Source: Tritonibacter horizontis (lineage in GTDB: Bacteria; Pseudomonadota; Alphaproteobacteria; Rhodobacterales; Rhodobacteraceae). From it: 64,000 bases of DNA. The position numbers and the translations under genes are program-made. Within the stretch, counting starts at the first letter, position 1. Each line of letters opens with the position of its first letter. A model generated the notes under the pieces. It was given only the letters and a program-made list of their open reading frames with translations, was not told the origin of the DNA and made no database searches. This document shows positions 1 to 64,000 of this stretch, one piece after another. Where the stretch lies: contig NZ_LPUY01000008.1 in assembly GCF_001518015.1 (NCBI RefSeq), forward strand, positions 248,001 through 312,000. The letters are read 5' to 3'.

Positions 1-969
1 TACAAGGCCCCGCGCGAGATCACCTGGATTGTCGGCATGCTGATCTATCTGATGATGATGGGCACCGCCTTCATGGGCTACGTTCTGCCCTGGGGTCAGA
101 TGTCCTTCTGGGGTGCGACCGTGATCACCGGCCTGTTCGGTGCGATCCCGCTGATCGGGGAGCCGATCCAGACCTGGCTGCTGGGCGGACCCGCGGTGGA
201 CAATGCGACGCTGAACCGTTTCTTCTCGCTGCACTATCTGCTGCCCTTCGTCATCGCGGCGCTGGTGATCGTGCATATCTGGGCCTTCCACACCACCGGC
301 AACAACAACCCGACGGGTGTTGAGGTGCGTCGTGGCTCCAAGGAAGAAGCCAAGAAAGACACGCTGCCCTTCTGGCCGTATTTCGTGATCAAGGATTTCC
401 TGGGTCTCGCCGTGGTGCTGCTGATCTTCTGGGCCATTGTCGGCTTCATGCCGAACTACCTTGGTCACCCGGACAACTACATCGAAGCCAACCCGCTGCA
501 GACCCCTGCGCATATCGTCCCCGAATGGTACTTCCTGCCGTTCTACGCGATCCTGCGGGCGTTCACCTCCGAAGTCTGGATCGTGCAGTTCGCGTCCTTC
601 GTGACCGGCGGCATCGTCGATGCGAAATTCTTCGGTGTTCTGGCGATGTTCGGTGCGATTGCGGTGATGGCGCTGGCGCCCTGGCTGGACACCTCTCGGG
701 TGCGGTCGGGCAAGTATCGCCCGCAGTTCAAGTGGTGGTTCCTGCTGCTGGTCATCGACTTCTTCGCCCTGATGTGGCTGGGGGCCATGCCTGCAGAAGA
801 ACCCTATGCGTCCTTCTCGCTGATCGCCTCCGCCTACTGGTTTGGCTACTTCCTGGTGATCCTGCCGCTGCTTGGCGTGATCGAGAAACCGGATGCCATC
901 CCCGCCACCATCGAAGAAGATTTCGACGCCCACTATGGCAAGAAATCCGAAGCTACTCCTGCTGAGTAA
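1..969 (+). CDS. petB: Cytochrome b of the bc1 complex (5' end outside the window)
   Basis: Membrane subunit of the ubiquinol:cytochrome c oxidoreductase, carrying the two b hemes and the quinone sites. The reading frame is open from base 1, so the gene starts upstream of the window. About 322 C-terminal residues are visible, and roughly 120 N-terminal residues would be missing if it matches Rhodobacter cytochrome b. The conserved [13 protein letters not shown] segment of the Qo site is present, and several hydrophobic helices follow. petC starts 18 bases after the stop, in the usual petABC order. Very confident. Confidence 0.97.
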
Positions 970-987
970 GAAGAAGGACAGCTACCC

Positions 988-1779
988 ATGTTCAAGAACC
1001 TTGTAACCGGTGCTGCCTTTGCCCTGGCGCTCATCCCGGCCGTATCCTTTGCGGCTGGGGGCGAGGGCCACGTGGAGGATTTTGCCTTCTCGTTCGAAGG
1101 CCCCTTTGGCACCTACGACCAAAACCAGCTGCAGCGCGGTTTGCAGATCTTTACCGAGGTTTGCTCTGCCTGCCACGGGTTGAAGCAGGTTCCGCTGCGC
1201 ACCCTCTCTGACGAGGGTGGCCCCGGCCTGCCCGAAGATCAGGTGCGTGCCTATGCGGCTGATAACTTCGAAGTATTTGACGCCGCGCTGGATGATTTCC
1301 GCCCGGCAACTCCGGTTGACCACTTTCCGGAAAACAACGGCGTTGGCGCGCCGGATCTGAGCCTGATGGCGAAGTCGCGCGCCGGGTTTCACGGGCCCTA
1401 CGGCCTGGGTCTGAACCAGCTGTTCAAGGGCATGGGCGGTGCGGAATATATCGCGTCGCTGCTGTCCGGCTACACGGGTGAGACCAAAGAAGAAGCCGGC
1501 ACCACCTTTTATGGCAACACCGCCTTCCCCGGTGGCTGGATCTCCATGGCACCGCCGCTCGCGGATGAGCAGGTGGAGTTCATTGACGGTCACGCCAACG
1601 ATCTGCATCACCTGTCCGAGGATGTCTCGGCGTTCCTGATGTGGACAGCAGAGCCCAAGATGATGGCGCGCAAGCAAGCCGGTTTTGTCGGCGTGCTGTT
1701 CCTTGCCGTCCTTTCCGTGCTGCTCTACCTGACCAACAAGCGTATCTGGGCACCGCACAAGGGCAAAAAGACCGCCTGA
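988..1779 (+). CDS. petC: Cytochrome c1 of the bc1 complex
   Basis: 263-residue c-type heme subunit that passes electrons from the Rieske protein to cytochrome c. An N-terminal signal peptide ends near residue 21 (VSFA/AGGEG). The heme-binding CSACH motif follows at about residue 57. A C-terminal transmembrane anchor ([16 protein letters not shown]) is followed by a basic tail. An AAGGA ribosome binding site lies about 10 bases before the ATG. It is the last gene of the pet operon: a strong hairpin terminator begins 35 bases after its stop. Confidence 0.97.
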
Positions 1780-1813
1780 ACCCGGTGATCGACTGCTGAA
1801 TCGCTGAGAATTG

Positions 1814-1847
1814 AAAGACCCCCGTGCCATAAGGTGCGGGGGTCTTT
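1814..1847 (+). terminator. Rho-independent terminator after petC
   Basis: An 11-bp perfect stem (1814-1824 with 1837-1847) extends inward by further pairs around an ATAA loop and ends in TCTTTG. It sits between the convergent petC and CPT-like genes and mainly serves petC. Confidence 0.88.
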
Positions 1848-1912
1848 GTTTGTCGTGTCTCGGCCCTGCCGGGGTTTGGCGGGGCCTCGCGGGCCTGCAG
1901 TGGCGGCAGGGA

Positions 1913-2440
1913 TCAGCCGGCGTCAAAGAAGGCTGAGACCGGGCGCGGTGGTTTCAGCGCCTCCAGCACGCGGGTCGCATTTGCTGTGACCGATGCCGCA
2001 CCATCCACCGTGATGTCGTATGACAGCCCCCGGTGCACCTGCGCGAAGTCATGGGCAGCGCTGCCCTGTGGGCGGTCACCGCGTGCCGTTTCGCGCCGCT
2101 GCAGCTCCGCAAGGCCGGTCTGCACCCCGACAAAGAGGAGGTCCTGCCCGGCGAGCAGTGTTTGCAGCTCTGTCCGCCAGCCTGCGGTATCGAGGATATG
2201 TTCGAGGATCAGGTCATTGCCCGCCTCCGCGAACCCGGCCACGGCGCGATGAAACCCGGAAAAGAAGGCCGGTCGCGCCGCTTGCCAATTGGGATAGGCG
2301 GCACGATCCCAGGCCCCGCTGTCGCGCAGATGGTCGATAGAGAGGTGCAGAAAGGGCCGGTCCGCCTGTTTGCGCAACTCCCGCGCCAGTGTCGATTTGC
2401 CGCTGCTCGAGGCGCCGTGGAGGAAGAGGATGAGCGCCAT
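1913..2440 (-). CDS. Chloramphenicol-phosphotransferase-like P-loop kinase
   Basis: 175-residue P-loop protein with a Walker A loop, GASSSGKST, at residues 9-17. Family knowledge: the CPT-like family includes the Streptomyces venezuelae enzyme that phosphorylates chloramphenicol, but most proteobacterial members have no tested substrate. Here the segment FLHLSIDHLRD and the acidic DLILEHIL fit the family's substrate and active-site region. It lies 22 bases downstream of mtaB on the same strand and is probably the last gene of the dapF-mtaB unit. Nothing in the sequence shows drug resistance as its natural role. Confidence 0.75.
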   Translation of the reverse strand: MALILFLHGASSSGKSTLARELRKQADRPFLHLSIDHLRDSGAWDRAAYPNWQAARPAFFSGFHRAVAGFAEAGNDLILEHILDTAGWRTELQTLLAGQDLLFVGVQTGLAELQRRETARGDRPQGSAAHDFAQVHRGLSYDITVDGAASVTANATRVLEALKPPRPVSAFFDAG

Positions 2441-2462
2441 CGCTTCCGTCCGGTCCCCGGGG

Positions 2463-3728
2463 TCAGGCGACCAGCTGAGTCGCGGTTCTGCCGGTGATCT
2501 GTGTGGCGATCAGGGCGCCCTCGGTCTGTGGCACGGCAAAGCTGACTTCGGTGAATTGTTCGGTGCGCCCCATATGCGGGTTTTCCATCAAAACGGAATG
2601 TTGGCGTCCCACTTGCGCCGCAAGATGGCGATCCACCTGGGCATCGCCGGCCGCGCGCAATTGCGCCGCGCGTTCCTTGATCACCGATCCGTTCACCTGC
2701 GACGGAATCTTGGCCGCCGGGGTGCCCTCACGTTTGGAGTAGGGAAAGACATGCAGCCACGTCAGGTCGCATTCGGTGACCAGTTTCAGCGAGTTTGCAA
2801 AATGGGCGTCGGTCTCGGTCGGGAAGCCGGCAATGATGTCGGCCCCAAAAGTCATGTCGGGCCGCAAACGTCGCGCGTCCTCGACAAAGCGGATGGCATC
2901 ATCGCGCAGGTGGCGCCGCTTCATCCGCTTCAGAATCATGTCGTCGCCATGTTGCAGCGACAGATGCAGATGCGGCATCAGGCGAGATTCGGTTGCGATG
3001 GCTTGCATCAGGTTCTCGTCCACCTCGATCGAATCGATGGACGAAATACGCAGCCGTCGCAGGTCTGGCACCAGTTTCAGGATCCGCATCACCAGATCAC
3101 CGAGTTTCGGCGTGGCGGGCAGGTCTGCCCCCCAGCTGGTCAGGTCGACACCGGTCAACACCACCTCGTTAAAGCCCTTGTCGACCAGACGTTTGATCTG
3201 GTCCACGACGACACCGGCGGGCACGGAACGGGAATTGCCGCGCCCGTAGGGAATGATGCAGAAGGTGCAGCGATGGTCGCAGCCGTTTTGCACCTGCACA
3301 TAGGCGCGGCTGCGGGTGCCGAACCCGTCGATCAGATGACTCGCGGTCTCGGTCACCGACATGATGTCATCGACCAGCACCTTTTCGGTGGCGCCGATGA
3401 AATCCGGACCGCGCGCCATGCGTTGCCAGGTCTCGGGCTGCATCTTCTCGGTGTTGCCGATAACCTGTGTGACCTCTTCCATCGCGGCAAAGGTTTCCGG
3501 TTCGGTCTGGGCGGCACAGCCGGTGACGATGATCGGCGCATCCGGGTTGTCGCGGCGCAGCTTGCGGATTTCCTGACGCGCCTTGCGCACCGCCTCGGCG
3601 GTCACCGCGCAGGTGTTCACGACCACGGCGTTTTGCAGCCCGGCCTGGCGGCTGAGTTCCTTCATCGCTTCGGTCTCATAGGCATTGAGACGACAGCCGA
3701 GGGTGGTGAACTTGGGGGCGTTGGTCAT
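2463..3728 (-). CDS. mtaB: tRNA t6A37 methylthiotransferase (MtaB)
   Basis: 421-residue radical-SAM methylthiotransferase. The family adds a methylthio group to N6-threonylcarbamoyladenosine at position 37 of tRNAs that read ANN codons. The N-terminal domain has its iron-sulfur cysteines in TTLGCRLN and VNTCAV. The radical-SAM CxxxCxxC motif is in NGCDHRCTFC. A TRAM-like region is at the C terminus. The ATG at 3728 is chosen because it precedes MTNAPKFTTLGCRLN and overlaps the dapF stop by ATGA; the longer open frame starts inside dapF and encodes unrelated residues. Confidence 0.93.
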   Translation of the reverse strand: MTNAPKFTTLGCRLNAYETEAMKELSRQAGLQNAVVVNTCAVTAEAVRKARQEIRKLRRDNPDAPIIVTGCAAQTEPETFAAMEEVTQVIGNTEKMQPETWQRMARGPDFIGATEKVLVDDIMSVTETASHLIDGFGTRSRAYVQVQNGCDHRCTFCIIPYGRGNSRSVPAGVVVDQIKRLVDKGFNEVVLTGVDLTSWGADLPATPKLGDLVMRILKLVPDLRRLRISSIDSIEVDENLMQAIATESRLMPHLHLSLQHGDDMILKRMKRRHLRDDAIRFVEDARRLRPDMTFGADIIAGFPTETDAHFANSLKLVTECDLTWLHVFPYSKREGTPAAKIPSQVNGSVIKERAAQLRAAGDAQVDRHLAAQVGRQHSVLMENPHMGRTEQFTEVSFAVPQTEGALIATQITGRTATQLVA

Positions 3729-4585
3729 TGACCGAGGCTTTCGAGGAATTGACGGGTAAAGCTGCCAGAGGCCACATGCATGGTCTCGCCGGTCATCCAG
3801 ACGCCATCCTCGCGCCAATCTATCCAGAGGGTGCCACCATCCAGGTCAATGCGGACCTTGCGCCCTGTCAGGCCCTTGCGGGCGGCCGCGACAGCGGTGG
3901 CGCAGGACGATGAGCCAGAGGCCAGGGTGATGCCCACACCGCGTTCCCAGACGCGCATGCGCAGGTGATCCGGCCCGACGAGATGGGCGATCTGCACATT
4001 GGTGCGCTGGGGATAGAGTGGATGATGCTCGTAGCGGGGGCCGAACTCTTCCAGTGGAATAACGTCGGCATCCTCGACAAAGAAAGTGCAGTGCGGATTG
4101 CCCATTCCGGTTGCCGTCGGTCCACCCTCGATCGGCAGTTCGAGCGTATCCATTTCCTCTGCCAGCGGAATTTCGTTCCAATCGAGCTGCGGCGGGCCCA
4201 TGTTGACAGCTGTCAACCCATGGCCGGCCTCCTGCGCGCGCAGATCGCCGCGATCCGTGGTCAGATGCAGCGCGGTCTTGCCGGTTTCGTCGATCAGATG
4301 CCGGGCAATGCAGCGCGTGGCGTTGCCACAGGCGGCGGAGGTGGACCCATCGGCGTTGTAAAAGGTCAGATGTGCGTCCGCGTCGCTATCGGGCCGCGCG
4401 TTTGAGATGATAGCCAGCTGATCAAAGCCCAGCCCGAACCGGCGATGAGCGATTCCCCTGGCCATGGCTGTGGTGATCTCAAGTTGGGCAGCACGGGAAT
4501 CAACGACAACAAAGTCGTTTCCAAGCCCATGCATTTTCATGAACGGCAACATCTGAGGGTCTCTTTGGGAGGTCATGGGCCGCAT
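3725..4585 (-). CDS. dapF: Diaminopimelate epimerase, with the second catalytic cysteine displaced
   Basis: 286-residue DapF-family protein, which interconverts LL- and meso-diaminopimelate for peptidoglycan and lysine synthesis. The substrate motifs MKMHGLGNDFVVVD, the first catalytic cysteine in AACGNATRC, and ERGVGITLA are all present. The position that normally reads ACG(T/S)G is ASGSS here: the TCT codon gives serine, and a cysteine follows four residues later (GSSSCATAV). The start is uncertain; ATGs at 4585, 4576 and 4552 are all in frame, and 4552 gives the N terminus closest to the core motif. First gene of the dapF-mtaB-CPT unit. Confidence 0.9.
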   Translation of the reverse strand: MRPMTSQRDPQMLPFMKMHGLGNDFVVVDSRAAQLEITTAMARGIAHRRFGLGFDQLAIISNARPDSDADAHLTFYNADGSTSAACGNATRCIARHLIDETGKTALHLTTDRGDLRAQEAGHGLTAVNMGPPQLDWNEIPLAEEMDTLELPIEGGPTATGMGNPHCTFFVEDADVIPLEEFGPRYEHHPLYPQRTNVQIAHLVGPDHLRMRVWERGVGITLASGSSSCATAVAAARKGLTGRKVRIDLDGGTLWIDWREDGVWMTGETMHVASGSFTRQFLESLGQ

Positions 4586-4800
4586 ATAGACCTGCGGCGA
4601 TAATGAATCCAGAGATTGCTGCGAAAACTTTGAAAAATGGGGTTGACCCCCTTTGGCCTTGGCCGTAGAAGCCCCCCCTATCGGAACGGTACGGTCGCCA
4701 AGATCGCATGGTTCTGGCCCGAAATAAGCGCTTGATCTTCTAAGATTAATCCGCTCTAAGGGCGATCCGCGAAGACCGGTTTAAGTCTTCACCAGAGAGT

Positions 4801-4876
4801 GGGCCGTTAGCTCAGTTGGTAGAGCAACTGACTTTTAATCAGTGGGTCGCAGGTTCGAATCCTGCACGGCTCACCA
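4801..4876 (+). tRNA. tRNA-Lys(UUU), CCA encoded
   Basis: A complete cloverleaf: 7-bp acceptor stem with a G-U pair, D-arm CTCAGTTGGTAGAG, anticodon stem ACTGA/TCAGT around CTTTTAA with anticodon TTT at 4834-4836, T-arm GGTTCGAATCC, and an encoded CCA. An integrase remnant lies immediately downstream. Confidence 0.98.
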
Positions 4877-4954
4877 CTCAAATCAATGACTTAAACAGCT
4901 TTCGGGCTTGTTGGGTGTTTCGGTATTGGATCGTTTGTATTCCGAATGGTCCGG

Positions 4955-5218
4955 TTATCCGCGCCCTTGCCAAAGCTTCACCCCGGTGTTGACTGAGTCG
5001 GAGCGCGGCCACGAGTATCTCCTTGTGGTGTTGATTTCCTGGTGCTGGGCCGCATCGCGCAGCAGGTAAGGATCCGTGCAAAGATCCTTTGCTTCCGTCA
5101 CGGCACCCGCCCTGATGCCCATCATCCACAGATCCGTCGGCAGACCAGCCCGCGCTCGGTGCCGTGCCTGAGCGGCGACACTCTGGATAAAACGGACATC
5201 GACATATTTCCGTCGATG
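4955..5218 (-). pseudogene. C-terminal remnant of a tyrosine recombinase (integrase)
   Basis: One minus-strand frame reads LPTDLWMMGIRAGAVTEAKD, then LLRDAAQHQEINTTRRYS, and stops at 4955-4957. This resembles the end of phage or island integrases: the region after the catalytic HxxR, and a tyrosine in TTRRYS where the catalytic tyrosine is expected. There is no start codon or N-terminal core domain, because the SDR stop lies at 5234. About 85 codons survive. The position 78 bases after tRNA-Lys is typical for integration at a tRNA 3' end. The assignment is by pattern only; an aligned search would settle it. Confidence 0.6.
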
Positions 5219-5233
5219 TCCGCTCTGGCTGAC

Positions 5234-5986
5234 TTACACTTTGCAAATAGAGTTTCCGCCATCCGCGATCATGGCGCTGCCAGTCACAAAAGATGCGCTG
5301 TCAGAGAGCAAGAACAGTGCCGCCTGTGCGATTTCTGACGGCTCTGCCATCCGCTTGAGCGCGTGGAAACCGCGTACGACCTCGTGAAAACCAGCGTCTT
5401 CGCCTGCCATTGGCGTCATGGTGCCCCCTGGAAGGAGGGCGTTTACACGGATATTTTCCGTGCCGTGCTCTGCCGCCAGCACTTGTGTCAGGCCGACAAG
5501 GCCGGACTTTGACGCGGCATAGGCTGCCATGCCGGGCAACCCTATTGTGTGTCCCACAAATGAGGACGTGAAAACGATAGACCCGCCACCATTTTCGCGC
5601 AGTGCAGGTATCTGGTATTTTGCCGCGTAAAAACTGCTGCTCAAGTTTACGGCCATAACATCATGCCAGTTGCTGGTTTTCATGTCAGGGACGGGCGCCA
5701 TATCTCCCATCATTCCGGCATTGTTGAATGCGCCGTCGAGGCCGCCGAAATTCTGCTGAGCACAACGCACCAGGGCCGCCGCATAGGTCTCATCACTCAC
5801 GTCACCGGGAAGGCAAACAGCGTTGCCGTTGCTTTGTGTGATCTGCCCAACCAACTGATCCAGTTCAGCTTTCCTGCGGGCTCCGAGCACGACATTGGCC
5901 CCTTTTGAGGCGAGCAGAAGTGCAGTTGCTGCCCCAATCCCGCTGCTCGCTCCGGTTACGATGATGGTTTTGTCTTTGAGTTCCAT
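5234..5986 (-). CDS. Short-chain dehydrogenase/reductase
   Basis: 250-residue classical SDR. It has the cofactor motif TGASSGIG at residues 11-18, the NNAG motif, a catalytic serine in FTSSF, and the YAASK catalytic pair. The C terminus VTGSAMIADGGNS is usual for the family. An AAAGG ribosome binding site stands 8 bases before the ATG. Codon use looks less GC-biased than its neighbours, and it lies between an integrase scar and a LacI gene, so it may have arrived with the tRNA-Lys island. The substrate cannot be told from the sequence. Confidence 0.85.
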   Translation of the reverse strand: MELKDKTIIVTGASSGIGAATALLLASKGANVVLGARRKAELDQLVGQITQSNGNAVCLPGDVSDETYAAALVRCAQQNFGGLDGAFNNAGMMGDMAPVPDMKTSNWHDVMAVNLSSSFYAAKYQIPALRENGGGSIVFTSSFVGHTIGLPGMAAYAASKSGLVGLTQVLAAEHGTENIRVNALLPGGTMTPMAGEDAGFHEVVRGFHALKRMAEPSEIAQAALFLLSDSASFVTGSAMIADGGNSICKV

Positions 5987-6044
5987 TTTTTTGCCTTTCG
6001 ATGATTGGACATTGATCGACTAGGGCATTGCTCGGCGGTCCAGC

Positions 6045-6099
6045 GACCCGTTTCTTGCGCTAGCGGGACGCGACCAGGGCAATGCGCAAGAAACGGGTC
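6045..6099. repeat. 16-bp perfect inverted repeat
   Basis: GACCCGTTTCTTGCGC at 6045-6060 is repeated as its exact reverse complement at 6084-6099, with 23 bases between. It lies in the divergent promoter region of the SDR and LacI genes. It could fold as a long stem in either leader, or be a binding site. Confidence 0.8.
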
Positions 6100-6151
6100 C
6101 GCACCTGGGGCGTGCTGTCACACTCCTGTGACGAACTTCCATTAGCCAGCG

Positions 6152-6167
6152 GTGGAAACGTTTTCAC
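6152..6167. promoter_or_regulatory. LacI-family operator (GTGGAAACGTTTTCAC)
   Basis: A near-perfect palindrome with the central CG typical of LacI/GalR operators and one asymmetric position. It ends 4 bases before the chosen LacI start codon, which suggests autorepression and control of the ABC operon downstream. Confidence 0.75.
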
Positions 6168-6171
6168 ATGG

Positions 6172-7269
6172 ATGAATCGCGTGAGCACGAGGCAGAAGAT
6201 CACGATCAAGGACGTCGCACGCGAGGCCGGTTGCGGCATCGCGACGGCCAGCAGGGTGCTCAACCGTTCCGGCCCGGCCAGCGCCGAGGTGCGCGAACGG
6301 GTGGAGAAGGCGGCGGGCGAACTGGGGTTTTCCTTCAGCGCCATCGGGCGAGCCCTGCAGAGCAGCAGGAGCATGACGATAGGATGCCTTGTACCCTCGC
6401 TCGCCAACCCCGTCTTTGCCGAGGCGGTTCAGGGCGTGCAGGAGGCGCTGACGGGTAGCGGATATCAGCTTCTGATCGCAAGCTCGAACTATGACGAAAA
6501 TGCCGACAACGACGCCATTGCAACCCTGCTGGCGAAAGAGGTGGACGGCCTGATCGTCACCATGGCTGCGCCGGACAGCAGCGTCATGCTGAAGCGTGCG
6601 CGCCAGCGCGGGACGCCGGTATCGCTCATGTTCCATGACCCGATTGATGGGCTGCCCACCGCCCATGTGGACAATTTCGAAGCCGCCCGTGAGGTCGCAC
6701 GCCGATTTGCCGACCTGGGCCACAGGCGCACGGCTTTTCTGGCGCTGCGCTTTGCCACCTCGGATCGGTCGCGAAACCGCTATGCCGGTTTCCATGCCGA
6801 ATGCCGGGCTCGCGGCCTGCCGGATCCTGCGCTGATCGAGTTGAGCGAGGCAGAGGCCAACACGCCTGAGCTTTTGTCCAGCATCCTCGCCACGCTCGAC
6901 GGGTTGAGCGCAGTCTTCGCCTCGAACGATTTTCTCGCGATTGCGGTACAGAAAGCCGCGCAGCTGATGGGCAAGCGCGTTCCCCGTGATCTTTCGGTGG
7001 TCGGGTTCGATGGCATTGAAATCGGACGCCTGCTCGAGGTGCCGCTGACGACAATCGAAACCGCGCCGGATGCCATGGGGCGTCAGGCCGCGCGAACCTT
7101 GCTGGACCTGATGCAAGGGGGGGCGTGCATCCAGCAGCCGCCCTTGCCCTTTAATTTTCGCGCGGGGGGCACACTTGCTCCTCCTCGCGTGGAAAGCCGC
7201 GACGACGACCAGGGTGCCACCTGGCCGCCGTCCGTTCACTCGCTCAAGACCGATCTCAAACAAGGATGA
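6172..7269 (+). CDS. LacI-family transcriptional regulator of the downstream ABC operon
   Basis: 365-residue repressor. The helix-turn-helix (ITIKDVAREAGCGIATASRVL) lies at about residues 10-30. A hinge helix follows, then a periplasmic-binding-protein-like effector domain starting near TIGCLVPSLANPVFAE. The frame is open further upstream to 6082, but ATG 6172 (or GTG 6181) gives the normal LacI N terminus and leaves the operator at 6152-6167 outside the gene. Four bases separate it from the substrate-binding protein gene, so regulator and transporter probably share a transcript. The effector is unknown. Confidence 0.88.
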   Translation: MNRVSTRQKITIKDVAREAGCGIATASRVLNRSGPASAEVRERVEKAAGELGFSFSAIGRALQSSRSMTIGCLVPSLANPVFAEAVQGVQEALTGSGYQLLIASSNYDENADNDAIATLLAKEVDGLIVTMAAPDSSVMLKRARQRGTPVSLMFHDPIDGLPTAHVDNFEAAREVARRFADLGHRRTAFLALRFATSDRSRNRYAGFHAECRARGLPDPALIELSEAEANTPELLSSILATLDGLSAVFASNDFLAIAVQKAAQLMGKRVPRDLSVVGFDGIEIGRLLEVPLTTIETAPDAMGRQAARTLLDLMQGGACIQQPPLPFNFRAGGTLAPPRVESRDDDQGATWPPSVHSLKTDLKQG

Positions 7270-7273
7270 ACCA

Positions 7274-8269
7274 ATGAAACATACCGTTCTTTCGGCGTTC
7301 TTCGCAACCGCGATCGCCGGTCCCGCTCTGGCCGAGGATGCCATCTGCTACAACTGCCCGCCGCAATGGGCGGATTGGGCCTCGATGCTCGAAGCTATCG
7401 ACGAGACGCTCGACATCCAGATGCCGCACGACAACAAGAACTCGGGTCAGACCCTCAGCCAGCTTCTGGCAGAACGCGCGTCGCCAGTGGCCGACGTGGC
7501 CTATTACGGTGTGACCACCGGCATCAAAGCAGGCACCGAAGGCGTCGTCCAACCCTATAAACCCGAAGGTTTCGACGACATCCCCGAAGGCCTGAAGGAC
7601 CCTGAGGGCAAGTGGTTCGCCATCCATTACGGCACCCTGGGCCTGTTCGTGAACGTCGATGCGCTGGCCGGGGCACCGGTGCCGCAATGCTGGGCAGACC
7701 TGGCCAAGCCGGAGTACCGCGGCATGGTGGGATATCTCGATCCGTCCTCTGCCTTCGTGGGCTATGCGGGCGCCGTGGCGGTGAACCTGGCCAACGGCGG
7801 GGATTTGGGCAATTTCGATCCGGCCATCGAATATTTCAACACCCTGGGCGAGAACGATCCGATCGTGCCGAAACAGACGTCTTATGCGCGCGTCGTCTCT
7901 GGCGAGATCCCGATCCTGTTCGACTACGACTTCAACGCCTATCGTGGCAAATACGAGGAAGACGGCAATTTTGAATTCGTGCTGCCCTGCGAAGGCTCGG
8001 TGCGTGTGCCCTATGTCATGAGCCTCGTGGCCGGCGCACCGAACGAGGCGGCTGGCAAGCGCGTGCTGGACTTCATCCTGTCGGACGAGGGTCAAGCGAT
8101 CTGGACCAACGCCTACCTGCAACCGGCCCGCCCGGTCGATCTGCCGGCAGAGGTGGCCGAGAAGTTCCTGCCTGCTTCCGACTACGAGCGGGCCGTGGCG
8201 GTCGACTACGCCGAGATGGAGCGCGCACAGGCTGCATTCGGTGAGCGCTACCTCAACGACGTCAAGTAA
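7274..8269 (+). CDS. ABC transporter substrate-binding protein (ferric/phosphonate-type family)
   Basis: 331-residue periplasmic protein with a signal peptide cleaved near residue 18 (GPALA/EDAI). The text resembles extracellular solute-binding proteins of the Fe3+/thiamine/2-aminoethylphosphonate group: IHYGTLGLFVNVDAL, then CWADLAKPEYRGMVGYLDPSSA, then ILFDYDFNAYRGKYEEDG. The ATG at 7274 follows an AAGGA site. It comes before two permeases, an ATPase and a metallophosphoesterase. That context suggests a phosphorus-containing ligand such as a phosphodiester or phosphonate rather than iron, but this is inference. CYNC near the mature N terminus could form a disulfide. Confidence 0.87.
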   Translation: MKHTVLSAFFATAIAGPALAEDAICYNCPPQWADWASMLEAIDETLDIQMPHDNKNSGQTLSQLLAERASPVADVAYYGVTTGIKAGTEGVVQPYKPEGFDDIPEGLKDPEGKWFAIHYGTLGLFVNVDALAGAPVPQCWADLAKPEYRGMVGYLDPSSAFVGYAGAVAVNLANGGDLGNFDPAIEYFNTLGENDPIVPKQTSYARVVSGEIPILFDYDFNAYRGKYEEDGNFEFVLPCEGSVRVPYVMSLVAGAPNEAAGKRVLDFILSDEGQAIWTNAYLQPARPVDLPAEVAEKFLPASDYERAVAVDYAEMERAQAAFGERYLNDVK

Positions 8270-8283
8270 CCGGCATCGGTGAG

Positions 8284-8309
8284 CCGGGCAGGGAGATCTC
8301 CCTGCCCGG
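8284..8309 (+). terminator. Perfect 26-base palindromic hairpin after the binding-protein gene
   Basis: Positions 8284-8296 pair exactly with 8297-8309 (an 11-bp stem if a GATC loop is allowed), followed by TTTCTT. Its place between binding protein and permease suggests attenuation or 3'-end stabilisation that keeps binding-protein mRNA in excess, rather than full termination. Confidence 0.75.
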
Positions 8310-8331
8310 TTTCTTGCGCATCGGACCCAAG

Positions 8332-9135
8332 ATGACACAGCGACACTTCATATTCCTCTGCCTGTTGCCACTGGCGATCTTCACTCTGGCGTTTCTGGCG
8401 ATCCCGCTCGGGCGGCTGATCCTTGCATCGCGCGAAAGCGAGGCAGGCTGGGGGATCTACCTTCAGATCCTGCAAACGCCGCGCTACCTGTCCACGCTGG
8501 TGCAGACGGTTGCGGTCTCGCTCGCCGTCACCGTCGCTGCGCTGGCGATTTCGACCACCGCCGGGCTGTTTCTGGTGCGCAATCGTTTCGCCGGGCGCAA
8601 CGCGCTGTTGTCGATCCTGACCCTGCCGCTGGCCTTTCCCGGCGTTGTGGTGGGCTTCATGATCATCCTGCTCGGTGGCCGACAGGGTCTGGTGAACCAG
8701 CTGTTGCCCGGGCATTGGGTCTTTGCCTATTCGATCTTCGGGCTGTTCCTGGGGTATCTCTATTTCTCGATACCGCGGGTGCTGCTGACGGTCATGGCCG
8801 CCGCGGAAAAGATCGACCCCGCGCTTGAGGAAGCCGCGCGCACGCTCGGCGCCTCGCCGTGGCGGATCGTGACGGATGTGCTGCTGCCCGCGCTTGCGCC
8901 GGCGCTGATCGCGGCCGGTGCCATTGCTTTTGCCACTGCCATGGGGGCCTTTGGGACGGCCTTTACCCTGGCGACCGACATCGACGTGTTGCCGATGGTC
9001 ATCTACACGGAATTCACCCTGTCGGCGAATATCGCCATGGCCTCGGCGCTGTCGGTGGTGCTGGGGGTGGTGACCTGGGCGATGCTGCTGATTGCGCGCA
9101 GCTTCTCGGGCAGCGCCGTGGCGGCAGGGGGCTGA
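8332..9135 (+). CDS. ABC transporter permease 1
   Basis: 267-residue inner-membrane protein with about six hydrophobic segments. It carries the EAA loop that contacts the ATPase (EEAARTLGASPWRIVTDVLLPALAP). Start ATG 8332 (MTQRHFIFLC) is chosen because the first helix begins right after it; there is no strong ribosome binding site. The companion permease starts 4 bases after its stop, so the two form a heterodimeric channel. Confidence 0.9.
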   Translation: MTQRHFIFLCLLPLAIFTLAFLAIPLGRLILASRESEAGWGIYLQILQTPRYLSTLVQTVAVSLAVTVAALAISTTAGLFLVRNRFAGRNALLSILTLPLAFPGVVVGFMIILLGGRQGLVNQLLPGHWVFAYSIFGLFLGYLYFSIPRVLLTVMAAAEKIDPALEEAARTLGASPWRIVTDVLLPALAPALIAAGAIAFATAMGAFGTAFTLATDIDVLPMVIYTEFTLSANIAMASALSVVLGVVTWAMLLIARSFSGSAVAAGG

Positions 9136-9139
9136 ACCG

Positions 9140-9928
9140 ATGAGACATCTCTCCCGCCATATTCCGCTGCTTGTCACGCTGCTCGCCTGCGCCTTCCTGC
9201 TGATCCCGATCATCCAGTCGATTCTGGCCGGTCTGACCGTCAACTACTTCCGCGGTCTGTCCTCGGGCCTGACCCTGAAATGGATCGGTCAGGTCTGGGA
9301 GCTCTATGCTGACAGCATCTTCCTTTCGATCAAACTGGCACTGGCCTGCCTGGCCGGAACGCTGATCATCGGGGTGCCCGCAGCCTATGTGCTGGCGCGT
9401 AATCCGGGCCGGGCCACGCGCATGCTGGAAGAGTTCATCTCGTTGCCGCTGGCCATTCCCGGCCTCGCGTTGGCTCTGGCGCTGTTGCAACTCTTCGGCT
9501 CGTTTCATGGGTTCCGCACCAGCTGGACGTTTATCCTGGTTGGCCACATCCTCTATACGCTGCCCTTCATGGTCCGCTCTGTCGTGTCGGTGCTGGCCGC
9601 CATCGACCTGAAGACACTGGAAGAGGGGGCCGCCTCGCTGGGCGCGGGGCCAGCGCGACGTTTCATCGACGTGGTGGTGCCGAATGCCATGCCTGGCATC
9701 CTGGCCGGTGCACTGACCGTGGTCACGCTGTCCATCGGCGAGTTTAACCTGACCTGGATGCTACACACCCCCCACCTCAAGACACTGCCCGTTGGCCTCG
9801 CCGACAGCTATGCCTCCATGCGGCTCGAAGTGGCCTCGGCCTATACGCTGGTCTTCTTCGTGATGATCGTGCCGCTTTTGATGGCGATGCAATGGGCCAG
9901 CGCCCGCGCGCAAAGGATCATGAAATGA
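9140..9928 (+). CDS. ABC transporter permease 2
   Basis: 262-residue inner-membrane permease with the EAA-type loop EEGAASLGAGPARRFIDVVVP. ATG 9140 gives an N terminus directly before the first transmembrane helix (RHIPLLVTLLACAFLL). Its stop overlaps the ATPase start as ATGA at 9925-9928, indicating translational coupling. Confidence 0.9.
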   Translation: MRHLSRHIPLLVTLLACAFLLIPIIQSILAGLTVNYFRGLSSGLTLKWIGQVWELYADSIFLSIKLALACLAGTLIIGVPAAYVLARNPGRATRMLEEFISLPLAIPGLALALALLQLFGSFHGFRTSWTFILVGHILYTLPFMVRSVVSVLAAIDLKTLEEGAASLGAGPARRFIDVVVPNAMPGILAGALTVVTLSIGEFNLTWMLHTPHLKTLPVGLADSYASMRLEVASAYTLVFFVMIVPLLMAMQWASARAQRIMK

Positions 9929-10956
9929 CTCTGACACTCCGCAATATCGCCAAGACCTTTCCCGGCGGCACCACGGCACTGCGGCCCACCGACCTGGAAA
10001 TCGCCAAGGGTGAGATCCTGTCTCTGCTCGGCCCCTCCGGTTGCGGGAAGTCCACCCTGCTGCGCATCATCGCCGGGCTCGAGACGCCGGACCCCGGTGC
10101 GTCCATCATCTTTGACGGCGAGGACGTCACCCAGCAGTCTGTCGAGCGCCGCAAAATCGGCATGGTGTTCCAGTCTTACGCGCTGTTTCCCAACATGTCG
10201 GTGCGCGGCAATATCGGCTATGGGCTAAAAATGCAGAAGCTGCCAAAGGCAGAGATCGCTGCGCGGGTGGCCGAGGTCATCGACCTCTGTCGCCTTGGGC
10301 ACTACGCGGACCGCGCCATCACCGCGCTTTCGGGCGGCCAGAGGCAGCGTGTCGCGCTGGCCCGAGCGATGGCGCCGCGACCCCGCGTCCTGCTGCTGGA
10401 CGAGCCGCTCTCGGCCCTAGACGCCGCGCTGCGGGGACAGCTGCGCGACGAGTTGGCCCTGCTTTTGCGACAGTTCGGGATCACCGCCATTTTTGTCACC
10501 CACGATCAGGACGAGGCCATGGCCATCGCGGATCGTGTGGCCGTGATGAGCCAGGGCGCGGTGGCGCAGATTGGCACGCCCGAAGCGCTCTATCGCAACC
10601 CTGCCACCAGCTTCGTGGCCCGCTTTGTCGGCGACGCCATGCCGCTGGAGGGGCAGGTCGAAGGTGCGCATCTTCAGCTTTTGGGCGGCATCCTGCGTCT
10701 GCCGAAGGTGGCGGGCGGCCAACAGGTGCTGGTCCGTGCCGAGGATGTGCGCATCGATCCGCAGGGACCTCTCACAGCCCGGGTCGAGACCGTGACCTTC
10801 CTTGGCACACATTATCGCATTTCGCTTGCAGGGGTGATGACGGGGCCGCTTTTCGCCCTGCATTCCGGTCTCAGCGCCCCACGGCCGGGGGATGAGGTCC
10901 GTCTCTCTATACCGCCCGAGGCGCTTTTGGTCCTGCCGAGGGAGGTGGCCGCCTGA
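9925..10956 (+). CDS. ABC transporter ATP-binding protein
   Basis: 343-residue ATPase. Walker A is GPSGCGKST, the signature is LSGGQRQRVALARA, Walker B is VLLLDEPLSALD, and the switch histidine is in FVTHDQDEA. A C-terminal domain of about 100 residues is TOBE-like, as in importers of the Fe/spermidine/phosphonate group. The real start is the ATG at 9925 overlapping the permease stop. It overlaps the phosphoesterase start by one base (TGATG). Confidence 0.94.
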   Translation: MTLTLRNIAKTFPGGTTALRPTDLEIAKGEILSLLGPSGCGKSTLLRIIAGLETPDPGASIIFDGEDVTQQSVERRKIGMVFQSYALFPNMSVRGNIGYGLKMQKLPKAEIAARVAEVIDLCRLGHYADRAITALSGGQRQRVALARAMAPRPRVLLLDEPLSALDAALRGQLRDELALLLRQFGITAIFVTHDQDEAMAIADRVAVMSQGAVAQIGTPEALYRNPATSFVARFVGDAMPLEGQVEGAHLQLLGGILRLPKVAGGQQVLVRAEDVRIDPQGPLTARVETVTFLGTHYRISLAGVMTGPLFALHSGLSAPRPGDEVRLSIPPEALLVLPREVAA

Positions 10957-11771
10957 TGCCCGGTTTCATCCAGATCACTGACGCGCACATCGTGTCCCCC
11001 GGCGCGCTGGCCTACAGCCGATCCGATACCGCTGAAGCCCTGCGCCGCGCGGTCGAGACAATCAATGCCAAGCTGCCGCATTGGGGCGGGATCGATTGCG
11101 CGATCGTCACCGGTGACCTGACCGATCATGGCACGCCCGAAGAATACGCGCATTTCCTGTCGATCATGGACGAGCTGGCCCTGCCGTGGCTTGCCATTCC
11201 CGGCAACCATGATCAGCGTGACCCGATGCGCAAGGCCCTGGCAGGTGCGTCCTGGTTGCCCGATGCGGGCCCGCTGCACTGGGTCCGGGATTTCGGCCCC
11301 TTCTCGGTGATCGGGCTCGATACGCTTCTGGAAGGTGCTCATCACGGGATGCTTTGCGACGCAGGTATGGCGTTTCTCGACACCACGCTTTCGGCCATTG
11401 GCGATCAACCCGCCATCGTGGCCACCCACCACCCTTACATTCACACAGGCATTCCAGCGATGGATGCCGACAATCTGCGCAACGGTGCCGGGGTCATCGC
11501 GCGGCTTGAGGCGCATCCCGGACCGGTTCGCATGGTCTCTGGTCATGTTCACCGGGCGGTCGCGGGGCAGCTCGGGCGGGTGACCTGCCAGATCTCCCCG
11601 GCGACCTGCCATGCGGTTCTGACCGATCATCGGGCCGGGCTGGATCCCCACCTCGTGTTAGAGCCTGGCGCCGTCACGCTCCATCGATGGGTTGAGCAGC
11701 CCGGAGCGGGACTGGTTTCGGATGTTATCCCCACCGGCATATTCCCGGGGCCATGGCCATTTGAAGATTGA
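10956..11771 (+). CDS. Calcineurin-like metallophosphoesterase (Icc/CpdA type)
   Basis: 271-residue cytoplasmic phosphoesterase with the metal-binding series in order: DAH near the N terminus, GDLTDHG, GNHD, an HH pair in VATHHPYIH, and GHVH. This order fits class III cyclic-nucleotide or phosphodiester phosphodiesterases. It is coupled to the ABC ATPase by a one-base overlap and is the last gene of the operon, so its substrate is probably what the transporter imports, for instance a glycerophosphodiester or cyclic nucleotide. No signal peptide is visible. The specific substrate is inferred only from the neighbours. Confidence 0.86.
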   Translation: MPGFIQITDAHIVSPGALAYSRSDTAEALRRAVETINAKLPHWGGIDCAIVTGDLTDHGTPEEYAHFLSIMDELALPWLAIPGNHDQRDPMRKALAGASWLPDAGPLHWVRDFGPFSVIGLDTLLEGAHHGMLCDAGMAFLDTTLSAIGDQPAIVATHHPYIHTGIPAMDADNLRNGAGVIARLEAHPGPVRMVSGHVHRAVAGQLGRVTCQISPATCHAVLTDHRAGLDPHLVLEPGAVTLHRWVEQPGAGLVSDVIPTGIFPGPWPFED

Positions 11772-11819
11772 CGTCGTCGTCGCAAGGAAAGGCAGTCGTC
11801 ACCGTCGAATGACACGGGA

Positions 11820-12257
11820 CTAATCGCGCTGGGCCGGGTCCAGCATCGCCAGCAGATCAAGAAGCTGTTCGTAGTTCTCGTCGCCAAGGCGCGCCCTGAA
11901 GCTGCCCGCGATTTGCGCTGCTTCATCGGCGTATTCGTCGATGAGGGTCTGGCCCGCTTCGGCAATTTCAATGATTTGCCTGCGGCGGTCCGTACTGTCG
12001 CGGGTCTGGGTGATCAGGTTTCGCTTGGCCATTGCAGAGACAATGCGTGTCAGGCTTGGGAACAACAGGCTGGCGCGGTCGGCCAGGGTCGACGAGTCGA
12101 GCGGCCCGAATTCCGCCAGGACCCGCAGGACGCGCCATTGCTGCTCGGTCAGGCCGGTTGCGCTCAGCATGTCGCGAATAGGGGCCATCACACCTTCGCG
12201 GGCCCGGATCAATGCAATCGGCAACGAGCGGGATGTTGAGGGTAGCTCATTTTTCAT
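11820..12257 (-). CDS. hpaR: Homoprotocatechuate operon regulator HpaR (MarR family)
   Basis: 145-residue MarR-family repressor, similar to E. coli HpaR/HpcR in the ALIRARE...MLSATGLTEQQWRVLRVL segment. The winged helix includes SLLFPSLTRIVSAMAKRNLITQTRDSTDRRR. MarR regulators of aromatic pathways usually bind a pathway acid and release DNA. Start ATG 12257 (MKNELPSTSR) is chosen because the 20 extra upstream residues have no match to the family pattern. It is transcribed away from hpaF across a 104-base divergent promoter region. Confidence 0.9.
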   Translation of the reverse strand: MKNELPSTSRSLPIALIRAREGVMAPIRDMLSATGLTEQQWRVLRVLAEFGPLDSSTLADRASLLFPSLTRIVSAMAKRNLITQTRDSTDRRRQIIEIAEAGQTLIDEYADEAAQIAGSFRARLGDENYEQLLDLLAMLDPAQRD

Positions 12258-12361
12258 AGCGTCTCGGACCTTGCCAAATCTCGCCTCCCTATGCCCAAAT
12301 GCACTTGACTTTTCCACATGGATTTATTTAACTTAGCAATCATTGATATGTTAAGGACAAC
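12258..12361. promoter_or_regulatory. Divergent hpaR/hpaF promoter region
   Basis: On the plus strand a TTGACT (12305-12310) stands 17 bases before TTAACT (12328-12333), a possible sigma-70 promoter. A dyad centred on ATCATTGAT (12339-12347) lies within flanking TTAAC and GTTAA elements and overlaps the expected start of transcription. This is where a MarR repressor would bind. The assignment is by position and symmetry only. Confidence 0.45.
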
Positions 12362-12751
12362 ATGCCCCACTTTCAGCTCGAATACTCCAGCAATCTTGAG
12401 GGCGCCGTCAATATCGGTGCACTTTGTGAAGCGATCCGGGCCGAAGCCGCGCAGATCGAAACCTTTCCGACGGCCGGCATCCGGGTTCGGGCGATCCGGG
12501 TGGATCATGTTGCAATGGCGGATGGCGATCCGAAACATGGGTTCATTGACCTGTCGATCCGGCTGCGGGCTGGGCGGCCACTGGATGTCAAAAAGGATGC
12601 GGTGAACCGGATTTTCGCCGTGCTCAAGCTGTTCATGGCGCCGGTGATGGCAACGCGGTCCATCGCGCTCTCGGCGGAGATGCGCGATATTGATGCGGAT
12701 CTGTCCCCGAAATTCGGCACTGTAAGAGATCACCTGGAGGGCCCGGTATGA
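12362..12751 (+). CDS. hpaF: 5-carboxymethyl-2-hydroxymuconate delta-isomerase
   Basis: 129-residue tautomerase-superfamily enzyme that isomerises 5-carboxymethyl-2-hydroxymuconate in homoprotocatechuate breakdown. The N-terminal proline used as catalytic base in this superfamily follows the start methionine (MPHFQLEYS), as in E. coli HpcD. The stretch FPTAGIRVRAIRVDHVAMADG also matches that family. First gene of the hpa catabolic operon; its stop overlaps the hpaE start as ATGA. Confidence 0.93.
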   Translation: MPHFQLEYSSNLEGAVNIGALCEAIRAEAAQIETFPTAGIRVRAIRVDHVAMADGDPKHGFIDLSIRLRAGRPLDVKKDAVNRIFAVLKLFMAPVMATRSIALSAEMRDIDADLSPKFGTVRDHLEGPV

Positions 12752-14259
12752 CGGTATTGAAAGAGAACCTGGAAAAACTGGAAGGCTATCTGGCGCGGTT
12801 TCGCGCGACGGGCATCCAGAACCGGATTGCGGGCCGCGACGTGCCCGGAACGCAGGGCGTGTTCCAGTCCGCATCGCCGGTGGACAAAAGCGTGATCTGC
12901 GACGTTGCCCGGGGCGTGGCGGCAGACATTGACGCGGCCGCGATGGCGGCCCATGACGCCTTTGCAGCATGGCGGGACATGCCCGCGCTGGAGCGCAAAA
13001 AGATCCTGATCCGGATCGCCGAAGGGATCGAGGCGCGGGCTGAGGAAATCGCGCTTTGCGAGTGTTGGGACACCGGTCAGGCCTATCGGTTTATGTCCAA
13101 AGCGGCCCTGCGCGGGGCGGAAAACTTTCGCTATTTTGCCGACCAGGTGGTGCAAGCGCGCGATGGCCAGCACCTGAAGTCACCAACTTTGATGAATATC
13201 ACCACCCGCGTTCCGATTGGCCCGGTTGGTGTCATTACCCCGTGGAACACGCCGTTCATGCTGTCCACCTGGAAAATTGCCCCGGCGCTGGCTGCGGGAT
13301 GCACGGTTGTGCACAAACCGGCGGAGGCCTCGCCGCTGACCGCGCGTCTGCTGGTTGAGATCGCAGAGGAGGCAGGCCTGCCGCCCGGCGTGCTGAATAC
13401 CGTCAACGGGTTTGGCGAGGAGGCGGGCAAGGCGCTCTGTGAACATCCCAGGATCAGGGCGATCGCCTTTGTCGGGGAATCCCGCACCGGCAGCCTGATT
13501 ACCAAACAGGGCGCGGACACATTAAAACGCAACCATCTGGAGCTGGGCGGCAAGAACCCGGTGATCGTCTTTGACGATGCCGATCTGGACCGGGCGCTCG
13601 ATGCGGCGATCTTCATGATCTATTCGATCAACGGGGAGCGTTGCACCTCGTCGTCGCGGCTGTTGATTCAGGACACCGTGCGCGCCGAATTCGAAGCCAG
13701 GTTGATAGAGCGGGTCAACAACATCAAGGTCGGCCATCCGCTGGATCCCGCGACCGAGATCGGCCCGCTGGTCACCAAAGAGCATTTTGACAAGGTCACC
13801 GGCTATTTCGACATCGCCAAGGAAGAGGGCGCGACGATTGCGGCTGGGGGTGTCACGGTCGGCGATGAGGGCTATTTTGTCCGGCCCACGCTGTTCACCG
13901 AGGCCCGCAACCATATGCGGATCGCGCAGGAGGAAATCTTTGGTCCGGTGTTGACCTCGATCCCGTTCGCGACCGAAGACGAAGCGCTGCAGATTGCCAA
14001 CGACATTCCCTACGGGCTGACCGGCTACGTCTGGACAAACGATCTGACCCGTGCGCTGCGGTTCACTGACCGGCTGGAGGCAGGGATGATCTGGGTCAAC
14101 TCAGAGAACGTTCGCCACCTGCCGACCCCCTTTGGCGGCGTCAAGGCCAGCGGCATCGGCCGGGATGGCGGCGATTGGTCGTTCGAGTTCTACATGGAAC
14201 AAAAACACATCGGTTTTGCCACCGGCCAGCACAAAATCCCCAGGCTTGGCGCAAGCTGA
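12748..14259 (+). CDS. hpaE: 5-carboxymethyl-2-hydroxymuconate semialdehyde dehydrogenase
   Basis: 503-residue NAD-dependent aldehyde dehydrogenase of the length usual for HpaE. It oxidises the ring-cleavage product 5-carboxymethyl-2-hydroxymuconate semialdehyde. Visible motifs are the cofactor segment ITPWNTPFM, the catalytic glutamate in LELGGKNP, and the catalytic cysteine in NGERCTSSSR. The C terminus has EFYMEQKHIGF. Coupled to hpaF by a 4-base overlap. A 9-bp hairpin separates it from hpaD. Confidence 0.93.
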   Translation: MTVLKENLEKLEGYLARFRATGIQNRIAGRDVPGTQGVFQSASPVDKSVICDVARGVAADIDAAAMAAHDAFAAWRDMPALERKKILIRIAEGIEARAEEIALCECWDTGQAYRFMSKAALRGAENFRYFADQVVQARDGQHLKSPTLMNITTRVPIGPVGVITPWNTPFMLSTWKIAPALAAGCTVVHKPAEASPLTARLLVEIAEEAGLPPGVLNTVNGFGEEAGKALCEHPRIRAIAFVGESRTGSLITKQGADTLKRNHLELGGKNPVIVFDDADLDRALDAAIFMIYSINGERCTSSSRLLIQDTVRAEFEARLIERVNNIKVGHPLDPATEIGPLVTKEHFDKVTGYFDIAKEEGATIAAGGVTVGDEGYFVRPTLFTEARNHMRIAQEEIFGPVLTSIPFATEDEALQIANDIPYGLTGYVWTNDLTRALRFTDRLEAGMIWVNSENVRHLPTPFGGVKASGIGRDGGDWSFEFYMEQKHIGFATGQHKIPRLGAS

Positions 14260-14276
14260 ATGGGACACGGCGGACC

Positions 14277-14303
14277 GCACCCGGCCTGAACGGTGCCGGG
14301 TGC
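14277..14303 (+). terminator. Intercistronic hairpin between hpaE and hpaD
   Basis: A 9-bp perfect stem GCACCCGGC/GCCGGGTGC (14277-14285 with 14295-14303) with no T-run. It is likely a processing or stability element or weak attenuator, because the genes on both sides belong to one pathway. Confidence 0.5.
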
Positions 14304-14347
14304 ACCTCTGCCATACGACCTGAACCTTTGGATCTGAGGAGGCTCCA

Positions 14348-15331
14348 ATGCCCGTTCCCGCCCCAAATCTGTACCCCGATTTCAATACGATCCGCCTGAG
14401 CCATGTTTGTCTGAACGTGCAGGATCTTGCCGCGTCGCGGACCTTTTACACCGAGATCCTGGGACTTCAGGTCACGGATGAGAGTGACAGCCATGTCTAT
14501 CTGCGCGCGATGGAAGAGCGGGGCCATCACTGCATGATCTTGCAGCAATCGGACCAGCCGGGCACGGTGGAGGTCCTGGGCTTCAAGACGTTTGACGAGG
14601 AGGACCTTGAGAAGGCAGAGGCCTATTTCAAGGCCAAGGGCCGACCGACCGAATGGGTCGACCGCGCCTATCAGGGCCGGACGTTGCTGACCTCGGACAA
14701 CATGGGAATTCCGCTGGAGTTTTATCACAAGATGGACCGGCTGGCACCGATCCACCAGAAATACGCGCTTTATCGTGGGGTGAAACCGCTGCGGATCGAC
14801 CATTTCAACTGCTTCAGCAACGATGTTGATGCCTCGGTGGCCTTTTATTCCGACTTTGGGTTCCGGGTGACGGAATACACGGAAGATGAGGACAGCAAAA
14901 AGCTCTGGGCGGCCTGGATGCATCGCAAGGGGGGCGTGCATGACATGGCCTTTACCAATGGCACCGGCCCCCGCATGCATCACGTTGCCTTCTGGGTGCC
15001 GACGCCGCTGAACATCATCGACCTTCTGGATCTGATGGCGACGACCGGCTATGTCGGCAATATCGAGCGTGGACCGGGCCGGCACGGGATTTCCAATGCG
15101 TTCTTTCTGTATGTGCTGGACCCGGATGGTCACCGGATAGAGATCTACTGTTCGGACTATCAGACGGTTGATCCCGATCTGGAGCCGATCAAGTGGGACC
15201 TGAAGGACCCGCAGCGCCAGACGCTCTGGGGAGCGGCGGCGCCAGAGAGCTGGTTCAAACACGGCAGCGCCTTTGCCGGGGTCGCGACACAGGACGCGAC
15301 CATCAAAGCCAGCCCCATCATCGCCCCATGA
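14348..15331 (+). CDS. hpaD: Homoprotocatechuate (3,4-dihydroxyphenylacetate) 2,3-dioxygenase
   Basis: 327-residue extradiol dioxygenase of the vicinal-oxygen-chelate fold, with two glyoxalase-like halves. The metal ligands expected for the family are visible: a histidine in RIDHFNCFSND, a histidine in MHHVAFWV, and a glutamate in HRIEIYCSDY. It opens the ring of homoprotocatechuate with O2 to give the semialdehyde used by HpaE. A GAGGAGG ribosome binding site precedes the ATG. The E. coli HpaD is a different, LigB-type protein; this one resembles the Brevibacterium/Arthrobacter type. Confidence 0.92.
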   Translation: MPVPAPNLYPDFNTIRLSHVCLNVQDLAASRTFYTEILGLQVTDESDSHVYLRAMEERGHHCMILQQSDQPGTVEVLGFKTFDEEDLEKAEAYFKAKGRPTEWVDRAYQGRTLLTSDNMGIPLEFYHKMDRLAPIHQKYALYRGVKPLRIDHFNCFSNDVDASVAFYSDFGFRVTEYTEDEDSKKLWAAWMHRKGGVHDMAFTNGTGPRMHHVAFWVPTPLNIIDLLDLMATTGYVGNIERGPGRHGISNAFFLYVLDPDGHRIEIYCSDYQTVDPDLEPIKWDLKDPQRQTLWGAAAPESWFKHGSAFAGVATQDATIKASPIIAP

Positions 15332-15351
15332 GTGTGCCCAGGAGTGACCGA

Positions 15352-16206
15352 ATGAAATTCGCAACCTACAGCTCTGAGGGGGCCACCTATTACGGCGCCG
15401 TCACCGATGCGGGCCTGATTGCCCTGAACGACAGGTTCCCCGAATGGTCAACGCTGTTTGATGCGGTGCAGGCGGATGGGTTGGGCAAGCTGGCCGAGGC
15501 TGCAGAGGGAAGGCCCGTGACCCACAGCGATGTCACCTACGAGATGGTTCTGCCCAACGCGCGGCGGATCCTGTGCGTCGGGGTGAATTTCCCCGACCGC
15601 AATGCGGAATACAAGGACGGCAGCGCCCAGCCCAAATACATGTCGCTGTTTCCCCGGTTTGCCAGCGGGTTCACCGGGCATGACCGCCCGCTGATCCGGC
15701 CACCGGAGAACCAAACGCTCGATTACGAAGGCGAGGTGGCCATTGTCATCGGCAAGGGGGGACGCCGGATCAAACAGAGCGACGCCTATGACCATATTGC
15801 GGCGTTGACGCTGTGCAATGAAGGCACCATTCGCGACTGGGTCCGCCATGCCAAGTTCAACGTCACCCAAGGCAAGAACTGGGACAAGTCGGGCGCCATG
15901 GGGCCGTGGCTGGTGCCCTTTACCGAGGCGGCGCAGCTCGATGAGGCGCGCATTGTGACTCGTGTGAATGGCGCGGTCCGCCAGGACGATGTGCTGTCCC
16001 GGATGATGCATCCGATCCGGCGCGAGATCGAATATATCTCCACCTTCATGACGCTGGAGCCGGGCGACATCATTGTCACCGGCACACCGACGGGATCCGG
16101 GGCGCGGCTCGATCCGCCGCAATATCTCAAACCGGGCGATGTGGTCGAGGTCGAAGTGGATGGGATCGGCATCCTGCGCAACACGGTGGAGGACGAAGCG
16201 GTATGA
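15352..16206 (+). CDS. hpaG: Fumarylacetoacetate-hydrolase-family decarboxylase/isomerase
   Basis: 284-residue FAH-fold enzyme. In this pathway it decarboxylates 5-oxopent-3-ene-1,2,5-tricarboxylate to 2-hydroxyhepta-2,4-dienedioate. Metal-site motifs are LDYEGEVAIVIGKGG, and TGTPTGSGA near the C terminus. It has a single FAH domain, unlike the duplicated E. coli HpaG of about 430 residues. ATG 15352 is chosen over ATG 15328, which overlaps the hpaD stop, because AGGAG lies 7 bases before 15352. Confidence 0.88.
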   Translation: MKFATYSSEGATYYGAVTDAGLIALNDRFPEWSTLFDAVQADGLGKLAEAAEGRPVTHSDVTYEMVLPNARRILCVGVNFPDRNAEYKDGSAQPKYMSLFPRFASGFTGHDRPLIRPPENQTLDYEGEVAIVIGKGGRRIKQSDAYDHIAALTLCNEGTIRDWVRHAKFNVTQGKNWDKSGAMGPWLVPFTEAAQLDEARIVTRVNGAVRQDDVLSRMMHPIRREIEYISTFMTLEPGDIIVTGTPTGSGARLDPPQYLKPGDVVEVEVDGIGILRNTVEDEAV

Positions 16207-17003
16207 GCCCCGAAGACCACGCGCGCGCTGCTGCGGACCTGTTGCAGGCGGAAAAGACCGGCCTGCAGATCGGTTTGCTGACGTTGCGCCATCCGGGCAT
16301 GACCATGGATGACGCCTATGCCATCCAGACCGCCATCTTTCGTGCCAAGCAGGCCGAGGGACGCCGTGTCATCGGCTGGAAAATCGGGCTGACATCAAAG
16401 GCGATGCAATATGCGTTGAACATCGACATTCCTGACAGCGGCATCCTGTTTGACGACATGGCGTTCGAAGACGGCGCGCGGGTGCCTGCGGGGCGGTTCA
16501 TTCAGCCCCGGATCGAAGCGGAAATCGCTTTTGTGATGAAATCCGCAATTGGTGGCGCCGATGTCAGCCGTGCGGATGTCCTGGCGGCGACGGACTATGT
16601 CTGTCCTGCGCTTGAAATCCTGGATACCCGGATCGTCCGCGCGGACGAAAAGACTGGCCAGACGCGCAAGATCTTTGACACGATCAGCGACAATGCCGCC
16701 AATGCGGGGATCGTTCTGGGCCAGCAGAAACATGCGGTGGATGCCTTTGATCTGCGCTGGGTTGGTGCCATAACCTGTCGCAACGACGCGGTCGAGGAAA
16801 CCGGCCTTGGCGCCGGGGTTCTGAATGATCCGGTCGAAAGCGTGGTCTGGCTGGCCCGGCGCATGGCGCAGTACGGTCAGAGCATTGAACCCGGTCAGAT
16901 CATTCTGTCGGGCAGTTTTATCCGCCCGGTGGAATGTCCTTCGGGCACGCGCATTCATGCAGACTTTGCCGAGTTCGGCGCGGTCTCCGTCTCTTTTGAC
17001 TAG
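16203..17003 (+). CDS. hpaH: 2-oxohept-4-ene-1,7-dioate hydratase
   Basis: 266-residue hydratase of the 2-oxopent-4-enoate hydratase family, within the FAH fold. It adds water to 2-oxohept-4-enedioate ahead of the aldolase step. Typical segments are VIGWKIGLTSKAMQ, IQPRIEAEIAFV and ALEILDTRI. The start overlaps the hpaG stop as ATGA. hpaI follows after 13 bases. Confidence 0.92.
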   Translation: MSPEDHARAAADLLQAEKTGLQIGLLTLRHPGMTMDDAYAIQTAIFRAKQAEGRRVIGWKIGLTSKAMQYALNIDIPDSGILFDDMAFEDGARVPAGRFIQPRIEAEIAFVMKSAIGGADVSRADVLAATDYVCPALEILDTRIVRADEKTGQTRKIFDTISDNAANAGIVLGQQKHAVDAFDLRWVGAITCRNDAVEETGLGAGVLNDPVESVVWLARRMAQYGQSIEPGQIILSGSFIRPVECPSGTRIHADFAEFGAVSVSFD

Positions 17004-17016
17004 GTAGGTAGAAGAT

Positions 17017-18075
17017 ATGCCAGCTCCGAAAAACCCGTTCAAACAGGCCCTTTCCGATGGGGCGCTTCAGGTCGGCTGCTGGTTGGGCCTTGCCGATCCA
17101 TATATCGCCGAAATCAGCGCGGGCGCCGGGTTTGACTGGGTTGTCGTCGATGCCGAACACGCGCCGAACGATTTGCGCTCCATCGTGGCGCAGCTGCAGG
17201 TGATCGCGGCCCGTTCGGCGCATGCAGTGGTGCGTCCCCCGATTGGCGAAGCCTGGATCCTCAAGCAGTTGCTGGATGCGGGCGCGCAGACCCTGCTGGT
17301 TCCGATGGTCGAAAGCGGGGCGCAGGCCCGGGCGCTGGTGGCGGCGGTGACCTATCCACCGCATGGCATTCGCGGGGTTGGCGCGGCGCTGGCGCGGGCG
17401 TCGGATTTCTCCGGCATTGGGGACTATCTGACCACCGCGCGGGACCAGATCTGTCTGTTGGCGCAGGTGGAAAACAAGCTGGGCATGGATGCGCTGGATG
17501 ATATTCTGGCGGTCGAGGGGATCGACGGCGTTTTCATCGGGCCCTCTGATCTGGCAGCCGACATGGGGTTCATCGGTCAGACCAACGCACCGGAGGTGCA
17601 GGCGGCGGTGCTGGACGCGATCAAACGGATTGTCGCCAGCGGCAAGGCGGCGGGTATTCTCACGCTTGATGTGGCGTTGCAGCGCAAATGTCGCGATCTC
17701 GGCGCGACCTTTATCGCGACCGACATTGATGTGACCGTGTTTGCGCGCAATATGCGGGCCAGTGCGCGGCAAGCGCTGGCCTTGTTGCCTGACCAGAACG
17801 CCAAGGGCTCTGCCGAGACGGCCCATGCGGGCAAATACCTGCAACAGCTGTGCAAACACTGGGCCCACAAGGCCAAAGCAGAGTTCACCCCGGACTCGGG
17901 GTCCGTGGTGTTTGAAAGCGGCGAACGTGTGGATATGATCGCAGACCCTGACAAGCTGCTGATTTCAGCAAGCACGGGTCCGCGTGGCGATCTGGAGCGA
18001 TGGAAAGCGGTGGTCGTACGTCACCTGGAGCGTTTCGCGTTTCGCGAAGAGCTCTGCATTCGCTGGGACAGCTAA
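17017..18075 (+). CDS. hpaI: 4-hydroxy-2-oxoheptanedioate aldolase fused to a C-terminal DUF2218 domain
   Basis: 352 residues, about 90 more than the usual 250-270 for HpaI. Residues 1-260 form the class II aldolase that splits the hydrated product into pyruvate and succinate semialdehyde. By comparison with E. coli HpaI, the base is H48 (DAEHAP), the pyruvate-binding arginine R73, and the metal ligands E152 (AQVEN) and D178 (GPSDLA). Residues 263-350 (HAGKYLQQLCKHWAHK ... HLERFAFREELCIRW) look like DUF2218, a small domain of unknown function normally found alone. The frame is continuous, so this is a genuine fusion or a read-through gene pair. The stop overlaps the convergent oxyR stop. Confidence 0.9.
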   Translation: MPAPKNPFKQALSDGALQVGCWLGLADPYIAEISAGAGFDWVVVDAEHAPNDLRSIVAQLQVIAARSAHAVVRPPIGEAWILKQLLDAGAQTLLVPMVESGAQARALVAAVTYPPHGIRGVGAALARASDFSGIGDYLTTARDQICLLAQVENKLGMDALDDILAVEGIDGVFIGPSDLAADMGFIGQTNAPEVQAAVLDAIKRIVASGKAAGILTLDVALQRKCRDLGATFIATDIDVTVFARNMRASARQALALLPDQNAKGSAETAHAGKYLQQLCKHWAHKAKAEFTPDSGSVVFESGERVDMIADPDKLLISASTGPRGDLERWKAVVVRHLERFAFREELCIRWDS

Positions 18076-19013
18076 GCGGCCGAAACCGGGCGGGCGGGCA
18101 GCAGATGCGTATTCTGCTGACGAAGCTGGTCTGCAGCCTGGCGCACGACGTCTGCAATTTCCAGGAGCCGTGGCGCCAGCGGACTGGTCTTGCGCCAGAT
18201 CATCCCGATTGTGCGGCTCGGCTCGTCGCCCTGGAACCGCGCCAGCGATACAGGTGCCGACCGTGTCTCGACCGGGACCGCCATTTCGGGAATCAGCGTC
18301 ACTCCGATGCCCGCACCCACCATCTGCACCAGGGTCGACAGCGAACTGCCATCCAGCCCGTCGCGCGGCAGCGGTGAGCGAAAGTTGCAAAACGATACGG
18401 CCTGATCGCGAAAGCAATGGCCTTCTTCGAGCAGCAGCAGTTTCATTTCGCGCATGCCTTCGGGAGAGGGCACCGGGGCGCTGGCATCGGTTGCGCTGCG
18501 GACCAGGACAAATTTTTCCTCGAACAGCGCGGTTTCGACCAGGCCGGGTTCAGACACCGGCAGCGCGACAATCGCCGTATCGAGCCGCCCTTCGAGCAGC
18601 TCCGCGATCAATTTCTGCGTCAAGGTTTCGCGAATGTGGACATCCAGGCCACTATGAACGGCGTTTAGCTGATGGATCAGCGTCGGCAACAGATAGGGCG
18701 CCACTGTCGGGATGACACCGATCCGCAAGCGGCCCACCATGCGATCCTTTGCCAGCCGGGCCAGATCGCCCAGCTCGTCGACCGCGCGCAGGATGTCGCG
18801 CACCCGCTCGGCAAATTCCTGTCCGAACCCTGTCAGCCGTACCTGGCGCGCGCTGCGTTCAAAAAGCACCACCCCGAGCGTTTCCTCCAGCTCCTTGATC
18901 TGAACAGACAAGGCAGGCTGGGAAATCGAGCAGTCATCCGCGGCGCGCCCGAAGTGGCCATGCCGGGTCAGAGCTTCGAAGTAACGAAGCTGTTTGAAGG
19001 TGATGTTCATCAT
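18072..19013 (-). CDS. oxyR: Hydrogen peroxide sensor OxyR (LysR family)
   Basis: 313-residue LysR-type regulator. The N-terminal winged helix starts ITFKQLRYFEALTRHGHFGRAA. The redox pair of E. coli OxyR (Cys199 and Cys208) is preserved as GHCFRDQAVSFC, with nine residues from cysteine to cysteine, so a peroxide-driven disulfide switch is expected. It is divergent from katG and has an ATAGG-N5-CCTAT palindrome at its own start codon, consistent with autoregulation. Its 3' end overlaps hpaI by four bases. Confidence 0.94.
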   Translation of the reverse strand: MMNITFKQLRYFEALTRHGHFGRAADDCSISQPALSVQIKELEETLGVVLFERSARQVRLTGFGQEFAERVRDILRAVDELGDLARLAKDRMVGRLRIGVIPTVAPYLLPTLIHQLNAVHSGLDVHIRETLTQKLIAELLEGRLDTAIVALPVSEPGLVETALFEEKFVLVRSATDASAPVPSPEGMREMKLLLLEEGHCFRDQAVSFCNFRSPLPRDGLDGSSLSTLVQMVGAGIGVTLIPEMAVPVETRSAPVSLARFQGDEPSRTIGMIWRKTSPLAPRLLEIADVVRQAADQLRQQNTHLLPARPVSAA

Positions 19014-19026
19014 AGGAAAAACCTAT
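19012..19026. promoter_or_regulatory. OxyR-like box overlapping the oxyR start
   Basis: ATAGGAAAAACCTAT is a perfect inverted repeat and fits the half-operator ATAG-N7-CTAT known for OxyR. A weaker ATCA follows 7 bases later, where the next ATAG would be expected. It overlaps the oxyR start codon and lies about 165 bases before katG. Confidence 0.65.
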
Positions 19027-19063
19027 CGGAACTATCATAAAACGCAACTTAGAATAATTCTGA

Positions 19064-21403
<2,340 letters not shown>

Positions 21404-21427
21404 TCCGCGATATCGGATCATGACGAG

Positions 21428-21456
21428 AGGGCGCCGTGTGTCACGGCGCCCTTTTT
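21428..21456 (+). terminator. Rho-independent terminator after katG
   Basis: An 11-bp perfect stem AGGGCGCCGTG/CACGGCGCCCT (21428-21438 with 21442-21452) with a 3-base loop and a run of Ts. It separates katG from the convergent thiolase gene. Confidence 0.92.
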
Positions 21457-22571
21457 CAGTTCGCGGCGCGCACGGCCTTGAACAGGGCCGCACTGCCCAA
21501 CCCACCTGCCGCGGCAATTGCAGCGAGGGCCGGACCGTCGTCGGGTTGCAAGCCATGGAAGAGCTTGACGGCAAGTATTGCGCCGGATGCGCCAACAGGA
21601 TGGCCCTGTGCCAATGCGCCACCCGCCGGGTTTACGCTGTCGGGGCGCAGCTGCGCGCCCTTGATGCAAGCGAGGGCCTGAACCGCGAAAGCTTCCATGA
21701 TCTCAGATCGGTGGAGCGCATACGGGTCGATCCCTTCGCGCGCCAGTACCTCCTTGATCGCGACGAGTGGCGCCAGGCCTGGCTGCAGTGGATCGCTGCC
21801 GCGTGTCGCCCCCTGCAGCAGGCGCAGCCCGGCCCGGTTCAGGTTTCGTGCTCGCCTGTCGCTGACAATGACAACACAGGCGGCGGCATCGGCGGCCACG
21901 GCCATATTCGCAGCGGTAATGCTGCCGGTGACGACCGGCGCGCGGGCGCAAATGCGCGGCGTGAGGTCGCGCAGAAAGGCATCGTCGGTGACACCTCCGA
22001 CCGGAACAATTTCCGCCTGTCGGTCCGCGCCATGCCGACGCGCCTTGGCATGGCTTTGCTGTGCCCACTGGTCCTGTTCCGCGCGTCCGATTGCCAAACG
22101 ATGTCCCAGTTGATCCGCCGCTTCGGCCATATCGGGGTCTTTGGAGGCCCAGGGTGTGAAGCGGGCCTGATCATAGGGTTCTGGCGTGCGTCCGTCCGCA
22201 AATGTGCGCGCCCGTAGCGGGCGACGGGAATAGCTTTCCACGCCGCCGGCAACAACGACATCATGCACACCTGCCGCCACCAATGCGTGGCCGAGCAGGA
22301 TCGCATCCAACCCGCCCGCGCATTGCCGGTCGATGCTGAGCCCGGCAACCCGGTCGGGCAGTCCGGCTGCGAGCGCCGCAAGGCGGGCGGGGTTGCCGCC
22401 ACCGCCAAGGGCGTTTGACAGGATCAGCTCGTCAACGTCCGAAGGGGCCAGATCTACATCCGCGAGACAGGCCTTCAGGACGGGAGTGACCAGATCATGT
22501 GGCTCTAAATGGGCAAATTGTCCGCCTTTTGGCATCACCGCGCTGCGCCGCGCTGCCACGATAAGGGGCAT
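21456..22571 (-). CDS. Thiolase-family acyltransferase lacking the C-terminal cysteine
   Basis: 371-residue thiolase-like protein. The nucleophile cysteine is in SIDRQCAGGLDAI, and the catalytic histidine is in GHPVGASGA. The second cysteine of standard thiolases (CIGGGMG) is replaced: the end reads IAAAGGLGSA, with alanine at the cysteine position. The start overlaps the stop of the acyl-CoA synthetase gene by one base (TGATG), so the two are translated together. The loss of that cysteine argues against ordinary reversible thiolysis; the reaction is unknown. A longer frame from 22586 lies inside the neighbour and is not used. Confidence 0.82.
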   Translation of the reverse strand: MPLIVAARRSAVMPKGGQFAHLEPHDLVTPVLKACLADVDLAPSDVDELILSNALGGGGNPARLAALAAGLPDRVAGLSIDRQCAGGLDAILLGHALVAAGVHDVVVAGGVESYSRRPLRARTFADGRTPEPYDQARFTPWASKDPDMAEAADQLGHRLAIGRAEQDQWAQQSHAKARRHGADRQAEIVPVGGVTDDAFLRDLTPRICARAPVVTGSITAANMAVAADAAACVVIVSDRRARNLNRAGLRLLQGATRGSDPLQPGLAPLVAIKEVLAREGIDPYALHRSEIMEAFAVQALACIKGAQLRPDSVNPAGGALAQGHPVGASGAILAVKLFHGLQPDDGPALAAIAAAGGLGSAALFKAVRAAN

Positions 22572-23719
22572 CAGCCTTCCTCCCAAAACTGCCTCAGCGC
22601 CTGCAGATCCGGTTTGCCGGCTGGCAGCATCGGGATTTTGTCGATCCTGTGGATGTGCTTTGGCACCGCATGACCGCCAATCTGGTCTCGGCAGCGCTGG
22701 CGCAGGGTGGCCGCGTCGGCCGTGCCTTCGATGACAGCGACAACCCGGTGCCCGCGCATGGGGTCCGGCAGCCCCAGGGCGACCGCGCCAACCACGCCCG
22801 GTGTCGCAAGCAGCACGGCTTCGATCTCTTCCGGAAAGACGTTCTTGTCCGCTACGGTCACCATCCGGTTGCGCCGCCCTCTGGAGAACAGGTTTCCCTT
22901 GGCATCAAGGCGCCCCATCTCGCCGATGCTGAGCCAGCCGCGATCCCAGCGGGTTTCGGCGCTGCTGCCTTGCGCGTACCCCTCGAACAAATAGGGGCTT
23001 TGCACCCAGATTTCTCCCACGCCCTGCGCATCGGGATCGGCAATGCGGATCTCGACGCCGGGATAGGACTGCCCGACAGAGTGCGCGGCGACATCATGCC
23101 CGGCAAGGGTGATGTAGCTGGTTTCAGAGGCTCCAAAGATTTCATAGAGCTGCGCATTGGGGCACAGGCTGCCAAGGGCGGATCGCAGGTCTTCGTTCAG
23201 CTTGCCACCGGAGGAAAAGATCAGCCTGAGCGATGGCAAGCGGGTTGCGCCCGCCGCCCGCACCAGCAGGCGCAGCTGCGCGGGCGTCGCATAGAGGACT
23301 GAGGCGGCAAACTCTGCCAGCCCCTGCTGTTGCGCCCGCGGCCCGGCGCCGCCGAGCATCGCCAGATCTGCCCCGAAATGGCAGGCTGCGACCGCGGCAA
23401 ACAGCGTCAACGAATGCGACAGCGTACCAAGACTGGCGAAGGTATCGGCACCCGACAGGCCAAACAGCTGTTGGTCGATCTCGAAACTCTTGGTCCAGCT
23501 TTCCGGTGCCCGGCGGATCGTCTTGGCAAACCCGGTGGAGCCTGAGCTTTGACAATAGAGTTTTTGCTGCGGCTCGGCCTTGGCGGAAATGGGGTTCTCT
23601 CCGGGCCGGGCCAGGATAGATTTTCCTGTCCGCAACGCCTCGGTCAGCTCTGCCAGCCCGGCGACGTCGGGCGTTCGGATACAGGTCTGCGCGGACATGC
23701 GGAATGTGGTCAAAGACAT
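22571..23719 (-). CDS. Short AMP-dependent acyl-CoA synthetase-like protein
   Basis: 382-residue member of the adenylate-forming family, against about 500-550 for full-length acyl-CoA synthetases. The ATP loop SSGSTGFAK lies near residue 57. Then come a FGASETSY motif, GWLSIGEMGRLD (aspartate of the ribose-binding motif) and the catalytic lysine in PMLPAGKPD. About 100-150 N-terminal residues of the usual fold are missing, although the frame and start look normal. Paired with the thiolase it may activate and condense or cleave one acyl substrate; which one cannot be told. Confidence 0.8.
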   Translation of the reverse strand: MSLTTFRMSAQTCIRTPDVAGLAELTEALRTGKSILARPGENPISAKAEPQQKLYCQSSGSTGFAKTIRRAPESWTKSFEIDQQLFGLSGADTFASLGTLSHSLTLFAAVAACHFGADLAMLGGAGPRAQQQGLAEFAASVLYATPAQLRLLVRAAGATRLPSLRLIFSSGGKLNEDLRSALGSLCPNAQLYEIFGASETSYITLAGHDVAAHSVGQSYPGVEIRIADPDAQGVGEIWVQSPYLFEGYAQGSSAETRWDRGWLSIGEMGRLDAKGNLFSRGRRNRMVTVADKNVFPEEIEAVLLATPGVVGAVALGLPDPMRGHRVVAVIEGTADAATLRQRCRDQIGGHAVPKHIHRIDKIPMLPAGKPDLQALRQFWEEG

Positions 23720-23782
23720 GGGGCGGCTCTTGCGAATGGATCAGCGCAGAACCTAGCGCGGCAAAGGGGCGGCGAACAGACC

Positions 23783-24640
23783 TCAGGTGAACTTGCGAAA
23801 CAAGCGCGTGCGGTCAAAGGCCTTTTCCAGCTCGTCCGTGCGCGCCTTTACCGTTTCCCAGTGGTCTTCCTGGATCTTGGCAATCATGCTCTCCACCAGC
23901 AGCAACAGGGCGACACCAGAGTCCCAGGCGGAAGGCACCGCGATCCGGGCCGCAAAGGTGTATTTGGCGAGTTTCTGAATCGGCGAGCGCCATTGGTCGG
24001 TGAACAAGACCACATCGACGCCGCGTTCATGCGCCATTTCAGCGAGCAGAAGCGTGGCATTTTCATAGCGCCGGACGTCAAAAAGGATCAAGGTATCGCC
24101 CGGCAGCAGATCCAGAACAGAATGCGCCCAGGAGGCGCGGGGCGGGATCATAAAAACGTCCCGCCGGATCATCTGCAGGTGGAGGTAGAAGGTTTGCGCC
24201 AGCGTGCCGCTCAGCCGCCCGCCGGCGATATGTACCCGGCGATCCGTGTCCGCCAGAAGATCACACAGCGCGTCGAATTCCGCCAAAGTCACGTTTTCCA
24301 GTGTCGCCCGGATATTGTCGTAGACCCCCACAGCATAGCGATTGAGCATATGCGACTCGGGCAGGGCCGGCGCATGCTCTGCCCGCTTCTCAACCGGATT
24401 GGAGATGATCTCGCGCAGTTCCTCGCGGAGGGCATGCTGAAACTCCGGATAGCCGGAGAACCCCAGCTTCTGGACCATGCGAGCGACCGTCGGGGTGGAC
24501 ACCTCAGCAAGATCGGCCAGTTCGGTGATGCTGCCCAGGCCGGGAATCGGATAGTTTTCAAGTATCGCGGCGGACAGTTGACGTTCTGCGCGGGTGAGGT
24601 CTAATTCGCGGGATTTCAGCTTCTCGGCAATCGTCGGCAT
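23783..24640 (-). CDS. RpiR/MurR-family transcriptional regulator
   Basis: 285-residue regulator. The N-terminal RpiR helix-turn-helix region reads ITELADLAEVSTPTVARMVQKLGF. The C-terminal SIS domain (residues about 125-260) binds phosphosugars in classical members, but many alphaproteobacterial relatives sense other ligands. GGAGG precedes the ATG. It is divergent from the amidohydrolase-TRAP-ligase operon over a 115-base gap and is the obvious candidate to control it. Confidence 0.88.
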   Translation of the reverse strand: MPTIAEKLKSRELDLTRAERQLSAAILENYPIPGLGSITELADLAEVSTPTVARMVQKLGFSGYPEFQHALREELREIISNPVEKRAEHAPALPESHMLNRYAVGVYDNIRATLENVTLAEFDALCDLLADTDRRVHIAGGRLSGTLAQTFYLHLQMIRRDVFMIPPRASWAHSVLDLLPGDTLILFDVRRYENATLLLAEMAHERGVDVVLFTDQWRSPIQKLAKYTFAARIAVPSAWDSGVALLLLVESMIAKIQEDHWETVKARTDELEKAFDRTRLFRKFT

Positions 24641-24755
24641 GGGCCGCCCCTCCTGAACAGATTTTTCGCATATTATTACAGGTCAACTTTTGATGAAAGG
24701 ATTTTTACAGAAAGTATATTGACAGAAGCAAGCAGGCTGAAGAGCATGCTACAGT

Positions 24756-25520
24756 ATGAGCACTGACAAATTTGCCCTTCCGTTTGGACCATCCTTTGCC
24801 AAGACCCCGTCCGTGGTTTCGGCCGAGGTGCTTGTGGTGTGTGAGCACGCAGCGAATTGGATTCCGCCGGAGCTGACGGGTCTTGGCCTGGATGAGGCCG
24901 CGCGGACCAGTCATATCGCTTGGGATCCGGGCGCGCTTGCCGTGTCGCGTCAGCTGGCTTCGGCGCTGGGGGCTCCGATGGTCGAGGGATGTATCTCGCG
25001 GTTGGTCTATGACCTGAACCGCCCGCCGGAGTCGCCGACGGCGGTGCCGGTCACATCAGAGATCTTCGACATTCCAGGCAATCGCGACCTTTGCGACGCG
25101 GCGCGGGCGCAGCGCGTGGAGGCGGTATACGAACCGTTCCGCGCCGCCCTGGCAGCGGAAATCGCCGCGCGACAGGGCGCGTTGCGTCTGTTGGTTACGG
25201 TGCATAGCTTTACGCCAGTGTTCAAAGGCGCCCAACGCGCGGTAGAGCTGGGCCTGCTGCATGGGCGCGATGACCGTTTCGCCAAGGCGATGCTGGCGCA
25301 AAAGCCGGCAGGGACCACATGGGACGTGCGCCTGAACGAACCCTATAGTGCCAGCGATGGGGTTGCGCATACGCTTGACCTGCATGGCTGCGACAATGGG
25401 TTGCTCAATGTCATGCTGGAAATCCGCAATGATCTGATTGCCACGCCGCAGCAGCAAGCGGCCTGGGCGGCAGAGCTTGCCCCCTGGATCAAGACCACCC
25501 TAGAGGAGGTATTTGCATGA
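24756..25520 (+). CDS. N-formylglutamate amidohydrolase-family protein
   Basis: 254-residue member of the N-formylglutamate deformylase/amidohydrolase family, recognisable from VVCEHAANWIPPEL, RLVYDLNRPPE, LVTVHSFTPVF and DLHGCDNGLLNVMLEIRNDL. Tested relatives are zinc enzymes that hydrolyse N-formylglutamate in histidine breakdown. No hut genes are here. The neighbours instead include a glutamine-synthetase-like ligase, so I infer it hydrolyses a glutamyl or acyl amide. No clear ribosome binding site precedes ATG 24756. The stop overlaps the next start as ATGA. Confidence 0.83.
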   Translation: MSTDKFALPFGPSFAKTPSVVSAEVLVVCEHAANWIPPELTGLGLDEAARTSHIAWDPGALAVSRQLASALGAPMVEGCISRLVYDLNRPPESPTAVPVTSEIFDIPGNRDLCDAARAQRVEAVYEPFRAALAAEIAARQGALRLLVTVHSFTPVFKGAQRAVELGLLHGRDDRFAKAMLAQKPAGTTWDVRLNEPYSASDGVAHTLDLHGCDNGLLNVMLEIRNDLIATPQQQAAWAAELAPWIKTTLEEVFA

Positions 25521-26104
25521 TCAACGCCATGCTGGGCTACGTGCGGGTTGTCGATGCGGTAAATTACCGGATCGGCCGGGTCATGATGTGGGGATTGTTC
25601 GGAATAATGGCGGTCCTGCTCTGGTCTTCCTTCACAAAGACCTTTCTGCTTCCGTCCCCCTGGACCCTGGAAACGGCACAATTCGCCATGGTCACCTACT
25701 ACATTCTCGGCGGCCCCTACTCGATCCAGCTTGGGTCCAATGTGCGAATGGATTTGTTCTATCACAACTGGACCAACCAGCGAAAAGCCTGGTTTGATGC
25801 CTTCACCGTGCTGTTCCTGATTATCTATCTGGCGATCCTGCTCTATGGCGGGATTGGGTCGACCGCCTATTCACTGGGATATTGGGGGACCAATCCAATC
25901 GGCTTCTTCGGCGGGTTGGTGAGCGGAACCGAGGAGATCGGTTTTGTCGAGCGGTCCTCCACCGCGTGGCGTCCCTATATCTGGCCGGTGAAATCCATCA
26001 TGGTGCTCGGGTTCTTTCTGATGCTGCTGCAGGCCTTCTCCGAACTTTTCAAAGACATTGCCCGCATCAAAGGGCACGACATCCCAAGTGAGCGTGACGC
26101 ATGA
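25517..26104 (+). CDS. TRAP transporter small membrane subunit (DctQ type)
   Basis: 195-residue four-helix membrane protein typical of TRAP Q subunits. The first helix is GRVMMWGLFGIMAVLLWSSF and the last is IMVLGFFLMLLQAFSELF. The C-terminal cytosolic tail ends DIPSERDA. Overlaps both neighbours by four bases (ATGA), so amidohydrolase, Q and M are translationally coupled. Confidence 0.9.
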   Translation: MINAMLGYVRVVDAVNYRIGRVMMWGLFGIMAVLLWSSFTKTFLLPSPWTLETAQFAMVTYYILGGPYSIQLGSNVRMDLFYHNWTNQRKAWFDAFTVLFLIIYLAILLYGGIGSTAYSLGYWGTNPIGFFGGLVSGTEEIGFVERSSTAWRPYIWPVKSIMVLGFFLMLLQAFSELFKDIARIKGHDIPSERDA

Positions 26105-27420
26105 GCCAGGAATATATCGCCATCTTCATGTTCGCCTCGATGATGCTGATGCTCTTCACCGGGCAGCGGGTCTTTGGTGCCATTGGTGCCGTGGGCGCGA
26201 TTGCGGCCATGTTGCTGTGGGGCGTGGGCGGGTATGACATCCCCTTTGCCGCCGCGATGAAACTGATGAAATGGTATCCGCTGCTGACGCTGCCCATGTT
26301 TATCTTCATGGGCTACGTGCTGAGCGAAAGCCGGCTGGCGGATGATCTCTACAAGATGTTTCACGTCTGGATGGGCCCGATCAATGGCGGACTGGCCATT
26401 GGCACCATCGGCTTGATGGTGCTGGTCTCGGCCATGAACGGTCTGTCTGTGGCGGGCATGGCCATCGGGGCGACAATTGCGCTGCCGGAACTGCTGCGCC
26501 GCGGCTATGACAAGACAATGGTGACGGGGGTCATTCAGGCGGGCTCTTCCCTGGGCATTCTGGTGCCGCCCTCGGTGGTGCTGGTGCTCTATGCGATGAT
26601 CGCGCGGCAACCGGTTGGCCAGCTTTGGCTGGCGGGCGTTCTGCCGGGGCTGATGATGGCGGCCCTGTTCATTGTCTACATCTGGCTGCGCTGCAAATTC
26701 CAACCCCATCTTGGCCCCGCCATGAAGGACACGCAGGACGTGCCGCGGGCGGAGAAGCTGCGCCTGCTCTGGGCCGGGGCGCTGCCCTTGTTGATCTTCG
26801 CCACCATGATGGTGCCCTTTGTGAACGGCTGGACCTCCCTGGTGGAAAGCTCTGCTATCGGGGCGCTGACCGCGCTTGCGGCCTCGCTGGCGAAACGCCG
26901 GATGACCTGGAAAACGCTGGAAGTCTGTACACGGCAAACGCTGGCGATTTCCTGCATGTTCATGTGGATCATCCTCGCGGCGCTTGGGTTTGGTGCGGTG
27001 TTTGACGGGCTGGGTGCGGTCAAGGCCATTGATACGTTGTTCACCGACCAGCTGGGGCTGGACCCTTGGGTGATCCTGATCCTGATGCAGCTGTCCTTTA
27101 TCGTGATGGGGACGTTCCTCGACGATACGGCCATGCTGGTGATCGTGGCGCCGCTTTATGTGCCGCTGGTTGGTGCATTGGGGTTTGATCTGGTCTGGTA
27201 TGGGGTGCTCTATACGATCACCACCCAGATCGCCTATATGACACCGCCCTTTGGCTATAACCTGTTCCTGATGCGCGCCATGGCCCCACCAGAAGTATCC
27301 CTGATGGACATCTACCGCTCCATCGTGCCCTTCGTCGCCATTATGGTGGGAGCGCTTGCCATCATCATGATCTTTCCGCAGATCGCCCTTTGGCTGCCGG
27401 AATATGTTTACAACAAATAA
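26101..27420 (+). CDS. TRAP transporter large membrane subunit (DctM type)
   Basis: 439-residue sodium-coupled permease subunit of ordinary length with about 12 helices. The M-subunit signatures are QAGSSLGILVPPSVVLVLYA in the first half and PPFGYNLFLMRA in the second. Sits between the Q gene and the periplasmic protein gene, so the order is Q-M-P rather than P-Q-M. Confidence 0.93.
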   Translation: MSQEYIAIFMFASMMLMLFTGQRVFGAIGAVGAIAAMLLWGVGGYDIPFAAAMKLMKWYPLLTLPMFIFMGYVLSESRLADDLYKMFHVWMGPINGGLAIGTIGLMVLVSAMNGLSVAGMAIGATIALPELLRRGYDKTMVTGVIQAGSSLGILVPPSVVLVLYAMIARQPVGQLWLAGVLPGLMMAALFIVYIWLRCKFQPHLGPAMKDTQDVPRAEKLRLLWAGALPLLIFATMMVPFVNGWTSLVESSAIGALTALAASLAKRRMTWKTLEVCTRQTLAISCMFMWIILAALGFGAVFDGLGAVKAIDTLFTDQLGLDPWVILILMQLSFIVMGTFLDDTAMLVIVAPLYVPLVGALGFDLVWYGVLYTITTQIAYMTPPFGYNLFLMRAMAPPEVSLMDIYRSIVPFVAIMVGALAIIMIFPQIALWLPEYVYNK

Positions 27421-27471
27421 GACCGAGAACTCCGACAACGGAGCGTTTAATCCAACATTTAGGAGACTAAC

Positions 27472-28509
27472 ATGACCACCAGACGTTCATTCCTGCGCAC
27501 GGCAGCTGTCGGGGGCGCCGCATCGCTCGCCGCACCTGCAATTGTCAAAGCCGACACCGCCATCAAGTGGCGTTTTCAGACCTATGCCGGCGCCGCCCTG
27601 GGCGAGCATGTGACCAAACCGGCGATTGACTACATCAACAACGCCGCCAATGGCGAGCTGGAAATCGAATTGTTCTACGCCGACCAGCTGGTCCCCACGG
27701 GCGAGCTGTTCCGGGCAATGCAGCGCGGCACCATTGACGGTGTGCATTCTGACGATGACTCCATGGCGTCGCCGACACCCTTGCAGCAATTTGGTGGGTA
27801 TTTCCCACTCGCGACCAAGCATTCGCTCGATGTGCCGGTGCTGTTTGACCAATACGGTCTGGCGGACATCTGGCGCGAGGAATACGCTAAGGTTGGTGTG
27901 CAGTGGCTGTCTGCCGCCGGTCAGGATCCCTGTAACTTCAACACCAAGAAAGAGGTCACATCGCTGGCCGATCTCGAAGGTCTGAAGCTCTATACCTTCC
28001 CGACAGCGGGTCGCTTCCTGTCCAAATTCGGCGTTGTGCCGGTCACCATCCCCTACGAGGATGCAGAGGTCGCGGTGCAGACCGGCGAGCTGGACGGCAT
28101 GGCCTGGTCCGGCATCACCGAAGACTATACCGTCGGTTGGGCAGATGTGACCGACTACTTCCTGACCAACAACATCTCCGGTGCCTGGATCGGCTCCTTC
28201 TTCGTGAACCAGGGTGTCTGGGCGGATCTGCCCGATCACCTGAAAGCCATCGTGATGGCGGGGATCGAAGCAGGCCACACCTATCGCAACCAGTGGTATT
28301 GGGGCGGCGAAGCACGTCTGCGCGCCACCGGCGACAAGCTCAAGCTGCGGTCGATCCCGCAGGAAGAGTGGGTGCAGGTCGAAGAGGCCGCCAAGGAGTT
28401 CTGGACCGAGATCGCGGGCGAGAGCGAAATCAACGCCAAGATCGTCCAGATCTTCCGTGACTATAACGATGTGATCGGTCAGGCTGGCCCGCCCTATACC
28501 TTTGGCTAA
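27472..28509 (+). CDS. TRAP transporter periplasmic binding protein (DctP type) with altered ligand arginine
   Basis: 345 residues with a twin-arginine-like signal (TRRSFLRTAAVGG ... APAIVKA). DctP-family architecture is clear: ELFRAMQRGTIDG, then SLADLEGLKLYTFPTAGRFL, then AEVAVQTGELDGMAWSG. Most carboxylate-binding relatives have an arginine in GLK(I/L)R that grips the ligand carboxylate. Here the segment is GLKLYTF, with tyrosine at that place. The second TRAP protein of this window keeps the arginine (GMKIRGG). This suggests an unusual, perhaps non-carboxylate, ligand. A hairpin follows the stop. Confidence 0.9.
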   Translation: MTTRRSFLRTAAVGGAASLAAPAIVKADTAIKWRFQTYAGAALGEHVTKPAIDYINNAANGELEIELFYADQLVPTGELFRAMQRGTIDGVHSDDDSMASPTPLQQFGGYFPLATKHSLDVPVLFDQYGLADIWREEYAKVGVQWLSAAGQDPCNFNTKKEVTSLADLEGLKLYTFPTAGRFLSKFGVVPVTIPYEDAEVAVQTGELDGMAWSGITEDYTVGWADVTDYFLTNNISGAWIGSFFVNQGVWADLPDHLKAIVMAGIEAGHTYRNQWYWGGEARLRATGDKLKLRSIPQEEWVQVEEAAKEFWTEIAGESEINAKIVQIFRDYNDVIGQAGPPYTFG

Positions 28510-28538
28510 GCCTTGCTTGTTCGAGCAAACTTAAAACG

Positions 28539-28562
28539 CGAGGGCCCCTGACCGGGCCCTCG
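28539..28562 (+). terminator. Hairpin after the TRAP binding-protein gene
   Basis: A 9-bp perfect stem CGAGGGCCC/GGGCCCTCG around CTGACC, with no clear T-run. It may partly terminate or stabilise the TRAP message ahead of the ligase gene. Confidence 0.6.
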
Positions 28563-28595
28563 TCTCACAGTTTCCACCTTTGCCGGAAGATCTCC

Positions 28596-29957
28596 ATGCC
28601 CGTATCCATGACCTTTGACGACCTGAAAACTGCAATCGGCAACGGCACGATTGATACCGTTCTGACCTGTATCGTCGATATGCAGGGACGGCTTATGGGC
28701 AAGCGGTTCCACGCGGAGGCCTTTCTCGACATCGCGGATGGCGAGACCCATTGCTGCAACTATCTGCTGGCCACCGACCTGGCGATGGCGACACCGGACG
28801 GCTATGCCTCGACCAGCTGGGAAAGCGGGTATGGCGACTACATCATGAAGCCGGACCTTTCGACGTTGCGGCCCGTTCCTTGGCTGGAAGGGACCGCCAT
28901 GGTGCTGTGTGACGTGATTGACCACCACAGCCACGCGCCGGTTGCGCATTCCCCGCGCGAGATGCTGAAAGCGCAGATCGCGCGCTGCGCGGCGCTGGGC
29001 CTGACGCCGGTGATGGCAACCGAACTGGAGTTTTTCCTGTTCGAAGGTACCCATGACGAGATCGCGCGCAATGGGTTCAAGCTGCAGCCGGTCTCTAACT
29101 ACAATGAGGATTACAGCATCTTCCAGACCTCCAAGGAGGAACCGGTGATGCGCCCGATCCGCAACCACCTGCGTGCCATGGGCATCCCGATCGAAGGGTC
29201 CAAGGGCGAGGCGGAAGCGGGCCAGGAAGAACTGAACGTCAAATATGACGAGGCGCTGGCGACGGCCGATCATCACACGCTGGCCAAGCACGGGATCAAG
29301 GAGATCGCGCATCAGCAGGGCTATGCGGCGAGCTTTTTGCCAAAATGGCACAAGGACCGCGTCGGCTCTGCCGCGCATGTGCATCAGTCGCTGTGGCAGG
29401 ACGGCAAGAACGCCTTTTTCGACGAGGGCGCGCCGCTTGGAAAGTCCAGGCTGATGGATCACTACATGGCGGGTCTGCTGAAATATGCCGGTGACTACAC
29501 CTATTTCATGGCGCCCTACATCAACAGCTACAAACGCTTTGCCAAGGGGACCTTTGCACCGACGCAGGTGGTCTGGTCGGTCGACAACCGCACGGCTGCT
29601 TTCCGCCTGTGTGGCGAGGGAACCAAGGGCGTGCGGGTTGAATGTCGGGTGCCGGGGGCGGATATGAACCCCTATCTGGCGCAAGCTGCGATGCTGGCTG
29701 CCGGCCTCAAAGGCATCGAGGAAAAACTGGAGCTGTCGGCGCCTTACAAAGGCGATGCCTATGCGGGCGAGGCGCGCGAACATATTCCGGGCACGCTGCA
29801 GGAGGCCCGCGCGGCGCTTTTGGGGTCTGACATGCTGCGAGAGGCCTTTGGCGAGACGGTCATCACCCACTACGCCCGTGCGGCCGAGTGGGAAATCGAA
29901 GAATTCAACCGCGTGGTGACCGATTACGAGATCGCGCGCGGAATTGAAAAAGCCTGA
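28596..29957 (+). CDS. Glutamine-synthetase-like gamma-glutamyl-amide ligase
   Basis: 453-residue glutamine-synthetase-fold enzyme. Active-site motifs are ATELEFFLF (metal-binding glutamates), GSAAHVHQSLW, INSYKRFAKGTFAPT and SVDNRTAAFRL. It lacks the adenylylation tyrosine loop and the length pattern of housekeeping GlnA. It resembles the PuuA/GlnA4 group, which ligates glutamate to amines such as putrescine or ethanolamine. GGAAG stands 6 bases before ATG 28596; ATG 28608 is an alternative. It comes before an aldehyde dehydrogenase and an alcohol dehydrogenase, which fits oxidation of a glutamylated amino alcohol. Confidence 0.85.
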   Translation: MPVSMTFDDLKTAIGNGTIDTVLTCIVDMQGRLMGKRFHAEAFLDIADGETHCCNYLLATDLAMATPDGYASTSWESGYGDYIMKPDLSTLRPVPWLEGTAMVLCDVIDHHSHAPVAHSPREMLKAQIARCAALGLTPVMATELEFFLFEGTHDEIARNGFKLQPVSNYNEDYSIFQTSKEEPVMRPIRNHLRAMGIPIEGSKGEAEAGQEELNVKYDEALATADHHTLAKHGIKEIAHQQGYAASFLPKWHKDRVGSAAHVHQSLWQDGKNAFFDEGAPLGKSRLMDHYMAGLLKYAGDYTYFMAPYINSYKRFAKGTFAPTQVVWSVDNRTAAFRLCGEGTKGVRVECRVPGADMNPYLAQAAMLAAGLKGIEEKLELSAPYKGDAYAGEAREHIPGTLQEARAALLGSDMLREAFGETVITHYARAAEWEIEEFNRVVTDYEIARGIEKA

Positions 29958-29972
29958 TTGCTGCAGGGGTTT

Positions 29973-30016
29973 GCGAGGGCCAGCCCTCGCGCTCCCGAGG
30001 TATTTGGGAAAAGATG
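29973..30016 (+). repeat. Possible Roseobacter intergenic repeat element
   Basis: A 7-bp hairpin GCGAGGG/CCCTCGC (29973-29979 with 29984-29990) is followed by CTCCCGAGGTATTTGGGAAA and AGATGAAG. From memory, a motif of this kind (hairpin, then C-G-rich tract, TATTTG, AAGATGAAG) recurs between genes of many Rhodobacteraceae. Only one copy lies in this window, so repetition cannot be shown here. Confidence 0.45.
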
Positions 30017-30060
30017 AAGGAAATCGGGGCCGCGAAACGCGCCCTCGGAGGAGTGGGCCT

Positions 30061-31443
30061 ATGGGCAAGACATTGAAGTGTATTTCGCCGATCGACGGAT
30101 CGGTTTTTGCAACGCGCGAGACATTGGGCCAAGAGGCCGCGCAGGCCGAAGTTGCGGCTGCGCGCGCGGCCCAGAAGGCCTGGGCGGCGCGCCCGTTGCA
30201 GGAGCGTGTCGATCTGGTGATGGCGGGTGTCGCCGCTGTGGGCGCGATGAACGATGAAATCGTGCCGGAACTGGCCCATATGATGGGGCGGCCAGTCCGG
30301 TTCGGCGGTGAATTTGGTGGCTTTAACGAGCGGGCCAGTCATATGGCTGCGATTGCCGCCGAGGCGCTGGCCGATATCGAGGTCGGAGAAGATGCGACCT
30401 TTAAACGCTACATCAAGCGCATTCCGCATGGGGTGGTTTTTGTCATCGCCCCGTGGAATTACCCCTATATGACCGCAATCAATACGGTTGCGCCGGCGCT
30501 GATTGCCGGGAATGCCGTGGTGCTGAAACATGCCACCCAGACGCTGCTGGTTGGTGAGCGCATGGCCGCGGCCTTCCACAGTGCGGGCGTGCCTGAGGAT
30601 GTTTTCAAGAACGTCTTCCTCGATCATGAAACCACATCGTCGCTGATTGCCGGAAGGACCTTTGATTTTGTGAACTTCACCGGATCCGTTGGCGGGGGGC
30701 AGGCGATGGAGCGGGCCGCTGCGGGCACGTTTACCGGTGTTGGCACCGAGCTGGGCGGTAAGGATCCGGGCTATGTCATGGACGACGCCGATGTCGATGC
30801 GGCCGTTGATACGCTGATTGATGGCGCGATGTTCAATTCCGGCCAATGTTGCTGCGGGATCGAACGGATCTATGTCCATGAAAGCCTTTACGACCGTTTC
30901 GTTGAAAAGGCGGTGGCCGTGGTCAACGGGTACAGGCTTGGCAATCCGCTGGACGAAGAGACCACGATTGGCCCGATGGCCAATGTGCGGTTTGCCCAGG
31001 AGGTGCGTGACCAGATCGCCGAAGCGGTAGAGCAGGGCGCCGTGGCCCACATTGATACCATGTCGGCAGATGATGGCGGCGCCTATCTGACGCCGCAGAT
31101 CCTGACCAATGTCAGCCATGAGATGCGGGTGATGCGCGACGAGAGCTTTGGCCCGGTCGTCGGCATCATGAAGGTTGCTTCGGACGAGGAAGCGATTGCG
31201 CTGATGAACGACAGCGAGTTTGGCCTGACGGCGTCGATCTGGACCAAGGATCTGGAGCGCGCGGAGGCGGTGGGCGACCAGATCGAGACCGGGACCGTGT
31301 TCATGAACCGGGCCGACTATCTGGATCCTGGACTGTGCTGGACCGGCTGCAAGAACACTGGTCGCGGTGGCGGCTTGTCGGTGATCGGCTATCAGAACCT
31401 GACCCGTCCAAAATCCTATCACCTGAAAAAGGTGACGGGCTGA
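30061..31443 (+). CDS. Aldehyde dehydrogenase
   Basis: 460-residue NAD(P)-dependent aldehyde dehydrogenase. Cofactor segment VIAPWNYPYM, catalytic glutamate in TELGGKDPGYV, catalytic cysteine in SGQCCCGIERI. ATG 30061 is used because GGAG precedes it and the protein begins with the usual ALDH N terminus; the open frame runs upstream into the preceding ligase. Follows the glutamyl ligase and precedes a Fe-alcohol dehydrogenase, so it probably oxidises the aldehyde made by that enzyme. Confidence 0.9.
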   Translation: MGKTLKCISPIDGSVFATRETLGQEAAQAEVAAARAAQKAWAARPLQERVDLVMAGVAAVGAMNDEIVPELAHMMGRPVRFGGEFGGFNERASHMAAIAAEALADIEVGEDATFKRYIKRIPHGVVFVIAPWNYPYMTAINTVAPALIAGNAVVLKHATQTLLVGERMAAAFHSAGVPEDVFKNVFLDHETTSSLIAGRTFDFVNFTGSVGGGQAMERAAAGTFTGVGTELGGKDPGYVMDDADVDAAVDTLIDGAMFNSGQCCCGIERIYVHESLYDRFVEKAVAVVNGYRLGNPLDEETTIGPMANVRFAQEVRDQIAEAVEQGAVAHIDTMSADDGGAYLTPQILTNVSHEMRVMRDESFGPVVGIMKVASDEEAIALMNDSEFGLTASIWTKDLERAEAVGDQIETGTVFMNRADYLDPGLCWTGCKNTGRGGGLSVIGYQNLTRPKSYHLKKVTG

Positions 31444-31521
31444 CACGCGTCTCCGGACCCCTACAGGTTCGGTCTCTCCCCCTATTTCTGGCCTGCGGGC
31501 CACTGACGAAAGGCAATATCC

Positions 31522-32667
31522 ATGTCTCTCACCGGCAATTGGTCGTATCCGACCGCAATCAAGTTCGGCGCTGGCCGGATCAAGGAACTCGCGGCAGCCT
31601 GTGCTCAGGCGGGCATCAAGAAACCGCTTCTTGTGACCGACAAAGGGCTGGCCAGCCTGCCTGTCACACAGTCGACGCTCGATATTCTCGAGGCGGCCGG
31701 GCTGGGGCGTGGGATTTTTTCCGAGGTCGACCCGAACCCAAACGAGCAGAACCTGGAGGCCGGCGTTGCGGCATACAAGGCGGGTGGGCATGACGGCGTC
31801 ATCGCTTTTGGTGGCGGTTCGGGTCTGGACCTTGGCAAAATGGTCGCCTTTATGGCGGGTCAGACCCGTCCGGTCTGGGATTTCGAAGACATTGGCGACT
31901 GGTGGACGCGGGCTGATGCCGATGCAATTGCGCCGATCATTGCGGTGCCGACGACAGCGGGCACCGGTTCTGAGGTCGGGCGCGCTTCGGTCATCACCGA
32001 CAGCGTGACCCATCAGAAGAAAATCATCTTCCACCCCAAAGTGCTGCCGACCGTGGTGATCTGCGATCCGGAGCTGACCGTGGGCATGCCAAAGTTCATC
32101 ACCGCCGGGACCGGCCTGGATGCCTTTGCGCATTGTGTCGAGGCGTTTTCGTCGCCGCATTACCACCCGATGTCGCAGGGCATGGCGCTGGAGGGCATGC
32201 GGCTGGTCAAGGACTATTTGCCCCGGGCCTATGCGGATGGCACCGATATCGAGGCACGGGCGCAAATGATGTCAGCCGCGGCCATGGGGGCGACGGCCTT
32301 TCAGAAAGGGCTTGGCGCGATCCACGCCATGAGCCACCCGATCGGGGCCCATTTCAACACGCACCACGGCACCACCAATGCGGTCTGTATGCCTGCGGTG
32401 TTGGCGTTCAATGCCCCGGCAATCGCGGATCGTTTCAATTCGGCGGCCGCTTACCTCGGGATCGAGGGTGGGTTTGACGGGTTCAAATCCTTTGTCCAGA
32501 CGTTCAACGACAGCTTTGGCATTCCACGGTCCTTGTCCGATCTCGGGGTGACAGAGGCGTCGATCCCGGACCTGGTCAAGGGCGCGATCATCGACCCGAG
32601 CTGCGGCGGTAACCCGATTGCGCTGACCGAAGAGAACCTGACAGAGCTGTTCAACGCCGCTTTGTGA
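31522..32667 (+). CDS. Iron-containing alcohol dehydrogenase
   Basis: 381-residue group III alcohol dehydrogenase. The NAD-binding GGGSGLDLGK motif lies near residue 97. Metal ligands are expected in GLDAFAHCVEAF and in HAMSHPIGAHFNTHHG, which carries the conserved histidines. Last gene of the operon, ending at a strong terminator. In this context a primary alcohol on an imported, possibly glutamylated, substrate is the likely target. Confidence 0.9.
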   Translation: MSLTGNWSYPTAIKFGAGRIKELAAACAQAGIKKPLLVTDKGLASLPVTQSTLDILEAAGLGRGIFSEVDPNPNEQNLEAGVAAYKAGGHDGVIAFGGGSGLDLGKMVAFMAGQTRPVWDFEDIGDWWTRADADAIAPIIAVPTTAGTGSEVGRASVITDSVTHQKKIIFHPKVLPTVVICDPELTVGMPKFITAGTGLDAFAHCVEAFSSPHYHPMSQGMALEGMRLVKDYLPRAYADGTDIEARAQMMSAAAMGATAFQKGLGAIHAMSHPIGAHFNTHHGTTNAVCMPAVLAFNAPAIADRFNSAAAYLGIEGGFDGFKSFVQTFNDSFGIPRSLSDLGVTEASIPDLVKGAIIDPSCGGNPIALTEENLTELFNAAL

Positions 32668-32710
32668 GCATTGATCTGGCTTTGGTGCTTTGTTCAAAGA
32701 CCCTTGTGGG

Positions 32711-32740
32711 AGGCCGCGCAAATGATGCGCGGCCTTTTTT
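32711..32740 (+). terminator. Rho-independent terminator after the Fe-alcohol dehydrogenase gene
   Basis: A 9-bp perfect stem GGCCGCGCA/TGCGCGGCC around AATGA, followed by six Ts. It also separates the operon from the convergent LacI gene. Confidence 0.93.
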
Positions 32741-32747
32741 CGTCCAC

Positions 32748-33755
32748 CTAGGTTGGAATGCGGGCCACACTGTCGCGACAGATCAGTTCGACCTCGATGA
32801 TCTCTGAAACGCCGGTCAATGTGCCGGCTTCGATCATGTCCAGCAGCAGACGAGCGGCCTGTTCGCCGATTTGCGTGCGCCGCTGACGGATCGTTGTCAG
32901 GGCAGGGGACAGATGACCGACTACCTCGATGTTGTCAAAACCGACGAGAGAGACATCCTCCGGCACCCGGATGCCCTGATGCTGTACCGCCCCCATGAAA
33001 CCAATCGCCATCTCATCAGAGGCACAGAACAAGGCCGTGGGCCTGTCTTTCAGCTGTAGCCATTTCTGGGCAGCCGCCGCACCGGAGTCCATGCTGAAAT
33101 CGCCGTCAAAGATCCAGTCGTCACGCTGTTCGTGTTGGTGCAGCGACAGGGTTTCAACGTAGCCGCTCAACCGGGTTTGCGACAGAACATTGCCCTTTGG
33201 GCCGGTAATGTGGCCGATGTGCCTGTGCCCCATTTCAAGCAGGTGAGTCACCGCCAGCGAGGCCCCACGGGCATTTTCGGTCCGCACCGACGGCAGGTCG
33301 TCATCCATCCACTCGCAGGCGAGAATCACCGGTGGGCGGCCTGGTGTCGTCAGCGGCTCGACCGGCAGGGTGCCGTCGAACAGGATCAGCCCGTCCGCCA
33401 TGCCGGACTGCAGGTAGCCTGACAAACGATCATCGAGATTTGGCCCAGCCTGCGTGTCAGCAACCAAAAGCCCATAGCCGACCGGGTGCAGAACAGAGTT
33501 TATCCCGGCCAGAATCTGCGAGAAAAACGGGTTGGCGAGATTGGGAACAAGGGCAATGACGCTCCCGGTTCGTTGCCGCCTGAGGTTCGAGGCAGTGGCG
33601 TTGATCCGATAGCCGGTCCGCTCTACGGCAGCCAGTACAGCCTCCCGAGTCGCTTCGGCGACCACCGAAGGCTTTGACAAGGTCCTGCTGACGGTTGCCG
33701 TTGAAACGCCAGCTTCTGCGGCAACATCCTGAATCGTGGCGATTTTCTTGTCCAT
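32748..33755 (-). CDS. LacI-family regulator of the ribose-type ABC operon
   Basis: 335-residue repressor. The helix-turn-helix reads ATIQDVAAEAGVSTATVSRTL and the hinge INATASNLRRQRTG. The sugar-binding-like domain runs from SVIALVPNLANPFFSQIL to the end. It is divergent from an ABC sugar importer, and two identical operator cores lie between them, so it very likely represses both directions until the imported sugar binds. Confidence 0.92.
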   Translation of the reverse strand: MDKKIATIQDVAAEAGVSTATVSRTLSKPSVVAEATREAVLAAVERTGYRINATASNLRRQRTGSVIALVPNLANPFFSQILAGINSVLHPVGYGLLVADTQAGPNLDDRLSGYLQSGMADGLILFDGTLPVEPLTTPGRPPVILACEWMDDDLPSVRTENARGASLAVTHLLEMGHRHIGHITGPKGNVLSQTRLSGYVETLSLHQHEQRDDWIFDGDFSMDSGAAAAQKWLQLKDRPTALFCASDEMAIGFMGAVQHQGIRVPEDVSLVGFDNIEVVGHLSPALTTIRQRRTQIGEQAARLLLDMIEAGTLTGVSEIIEVELICRDSVARIPT

Positions 33756-33800
33756 GGACCTTCCTTTGACGGCGCCCAGAATGCCTCATCGAAAAACTAT

Positions 33801-33848
33801 TGTAAACGATTACGGTTTTTGCAAAGGTGCTCCTGTAAACGATTACAG
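33801..33848. promoter_or_regulatory. Twin LacI operators, 33 bp apart
   Basis: TGTAAACGATTAC occurs identically at 33801-33813 and 33834-33846. The second copy sits in the full palindrome CTGTAAACGATTACAG (33833-33848). The 33-bp spacing is about three helical turns, so two repressor dimers would bind on the same DNA face. They lie 46 bases from the LacI start and about 50 from the ATPase start. Confidence 0.85.
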
Positions 33849-33895
33849 CCAACCTACAACCAGGGAGCGCGCTCGACAAGAGCGTGGGGAGGAGA

Positions 33896-35461
33896 ATGGC
33901 GGCAAATAAACGACAGACCCCGGCCATGGCCGGGTCTATACCTGTGGCGTCGGGTCGGGAGCCGCCGACGGTTCTTGAGGCCGTTGAAATTTCACGTCGG
34001 TTCGGGCCGGTCCAGGTGCTGCATGGCGTGCCTTTTTCCCTGCGTGCGGGTGAAGTGCACGCGCTGATCGGGGAAAACGGCGCCGGAAAATCCACATTGA
34101 TGAAGATTCTTGCGGGCTTTTTGTCGCCCTCTGGCGGTCGATTGGAACTGGAATCCGAACCTGTCGAATTCAACGGCCATCAAAGCGCCGAAGATGCAGG
34201 AATTCTGATGATCCATCAGGAATTCAACCTCGCCATGCAATTGTCCGCGGCCGAGAATATCTTTCTCGGGCGGGAACGTCGGCGCGGCATTTTCCTGGAT
34301 CATCGCGCCATGCTGGAGGAAGCGCGCAGCCTGCTTGCCCGTCTGAACTGCCACGTCGATCCACGTACGCGCATTCAGGACATGTCGGTCCCGAACAGGC
34401 AAATGGTGGAAATCGCGCGGGCATTGGGGCGGCGCGCCAAGGTTCTCATCATGGATGAACCGACGGCGGTGCTGACCAACCGGGAAACAGAAATCCTGCT
34501 GGAGCAGATTGACCGCCTGCGGTCAGAAGGAACAGCCGTTCTCTTCACCTCGCACAAGCTTGACGAGGTGCAGCATATCGCGGACCGGGTGACGGTCCTG
34601 CGCGATGGACACCATATCCTGACCCGCGCCGCAGAGGGTTTTGGTGAAAATGCCATGGCAGAGGCGATGGTCGGGCGGGAGTTGAGCGATCTCTTTCCGC
34701 AGAAGCCAACCCCCCAACCGGATGTGGTGTTGGAGGCACGGGATGTCAGCGTGCCGGGGCTGGTGGAAGGGGCCAGTTTTCGCCTGAAGCGCGGCGAGGT
34801 TCTCGGATTTTCCGGCCTGGTCGGGGCGGGGCGGACCGAATTGATGGAAGCCATCGCCGGCTTGCGTGCCGCGACAGGCACGCTCGAGGTCAATGGCAAA
34901 TCGGTGCCGTTCGGTTCTGTTCAGGCGGCGCGCAAGGCGGGCTTGGCCTATCTGACCGAAGACAGGAAGGAAAAGGGGCTTCTGCTGGGGAAGGGGCTCA
35001 GGGAAAATCTGACCTTGCTGGCCTTGGAGCGGTTTGGTCGCCTGAAAATAGATCGTGTCGCCGAGGAGCGCGCGTTGGATCAGGCGATCGAGGAGTTTGA
35101 TATCCGCGCCAAGGACCGGACCGTCGCGGTCGGCAGCCTCTCCGGGGGCAATCAGCAGAAATTGCTGTTGGCCAAGACGATGCTGGCAGACCCGCAGATT
35201 GTCATCATCGACGAACCGACCCGCGGCATTGATATCGGCACCAAGCAACAAATCTACGATTTCATCGCCGAGCTGGCGCGCAGTGGCAAGAGCGTCATCG
35301 TCATCTCGTCCGAACTGCCGGAGGTTATCGGACTGGCGGACAGGATTGTCGTGATGGGACGTGGACATATAGCCGGCGAACTGACCGGTTCTCAAATTAG
35401 TGAAGACGCAATTCTGAGATTGGCGATGGGCGTCGCAGAAGATCAAAAGGAAACCGCATGA
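33896..35461 (+). CDS. Ribose-type ABC transporter ATP-binding protein (two ATPase domains)
   Basis: 521-residue tandem ATPase like RbsA/MglA. The first half has Walker A GENGAGKST, signature MSVPNRQMVEIARAL and Walker B VLIMDEPTAVL. The second half has a degenerate P-loop (GLVGAGRTE), then LSGGNQQKLLLAK and IVIIDEPTRGID. This asymmetry is normal in the family. ATG 33896 follows GGGGAGGAG closely; GTG 33884 and ATG 33926 are possible alternatives. The stop overlaps the permease start as ATGA. Confidence 0.94.
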   Translation: MAANKRQTPAMAGSIPVASGREPPTVLEAVEISRRFGPVQVLHGVPFSLRAGEVHALIGENGAGKSTLMKILAGFLSPSGGRLELESEPVEFNGHQSAEDAGILMIHQEFNLAMQLSAAENIFLGRERRRGIFLDHRAMLEEARSLLARLNCHVDPRTRIQDMSVPNRQMVEIARALGRRAKVLIMDEPTAVLTNRETEILLEQIDRLRSEGTAVLFTSHKLDEVQHIADRVTVLRDGHHILTRAAEGFGENAMAEAMVGRELSDLFPQKPTPQPDVVLEARDVSVPGLVEGASFRLKRGEVLGFSGLVGAGRTELMEAIAGLRAATGTLEVNGKSVPFGSVQAARKAGLAYLTEDRKEKGLLLGKGLRENLTLLALERFGRLKIDRVAEERALDQAIEEFDIRAKDRTVAVGSLSGGNQQKLLLAKTMLADPQIVIIDEPTRGIDIGTKQQIYDFIAELARSGKSVIVISSELPEVIGLADRIVVMGRGHIAGELTGSQISEDAILRLAMGVAEDQKETA

Positions 35462-36459
35462 CTGAGACGACAGCCACCCCGAACCCGGTGCGTGAGCGCA
35501 AAGTGAACCTGCATGTCCTTGGCCCGGTCCTGGCTTTGGTCGCCTTGATTCTGCTGGGCGCGTTCCTGAACAGCAACTTTCTGAGCTATGGAAACGTGAC
35601 AAACGTTCTGGCCCGCTCCGCCTTTATCGGGATCATTGCGGTGGGCATGACCTTTGTCATCACCGCTGGCGGCATCGATCTTTCGGTCGGGTCAATGGCC
35701 GCCTTTGTCGCCGGTGTGATGATCCTGGCGATGAATGCGTTGATACCGGTGCTTGGGATCGGCGTTCCGCTGGTGCTTGCTGGAATGGCGGTGGCCCTGG
35801 TGACAGGGTTGGCGGCCGGCCTGTTAAACGGGTTTTTGATATCGAAGGTCGGGATCGAAGCCTTTATTGTGACGCTGGGGTCGATGGGGATCTATCGCAG
35901 CCTGACCACATGGCTGGCCGATGGTGGCACCCTGTCGCTGGATTACGCGGCCCGCAGTTTCTACCGGCCCGTCTATTATGATGGCCTTCTTGGCATCAGC
36001 TGGCCCATCCTGGTCTTTGCACTGGTTGCCATTCTCGGAGAACTGACAATGCGCCATACGCCGTTCGGGCGGTATTGCGCCGCGCTTGGCGCGAACGAAC
36101 AGGTGGCGCGGTATTCCGCGGTCAAGGTCGACCGGATTCGCATGGGCACCTATGTGCTCCTGGGGATGCTGGTCGGGCTGGCAACCATCATGTATGTGCC
36201 GCGCCTGGGATCGGCTTCGGGGTCTACCGGGGTCCTGTGGGAGCTTGAGGCGATTGCAGCCGTGATTATCGGCGGCACCGTGCTCAAAGGGGGATCGGGC
36301 CGCGTCTGGGGCACCGTGACCGGTGTCCTGATCCTCAGCTTGATAGACAATATTCTGAATCTCGCCTCGATCGTCAGCCCGTATCTGAACGGTGCGATCC
36401 AAGGTGTGATCGTGATCCTCGCTGTTGTTCTGCAGCGGGGACGCAAGTCGGCCGATTAA
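35458..36459 (+). CDS. Ribose-type ABC transporter permease
   Basis: 333-residue membrane permease of the RbsC family with 8-10 helices. Family segments visible are GMTFVITAGGIDLSVGSM, GLLNGFLISKVGIEAFIVTLG and IAAVIIGGTVLKGGSGRVWGT. Coupled to the ATPase gene by a 4-base overlap. Confidence 0.94.
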   Translation: MTETTATPNPVRERKVNLHVLGPVLALVALILLGAFLNSNFLSYGNVTNVLARSAFIGIIAVGMTFVITAGGIDLSVGSMAAFVAGVMILAMNALIPVLGIGVPLVLAGMAVALVTGLAAGLLNGFLISKVGIEAFIVTLGSMGIYRSLTTWLADGGTLSLDYAARSFYRPVYYDGLLGISWPILVFALVAILGELTMRHTPFGRYCAALGANEQVARYSAVKVDRIRMGTYVLLGMLVGLATIMYVPRLGSASGSTGVLWELEAIAAVIIGGTVLKGGSGRVWGTVTGVLILSLIDNILNLASIVSPYLNGAIQGVIVILAVVLQRGRKSAD

Positions 36460-36485
36460 ACGGCTATTTTTGGGAGGAAAATGAC

Positions 36486-37442
36486 ATGATACGCAGGAAT
36501 TTCCTGAAGAGTGCGGCGCTGGTTGCAGGGCTCGCAAGTGCGGGCGCAGTTGCCGCGCAAGATGAGAGCTACACCATCGGCGTCGCGATCCCTTCAGCGA
36601 CCCACGGATTCATGGGGGGTCTGAACTTTCATGCGCGGGAAGCGATTGAGCGTCTGGAAGCGACCTATCCGCAGCTGGAATTTGTCCTCGCGACATCCGG
36701 CGATGCGGGCAAGATGGTCAACGACGTAGAAGACATGGTTGCCACCCGCAATATCGACGCATTGGTTGTGCTGCCGTTCGAAAGCGAGCCCCTGACAGCG
36801 CCGGTTCAGGCGGTCAAGGAGCAGGGCATTTGGGTCACCGTCGTTGACCGGGGCTTGTCTGTTCCGGGGATCGAGGATCTTTATGTTGCCGGCGACAACC
36901 CGGGTTTTGGTCGTGAAGCCGGCGAATATTTCGTCGAGCAACTTGGCGAGGGCGACGACATTGTTGTTCTGCGCGGAATTCCGACCACGCTCGACAATGA
37001 GCGTGTCGAGGCGTTTGAAAAAGCAATCGAAGGCAGCGGCATCAACGTGCTGGACATGCAGCACGGAAACTGGAACCGGGATGATGCCTTCAACGTGATG
37101 CAAGACTTCTTGTCCAAGTACGACAAGATCGACGCGGTTTGGGCGTCGGATGACGATATGGCCATCGGTGTCCTCGAAGCGATTGCCCAGGCTGGTCGCG
37201 ACAAGGAAATGTGGGTCGTTGGCGGTGCCGGCATGAAGGAAATCATCAAACGCATCATGGATGGTGATCCTCAGCTGCCGATCAATGTGACCTATCCGCC
37301 CGCGCAGATTGCCACGGCGATCGAACTGACGGCCCTGGCCATGGTTTCTGATACCCCTGTGACCGGCCGGTTCATCATCGGCAGCCAGCGCGTTACGCCG
37401 GAAAATGCCAAGGATTTCTATTTCCCGGAAAGCCCGTTCTAA
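36486..37442 (+). CDS. Ribose-type ABC transporter substrate-binding protein
   Basis: 318-residue periplasmic protein of the ribose/galactose-binding family with a signal peptide (RRNFLKSAALVAG ... GAVAA). Typical stretches are YTIGVAIPSATHGFMGGL, VVDRGLSVPGIEDLYVAGDN and AVWASDDDMAIGVLEAI. GGGAGG lies 8 bases before ATG 36486; a nearer ATG at 36481 runs into a stop after one codon. No catabolic enzyme adjoins this operon, so the sugar or polyol cannot be inferred. Confidence 0.92.
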   Translation: MIRRNFLKSAALVAGLASAGAVAAQDESYTIGVAIPSATHGFMGGLNFHAREAIERLEATYPQLEFVLATSGDAGKMVNDVEDMVATRNIDALVVLPFESEPLTAPVQAVKEQGIWVTVVDRGLSVPGIEDLYVAGDNPGFGREAGEYFVEQLGEGDDIVVLRGIPTTLDNERVEAFEKAIEGSGINVLDMQHGNWNRDDAFNVMQDFLSKYDKIDAVWASDDDMAIGVLEAIAQAGRDKEMWVVGGAGMKEIIKRIMDGDPQLPINVTYPPAQIATAIELTALAMVSDTPVTGRFIIGSQRVTPENAKDFYFPESPF

Positions 37443-37466
37443 AGCATCCTGCCAGAAAAAATCGAG

Positions 37467-37497
37467 CGTGGTCCGCACCTGTTGCGGGCCACGTTTT
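37467..37497 (+). terminator. Rho-independent terminator after the ABC sugar operon
   Basis: An 11-bp stem CGTGGTCCGCA/TGCGGGCCACG (37467-37477 with 37483-37493, one G-U pair), followed by TTTTG. Confidence 0.9.
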
Positions 37498-37921
37498 GTT
37501 TTGTCTGCCCCGTGCTGAAGCGGGATCTTGGCCGAGGCCTGGCGGACACGTCCTGTGGTTGAGTATCAATCAGCGAGGTGCGCCAGCCCAAAGCGATGAA
37601 ATTTCAAGCATTCGCAGATATTGGTAGTACCTCCTGGTTGAGCAGCTGCGTTTCGGCCCTGTCGGAATTGCGGCAGGAACCCGCAAAATCGGCGCATTTT
37701 CGCCCGCTGTGGCAAGTTTTCGCCGCAGTCTCGCCACAATCTGCACCGCTAAAATTTTAGCTACAGCGTCATTCTCCTTAGTTTCAGACATTTAGAATGT
37801 AGTTGCAATTTTCCGCTTATAGTCCGGCGCGGCGGGAGATTTCGTTTTGCTGCCACGATAACTACGAGATTGCGCGGTAGAACCGCAAATGCGACCTCAG
37901 CCGAGCAAGGAGAACCTGAAC
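37498..37921. other. Intergenic region upstream of the RTX gene
   Basis: I see no credible gene in these 424 bases; the short open frames lack a ribosome binding site and family motifs. It holds a 14-bp perfect palindrome GCTAAAATTTTAGC at 37748-37761 in a locally AT-rich stretch, possibly a regulator site for the RTX gene, and the RTX ribosome binding site AAGGAG at 37908-37913. Confidence 0.6.
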
Positions 37922-40786
37922 ATGGCGGTGACTACGCCCAATCCGATCTACTCCAATGGAACCCAGCGTACTCTGACCGGTGCACAGGACGACCTACTTA
38001 ATATTCAACATTCTGATATTTATGCCCTGAGATCGGCAACAATCTCGCTCAGTTTTTCCATGGACCGTTTGCCGGGGGATGTTGCCCTGGTGTCCAAGGA
38101 CGCAAACGGAGAGACCGATGGTGATTTTACGCTGTGGGTCAAGGATGGCGCGCTTGTCGTGACCCAGTCGGGGGGCGGCGAAACGGAATACCTTCGGGTG
38201 CCTGAGGTGCTGTTGTCGCCGCAGCAATCTTATCACGTATCACTGTCATTCGGGGACGACGGGCTGATGATCTGGCTTGATGGTCGGTTGGTTGGCGCAG
38301 ACCCGGAATTCAAACAGGGTATCGAACTCAACACCAATGACATCGTTGTTGGCGGCACGCGGTCCTGGCGGTCGGACCAGGATGACGATGCGCATTCCCT
38401 GTTCCAGGGGACGATTGGCGATGTCATGATTTTTGATCGCCAGCTCGACAGTGCGGAACAACTGGCAGTCGCGACAGACTCCTCTGCCGGCATGATGATG
38501 TCGGCACAGATGGCTGCAGCCATGGCGTCCCTTGCACCGGTTTTTGGCCAATTGCACGGCGCCAGCGATACGTTTCTCGACATCCTCGCGGATTACGGCG
38601 TGAACCATCATGGCCATGTCGCGGGCGGTCTGAACATGGAAATGGGCACCGGGGGCGACAACCGGCTTCGGGGCTCCGGTGAGGCCGATGGCCTCAATGG
38701 CGGTGGCGGCGACGACAAGGTTCTGGGCCGGGGCGGTTCAGATGTCCTGCAAGGCGGCTATGGCAATGATGTCGTCGTCGGTGGCGGCGGCCGCGATGTG
38801 CTGGACGGCGGCCATGGCGAGGACACGTTGCGGGGCGGCGGCGGCGACGATTTGCTCATCAGCCGCGCAGATGGGCGCGAAGGGGCGATCTATTACGACC
38901 CGGATCGCGATGAAGGCGACCCGCTGAACGAGTTGACAGATGGCAAGCTTTACCCGGATCAACCTATTCCTGCGGACGACCTTCTGATCGGCGGCAAGGG
39001 CGCGGACATCTTTTATTTCCAGACCCTGATCAATGCCAAGGAACGCTTTATTGAAAAGCACACCCGCGCGGATGGCACGATCAACTGGCACGGGGTCGCC
39101 GGGGAAAATGACAATCTGCACGACCACTGGGTCGATGTTCTGGGTCACGATGTGGTCAAAGACTACAGCCGGGCAGAAGGCGACCGCCTGGTGATTGAAG
39201 GGCACACGACGCAGATCGCCTCGATCACCTATGGCGACGCCGATGGCAACGGTGTGATGGACCACTCGGTCATCGAACTCTACTCCGATCAGGGCAACAA
39301 CGGCGGCGCCCATAACGACGACCGGCTTGGCACAATCACCGTATATGGCGATCTGGTGCGGATGTCGGATATCGAACATACGGCCGGCCCGGCCTATGGC
39401 ATCGTGCGTACAATCGACGATCTGGACGAGGCGCTTGCGCCGCTTGACTATGGAGCCGAGGCGGGAACGATTTCCGCGCCTGGATCACGCCGTCTGAACT
39501 CTGACGGTTTCAGCTATCAAGGGGCGAGTGATCGCGTTTTTGGGTTGACCGGGCTCCAGCAGTTTTCTGCCGAGGACCGCGCGGCCTATGTGTTTGACCA
39601 CACCGACAACTTGGCGTTGTCCGCAGGCACCATCGCATTCCGGTTCACCGTCGATAGCCTGTCCGGATACCAGGGGCTGATTTCCAAAGACGCTTCTGAC
39701 AATGGCGACGGGGGCCACCTGTCTGTTGACCTCGACATGACCGGCAAGCTTGTTGTGCGGTTCCAGGACGCGACCGACAGCTACTACCTTGTGACGCGCA
39801 ATGCCGTTTCGGTCGGCGAGGACTATGACTTCAGCCTCAGCTTTGGCGAAAATGGGGTCGAAGTGTACCTGAACGGCGCCCGGGTCGCCTACGATACGGA
39901 AATCGCCTTTGATCTGACACAGAACACCGAAGCCCTCATCGTTGGTGCTGCGGGCAAAAACAATATGCCGGGTGAGGTGGACAACATCCACAGCTATTTT
40001 GATGGCACGATCAGTGATCTGCAGATCTTTGATGAGGCGTTGACGGCGCAGGATCTGTTTGGCGACGATCCGCGACAGGACTACGCCTACTTTAACCGGA
40101 ATATCGATGCCTTCAACTTCACCCGCGGCGATGGCGGCAGCGTTGTTGTGAAAAAAGGCGGGAACGGGACAGAGTTGTGGGCCGAGACCGCATTTGCGTC
40201 TTTTGACAACCTCACGGTCCGGGTTGCCGATATCCAGCTGGGCTCGCGCAGCGACGATACGCTCAACGGGGGCGACGGGGCGGATGTCTTGGTCGGCAAA
40301 GGTGGCATGGATCGGCTGCAGGGCATGGGCAACGATGACCTGCTCAAAGGGGGGACAGGCGATGACTCCCTTTATGGCGGCGCTGGTCAGGACACCCTTC
40401 TGGGCGAAGACGATGATGACAGGTTGTTCGGCTCCGATGGGCGCGACGTTCTGTATGGTGGCGACGGTTATGACACCTTGATCGGTGGCGATGGCAACGA
40501 CCGGTTGTACGGCGGCATCGGCGATGACGACATCTTTGGCGGCGGCGGAGATGACGGCGGCAGCGCGCCACGGGATCGGGCATATTTTGACGGTGATCTT
40601 GCCGATTTCAGCTTCCAGACAATGATCTATTTTGACCAGTACCGAGACGAGGATGTCACCCGTTTGATCGTTACGGATGCGGCAGACGGTGGTGCGGATG
40701 GCGTCTATGAAGGTCGCGACCGGTTGGTCGATATAGATTTGCTGGTTTTTGCGGACCAGACCGTAGCGTTCGACGATCTGATCTGA
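37922..40786 (+). CDS. Large RTX calcium-binding protein with two LamG-like domains
   Basis: 954-residue acidic protein with no signal peptide, expected to leave through a type I secretion system via its C-terminal signal. Order of parts: LamG/concanavalin-like domain at about 35-185, RTX block 1 at 242-320 (repeats such as GGYGNDVVVGGGGRDVL), a linker with DGTINWHGVAGENDNLHDHW, a second LamG-like domain at about 547-713, RTX block 2 at about 773-880 and a short non-repeat end. RTX nonapeptides fold on calcium outside the cell. AAGGAG precedes ATG 37922. No ABC or membrane-fusion export genes adjoin it. A role in adhesion or glycan binding is inferred from the LamG domains. Confidence 0.88.
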   Translation: MAVTTPNPIYSNGTQRTLTGAQDDLLNIQHSDIYALRSATISLSFSMDRLPGDVALVSKDANGETDGDFTLWVKDGALVVTQSGGGETEYLRVPEVLLSPQQSYHVSLSFGDDGLMIWLDGRLVGADPEFKQGIELNTNDIVVGGTRSWRSDQDDDAHSLFQGTIGDVMIFDRQLDSAEQLAVATDSSAGMMMSAQMAAAMASLAPVFGQLHGASDTFLDILADYGVNHHGHVAGGLNMEMGTGGDNRLRGSGEADGLNGGGGDDKVLGRGGSDVLQGGYGNDVVVGGGGRDVLDGGHGEDTLRGGGGDDLLISRADGREGAIYYDPDRDEGDPLNELTDGKLYPDQPIPADDLLIGGKGADIFYFQTLINAKERFIEKHTRADGTINWHGVAGENDNLHDHWVDVLGHDVVKDYSRAEGDRLVIEGHTTQIASITYGDADGNGVMDHSVIELYSDQGNNGGAHNDDRLGTITVYGDLVRMSDIEHTAGPAYGIVRTIDDLDEALAPLDYGAEAGTISAPGSRRLNSDGFSYQGASDRVFGLTGLQQFSAEDRAAYVFDHTDNLALSAGTIAFRFTVDSLSGYQGLISKDASDNGDGGHLSVDLDMTGKLVVRFQDATDSYYLVTRNAVSVGEDYDFSLSFGENGVEVYLNGARVAYDTEIAFDLTQNTEALIVGAAGKNNMPGEVDNIHSYFDGTISDLQIFDEALTAQDLFGDDPRQDYAYFNRNIDAFNFTRGDGGSVVVKKGGNGTELWAETAFASFDNLTVRVADIQLGSRSDDTLNGGDGADVLVGKGGMDRLQGMGNDDLLKGGTGDDSLYGGAGQDTLLGEDDDDRLFGSDGRDVLYGGDGYDTLIGGDGNDRLYGGIGDDDIFGGGGDDGGSAPRDRAYFDGDLADFSFQTMIYFDQYRDEDVTRLIVTDAADGGADGVYEGRDRLVDIDLLVFADQTVAFDDLI

Positions 40787-40800
40787 GCGAAACGCGCAGG

Positions 40801-40824
40801 TCCCGGCGGGGTGTCTCGCCGGGA
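40801..40824 (+). terminator. Hairpin after the RTX gene
   Basis: An 8-bp perfect stem TCCCGGCG/CGCCGGGA (40801-40808 with 40817-40824) 15 bases after the stop; no T-run. A plausible terminator of moderate quality. Confidence 0.55.
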
Positions 40825-40936
40825 TGCAGCACGCCCCCCCCCGCAGAGCCGGGGCAACACACTGAACTGACGGAGGGCGCGTCGGTCACCCGTGCGGTTG
40901 CGCACGCGGCCCTCGTTGCCAGATCGGGAGCACGGG

Positions 40937-42451
40937 TTATTCGCCCCTTGGAAACCTGGCGTTTTCTTCGACGACGTTGAGGTCCATGTGATTTCGCATG
41001 TAGCGTTCGGAGGCCTTTTGCAGGGGTTGGTAGTCCCAGGGGAAATATCCCCCCTGGCGCAGCGCCTCGTAGACGACCCACCTCCGGGCCTGGCTGGCGC
41101 GGACATCGGCGTCAAACCGGTCCAGATCCCAACGCGCTGCGGCGATCTCCTTCAGGGCCGCTTCTGCCTCGGCATGGTTGGCAGAGCCTGCGAGGTTGGT
41201 CAGCTCATGTGGGTCGGCCTCCAGGTCAAAGAGCTGATCCGGGTCCAATGCGCACAAGTTCAGTTTGTAGCGTCCCTGCCGGAGCGACACCATCGGCGCA
41301 TAAGAGGCTTCGGCGGCGTATTCCATCGCAACCGGCGTTGTCCGCACGCCACCCTGTCCAAGCGGTACGACACTCTCTCCTGCGGTCCAGGGCATCACCT
41401 CGTCCATGCTGACGCCCGCCAGATCGCAGAGCGTCGGACAGACATCCAGGTTGGACACCGGGTCGCTCACCAGACCGGGCGTCATCGAGGGCGCGGCGAT
41501 CATCATCGGCACGCGGGACGACCCCTCGTAAAAGCTCATCTTGAACCACAACCCCCGCTCGCCCAGCATATCGCCATGGTCAGCGACAAAGAGCACGATG
41601 GTGTCTTTCTCCTGACGGGTCGCGCGCAGGGCCTCCATCACGTCGCCGATCTTGTCGTCCAGATAGGAGATGTTGGAGAAATAGGCCCGCCGAGACCGCC
41701 GGATATCGTCGTCGGAAATATCAAAGTTGCGCCAGTCGTTGGCATCAAAGATCCGCTTGGAATGGGCGTCCTGATTGTCATAGCCCAGATCGCCGACGTC
41801 AGGCATCAGGTGCTCGCAATCTTCATAGAGATCCCAGTACTTCTTGCGGGTCACATAGGGATCATGCGGGTGGGTGAAGCTGACAGTCAGGCACCAGGGG
41901 CGGGCATCCTTGCCGCGCGCCAGATCGTAGATCTTCTGGGTCGCGTGAAAGGCGACCTCGTCGTCGAACTCCATCTGGTTGGAGATTTCGGCAATACCAG
42001 AACCGGTAACCGAGCCCATGTTGTGATACCACCAGTCGATCCGCTCGCCCGGCTTGCGATAATCCGGCGTCCAGCCAAAGTCTGGCGGGTAGATATCTGT
42101 GGTCAGTCGTTCCTCGAACCCATGCAGCTGGTCCGGCCCGACGAAGTGCATTTTGCCCGACAGACAGGTGTAATAGCCCGCCCGCCGCAGGTGGTGCGCA
42201 TAGGTGGGAATGGAGGACGCGAATTCAGCAGCGTTGTCGTAAACGCCGGTGGCAGAGGGCAGCTGACCGGACATGAAACTGGCCCGCCCCGGCGCGCAGA
42301 GCGGGCTGGCGGTGTAGCAATTCCTGAACCGCGTCGAGCGCTCCGCCAGCGCCTTGATATTGGGCGCATGCAGCCACTCCGCAGGGCCGTCCGGGAACAA
42401 GGTTCCGTTCAACTGGTCAACCATGATGATCAATATGTTCGGCGTTGGCAT
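40937..42451 (-). CDS. betC: Choline-sulfatase-like sulfatase
   Basis: 504-residue type I sulfatase. The active-site cysteine that becomes formylglycine lies in the CxPxR motif as SPLCAPGRASFMSG near residue 53. Metal-binding NILIIMVDQLNG is at the N terminus. The segments VYDNAAEFASSIPTYAHHLR and GKMHFVGPDQLHGFE match the choline-sulfatase (BetC) group, which frees choline from choline-O-sulfate for glycine betaine synthesis. The betA, betB and betI genes are not in the window. A BetI-like palindrome lies 145 bases upstream. Confidence 0.85.
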   Translation of the reverse strand: MPTPNILIIMVDQLNGTLFPDGPAEWLHAPNIKALAERSTRFRNCYTASPLCAPGRASFMSGQLPSATGVYDNAAEFASSIPTYAHHLRRAGYYTCLSGKMHFVGPDQLHGFEERLTTDIYPPDFGWTPDYRKPGERIDWWYHNMGSVTGSGIAEISNQMEFDDEVAFHATQKIYDLARGKDARPWCLTVSFTHPHDPYVTRKKYWDLYEDCEHLMPDVGDLGYDNQDAHSKRIFDANDWRNFDISDDDIRRSRRAYFSNISYLDDKIGDVMEALRATRQEKDTIVLFVADHGDMLGERGLWFKMSFYEGSSRVPMMIAAPSMTPGLVSDPVSNLDVCPTLCDLAGVSMDEVMPWTAGESVVPLGQGGVRTTPVAMEYAAEASYAPMVSLRQGRYKLNLCALDPDQLFDLEADPHELTNLAGSANHAEAEAALKEIAAARWDLDRFDADVRASQARRWVVYEALRQGGYFPWDYQPLQKASERYMRNHMDLNVVEENARFPRGE

Positions 42452-42595
42452 GCGAGACCTTCCAGATTTTTCGGTCGTTCCGAGACGTCAGGGAAACGAG
42501 GTATTTGGTTCGCCGGGCGTCTCGCGCTGGAAATTGTCAGCTATCGGCGTCGAGAGGCAAGCTGAACGTGGTCGTTGAAACGTACATCTAGTGTT

Positions 42596-42615
42596 TATTG
42601 ATTGATCAGTCAATA
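42596..42615. promoter_or_regulatory. TetR/BetI-like palindrome upstream of betC
   Basis: TATTGATTGATCAGTCAATA is a 20-bp palindrome with one mismatched pair. Its TATTGA...TCAATA arms resemble sites described for the choline-responsive repressor BetI. It lies 145 bases before the sulfatase start and 212 before the GGDEF-EAL gene. Confidence 0.55.
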
Positions 42616-42703
42616 ATAATTCAACACCGCGCCCACCGTTCCAGCGCAAGCCTTCAGGTCAATTTCCTGACGTCTAAGCGGTCATAAAAAATACGAAAGT
42701 GCA

Positions 42704-42751
42704 GACTGCGAAAAGGAAAGAAATCAATAAAATAGCTGAACTTTCGCAGTC
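42704..42751. repeat. 10-bp inverted repeat before the GGDEF-EAL gene
   Basis: GACTGCGAAA (42704-42713) and TTTCGCAGTC (42742-42751) are exact reverse complements, 28 bases apart. The 376-base gap 42452-42827 otherwise holds only the BetI-like site and AT-rich promoter-like sequence, with no gene. Confidence 0.6.
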
Positions 42752-42827
42752 AGGATCAAGCTATGATTGACAGACCCTCCCGGCTTGTTAAGCTTTGTTA
42801 ACCTTAGCTTGGCGGGGGGAGGAGATC

Positions 42828-44843
42828 ATGCGGCGCTTCTGGAAGCGGAGATCACGAGAAATTGCCGATTTCTCACTTCGATCTTTCGCTGTCAGTTTGC
42901 CGGTTGGTCTCTCGGCTCAGGCTGGACACGCGCAATTTTCAAACAGGCTGGACACGCAGACGGAGCAGTTCGATGACGCTGTGCCGCATCCGCCTTCCTT
43001 TGCCTCTCAGTCTTCGTTTGACGAGGCGTTTCTGTCGCCGCTGCCTGCTGCTGTGAACCTTCTGTATGTCTTTTGTGCGGGAGTGTTTCTGTTCTTTCTG
43101 ATCGCCGAGGTTTTAAAGCGCATCCGCCGCGTCCGGATGAAACCCGCTGCCATATCCGAAGGGGCTGGCCTGTCGCCGGAGGATCTCAAAAGCGTTGCGC
43201 TTCTGGATGCCGAGGCGCGGGTGATCGACGCCAATCCACGGTTCCAGAAGGATGTTGATCTGAACCTGTCGCAAATCCTTGGGCGACCCATTTGGGCGTT
43301 GCACAAAATGGGGTTTGGAAAGGCGTTCTGGGAAGGGGTCCTGGTCGAGGCGAAATCCTCTGGATCCTGGTCGGGAGAGACCCGCACGCTTGACCCCAGT
43401 GGCGCGGCAGAAGCGCATGTGATCCTGGTCACCGCGCGCAAAGACGCAGACCAGACTGCGACTTACGAATTTCATTCTCAACGCCAGAAAAAGCCGGAAG
43501 CCGGGGCCGAGTTTAACCGCAAGCCGAGCCTGCATGCCAGCAGTCAGGCCGTGTTGCCAAATCGGCAGGCGATGAACGCCGAAATCGACAGTGCCATCGC
43601 GCGCGCGCAATCCACCAATAGATCTCTGGCGCTTATGGTCATTGATCTGGACCGGTTTCGGGACATAAACGCGATTTTTGGCGATGAGGTCGGCGATCAG
43701 GTGCTCGCGCGTCTGGCCCGCAGCCTGCGTTCGATCGCCCGGCCGAACCTCAAGGTCGGGCGCATCGGTGATGATGAATTCATCCTGCTGGTCGAACATG
43801 TGTCCGATCCCAGCCTGCTCAGCCAATTGGCCGAGGAGGTCGCCACCGCGCTGAGCGAGGATGTGGCTGTCGATGGATTGGCCTGTCGGCTGAGCGCCAG
43901 TATTGGAATTGCTCAGTTTCCCAAGGATGGCATTTGCCGTCGCAGTCTGATGCAGGCCGCCGAGGCGTCGCTTTGTCATGCCAAGACAGCGGGTCGTGGG
44001 CAGGTTTCCTTTTATGCGGAGGCAATGGAGCAGCGCAGCGAGAAAAGCGCGCAGTTGGTCAATGACCTGCAACGCGGGATCGCGGCGGGTGAGCTGACCA
44101 TGTACTACCAGCCGCAGGTTGACCTGCGCACCGGCCAATGTGTCGGTGCCGAAGCCCTGCTGCGTTGGCAGCACCCGACCAAGGGGCTGTTGCTGCCGGG
44201 GGGATTTGTGCCGCTGGCGATGGACGTCGGGCTTGCCGCCGCAATTGATCAATTCGTGATGAAAGAGGTCTGCGCCCAGATCGGCCGTTGGACAGACCGG
44301 GGCTACACCCCGATGAAGATTTCGGTGAACATGTCGGCGATCTCGCTGCTGAGCCCGGACTTTGCGACCGATCTGAAAACGGCAACGGCGCGTCACGGTG
44401 TCGATCCGCACAGCCTCGAAATCGAAATTTTGGAAAGCACAATTTTCCCGAGGATGAACGCGTCGTTTGAGCTGATCCGCGAATTGCATGAGATCGGCAT
44501 CAGTCTGGCAATCGACGACTTTGGCACCGGATATTCTTCTTTGTCATTGTTGAAGGATCTGCCGATTGGTCGGCTTAAACTGGACCGCCGGTTCATCACG
44601 AACCTGCCCCACAATGTCAAAGATGACCGCATCGTTGCCGCGGTTGTCGCGATGGGCCGCAGCCTTGGCATTGATGTCATTGCCGAAGGTGTCGAGACCC
44701 GGACCCAGGAAAGCCGATTGATCGCCTTGGGCTGTACCGAAGCGCAGGGGTTTCTCTACAGCCGACCGATTTCGGCCGATGATCTGTCGATCCATTGGAT
44801 GAAAGGCTCCGTTCCAAACGCCTGTGTCGGGGCCACGACCTGA
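42828..44843 (+). CDS. Membrane GGDEF-EAL protein, probable cyclic-di-GMP phosphodiesterase
   Basis: 671 residues. A hydrophobic N-terminal segment is followed by a transmembrane helix at about 75-97 (LLYVFCAGVFLFFLIAEVL), then a PAS-like region at about 115-210, a GGDEF domain at about 240-400 and an EAL domain at about 415-660. The GGDEF site reads GRIGDDEF, so the first glycine pair is altered and diguanylate cyclase activity is doubtful. The EAL site is intact (GAEALLRW, plus IDDFGTGYSSL), so phosphodiesterase activity is likely. ATG 42828 has GGAGG upstream. Confidence 0.9.
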   Translation: MRRFWKRRSREIADFSLRSFAVSLPVGLSAQAGHAQFSNRLDTQTEQFDDAVPHPPSFASQSSFDEAFLSPLPAAVNLLYVFCAGVFLFFLIAEVLKRIRRVRMKPAAISEGAGLSPEDLKSVALLDAEARVIDANPRFQKDVDLNLSQILGRPIWALHKMGFGKAFWEGVLVEAKSSGSWSGETRTLDPSGAAEAHVILVTARKDADQTATYEFHSQRQKKPEAGAEFNRKPSLHASSQAVLPNRQAMNAEIDSAIARAQSTNRSLALMVIDLDRFRDINAIFGDEVGDQVLARLARSLRSIARPNLKVGRIGDDEFILLVEHVSDPSLLSQLAEEVATALSEDVAVDGLACRLSASIGIAQFPKDGICRRSLMQAAEASLCHAKTAGRGQVSFYAEAMEQRSEKSAQLVNDLQRGIAAGELTMYYQPQVDLRTGQCVGAEALLRWQHPTKGLLLPGGFVPLAMDVGLAAAIDQFVMKEVCAQIGRWTDRGYTPMKISVNMSAISLLSPDFATDLKTATARHGVDPHSLEIEILESTIFPRMNASFELIRELHEIGISLAIDDFGTGYSSLSLLKDLPIGRLKLDRRFITNLPHNVKDDRIVAAVVAMGRSLGIDVIAEGVETRTQESRLIALGCTEAQGFLYSRPISADDLSIHWMKGSVPNACVGATT

Positions 44844-45068
44844 CCCGTGCCGGATCAATGACTTCCACGATTGCGCGCGTCACAAAATTGCATCCTGTCT
44901 TCCGTTGATAGTTACAAAAGCGTCTAATAGCCCTGAGCACGGGAGCCTTGCCAAACCTGCGTTTGTCCGGATGGGGTCTGCCCCAAAATCGGGCAAGACA
45001 TTCCAGTGACATAGGATATGGTTGGCGCGGAGGAGCTGCAAAGGTTCCCGGTCAAAGGGAGGAAATGC

Positions 45069-46115
45069 ATGACCAGTCGCAGAACAATTCTTGGTGCCGC
45101 AGCGGCGCTGGCGGTGTCAACCATGGGCGTGCTGCCCGTCGCGGCGCAGGAGGTGACACTGAAGATGCACCAGTTCCTGCCCGCCCAGGCGAATGTGCCC
45201 AAGCTGATCCTTGATGTCTGGGCTGACAAGGTCGAAGACGCATCGGGTGATCGCATTCAGATCGACCGTTACCCGTCGATGCAATTGGGGGGCAAGCCGC
45301 CAGAACTCATCGATCAGGTTCAGGACGGGGTTGCGGATATCGTCTGGACCGTTGTCGGCTACACACCCGGACGGTTTCCTTCGACCGAAGTTTTCGAACT
45401 TCCCTTCCTGATGACCAACGCCCGGGCGCATAGCCATGCCTACTGGGACATGATGGAAGCGCATTGGCTGGATACGGAATTCAAGGATTTCAAAATCCTG
45501 GCAGGCTGGGTGCATGGTCCGGGCATGTTCCATACCTCGGACCCGGTGGAGACGCCCGAGGATCTTGAGGGGATGAAAATTCGCGGCGGCTCCCGGTCGG
45601 TCAACGCGCTGCTGACAGAGCTGGGGGCCACGCCCGTCGGCATGCCGGTTCCAGCCATCCCGGAGGCGATGTCCAAGGGTGTGATCGACGGCACCACCAT
45701 TCCATGGGAGGTCACCACCTCGCTCAAGGTGCCAGAACTCGTCGAGAACCACACCGAATTCGAGGGGCGCGCCCTTTACACGCTCACGTTTGTGCTGGCG
45801 ATGAACAAGGACAAGTATGACAGCCTGCCTGACGATCTCAAGCAGGTGATCGACGACAATTCCGGTTTGGAGATGTCTGTCTTTGCCGGTGGCACGATGG
45901 CGGATGCGGACCTGCCCGCGCGTGAAAATGCGCTGGATCTGGGCAACAATGTAATCAGCCTCAGCGAAGAGCAAACAGCCGTTTGGCGCGAACGCGCGCA
46001 GCCAATCTATGACCAGTGGCTGGCCGATATGACTGAACGCGGCATCGATGGGCAGGCGCTTCTGGACGAAGCCAACATGCTGATCGAAAAATACACACCG
46101 CAGTATCAGAACTGA
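45069..46115 (+). CDS. TRAP transporter periplasmic binding protein (second system)
   Basis: 348-residue DctP-family protein with a signal peptide (TSRRTILGAAAALAVS ... VAAQE). It keeps the carboxylate-gripping arginine in LEGMKIRGGSR. The start is the ATG at 45069, after GGGAGGAAA. It is followed by a 12-bp hairpin and then the Q and M genes, in the common P-Q-M order. No catabolic enzyme is encoded nearby, so the substrate is unknown, though a carboxylate is likely. Confidence 0.92.
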   Translation: MTSRRTILGAAAALAVSTMGVLPVAAQEVTLKMHQFLPAQANVPKLILDVWADKVEDASGDRIQIDRYPSMQLGGKPPELIDQVQDGVADIVWTVVGYTPGRFPSTEVFELPFLMTNARAHSHAYWDMMEAHWLDTEFKDFKILAGWVHGPGMFHTSDPVETPEDLEGMKIRGGSRSVNALLTELGATPVGMPVPAIPEAMSKGVIDGTTIPWEVTTSLKVPELVENHTEFEGRALYTLTFVLAMNKDKYDSLPDDLKQVIDDNSGLEMSVFAGGTMADADLPARENALDLGNNVISLSEEQTAVWRERAQPIYDQWLADMTERGIDGQALLDEANMLIEKYTPQYQN

Positions 46116-46129
46116 TCGACACCTCCATT

Positions 46130-46167
46130 GACGGGGCCCGCCTTGCCTGAGCAGCGCGGGCCCCGTC
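46130..46167 (+). terminator. Hairpin between the TRAP P and Q genes
   Basis: A 12-bp perfect stem GACGGGGCCCGC/GCGGGCCCCGTC (46130-46141 with 46156-46167), 14-base loop, no T-run. Like the hairpin after the binding protein at 8284, it probably keeps binding-protein message in excess over permease message. Confidence 0.7.
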
Positions 46168-46206
46168 GCATGCAAGGATACTGAGATTACAAAGGTGGGC
46201 AAAGGC

Positions 46207-46791
46207 ATGCACAACTACATGACCGCGCTGGCACGGACCCTGGCGATGATCGGATGCGCCGTGCTGACGCTGCTGATACTTCTGACCTGTGTCTCTATCG
46301 CCGGGCGACTGCTGAACGGCGTTTTCCACAGCGACTGGATGGAAGCGACCATGCCGCAGCTCGCCGATTGGCTTGCGGCCCGTATCGGCCCTGTGAACGG
46401 TGACTTCGAGCTGGTCGAAGCAGGGGTCGCCTTTGCCATCTTTTCGTTCATTCCGCTGTGCCAGATCACCGCGGGGCATGCGTCGGTCGATGTCTTTGTC
46501 ACCAACCTGTCTCCCCGTGTGAACCGGCTGTTGAGGATGGGCACCGAGATCGTTTTTGCGCTGGTGCTATTGCTGATTGCATGGCGGTTGGCGGCTGGCA
46601 CGTTGAGCAAGTTTCAAAACGGAGAGACCTCTTTCCTTCTCGAATTTCCCGTGTGGTGGGCCTATGCCGCCAGCCTGGTGGCCGCTGTGGTTGCAGCGAT
46701 TGTCGGGGTCTATATGGCATGGGTCCGCAGTTATGAGGCGTTCACAGGCGAAATACGGATCTGGGACGGTGTCGAGGAGACCAAGTCATGA
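46207..46791 (+). CDS. TRAP transporter small membrane subunit (second system)
   Basis: 194-residue Q subunit with four predicted helices, for example LAMIGCAVLTLLILLTCVSIAGRLL near the N terminus. AAAGGTG lies about 9 bases before ATG 46207; GTG 46195 is a weaker alternative. Between helices 1 and 2 it carries an extra segment (SDWMEATMPQLADWLAARIG). It overlaps the M gene as ATGA. Confidence 0.88.
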   Translation: MHNYMTALARTLAMIGCAVLTLLILLTCVSIAGRLLNGVFHSDWMEATMPQLADWLAARIGPVNGDFELVEAGVAFAIFSFIPLCQITAGHASVDVFVTNLSPRVNRLLRMGTEIVFALVLLLIAWRLAAGTLSKFQNGETSFLLEFPVWWAYAASLVAAVVAAIVGVYMAWVRSYEAFTGEIRIWDGVEETKS

Positions 46792-48293
46792 GCGCGCTTG
46801 AAATCGGCATCTGGTCGTTCCCGGTTCTTATGGCACTGATCTTTATCCGCGTGCCGATCGGGCTGGCCATGTTCCTGGTCGGCCTCGGCGGGCTGGTGAT
46901 GGTCACCGGCGATACTGTCGTCGCCTTTGGGCGCCTGAAACACGAAACCTATTCCACGTTTTCATCCTACTCGCTGTCGATCATCCCCATGTTCTTTTTG
47001 ATGGGGCAGTTCGCGACGCTGGGCGGCATGTCTTCTGCCCTGTTCAAGGCCGCGGAAGGTTTCATCGGCCATCGCAAGGGCGGTGTGGCCATGGCCGCCA
47101 TTGGCGCCTGTGCCGGCTTTGGCGCGATCTGCGGTTCCTCTCTTGCGACGGCTGCCACCATGGGGCGCGTGGCGCTGCCAGAGTTGAAAAACTACGGCTA
47201 TGCCAGCGGATTTTCCACGGCGACCCTTGCCGCCGGCGGGACGCTCGGCATCCTGATCCCGCCATCCGTGGTGCTGGTGATCTACGCCATCCTGACTGAA
47301 CAGAACATCGCCAAGCTTTTCCTCGCGGCCTTCATTCCGGGCATTCTGGCGGCCATCGGCTATGTGATCGCCATCTCCGTCTACGTCCGCCTCTTTCCCG
47401 AAAGCGCGGGCACGCGATCTGCGATCCCCTGGCGCCAGCGGTTCGCGCTGTTGATCGCGGTCTGGCCGGTGCTGCTGGTGTTCGGACTTGTCGTTGGCGG
47501 CATCTATGCGGGCTGGTTCACCCCAACCGAAGGTGCGGCCGTCGGCGCACTCGGAACCGGATTGATCGCCTTCCTGAACGGTGGCCTGACGCGCAGGTCC
47601 ATGACGGAAAGCTTCATGATCACGGCCCGATCAACTGCCATGATCTTCTTTATCGTTCTGGGGGCAGGCTTTTACAACGGCTTCCTCGCGCTGACCCAGG
47701 TCCCGCAGGAACTTGCAAATTTCGTCGTGGGGCAGGGCCTCAGCCCCTGGGTGGTGCTGGCGCTGATCCTGGTGTTTTACTTGCTGCTTGGCTGTCTGAT
47801 GGACAGCCTGTCGATGATCCTCCTGACAATCCCGATCTTTTATCCGGTGATTTCAGCGATGGACTTCGGGTTGGTGTCGCTGCCCGCGATGCAGGCCGAC
47901 GCGGCGATGGAGGTGCTCCGTCTGGGCGTGCCAGAGGGGATGGGGGCCGAGATGCTGGCGTCCATTCAGGACGCGATCGCAACCGGCAGTGAACTCACCC
48001 GCGACCAGATGAAAGAGCTCGGTATCCGTGTCACCCGTGGCATCGCCAACCGGCTGGAAACGGAATACGTCGCGATCTGGTTCGGTATTCTCACGTTGAT
48101 CGTCGTCGAGGTCGGGCTGATTACGCCCCCTGTCGGTATGAACCTCTTTGTCATCAATGCGATGGATCCAAAGTCACGAATGGTCGACACCTACAAAGCG
48201 GTGATGTTCTTTGTCGCCTCGGACCTGTTGCGGGTTATCCTGCTGGTGCTGTTCCCCGTGATCACGCTGTTGCCGCTGATGTGGCTCTACTGA
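46788..48293 (+). CDS. TRAP transporter large membrane subunit with an internal insertion
   Basis: 501-residue M subunit, about 60 longer than the usual 425-440. The standard motifs are present: LAAGGTLGILIPPSVVLVIYA, and WFGILTLIVVEVGLITPPVG. The extra residues form one block at about 363-425 (from LVSLPAMQADAAMEV to RGIANRLETEY), between two helices that are nearly adjacent in ordinary DctM proteins such as the one at 26101. The block is polar and helical-looking, so it is probably a loop domain outside the membrane. Confidence 0.92.
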   Translation: MSALEIGIWSFPVLMALIFIRVPIGLAMFLVGLGGLVMVTGDTVVAFGRLKHETYSTFSSYSLSIIPMFFLMGQFATLGGMSSALFKAAEGFIGHRKGGVAMAAIGACAGFGAICGSSLATAATMGRVALPELKNYGYASGFSTATLAAGGTLGILIPPSVVLVIYAILTEQNIAKLFLAAFIPGILAAIGYVIAISVYVRLFPESAGTRSAIPWRQRFALLIAVWPVLLVFGLVVGGIYAGWFTPTEGAAVGALGTGLIAFLNGGLTRRSMTESFMITARSTAMIFFIVLGAGFYNGFLALTQVPQELANFVVGQGLSPWVVLALILVFYLLLGCLMDSLSMILLTIPIFYPVISAMDFGLVSLPAMQADAAMEVLRLGVPEGMGAEMLASIQDAIATGSELTRDQMKELGIRVTRGIANRLETEYVAIWFGILTLIVVEVGLITPPVGMNLFVINAMDPKSRMVDTYKAVMFFVASDLLRVILLVLFPVITLLPLMWLY

Positions 48294-48311
48294 CGCCATC
48301 GCGCAAAAAGA

Positions 48312-48341
48312 AAACGCGCAGAACCAGCGGTCTGCGCGTTT
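48312..48341 (-). terminator. Terminator between the TRAP operon and the LacI gene
   Basis: An 11-bp perfect stem AAACGCGCAGA/TCTGCGCGTTT (48312-48322 with 48331-48341). On the minus strand it is followed by TTTTCTTTTT-like sequence, so it serves the LacI gene best; the plus side may also use it. Confidence 0.85.
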
Positions 48342-48366
48342 CACATCCTGCGGACCAACGCCCCGC

Positions 48367-49392
48367 CTAGCGGCGTTTCAGCGTATCGCCGTAGCTGATC
48401 GTTGGGGTCAACGTGACGTGTTTCTCAAACGGCGCGGGAGAATCTTCGAGCTGGGCTGCAATGATCTGCGCCGCCTTCATGCCAATTTCGCGTCTGCAGG
48501 CATCCATCGTGGCCAATTGGCGGGGCAGGCCCGCCAGCAGCTCTACTCCGTTAAAGCCCGCAAGCCCGATCTGACCTGGCACGTCGATCCCCTGATCGAG
48601 CAAATGGAGCAACCCTCCCGCGCCGATCATGTCATTGGAATAGTACAGAAAATCCAACTCTGGCGACCGTTCCAGCATGGCTTGCGTCATCTCGCGCCCC
48701 TTGGCCAGAGCCGACCCGCCCGAGTAGAATTCGCGATCCTCGATCTCGACTCCCTCTTTCGCCAATGCCTCGGTAAAGCCTTCGAAGCGTTTGCGCGCCC
48801 GGTGGTCCAGCGGCATCTTGGTCCCCATGAACCCGATGTGACTGTAGCCCGCCTTCAGGATCGCGCGGGCCATCTCGCGCCCGGCCCGGCGATGTGAAAT
48901 GCCGACCATCGCATCGACCGGTTTGCCGTCGGTGTCCATGATCTCGACCACGGGGATACCGGATGCTGCCAGCATGGCCCTGGCGGGTTCGGTATGTTCA
49001 AGCCCCGCAATGATGACGCCGGACGGGCGCCAGGAGAGCATTTCATAGAGGACTTTTTCCTCTTTTTCCGGCTGGTAGTCCGTGACGCCGACAACAGGCT
49101 GCAGAACGGTATCTTCGAGAACCCGATTGATACCGGTCAGAACCTCGGGAAAGACCATATTCGACAGCGACGGAATAATGACCGCCACAAGGTTGACCCG
49201 CTTGGAGGCCAATGCCCCGGCGATCTTGTTTGGCACATAGCCAAGCTCCTTGGCCGCGCCCAGGACCTTTTGTCGTGTTTTTTCAGACACATCACCCCGG
49301 TTTCGCAGAACGCGGCTGACGGTCATCTCAGACACGCCCGTCGCATCGGAGACGTCGCGCAGCGTTAGCGGGCGCTTGTTGTCGTTGGTCAC
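48367..49392 (-). CDS. LacI-family regulator (GntR-like subgroup)
   Basis: 341-residue repressor starting at GTG 49392. The helix-turn-helix reads LTLRDVSDATGVSEMTVSRVL, followed by the hinge VPNKIAGALASKRVN and an effector domain with LVAVIIPSLSNMVFPEVL. It is convergent with the second TRAP operon, which it may control. I found no convincing LacI palindrome upstream of either gene. Confidence 0.9.
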   Translation of the reverse strand: MTNDNKRPLTLRDVSDATGVSEMTVSRVLRNRGDVSEKTRQKVLGAAKELGYVPNKIAGALASKRVNLVAVIIPSLSNMVFPEVLTGINRVLEDTVLQPVVGVTDYQPEKEEKVLYEMLSWRPSGVIIAGLEHTEPARAMLAASGIPVVEIMDTDGKPVDAMVGISHRRAGREMARAILKAGYSHIGFMGTKMPLDHRARKRFEGFTEALAKEGVEIEDREFYSGGSALAKGREMTQAMLERSPELDFLYYSNDMIGAGGLLHLLDQGIDVPGQIGLAGFNGVELLAGLPRQLATMDACRREIGMKAAQIIAAQLEDSPAPFEKHVTLTPTISYGDTLKRR

Positions 49393-49515
49393 GTGCTTGG
49401 CCTCTTTGCTTTGTTGCTATGAAGTTAGCCAGTCCTGCTATGCGACACAATGGGTCTCGCAGATCGCGGGTCGTGCTTGTGGTATCGGGGACGATTTGCT
49501 ATCGGGTTTCGCGAT

Positions 49516-49592
49516 GGTCCCGTGGCTCAACTGGATAGAGCAGCCCCCTCCTAAGGGGCAGGTTGCAGGTTCGAATCCTGCCGGGGTCACCA
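49516..49592 (+). tRNA. tRNA-Arg(CCU), CCA encoded
   Basis: A complete cloverleaf: acceptor GGTCCCG/CGGGGTC, D-arm GCTCAACTGGATAGAGC, anticodon stem GCCCC/GGGGC around CTCCTAA with anticodon CCT at 49550-49552, T-arm GGTTCGAATCC and an encoded CCA. No integrase or duplicated 3' end is seen next to it. Confidence 0.97.
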
Positions 49593-49649
49593 TTAAATCA
49601 AAGAGATACGTCACGTCTGATGGTCACAAGTGATCTGGCTCGGTTGGGG

Positions 49650-51497
49650 TCAGGCGCTGCGGTCAAGTTCTTGTCGGGAGGTTTGCGCATTGGGCCAGGT
49701 CAGGGTAAAGCGGCAGCCGCGTCCTTCGGAGTAGACCGAGATGGCGCCGCCGACCACGTCGACATACTTCTGGACGATGGCAAGCCCCATGCCGCTGCCT
49801 TCGACCTTGTCCCGGGGTTGCAGCGTCGTGAACATCTCGAAAATTCTGTCATGGTATCGGCTTGGTATGCCGGGGCCATCGTCGGTGACGGTGAAAACAT
49901 GCGCGTCTTCGGTTTCGCTCACACTCAGAAACACAGAGCCCGAGGTTCCGTCGTGATGCTTGATCGCGTTTCCAACCAGGCCGAGCAGGATCTGCAACAG
50001 CGGTGTTTTCTCGACAAGGATCTCATCAAACGTGCTGTCGGCAAAAATGCGAAAGCCGTCTTTTTGGGGCACTAGATCCTGCACCAGCCGGATGAGGTCC
50101 GGGCCGGCAATCAATGCGGAGCTGGAAGGGTTGCGTCCGATACGGGAATGCAGCAGCAGATCTTCCAGCAATTGCTCCATCCGGCGGGTTCGGCGCAGGA
50201 TGATGTCCATCGTATCGCGGGTATCCTGGGTGAAATGCTCTGTCAGGTCTTCCTCAAGCCATTGCACCGCGTTCTGGATCGTTCGGAGCGGTGAGCGCAG
50301 GTCGTGGGATGCCACATAGGCAAAGGTATCGAGTTCCGCATTGGAGCGTTCCAGTTCGATCTTGGAGGCCTGCAACTTGTCCACCAGGTTGAAGACCTGT
50401 TGTTCCGCCCGTTTACGCTCTGAAATGTCGCGCACGATGATGAAATGCGAATAGGGGCCACCGGCGTGGAGCGGGTTGAGCGAGGCTTCGGCCTGGAAAG
50501 CAGTGCCATCGTGACGCAAGCCGTCGATGGTGGGGGCCTCGGCCCATTGGGTCGGGTCCAGCCCAGCGATGTCGGGGAGCACATCCGCCAGCGTCTGGCT
50601 GCTGAAACTTTCGAGGTCATGCTGAAACATGGTCTGTGCGGCGGCGTTGGCGTTGCCGACAAACCCCGCATGATCGATGATCAGAATGCCCTCTGACGTG
50701 TTCTCGAAAATATTCGCCAGGGCGTCTTGCAGGCGATCCTCTGTCGATTTCAGCGATTGCATCTGGGCGTTGAAGATGCCGAAAAAGTACCTGAACGCAA
50801 CGAGATAGGCCAGCGCTCGGAGCCCATGCCACAGCCACCAGGTTGCGCCCCAAAGGGTCGAGATCTCAAACAGGATGCTGGCGACACCAAAGAGAAAGGC
50901 ATAGGTGGAAAAGACAGCCCTGGCCGCATCGCCACTGTCCGTTGGTGTCAGCAGGAAATAGGCGCTGGCGGACAGAAACCCGATCCCGCCGACCACACTC
51001 AACACCGCCGGGAGGGCCGCGAAGAAACCCTCTGACAGGTTGGCGGGGAGGGGTGTTGCGGGCTCTGGCATGATCAGCCCGATGACGGCGGCACAGACGG
51101 CACTGCCAAGCACAAGGGCGGTCGCCTGGCGGTCTGGGGTATAGCGCTCCGGCAGCCAGACAGCGGCAAACATCAGCCCGCCAAACAGGCTTGCCAGGTT
51201 TTGTGTCCAGACAAAGGGCTGACCGACATGCAGAAGCGAATGGATGCCATCCAAAACCCCCATGCCAGCCAATCCGGCGGCGATCCAGACATAGGGCCGC
51301 TGTAGCTCCCCATAGCGCAGCAGGATCAGGATGAATGCGGCAATGGCAAAGGCCGAGACGGTGCCAAGAGCCTCCAGCGCGGCATGGGTCGGATAGTTCA
51401 TCCAGCGCCAGTCTGGCCAGGTCATATCCAGGGAAAGGCTGGCCATGACTGGCAGTGCGCCACACAGAACGATGGTCTTGATCACTTCTGGACGCAT
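49650..51497 (-). CDS. Membrane sensor histidine kinase with PAS domain
   Basis: 615 residues. The first 240 contain about seven hydrophobic helices with a MASE-like sensor layout. Residues about 255-370 form a PAS domain (IFENTSEGILIIDHAGFV), followed by a coiled stretch (KLQASKIELERSNAELDTFA). The phosphorylated histidine is in YVASHDLRSPLRTI, and the ATPase domain has GNAIKHHDG and VTDDGPGIP with GSGMGLAIVQKY. No response regulator adjoins it, so the partner lies elsewhere. This layout resembles kinases of the phytochrome-like HWE/HisKA type; the signal is unknown. Confidence 0.87.
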   Translation of the reverse strand: MRPEVIKTIVLCGALPVMASLSLDMTWPDWRWMNYPTHAALEALGTVSAFAIAAFILILLRYGELQRPYVWIAAGLAGMGVLDGIHSLLHVGQPFVWTQNLASLFGGLMFAAVWLPERYTPDRQATALVLGSAVCAAVIGLIMPEPATPLPANLSEGFFAALPAVLSVVGGIGFLSASAYFLLTPTDSGDAARAVFSTYAFLFGVASILFEISTLWGATWWLWHGLRALAYLVAFRYFFGIFNAQMQSLKSTEDRLQDALANIFENTSEGILIIDHAGFVGNANAAAQTMFQHDLESFSSQTLADVLPDIAGLDPTQWAEAPTIDGLRHDGTAFQAEASLNPLHAGGPYSHFIIVRDISERKRAEQQVFNLVDKLQASKIELERSNAELDTFAYVASHDLRSPLRTIQNAVQWLEEDLTEHFTQDTRDTMDIILRRTRRMEQLLEDLLLHSRIGRNPSSSALIAGPDLIRLVQDLVPQKDGFRIFADSTFDEILVEKTPLLQILLGLVGNAIKHHDGTSGSVFLSVSETEDAHVFTVTDDGPGIPSRYHDRIFEMFTTLQPRDKVEGSGMGLAIVQKYVDVVGGAISVYSEGRGCRFTLTWPNAQTSRQELDRSA

Positions 51498-51779
51498 GAA
51501 AACTCGATACTCGGCTTGGTTAGTGACTGGCGGAACGCAGTCGAAACTATGCCGACAACCGCAACAAATTCGTTAATCTGTTACCCGATCCAGAGGCAGG
51601 GCAGGGGGCGAAAATGTTGCAAATTGGAACGAAACGGCCAGGGCTTGGCAGCGGTTCCCGGCCTGCACATGTCCTGCCCGGCCAATACATCGGGGGCGGC
51701 CGCCGCAGTTCGCAAGCCGGATCAGGCCGGTCAGACGCCACCAGATGATGCCAGCTGCCAGCGTGGCAATGACGGCGGT

Positions 51780-53333
51780 CTAGATGTCGGCCGCGATCGC
51801 GAAACTCTCCACCGGGGTGCTGACATTGTGCAATTTCACATGCCCCAGCGGGGTCACGTTTGCCGTTTCGGTCAAGATATCACGGGATACAACAATGCGA
51901 TGGCCCGAGACTTTGCCATAATCGCCCAGCCGCGCGGCGATATTCGCGGCCTGGCCGATAACGGTGAAATCCAGACGCTCCTGCGAGCCGATATTGCCAT
52001 AAAGCACCGACCCGGAAGCAATGCCGATGGCGCAATCCAAATGGGGCAGGGACGGGCAGGGTTCGATTTCCGCCAAGGCGGCGACAATCGCCCGTGCCGC
52101 CGCAAGCGCCTGGGCGCGGGCTTCTGCGGGGTCCTGCCCCGCCGGAAAGACCGCAAGAACCGCGTCGCCGATAAACTTCAGGACTTCGCCGCCATGGGCG
52201 TGCACCACATCCGATGTCGTCTCGAAGAACCGATTTAGCAGGCCGATATATTTTTCCCGGCTCAGCTTTTCTTCCAGCAGGGTCGATCCACGCAAATCGC
52301 AGAACATGATGGCGGCGTCGATCTCGTCGCCATCGCCGCGCCGGATGTTGCCGCCCAGAACCCGGGCGCCGGAGCGTTTGCCGACATAGGTTTCCAGAAC
52401 TGCCTGCGCGTTTTCGCGTTGCATGAACACCTCATAGAAACGGGCGATCACAGCGGAGCATTCGAAAATCAGCCCCAGATCGGCGGTGCTGAAACCTTCG
52501 GGCTGATCCGAGGCGGCGGTCAGCACATTGATCCGCCCGTCCGAGAACGGAAGCGGCATCGCGACGTAATCGGTCGCGCCCTTGTCGCGCAGGTCTTTCA
52601 GGATCGGAAAGTCTTCCGAGGGAACATTCCCCGTCAACCGATAGCGCAATCCTCCCAACCCTCTGGACACATGCCGCAGGGGCGAGTTCTTGAACTCTGG
52701 CTTTTCATGGATTTCGTAGGACGGTGAAAACGTTTTGACCCCGGGTTCGCCACGTTCCCACAGATAGTGATGGCCGGCGATGCGGGGATGCAGGGCCCAG
52801 GCCAGGATGGTCAGGCGGCTGATCGGCAGTCCCTGTTCGCGGAGCTTGTCCACAAGCGCCAGGGTGAAGTCTTCGGGGGTCGGAAGAAAGGCGGCTTCGC
52901 GCAGGAGCCAATCGACCAAGGGGCCGGAAATATTGCCATAATCCGGCGGTTGCAGCCGGTTGTGACCCAATTCAAGCCGGTCAAGCATGTCCGGCACAAA
53001 TCCGATATGCCCTTGGATCTGATGCGCCTCGGGCAGGGTGTCGTCATAGCTCCAGACGGCATTTGAAAGCTCTGTCTTGCATGGCAAAATCAGATCGCGG
53101 AAATGGGCGGTGCCCTTGAACGGGCAAAACGTCGTCTTGCCGCAGGTCTGGTCCAGGCCAACCAGCAGATCGTCCTTGGGGAAGTAAACCACCGGATCAA
53201 GCCGGGTTTCATACATCACTTTGGCCCGGTTGCTCTGCGCGAGCAACGTGTCACCGTGATAGGCAGCAACGGGACCGTCCAGTTGCTCCACGAGTATACC
53301 ATAGCCGCTGCGCGGCTTGACCTGAATGTTCAT
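51780..53333 (-). CDS. Class III adenylate/guanylate cyclase with N-terminal DUF427 domain
   Basis: 517 residues with no transmembrane segment. Residues about 20-115 match DUF427 (VVYFPKDDLLVGL, then TTFCPFKGTAHF). Residues about 140-330 are a sensory region common in alphaproteobacterial cyclases (GLPISRLTILAWALHP, then YVAMPLPFSDG). The catalytic domain follows from about 345: metal aspartate in AIMFCDLRGSTL, second aspartate in LKFIGDAVLAVF, and FTVIGQAANIAARL with the asparagine and arginine that stabilise the transition state. It should make cAMP, or cGMP. DUF427 has no agreed function, and this N-terminal fusion is unusual. Confidence 0.88.
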   Translation of the reverse strand: MNIQVKPRSGYGILVEQLDGPVAAYHGDTLLAQSNRAKVMYETRLDPVVYFPKDDLLVGLDQTCGKTTFCPFKGTAHFRDLILPCKTELSNAVWSYDDTLPEAHQIQGHIGFVPDMLDRLELGHNRLQPPDYGNISGPLVDWLLREAAFLPTPEDFTLALVDKLREQGLPISRLTILAWALHPRIAGHHYLWERGEPGVKTFSPSYEIHEKPEFKNSPLRHVSRGLGGLRYRLTGNVPSEDFPILKDLRDKGATDYVAMPLPFSDGRINVLTAASDQPEGFSTADLGLIFECSAVIARFYEVFMQRENAQAVLETYVGKRSGARVLGGNIRRGDGDEIDAAIMFCDLRGSTLLEEKLSREKYIGLLNRFFETTSDVVHAHGGEVLKFIGDAVLAVFPAGQDPAEARAQALAAARAIVAALAEIEPCPSLPHLDCAIGIASGSVLYGNIGSQERLDFTVIGQAANIAARLGDYGKVSGHRIVVSRDILTETANVTPLGHVKLHNVSTPVESFAIAADI

Positions 53334-53538
53334 GAGGGTGTGCTCAAGCTATAAGAATGGACCTAAGATGGGGCCAGGGAGGACAAATTTCTACCCCTTC
53401 CGTGCTCACTTCTGTGGGACGGCACCCGGTCGTCGCGCGCAACGGCCAATATTGGGATGACGCCGCGCACCGCGTTGGGGCAGAAAGGCTGCGGCCAGCG
53501 CGGTTGCTGGCCAGGCTGCGCCCGCCCTGAACGCGACC

Positions 53539-54240
53539 TCAGACCATCCGGATGACGTCTTTGTTGATCGCCAGAACATAGCCCTTTCGGGCAATGTTCT
53601 TGACCAGCAATTCGCTGATCATCTGGTTGCCCAGCGTGTCGCGCAGGCGTTTGATTCGTGTCGCGCCGGCGGCCTCTTCGCAATCGGTGCTGTTGCGACC
53701 GGTCACCACCGCTTCGATCTCGGCCCCTGAAAGCACATCGTCATCCAGCCGCGCCTCCGCCAGAACAGCCAGGGTTTCCATCGCCGCCTGGGTCAGTTTG
53801 AACCCCATGTTGTTGAGGTAGACGGTGTTTTCCTCGCGGCTGATCAGCAGCTCCGTGACCTGAATGCCGGCCCGTTCAATCTGCGCCATGCGCCGGTTCA
53901 GCATCACCAGCATCGCCAGCACGACCAGCGCCGCAATCATCATGGCAGTTGCAAAAACCAGCAGAACAAAGATCACCATCCGGTAGCTCGCCAATGTGTC
54001 GGCAAAGGCCGTGCCGGATTGGGCCAGTATCTCCAGCAGTCGGATTTCGGCCGGACCGGTCAGGTCCGTTTCGACAAAAAGCCGTTCCACCCGGGCGTTG
54101 AACGCATTGGCGTCAGGCAAGGTCAGCAACAGAACCGTCCCGGCAATACCAAGCAGAAGCACAATGGCGGCGATCCCGAATGCCACCACACGGGCACCGG
54201 CGTTGCGCACTTCAGAAACGGAGAAAGTAGGATCCGGCAT
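53539..54240 (-). CDS. Membrane protein with C-terminal winged-helix domain
   Basis: 233 residues. The two transmembrane helices lie at about 18-41 (VVAFGIAAIVLLLGIAGTVLLL) and 90-117 (VIFVLLVFATAMMIAALVVLAM). A basic link and a C-terminal region at about 150-233 follow, reading GAEIEAVV ... AAGATRIKRLRDTLG ... LLVKNIARKGYVL. That end resembles the OmpR/PhoB-type winged helix (recognition helix, then the GxGY-like wing). The DNA-binding part would face the cytoplasm, giving a ToxR/CadC-like membrane regulator in reverse order. AAGGAA stands about 6 bases before ATG 54240. The function is unknown. Confidence 0.7.
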   Translation of the reverse strand: MPDPTFSVSEVRNAGARVVAFGIAAIVLLLGIAGTVLLLTLPDANAFNARVERLFVETDLTGPAEIRLLEILAQSGTAFADTLASYRMVIFVLLVFATAMMIAALVVLAMLVMLNRRMAQIERAGIQVTELLISREENTVYLNNMGFKLTQAAMETLAVLAEARLDDDVLSGAEIEAVVTGRNSTDCEEAAGATRIKRLRDTLGNQMISELLVKNIARKGYVLAINKDVIRMV

Positions 54241-54505
54241 CCGATTTCCTTTTGTCGAGGCCATCGGGGCCAAAGATTGACTGGACGCTCAACAGTGTCC
54301 AGCCTGCGTCGTTCAAACGTCTGGCGATCTCTTTCCCGGCGGCGGGTTTCGAGCAGTCGCCTGCCAGCTGCATTACGCCGTAATGGAGCTTCAGCGGTTT
54401 GTCCTGCTTGGCTTTGTAATCGGCATAGCAGTCCGCAGCGACGGCAGATTGCGCAACCGTTGCAAGGAGCAGAACAAGGGAGAGGGTGCGTGTCATGTGT
54501 CTCAT
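54212..54505 (-). CDS. Small exported hypothetical protein
   Basis: 97 residues with a clear signal peptide (TRTLSLVLLLATVAQSAVAA) and two cysteines in the mature part (ADCYADY and AGDCSKPA) that may form a disulfide. A second in-frame ATG at 54496 is equally possible. Its 3' end overlaps the start of the winged-helix membrane gene by 29 bases, so the two are probably co-expressed. I do not recognise the family. Confidence 0.65.
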   Translation of the reverse strand: MRHMTRTLSLVLLLATVAQSAVAADCYADYKAKQDKPLKLHYGVMQLAGDCSKPAAGKEIARRLNDAGWTLLSVQSIFGPDGLDKRKSDAGSYFLRF

Positions 54506-54674
54506 GCCGGAACCATGGAAGGATCGGCGCGGGTATTCAATATCAACACCGGTATGTCGCGGTGATATCCGATAACACGCCGCCGATATTGCCTGTCTGA
54601 AGCCGGGGAAACCAGGCTGGGTACATCCGGTTGCCCGCAGCCGGTTTTGTATCCATCAGACAGGAAGAATTGAG

Positions 54675-55154
54675 ATGACCCACCGGACAGCACGCCCCAG
54701 TAATTTCCATCGCAAGTTCATTGCTCTCATCCTGGCGACATCGGTCGCGGTCGCCGGGGTTTCGGCGGCTCCGGCGCGGGCAGACAGCCAGGATGTCGGC
54801 AAGATTATCGCGGGCCTTGCTGTGCTCGGCCTGATCGGCGCCGCGATCCATGACCACAACAAGGATCGCCATCGCCCGCCGCATGTGACGCCGAAACCGC
54901 AGCCGAAACCAAAGCCCAAGCCGCTGCCGCCAAGCGTGCGCCGATATGATTTGCCTGCCCAATGTCTTCGGACCGTGCGGGCCTGGGGGCAGGATCGCTC
55001 CGTGCTTGGCGCGCGCTGCCTGCGCCACACGTATCGTCATGCTTCGGATCTGCCCGACGCCTGCTTTGTGCAACTGGACAACCGCCACCAGCAGGTGCGG
55101 GGATACAATCCGGTCTGTCTGCAACGCCGGGGCTACCGCCTGGTGCGCGGCTGA
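54675..55154 (+). CDS. Exported hypothetical protein with a Lys-Pro-rich linker
   Basis: 159 residues. An N-terminal signal ([22 protein letters not shown]) is followed by a hydrophobic segment [18 protein letters not shown], a linker of alternating lysine and proline ([15 protein letters not shown]), and a C-terminal domain with four cysteines ([30 protein letters not shown]). The linker looks like a spacer across the periplasm or cell wall. GGAAG precedes the ATG. Not a family I can name. Confidence 0.7.
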
Positions 55155-55263
55155 GAGCACCAAGGCGACATGCGACATGCGAGGCTGGACGCGGGATGGT
55201 TTGCCCGCGTCCGGACGTTCTGTCCCTCTTGCCTTGGCGGTGCAGATCCGCTTTGTGGAGGGC

Positions 55264-55881
55264 ATGAACGATCCTGATCTTTTGCTGGAAGACGCGGCGC
55301 GGGCGCGGGGCTATCTGCGGATTGCCGGCGTCGATGAAGTTGGCCGCGGCCCCCTGGCCGGGCCAGTCACCGCCGCCGCTGTTATCCTGGACCCCGACAA
55401 CCTCCCGGTCGGTCTGAACGATTCCAAGAAGTTGAGCGCAAAGCGTCGCGCCCTGGCCGAGGCGGAGATCCAGACGCGGGCGGTCTGGGCCGTCGCCCAC
55501 GCCAGCGTTGAAGAGATTGATCAGCTCAATATCCTGCGGGCGTCGCATCTGGCGATGCAAAGGGCGGTTGAGGCGCTGGATCCGCCCCCGGATTTCCTCC
55601 TGGTGGATGGCAATCTGATCCCTCGTGATCTGGCGATCCCCGCCGAGGCCGTCATCAAGGGGGACGGCAAATCCTTGTCGATTGCCGCGGCCTCGATCCT
55701 TGCAAAAGAATGCCGCGATCGGATCATGGTGGATTTAGCGCAACAGTTTCCCGGATATGGCTGGGAGAAAAACGCAGGCTACCCCTCGAAACAACATCGT
55801 GAAGCTTTAGTGAAACTGGGGGTCACCCCTCACCATAGACGGTCGTTTAAACCGGTGCACAATATCTTGTATCAAGAGTGA
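55264..55881 (+). CDS. rnhB: Ribonuclease HII
   Basis: 205-residue RNase HII, which removes ribonucleotides from DNA. Catalytic residues are in [18 protein letters not shown] and [14 protein letters not shown] 55264 ([16 protein letters not shown]) is used because the longer open frame upstream overlaps the preceding gene and encodes no family residues. ccrM follows after 108 bases. Confidence 0.94.
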
Positions 55882-55894
55882 ACCGCAGATCACT

Positions 55895-57096
<1,202 letters not shown>

Positions 57097-57163
57097 AACC
57101 TGAGGTCTCGTCCAATCGAACGCCGACGGCACGCCGCTGGATGACACGGCGCGTCGCACCTTG

Positions 57164-57188
57164 CCCCGCCCTTCCGGCGGGGTTTTTT
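57164..57188 (+). terminator. Rho-independent terminator after ccrM
   Basis: A 7-bp perfect GC stem CCCCGCC/GGCGGGG around CTTCC, followed by six Ts. Confidence 0.93.
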
Positions 57189-57283
57189 GGGTTAAATCAG
57201 GGATCGCGCGTGCAACTTGCGGGGCAGCTGCCTATTTTACGTTCGCAAGGCAGAGTTGATCGAGACACAAAGGAGAAGGCAGG

Positions 57284-58681
57284 ATGGCCGAGGCCACCAT
57301 AACCGGACCGGTGGCACCAGCCCGTCGTCCCGAAGATCCGATCCTGCAGGATGCGGCTTTGGACAGGAAATACATCCGCGAGGCGCTGGAGGAGCACAAG
57401 CGCCACGGGGTGGAAATGGCGGTTCTGGCGCGCTGGATCATCATGCCGATCGTCGCGGTCTTTCTGGTGATTTCCTATCCGCATTACTCACAGCTCTACT
57501 ATGTTGGGTTGCTGGCGGTGCTCTGCGTCAATGGTTTCTTTATTCGCCGTTTCGCGCGCGTCGGACGATCCAGCGCCGAAGTCGGGTTGATCATGCTTGA
57601 CCTGACGCTGATGACAATCGGCATGGTCGCGCCCAACCCCTTGGACATGAAGGACATTTCGGTGCCGATGAACTATCGGTACGACAATTTCATGTATTTC
57701 TACCTCATCCTTGCCACCGGGACGCTCGCCTATAGCTGGCGCACCGTGTTGGGGATTGGCATCTGGGCCAGCGTGATCTGGCTGGGCGGGGCGGTTCTGG
57801 TCTGGCTGTTCATGACCCCGAACGAAGAGCTGGGCCAGCTGATGCAGAGCACCCTGGCGGACTGGCCGCATGTGATGGAGATGTTTGATCCCAATGATGT
57901 CGGCTTCCGGTTCCGCATTCAGGAGGCGATGATCTTTTTGATGGTCGCGGCGATTCTGGCGCAATCCACGCGGCGGTTCTACGTGATGCTGGAACGCAAC
58001 GCGGAGCTGGCGCGCGAGCAGGCCAACCTGTCCAGGTATTTCTCGCCGAATGTGGTTGATCAGCTGTGCCAGAACGATGAACCGCTGAAACAGGTGCGGA
58101 TGGAAAACATCGCGGTCCTGTTCATCGACATCGTCGGCTTTACCAAACTTGCGGCAGATCAGGATCCGGTCAAGGTGATCGAACTCTTGCGCGGCTTTCA
58201 CGGCCGCATGGAACAGGAAGTGTTTCGCCATGGCGGCACCCTGGACAAATATCTCGGCGATGGTCTCATGGCGACATTTGGCACGCCCCTGCCGGGAGAG
58301 AAGGACGCCTCTCGGGCCCTGGCCTGCGCGCGGGCCATGTGCCGGGAACTGGAACAGTGGAACAGTGACCGCGTCGCCCGCGGCGAGCCGGAGATCAAGG
58401 CCGGCATCGGCATCCATTTTGGCGAGACGGTCCAGGGGGATATCGGGGCCAACCGTCTGGAATATGCGGTGATCGGAACGGCGGTTAACGTCGCCTCGCG
58501 GCTGGAGGCGATGACCCGCCGGCTGAATGCCCGGATCGCCATGAGCGACGCGCTTTGCACGCAGGTTCAGTCCGAAGGTGAGGCGGATGTGTTGCTGGAG
58601 GGTTTTACCTTTCACCCGGACCAGGAAATTCGCGGCCTCTCTGACGTGATGTCGGTCTGGTCGCTGCAGCGCCCGTCCTGA
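57284..58681 (+). CDS. Membrane-bound class III adenylate/guanylate cyclase
   Basis: 465 residues. The first 40 are polar; about five or six transmembrane helices follow (from MAVLARWIIMPIVAVFLVIS near residue 45 to MIFLMVAAILAQ near 225), then a short coiled linker (RNAELAREQANLSRYFSP) and the catalytic domain at about 275-460. Catalytic motifs: FIDIVGFTKLA, KYLGDGLMATFG and YAVIGTAVNVASRLE. AAGGAGAAGG precedes ATG 57284. Stands alone after the ccrM terminator. Likely makes cAMP in response to a membrane signal. Confidence 0.92.
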   Translation: MAEATITGPVAPARRPEDPILQDAALDRKYIREALEEHKRHGVEMAVLARWIIMPIVAVFLVISYPHYSQLYYVGLLAVLCVNGFFIRRFARVGRSSAEVGLIMLDLTLMTIGMVAPNPLDMKDISVPMNYRYDNFMYFYLILATGTLAYSWRTVLGIGIWASVIWLGGAVLVWLFMTPNEELGQLMQSTLADWPHVMEMFDPNDVGFRFRIQEAMIFLMVAAILAQSTRRFYVMLERNAELAREQANLSRYFSPNVVDQLCQNDEPLKQVRMENIAVLFIDIVGFTKLAADQDPVKVIELLRGFHGRMEQEVFRHGGTLDKYLGDGLMATFGTPLPGEKDASRALACARAMCRELEQWNSDRVARGEPEIKAGIGIHFGETVQGDIGANRLEYAVIGTAVNVASRLEAMTRRLNARIAMSDALCTQVQSEGEADVLLEGFTFHPDQEIRGLSDVMSVWSLQRPS

Positions 58682-58711
58682 TCCCCCCGGAACCGGCCTG
58701 CCTTGGCCGCG

Positions 58712-59854
58712 TCAGCGGGGCATCGGGTTGTGCGCCTTGTTATAGGGCGCCCAGTCGGTGATTTCGGGATAATAGCGTTGCCGCCAGCGTCGCACACGCG
58801 GGTTCATCACCCGACGCCAGAGCGGCGGTATCATCGCCGCCACAGTCATGACCGGATAGCCAAACGGCAATTGCGGGGCCTCCGCATCACTATAGTTCTG
58901 CAGCAGCGGAAACCGCCGATCCGGCTTGTAGTGATGATCGGAGTGCCGTTGCAAATTGATCAGAAGCCAGTTGGATGCCTTTTGCGCCGCGTTCCACGAA
59001 TGGTGGGGCTTGATATGCTCGTATCTGCCCTCGCCCAGGTGTTTGCGGGTCAGCCCGTAGTGTTCGATGTAGTTGACCAGCTCCAATTGCCAGATCGCCA
59101 CCCCCGCCTGCACGAGAAACAGCGCCACCCCGGTCCAGCCGCCCAGCAAAAGTGCCAGCGCCAGCATTCCGGCCTGCAGGGCCCAGTACCGCAGGAACGG
59201 GTTGCGCCGGTGGTACCAGGGCAATCCCTTGCGGCGCAACAGGGCGGCTTCGGCCCGAAAGGCTGAGGTCAGGCATTGCCATAAAACGCGGGGATAATAG
59301 CGGTGGAATCCTTCGTTATAGCGGGCGCTGACTGGGTCGCGCGGGGTGCCGACATAGCGATGGTGAACCAGCAGATGTTCAGAGCGGAAATGCGAATACA
59401 AAACGGAGGCCAGCAGGATATCTGCCATCCAGCGCTCCAGCCGGTTGCTCTGATGCATCAGCTCGTGGCTATAGTTGATGCCGATCGTGCCGGTGATCAC
59501 GCCCATGCCAAAAAACACCCCGAATTTTTCCAGACTGTCGAGATGCGCACTCTGGCTGACATAGGCGATCAGGCCGAACAGGGTCAGCAATTGCAGGGGC
59601 ACCCAAAAGGTTGTCAGGCGGATGTACCAGGTCAGATCGGACTCGGCGGTCTGCGGATCGGCGTTGTCCAGTTCCAGCCCAAGCACCCCGTCAAGCGCCG
59701 CAAACAGGTACCAGGTCGCCAGCGGGGGCAACAGGATACACCACCCGCCGTACACCCCGGCGATCCAGACCAATGGCAACAGCGCAAGGGACATCCAGAA
59801 CGGCATGGCATGACGCCAGCCACGCAAATGTTCTGCAGAAATGAACTGAGCCAT
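58712..59854 (-). CDS. alkB: Alkane 1-monooxygenase (AlkB family)
   Basis: 380-residue integral-membrane non-heme di-iron hydroxylase. All histidine boxes of AlkB are present: HELMHQ (130-135), EHLLVHH (159-165), NYIEHYG (261-267) and LQRHSDHH (301-308). Hydrophobic helices separate them as in Pseudomonas AlkB. Start ATG 59854 (MAQFISAEHL) follows GGAG at about 11 bases; upstream frame to 59878 is less likely. Rubredoxin and its reductase are not encoded nearby, so electron donors must come from elsewhere. It would start n-alkane use by terminal oxidation. Confidence 0.93.
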   Translation of the reverse strand: MAQFISAEHLRGWRHAMPFWMSLALLPLVWIAGVYGGWCILLPPLATWYLFAALDGVLGLELDNADPQTAESDLTWYIRLTTFWVPLQLLTLFGLIAYVSQSAHLDSLEKFGVFFGMGVITGTIGINYSHELMHQSNRLERWMADILLASVLYSHFRSEHLLVHHRYVGTPRDPVSARYNEGFHRYYPRVLWQCLTSAFRAEAALLRRKGLPWYHRRNPFLRYWALQAGMLALALLLGGWTGVALFLVQAGVAIWQLELVNYIEHYGLTRKHLGEGRYEHIKPHHSWNAAQKASNWLLINLQRHSDHHYKPDRRFPLLQNYSDAEAPQLPFGYPVMTVAAMIPPLWRRVMNPRVRRWRQRYYPEITDWAPYNKAHNPMPR

Positions 59855-59930
59855 GGGGGGGGAACTCCGCAAGGTCAAAGGCTTTGAGCCGGAGCCTAGA
59901 CCGGTTCAGCGGCCAACCCAAGAGGGCAGT

Positions 59931-61001
59931 TCAGCACAGGGTGTCCCGCACCAGATCATAGGCCTTTCTCATGACCGTCGGCAGGTCGGAGGGGCGAAAA
60001 TCGTGCCGCCGCAGCAGTTCCTGGTTTGCCTCTGTGACAAACCCGGCGGGCAATGTGGCGGTGCGGATTTGCAGGATCAGGTGGAAATGGGTGAAGGTGT
60101 GCCGGACTTCGGCAGGCGCGGGCGTCCAGTCGGCATCAAAGGGTGCCGCCTCGCTGGGGGCCGCCTCCCAGTCCGTGCCGGGCCAACCCAGCATCCCGCC
60201 CAAAAGCCCCTTGTCGGGGCGACGTTCAAGCAGCCAGTCACCGCACTCTGACCGGGCGATATAGACAATCCCATGCCGCGTGGGTTTGGGTTTCTTTGGG
60301 GTCTTCCGGGGCAGGTCGGCTGCGGTCCCTTCGGTGCGGGCGCGGCAGGGCGCGCGCCAGGGGCATATCCCGCAGGCCGGCGACTTCGGCGTGCAGATCG
60401 TCGCGCCCAGGTCCATCACGGCCTGGGCGTAATCGCCGGGGCGATGCTGCGGCGTCAGCGCGGCGGCATGGGCCTTGAGGATCGGTTTCACCCCCGGCAG
60501 CGGCGCGTGTTCATCATGCAGGCGGGCCATGACCCGCTCCACATTGCCATCCAGCACCGTTTCCGGGCGGTCAAAGGCAATCGCCGCCACCGCAGCGGCC
60601 GTATAAGGGCCAATACCGGGCAGGCCGATCAGCTCTTCGTAGCTGTCCGGAAACCTGCCGTCCCGCTCCGTGCTGATGACCCTTGCGCATTTCAGCAGGT
60701 TGCGGGCACGGGCGTAATAGCCAAGCCCGGCCCATTCCCCCATGACATCCGCGTCCTGTGCCGCCGCCAGATCGGTGACGGTCGGCCAGCGCCGGGTGAA
60801 CCGCTCAAAGTAGTCTTTGACAGCGGCCACCGTGGTCTGCTGCAACATGACTTCGCTCAGCCATATGCGATAGGGATCGGGGATCACGCCCTGCGCCCGG
60901 TCGGCGGGGGCGACACGCCAGGGCATCGCCCGCGCGTGCACATCGTACCAGTCCAGCAAGTCGCGGCTCAGCGCATCGGCGGAGTGAGCGAGGTCACGCA
61001 T
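59931..61001 (-). CDS. mutY: A/G-specific adenine glycosylase
   Basis: 356-residue repair enzyme that removes adenine paired with 8-oxoguanine. The N-terminal part has SEVMLQQTTVAAV, a helix-hairpin-helix (LPGIGPYTAAAVAAIAFD) with the catalytic aspartate following it, and a 4Fe-4S cluster with the C-x6-C-x2-C-x5-C spacing in CTPKSPACGICPWRAPC. The C-terminal NUDIX-like domain is present. Divergent from the DUF721 gene over 84 bases. Confidence 0.95.
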   Translation of the reverse strand: MRDLAHSADALSRDLLDWYDVHARAMPWRVAPADRAQGVIPDPYRIWLSEVMLQQTTVAAVKDYFERFTRRWPTVTDLAAAQDADVMGEWAGLGYYARARNLLKCARVISTERDGRFPDSYEELIGLPGIGPYTAAAVAAIAFDRPETVLDGNVERVMARLHDEHAPLPGVKPILKAHAAALTPQHRPGDYAQAVMDLGATICTPKSPACGICPWRAPCRARTEGTAADLPRKTPKKPKPTRHGIVYIARSECGDWLLERRPDKGLLGGMLGWPGTDWEAAPSEAAPFDADWTPAPAEVRHTFTHFHLILQIRTATLPAGFVTEANQELLRRHDFRPSDLPTVMRKAYDLVRDTLC

Positions 61002-61085
61002 TCTTTATCCTTTGGTCACGGGTTTGGCTGGTCTCTCGACGCCGGCCCTTTACAATAGGGCGAACAGTCACGCAAAACCACAGTC

Positions 61086-61607
61086 ATGGCATTCAGACGA
61101 CCCACCACACGCGGTTTCAAACGCACAGGCTCCTTGCTGAACGACCAGATTCGCAAGGCCGGCGAAAGCCGTGGCTTTGCCGTGTCCCGGCTGCTGACCC
61201 ATTGGGAAGAGATCGTCGGCCCGGAACTGGCCGCCATGGCCCGCCCGGTCAAGGTCGGCTATGGGCGCGGCGGCATGGGGGCGACGCTTACGGTTCTGAC
61301 CACCGGGGCCTATGCGCCGATGCTCGAAATGCAAAAAACCGCCCTGCGCGACAAGGTCAATGCGGTCTATGGGTATAACGCGATTTCAAAGCTGCATATC
61401 ACCCAGACAGCCCCGATAGGGTTTTCCGAAGGCCAGGTTGATTTTCGCTATGCGCCGAAAGTGCGCCCGCCCGTTGAGCCCGCGCCAGAAGACATCGCCG
61501 AAGCACAGAAACGAACCACAGGCGTTGAGAACGAAGAGCTGCGCGCGGCCCTGGAACGGCTTGGGCGCAATGTACTGACACGACAAAAAACAACTCGAAA
61601 GGGGTAG
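61086..61607 (+). CDS. DUF721 (DciA-like) protein
   Basis: 173 residues. The DUF721 core reads RKAGESRGFAVSRLLTHWEEIVGPELAAMARPVKV, then TLTVLTTGAYAPMLEMQK and VYGYNAISKLHITQT. DciA-type members help load the replicative helicase in bacteria without DnaC; the alphaproteobacterial versions are little studied. It ends two bases before the DsbA-like gene, so the two form an operon, which is a common arrangement with mutY in this group. Confidence 0.82.
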   Translation: MAFRRPTTRGFKRTGSLLNDQIRKAGESRGFAVSRLLTHWEEIVGPELAAMARPVKVGYGRGGMGATLTVLTTGAYAPMLEMQKTALRDKVNAVYGYNAISKLHITQTAPIGFSEGQVDFRYAPKVRPPVEPAPEDIAEAQKRTTGVENEELRAALERLGRNVLTRQKTTRKG

Positions 61608-61609
61608 AA

Positions 61610-62302
61610 ATGACCCGTCTCATGACCGGTATCTGCGCGGCAGTTGCCATTTCCGCTGGTGCCTATGCCATCAACACTTACATGACCCGCACCGGTGAAA
61701 CCAGTCTGCTGGATCTGGACCTCGTCGGCATGGCCGAAGCGCAGGAAGCCGTCGATGCGGCCGACATCGACACCTCTACGATCGTCGAAATGGCGCAAGG
61801 GGCCGAGGATGCACCGGTCACGCTGATCGAGTATGCCTCCTACACCTGTCCGCATTGCGCCAGCTTCCACGCGGATTCCTACAAGAAACTCAAGGCGGAC
61901 TTTATCGAGACCGGGAAGGTCAAATTCGTCTACCGCGAGGTTTACTTCGACCGCTTCGGTCTCTGGGCGTCGATGGTGGCGCGCTGCGGTGGCCAGGAGA
62001 AATTCTTTGGCATCACCGATATGATCTTTGAAAAACAGTCCGAATGGACCCGTGCCGGTGGGCCGGGTGAAATCGTTGACGAGCTGAAAAAGATCGGTCG
62101 CCTGGCCGGACTGGAGAACGAACAGCTGGATGTCTGTATGCAAGACGCCACCAAGGCGCAGACGCTGGTGACCTGGTATCAGGAAAATGCCACCGCAGAT
62201 GACATCAGCTCGACCCCGTCGTTCCTGTTGAACGGCACCAAGATGTCCAACCAGCCCTACCCCGAAATCAAGGCCCTGATCGAGGCCGAGCTCGACGGTT
62301 AA
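61610..62302 (+). CDS. DsbA-family thiol:disulfide oxidoreductase
   Basis: 230 residues with an N-terminal signal or anchor (GICAAVAISAGAYAI). The thioredoxin-fold active site is CPHC in YASYTCPHCASFH near residue 80, and the cis-proline loop is SSTPSFLLNGTKM. It resembles the DsbA/DsbG-like exported oxidoreductases of alphaproteobacteria, probably forming or repairing disulfides in the periplasm. Directly follows the DUF721 gene. Confidence 0.9.
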   Translation: MTRLMTGICAAVAISAGAYAINTYMTRTGETSLLDLDLVGMAEAQEAVDAADIDTSTIVEMAQGAEDAPVTLIEYASYTCPHCASFHADSYKKLKADFIETGKVKFVYREVYFDRFGLWASMVARCGGQEKFFGITDMIFEKQSEWTRAGGPGEIVDELKKIGRLAGLENEQLDVCMQDATKAQTLVTWYQENATADDISSTPSFLLNGTKMSNQPYPEIKALIEAELDG

Positions 62303-62334
62303 GCGCGCACCGCGCAGTTTCTGGGAATTGCTTT

Positions 62335-62365
62335 GCGCCGGCTCCTCTCACCGAGGAGGCGGCGC
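62335..62365. terminator. Hairpin at the convergent dsbA-like/lpxK ends
   Basis: A 13-bp stem with one mismatch (62335-62347 with 62353-62365) and a TCACC loop. It overlaps the last codons of lpxK. There is no long T-run on either strand. Confidence 0.4.
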
Positions 62366-63349
62366 AATTGTCTTCAACCGGTCCAGCAGGGCCTCGGCCT
62401 CGGGGATCTGCAAGCGCACCGGCAGGGTGATGACCTTGTGACGGAAGGCGGCGGGCAGGCGCACGGCATCCTTCTCCGTTGTGACCAGCTGCGCCCGCAG
62501 GCGCTGGGCGTCCTGTTCCAACCGGGTCAAAAGCGCAGCCGACAACGACTGATGATCGTCCAGCGCCTCGGTCCGACACAGATCCGCGCCAAGTGACCGC
62601 AGTGTGGCAAAAAATTTCTCCGGGTAGCCGATGCCGGCAAAGGCCAGCACTTTGGTCCCGGCCCAGGGCATGCCGGTGGGCAAGGGGGCCACGTATCCGG
62701 TCACATGCGGCACGGCTATCGCCCCCTGCCATTGTGTGGCGAAACCGGTTTGCGCGGTCTCGTCGCCGAGGCTCAGCACCAGATCGGCGCGTTTCAGCCC
62801 GGTATCGACCGGTTCGCGCAAGGGGCCGGCGGGCAGGCAGCGCCCGTTGCCAAACCCGCGTGCGGCATCCACCACCACGATCGAGAAATCCTTGACCACC
62901 GACGGGTTCTGAAATCCGTCATCCAACAGGATGACACTGGCGCCGGCCTGCGCGGCGGCCGCGGCACCCGCAGCGCGATCCTTTGCCACCCAAACTTCGC
63001 CAAAGGCTGCCATCAGCAAGGGTTCGTCGCCGACATCAGATGCCTTATGGCGTCCGGGATCGACCTGCACCGGGCCGTCGAGGGCACCGCCATAGCCGCG
63101 TGACACCACATGCGGCGTGTGACCCAGCTGCGCCAGATGTTCCAGCAGCCAGATCACGGTGGGCGTCTTGCCGGTGCCACCTGCATTCAGGTTGCCGACG
63201 CAAACCACCGGAACAGCAACACGCAGCGGTGTGCCACGGCGCAGCCGGGCAGCGGTGGCGCGGGCAAAGAGCCAGCCCAGCGGTGCCAGAAGGGCTCTGC
63301 GAACATCGAACCGGTCCGGCGGTATGTTCCAGAACTCAGGCGGACGCAT
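62348..63349 (-). CDS. lpxK: Tetraacyldisaccharide 4'-kinase
   Basis: 333-residue lipid A kinase that phosphorylates the 4' position of the disaccharide at the inner membrane. The P-loop is [15 protein letters not shown] near residue 46, with the family segments [16 protein letters not shown] and ILLDDGFQN. Start ATG 63349 ([11 protein letters not shown]) gives the usual N-terminal hydrophobic region; it overlaps the end of the waaA gene by 14 bases, so the two are translationally coupled. Confidence 0.94.
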
Positions 63350-64000
63350 GGCGGGCTTCGTTCTGGTCCAGAATATCCTGCACCTTTTCCAGCAACGCAT
63401 CTGTCATCGCGGCTCCTTCCGTCACCACCTGCCAGCCGGCAAAGGCCATTTCCGCCGCCTGATCCGGCGAGGACAGCCGGAGAACCGACTCGGCGAGGTC
63501 TTCCTCGCCGTAGATCCGGACAGCGGCATCGCTTGCGGCGAGGCGATCATAGGCCCTCGCATGGGACACCACACCGGGGCCATGGATGATCGCCGATCCC
63601 AGCGCCGCAGCATCCAGCGGGCTACTGCCCTGCGCGCCCCGGATCAGACTGTTGCCAAGGAACACAACCGGGCACAGCCGATACCACAAACCCAGATCCT
63701 CGGTCAGACCGATCACCACCTGGGTGTGATCGTCCGGGTCTTCGCCGGTGTCCCAGTCGGCAAAGGACAGCCCGGTGTTCCGCAAGGCCCGCCGGGCGGC
63801 ATCAAGGTCTTCGAACGTATCAACCGTCAGCACCAGAACAAGCCGGTGCAGCAGCCGGAGCGCCGCACGATGGGCGTTCAGGATGGGCTGCAATTCGGTC
63901 AGCGACAGACGCGCCGCCAGCCACAGGGGCCGGCTGCCAAAGTGCGCCTGCAGTCGCGTCAATTCTTCGTCGTTGCAGTTTGGCGGGCTGGTGGATTGGT
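63336..64000 (-). CDS. waaA: 3-deoxy-D-manno-octulosonate (Kdo) transferase, C-terminal part
   Basis: The frame is open to the window edge; about 221 C-terminal residues are present. The family end is recognisable: [22 protein letters not shown], then [22 protein letters not shown], and [17 protein letters not shown] (nucleotide-sugar site). It transfers Kdo to lipid IVA before LpxK-derived lipid A is completed. Ends inside the lpxK start region. Confidence 0.88.

What the first reader, a model, noticed from the sequence alone, without database searches (positions are those of the whole stretch)
24756..32667. Candidate gamma-glutamylation route for an imported amino alcohol or amine
One RpiR-flanked operon encodes an N-formylglutamate-amidohydrolase-like enzyme, a TRAP importer, a glutamine-synthetase-like ligase, an aldehyde dehydrogenase and a Fe-alcohol dehydrogenase. 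Read together they give a full cycle: import, glutamylate the amine, oxidise alcohol to aldehyde to acid, then hydrolyse the glutamyl amide to release an amino acid and glutamate. Known precedents are the Puu putrescine pathway and Streptomyces GlnA4 (gamma-glutamylethanolamide synthetase). What is unusual is a formylglutamate-hydrolase-type enzyme in the release step and TRAP import.
Basis: partly seen in the sequence, partly recalled or inferred. Interest (0 to 1): 0.7.

Follow-up and report, generated by a model that had tools for sequence, protein, structure and literature searches.

The report
Known ethanolamine gamma-glutamylation operon, roseobacter type
This is an ordinary copy of a published bacterial operon that imports ethanolamine, tags it with glutamate, oxidises it and releases glycine, a pathway already described in marine bacteria.

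Summary
An eight-gene unit, RpiR(-) / FGase-EtoV-EtoW-EtoX-GS-ALDH-FeADH(+), lies at 23783-32667; the stated coordinates match the FGase start and the Fe-ADH stop. The inferred pathway is also right, but it is in print. Westermann et al. 2023 (PMC10132767) describe the same genes in the same order in Phaeobacter sp. MED193: RpiR, gamma-glutamylglycine amidohydrolase, EtoV, EtoW, EtoX, ethanolamine gamma-glutamylase and two dehydrogenases. Their EtoX bound ethanolamine, Kd 7.9 uM. The window's EtoX matches the ethanolamine-binding Csal_0678 (PDB 4UAB) at 491 bits; the next chain scores 73. Its ligase matches Csal_0679 (5DM3) at 689 bits. Both "unusual" points, TRAP import and an FGase-family release enzyme, were already published. 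The operon is common: in 40 of 100 family genomes EtoX, ligase and operon-type FGase lie together. The genome has no EutB match. The most likely substrate is ethanolamine, the products glycine and glutamate. In the passages I read I saw no assay of the FGase on gamma-glutamylglycine. Interest is low.

The parts
23783..24640 (-). RpiR-family regulator (HTH_6 + SIS), divergent; counterpart of MED193_10021
   Evidence: Pfam; listed first in the Fig. 5 legend of PMC10132767; present at this place in 72 of 80 loci
24641..24755 (.). Divergent spacer with one sigma-70-like match and a TTGACAGA near the FGase start; possible operator/promoter region
   Evidence: promoter-like matches in the scanned region are not above shuffles (2 against 2.9), so weak
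24756..25520 (+). FGase-family amidohydrolase, probable gamma-glutamylglycine amidohydrolase (GGAH)
   Evidence: PF05013 144 bits; HutG model only 21.4 bits against cut-off 278.75; 232 bits to Atu2144, PDB 2ODF
25517..26104 (+). EtoV, TRAP small permease (DctQ)
   Evidence: Pfam
26101..27420 (+). EtoW, TRAP large permease (DctM)
   Evidence: Pfam
27472..28509 (+). EtoX, TRAP ethanolamine-binding protein
   Evidence: 491 bits to 4UAB/4XF5; 4UAB is Csal_0678 with ethanolamine
28539..28562 (.). Strong G+C hairpin between EtoX and the ligase gene
28596..29957 (+). Glutamine-synthetase-like ligase, probable ethanolamine gamma-glutamylase
   Evidence: Gln-synt_C 339 bits; 689 bits to 5DM3 = Csal_0679; under the GlnA, type III and PuuA cut-offs
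30061..31443 (+). Aldehyde dehydrogenase, probable gamma-glutamylacetaldehyde-amide dehydrogenase (start taken at the inner ATG; the listed ORF starts at TTG 29944)
   Evidence: Aldedh 390 bits (read from 30064)
31522..32667 (+). Fe-alcohol dehydrogenase, probable gamma-glutamylethanolamide dehydrogenase
   Evidence: Fe-ADH 167 bits

Best explanation
This is the ethanolamine gamma-glutamylation operon. EtoX captures ethanolamine in the periplasm and EtoVW imports it. The GS-like ligase joins it to the gamma-carboxyl of glutamate at the cost of ATP. The Fe-ADH oxidises gamma-glutamylethanolamide to the aldehyde and the ALDH oxidises that to gamma-glutamylglycine. The FGase-family enzyme then hydrolyses the amide to glycine and glutamate, so glutamate is recycled and no free aminoacetaldehyde is made. 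The divergent RpiR gene is the probable regulator. Shown here: gene content, order, families, and close kinship to the ethanolamine-binding protein and to Csal_0679. Shown by others in relatives: ethanolamine binding by EtoX and induction of operon proteins on phosphorylethanolamine. Inferred for this genome: every enzymatic step, the order of the two oxidations and the role of RpiR.
For: Same eight genes in the same order as MED193_10021-10056; five of those proteins rise on phosphorylethanolamine and MED193 EtoX binds ethanolamine with Kd 7.9 uM. EtoX: 491 bits to 4UAB against 73 for the next chain, and 4UAB holds ethanolamine. The stretch GITEDYTVGW, which holds the acidic residues nearest to the published platform Glu220 (my mapping, offset of 3 assumed), is identical in the window, in 4UAB and in 80 of 80 loci. 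Ligase: 689 bits to 5DM3, which is Csal_0679, 56-59% identical in the structure match. Aligned with a GlnA of the same genome, the ligase keeps the shared Glu, Gln, His, Arg positions of the GS core but lacks its FDGSSIAGW loop. Operon-type FGase occurs in 47 of 100 family genomes; 46 of those have the ligase, 44 within 6 kb on the same strand; Fisher p = 3.6e-15 for co-occurrence, not corrected for relatedness. No EutB match in the own genome.
Against: Nothing was assayed for this organism. Of the 59 genomes with the ligase, 13 lack an operon-type FGase at >=180 bits, although 12 of those 13 hold a more distant FGase at E <= 1e-20, so the release enzyme is less constant than the ligase. FGase and RpiR are the least conserved genes of the unit (median 50% and 48% identity, against 82% for EtoX). 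Of the 80 loci, two lack ALDH at this place and three lack the enzyme genes after EtoX. Four of 57 genomes have EtoX without the ligase at my threshold. In G093 the FGase is near EtoX but the ligase lies elsewhere, and in G069 they are on different contigs. The original Chromohalobacter paper could not be read, and two papers describe it differently: 'demonstrated to function' and 'predicted in an in silico approach'.
Confidence: 0.93

Rival explanations
1. The operon serves another small amino alcohol or amine (for example a propanolamine) by the same chemistry, with ethanolamine secondary.
For: The annotation of the relatives rests on EtoX binding and on induction; I saw no substrate range for this ligase in what I read. 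Related ligases sit beside other transporters: an amino acid permease in Sinorhizobium meliloti, an EamA-family transporter in Ruegeria conchae.
Against: EtoX is far closer to the ethanolamine-binding 4UAB than to any other solved chain, and the presumed platform stretch does not vary in 80 loci.
Confidence: 0.05
2. A Puu-like route for putrescine or another polyamine.
For: GS-like ligase, ALDH and amide hydrolase as in Puu.
Against: Ligase 209.5 bits against the PuuA-model cut-off of 650. Among the Pfam matches of the eight proteins there is no gamma-Glu-GABA hydrolase or amine oxidase family; an alcohol dehydrogenase has no place in Puu (recalled).
Confidence: 0.01
3. The FGase is a true N-formylglutamate deformylase of histidine breakdown, unrelated to the other genes.
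For: PF05013 membership.
Against: 21.4 bits against the HutG cut-off of 278.75. The genome has a separate protein over that cut-off at 356.7 bits (L091). The operon-type FGase lies within 6 kb of the ligase in 44 of 47 genomes.
Confidence: 0.02

Closest known systems
Ethanolamine operon MED193_10021-10056 of Phaeobacter sp. MED193 (EtoVWX, GGAH, ETAGA, GAADDH, GETADH; PMC10132767, sections 9-11 and passages read)
   Same: All eight genes, order and regulator family
   Different: No difference found in gene content; the MED193 sequences themselves were not compared here
Csal_0678/Csal_0679 of Chromohalobacter salexigens (PDB 4UAB, 5DM3; Vetting et al. 2015, not held, known through citing papers)
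   Same: EtoX at 491 bits, ligase at 689 bits
   Different: Gammaproteobacterium (recalled); its gene neighbourhood was not examined here
Streptomyces coelicolor GlnA4 route (PMC6529630, passages read)
   Same: Glutamylation of ethanolamine, two oxidations, proposed FGase-family release (SCO1615)
   Different: No TRAP importer is named in the passages read; sequences not compared here
Puu putrescine pathway
   Same: Gamma-glutamylation, oxidation and hydrolysis logic (recalled)
   Different: Ligase under the PuuA cut-off; different hydrolase family; no alcohol step (recalled)
Eut ammonia-lyase pathway
   Same: Ethanolamine as substrate
   Different: No EutB match in the own genome

Membership tests
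Ethanolamine gamma-glutamylation (Eto) operon | Gene set and order RpiR / GGAH-EtoVWX-ligase-ALDH-FeADH | tested here: met
Ethanolamine gamma-glutamylation (Eto) operon | SBP kin to Csal_0678/EtoX (published cut-off e-60 against the authors' own profile) | tested here: met
   E 1.4e-146 to 4UAB by phmmer; a different search from theirs
Ethanolamine gamma-glutamylation (Eto) operon | Ligase kin to Csal_0679 | tested here: met
   E 2e-206; structure match
Ethanolamine gamma-glutamylation (Eto) operon | Ethanolamine binding, ligase and dehydrogenase activities, release of glycine | not testable with these tools
   needs assays
HutG N-formylglutamate deformylase | NCBIfam TIGR02017 cut-off | tested here: not met
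   21.4 against 278.75 bits
FGase superfamily (PF05013) | Pfam gathering score and shared His/Arg-Asp-Asn-Arg/His/Glu framework | tested here: met
   144.4 against 28.9 bits; H31, R82, D86, N88, R89, H150, E222 align with both other FGases of the genome
Glutamine synthetase GlnA / type III | NCBIfam cut-offs | tested here: not met
   240.5 against 429.15 and 242.2 against 469.6 bits
PuuA gamma-glutamylputrescine synthetase | NCBIfam NF045547 cut-off | tested here: not met
   209.5 against 650 bits
Eut pathway | EutB (PF06751) in the genome | tested here: not met
   0 matches in the own genome (139 contigs, 99.79% complete); E. coli control rings

The most novel reading that the evidence does not exclude
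The same machinery in this lineage prefers another small amino alcohol, so that the release step yields an amino acid other than glycine; the SIS domain of the RpiR regulator might then sense a gamma-glutamyl intermediate instead of a sugar phosphate.
Probability: 0.05. Interest if true: 0.35.

Novelty: already known. Interest (0 to 1): 0.1.

Why it matters
It also supplies a count: EtoX, ligase and the FGase-type release gene lie together in 40 of 100 genomes of the family, and the FGase can sit beside the ligase without the importer. For the host it is a likely way to use ethanolamine, for example from phospholipids, without the Eut system. Nothing here changes what is known.

Tried and rejected
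A fold of the ligase without an alignment failed (mean pLDDT 36.4) and was not used; with 30 sequences it reached 78.8. Residues 57-79, which include the amine-site loop region, and 309-321 stayed under pLDDT 50, so no claim on the amine pocket rests on the model.

A search for a shared regulator site in 72 RpiR-FGase spacers (71 loci and the window) gave no clear palindrome: the commonest exact dyad is in 7 of 72. TTGACAGA, on either strand, is in 25 of 72 and may simply be a -35 box. Considered and rejected: Puu, Eut, HutG and ordinary glutamine synthetase (membership table). In loci that lack FGase I looked for a substitute hydrolase by eye, on the first 70 residues of neighbouring ORFs only, and recognised none; no domain search was made on them.

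Paper searches: one search gave nothing; some searches gave the papers used. PMC5299690 (passages) only lists Csal0679 among putative glutamine synthetases. Vetting et al. 2015 is not held; what I say of it comes from papers that cite it. That I saw no assay of the FGase on gamma-glutamylglycine rests and on the passages read, not on a full reading of any paper.

Full report
What is there. RpiR lies divergently at 23783-24640, just outside the stated coordinates, and the seven forward genes run from 24756 to 32667. The ALDH start is best placed at the ATG at 30061; the listed ORF begins at a TTG at 29944 that overlaps the ligase gene. My family scans read it from 30064.

What it is. The TRAP binding protein is the key to the substrate. 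It matches PDB 4UAB/4XF5 at 491 bits, and the next solved chain at 73 bits. A passage in PMC12410723 states that 4UAB is Csal_0678 of Chromohalobacter salexigens solved with ethanolamine and names Glu220 as the platform residue. A passage in PMC4646407 says that the protein lacks the arginine equivalent to Arg-147, which goes with carboxylate ligands in TRAP proteins. In the window the position aligned with an arginine of another TRAP protein (4YZZ) is Tyr174, also Tyr in 80 of 80 loci and Phe in 4UAB. GITEDYTVGW, which I take to hold Glu220 with an offset of three, is invariant in 80 of 80 loci and identical in 4UAB; I did not check that offset against a deposited numbering. The ligase matches 5DM3 at 689 bits, and the structure listing names that entry as Csal_0679, the next locus number.

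The published counterpart. Westermann et al. 2023 (PMC10132767; sections 9, 10 and 11 and passages read) give for Phaeobacter sp. MED193 RpiR, GGAH, EtoV, EtoW, EtoX, ETAGA, GAADDH, GETADH with rising locus tags, which is the order here. Five of these proteins rose on phosphorylethanolamine, and EtoX bound ethanolamine with Kd 7.9 +/- 1.9 uM. They report etoX in about 5-10% of bacteria in ocean metagenomes.

How common it is. Of 80 loci selected by EtoX similarity, 60 have all eight genes in order. Eleven are cut by a contig end. Nine differ: L011 lacks FGase; L036, L061 and L062 lack the enzyme genes after EtoX; L042 and L053 lack ALDH; L066, L070 and L081 lack RpiR and FGase. L061 (which also shows no RpiR or FGase) and L070 have only about 1.1 and 1.5 kb before EtoV. 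In 100 family genomes drawn evenly (own genome included), EtoX (E <= 1e-60) is in 57, the ligase (E <= 1e-120) in 59 and FGase at >=180 bits in 47. I set the FGase cut at a gap between 182.8 and 155.9 bits. EtoX and ligase are within 2 kb in 43 of 53 genomes that have both; FGase and EtoX within 3 kb in 42 of 45; FGase and ligase within 6 kb in 44 of 46; all three together in 40. In G021, G077, G091 and G095 the FGase gene directly neighbours a ligase gene with no room for TRAP genes between them, so it can travel with the ligase without the importer. In the other direction, G093 has FGase near EtoX and the ligase elsewhere, and G069 has them on different contigs. Contig breaks lower some of these counts.

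Importer swaps. In Sinorhizobium meliloti pSymB, genes annotated as RpiR, FGase, ligase, ALDH and Fe-ADH surround an amino acid permease. In a Ruegeria conchae plasmid the four enzyme genes are followed by an EamA transporter, with DeoR regulators nearby. Paracoccus denitrificans PD1222 has the full TRAP form. In these examples the enzyme set is the constant part.

The two enzymes in question. The FGase protein is in PF05013 but falls far below the HutG cut-off (21.4 against 278.75 bits). The genome carries two other PF05013 proteins, one over the HutG cut-off (356.7 bits) and one under it (121.6 bits). The window protein shares H31, R82, D86, N88, R89, H150 and E222 with both, so a hydrolase of that mechanism is likely; that such residues bind zinc is recalled, not tested. 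The ligase is under the cut-offs of GlnA, type III GS and PuuA. Against a GlnA of the same genome (L004, 651.8 bits against a cut-off of 429.15) it shares E143, E145, E205, Q210, E212, H261, NSYKR 310-314, N331, R332, R337, R347, E349 and R351 but has a shortened region in place of FDGSSIAGW. That loop holds the ammonium-binding aspartate of GS (D50; its replacement in GlnA4 is discussed in PMC6529630; the placement of D50 in this loop is recalled), in keeping with a larger amine. Functions of the other positions are recalled.

Weak points. Release by FGase is inferred. Thirteen of 59 ligase-bearing genomes lack the operon-type FGase; 12 of these have a distant FGase instead. FGase and RpiR are also the least conserved genes. 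The own genome gave no EutB match, so no ammonia-lyase route was found; other ethanolamine routes were not searched.

Verdict. Observation confirmed, interpretation supported, already known. The finding is correct biology but not new.

Noticed in passing
window 28510-28595, and the same gap in 76 related loci: A strong G+C hairpin lies between etoX and the ligase gene. Folds recur at this place with different sequences; 49 of 77 gaps fold better than mononucleotide shuffles at z < -2, median z -2.4. It may stabilise or attenuate the message after the binding-protein gene.
   Followed up: partly
rows, 100 family genomes: A second FGase group, 31-43% identical to the window protein and under 160 bits, is present in 85 of 100 genomes by my count of the rows. 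Its function and its place relative to the operon were not examined.
   Followed up: no
L087 (Sinorhizobium meliloti pSymB), L086 (Ruegeria conchae plasmid): The same enzyme set occurs with a different transporter: amino acid permease or EamA family.
   Followed up: partly
L089 (Paraburkholderia phymatum pBPHY02): A ligase homologue (54.5%) sits beside a PLP enzyme, a desaturase, a homoserine O-succinyltransferase and a gamma-glutamyl-GABA hydrolase family protein; it recalls a rhizobitoxine-type cluster (name recalled), perhaps gamma-glutamyl protection in a biosynthesis.
   Followed up: no
plasmid collection: Klebsiella plasmids account for 51 of 687 records with a ligase match and 45 of 142 with an FGase match; the arrangement was not examined.
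   Followed up: no
window 32748-37442: LacI-family regulator (-) followed by forward genes for an ABC importer: ATPase (33884-35461), probable permease (35458-36459, not scanned) and periplasmic binding protein (36486-37442); it looks like a separate sugar locus.
   Followed up: no
window 37889-40786: 965-aa protein with RTX calcium-binding repeats and laminin-G-like domains.
   Followed up: no
window 21456-23719 (-): Thiolase and a short AMP-binding ligase in tandem beside the RpiR gene; not part of the published operon as listed.
   Followed up: no
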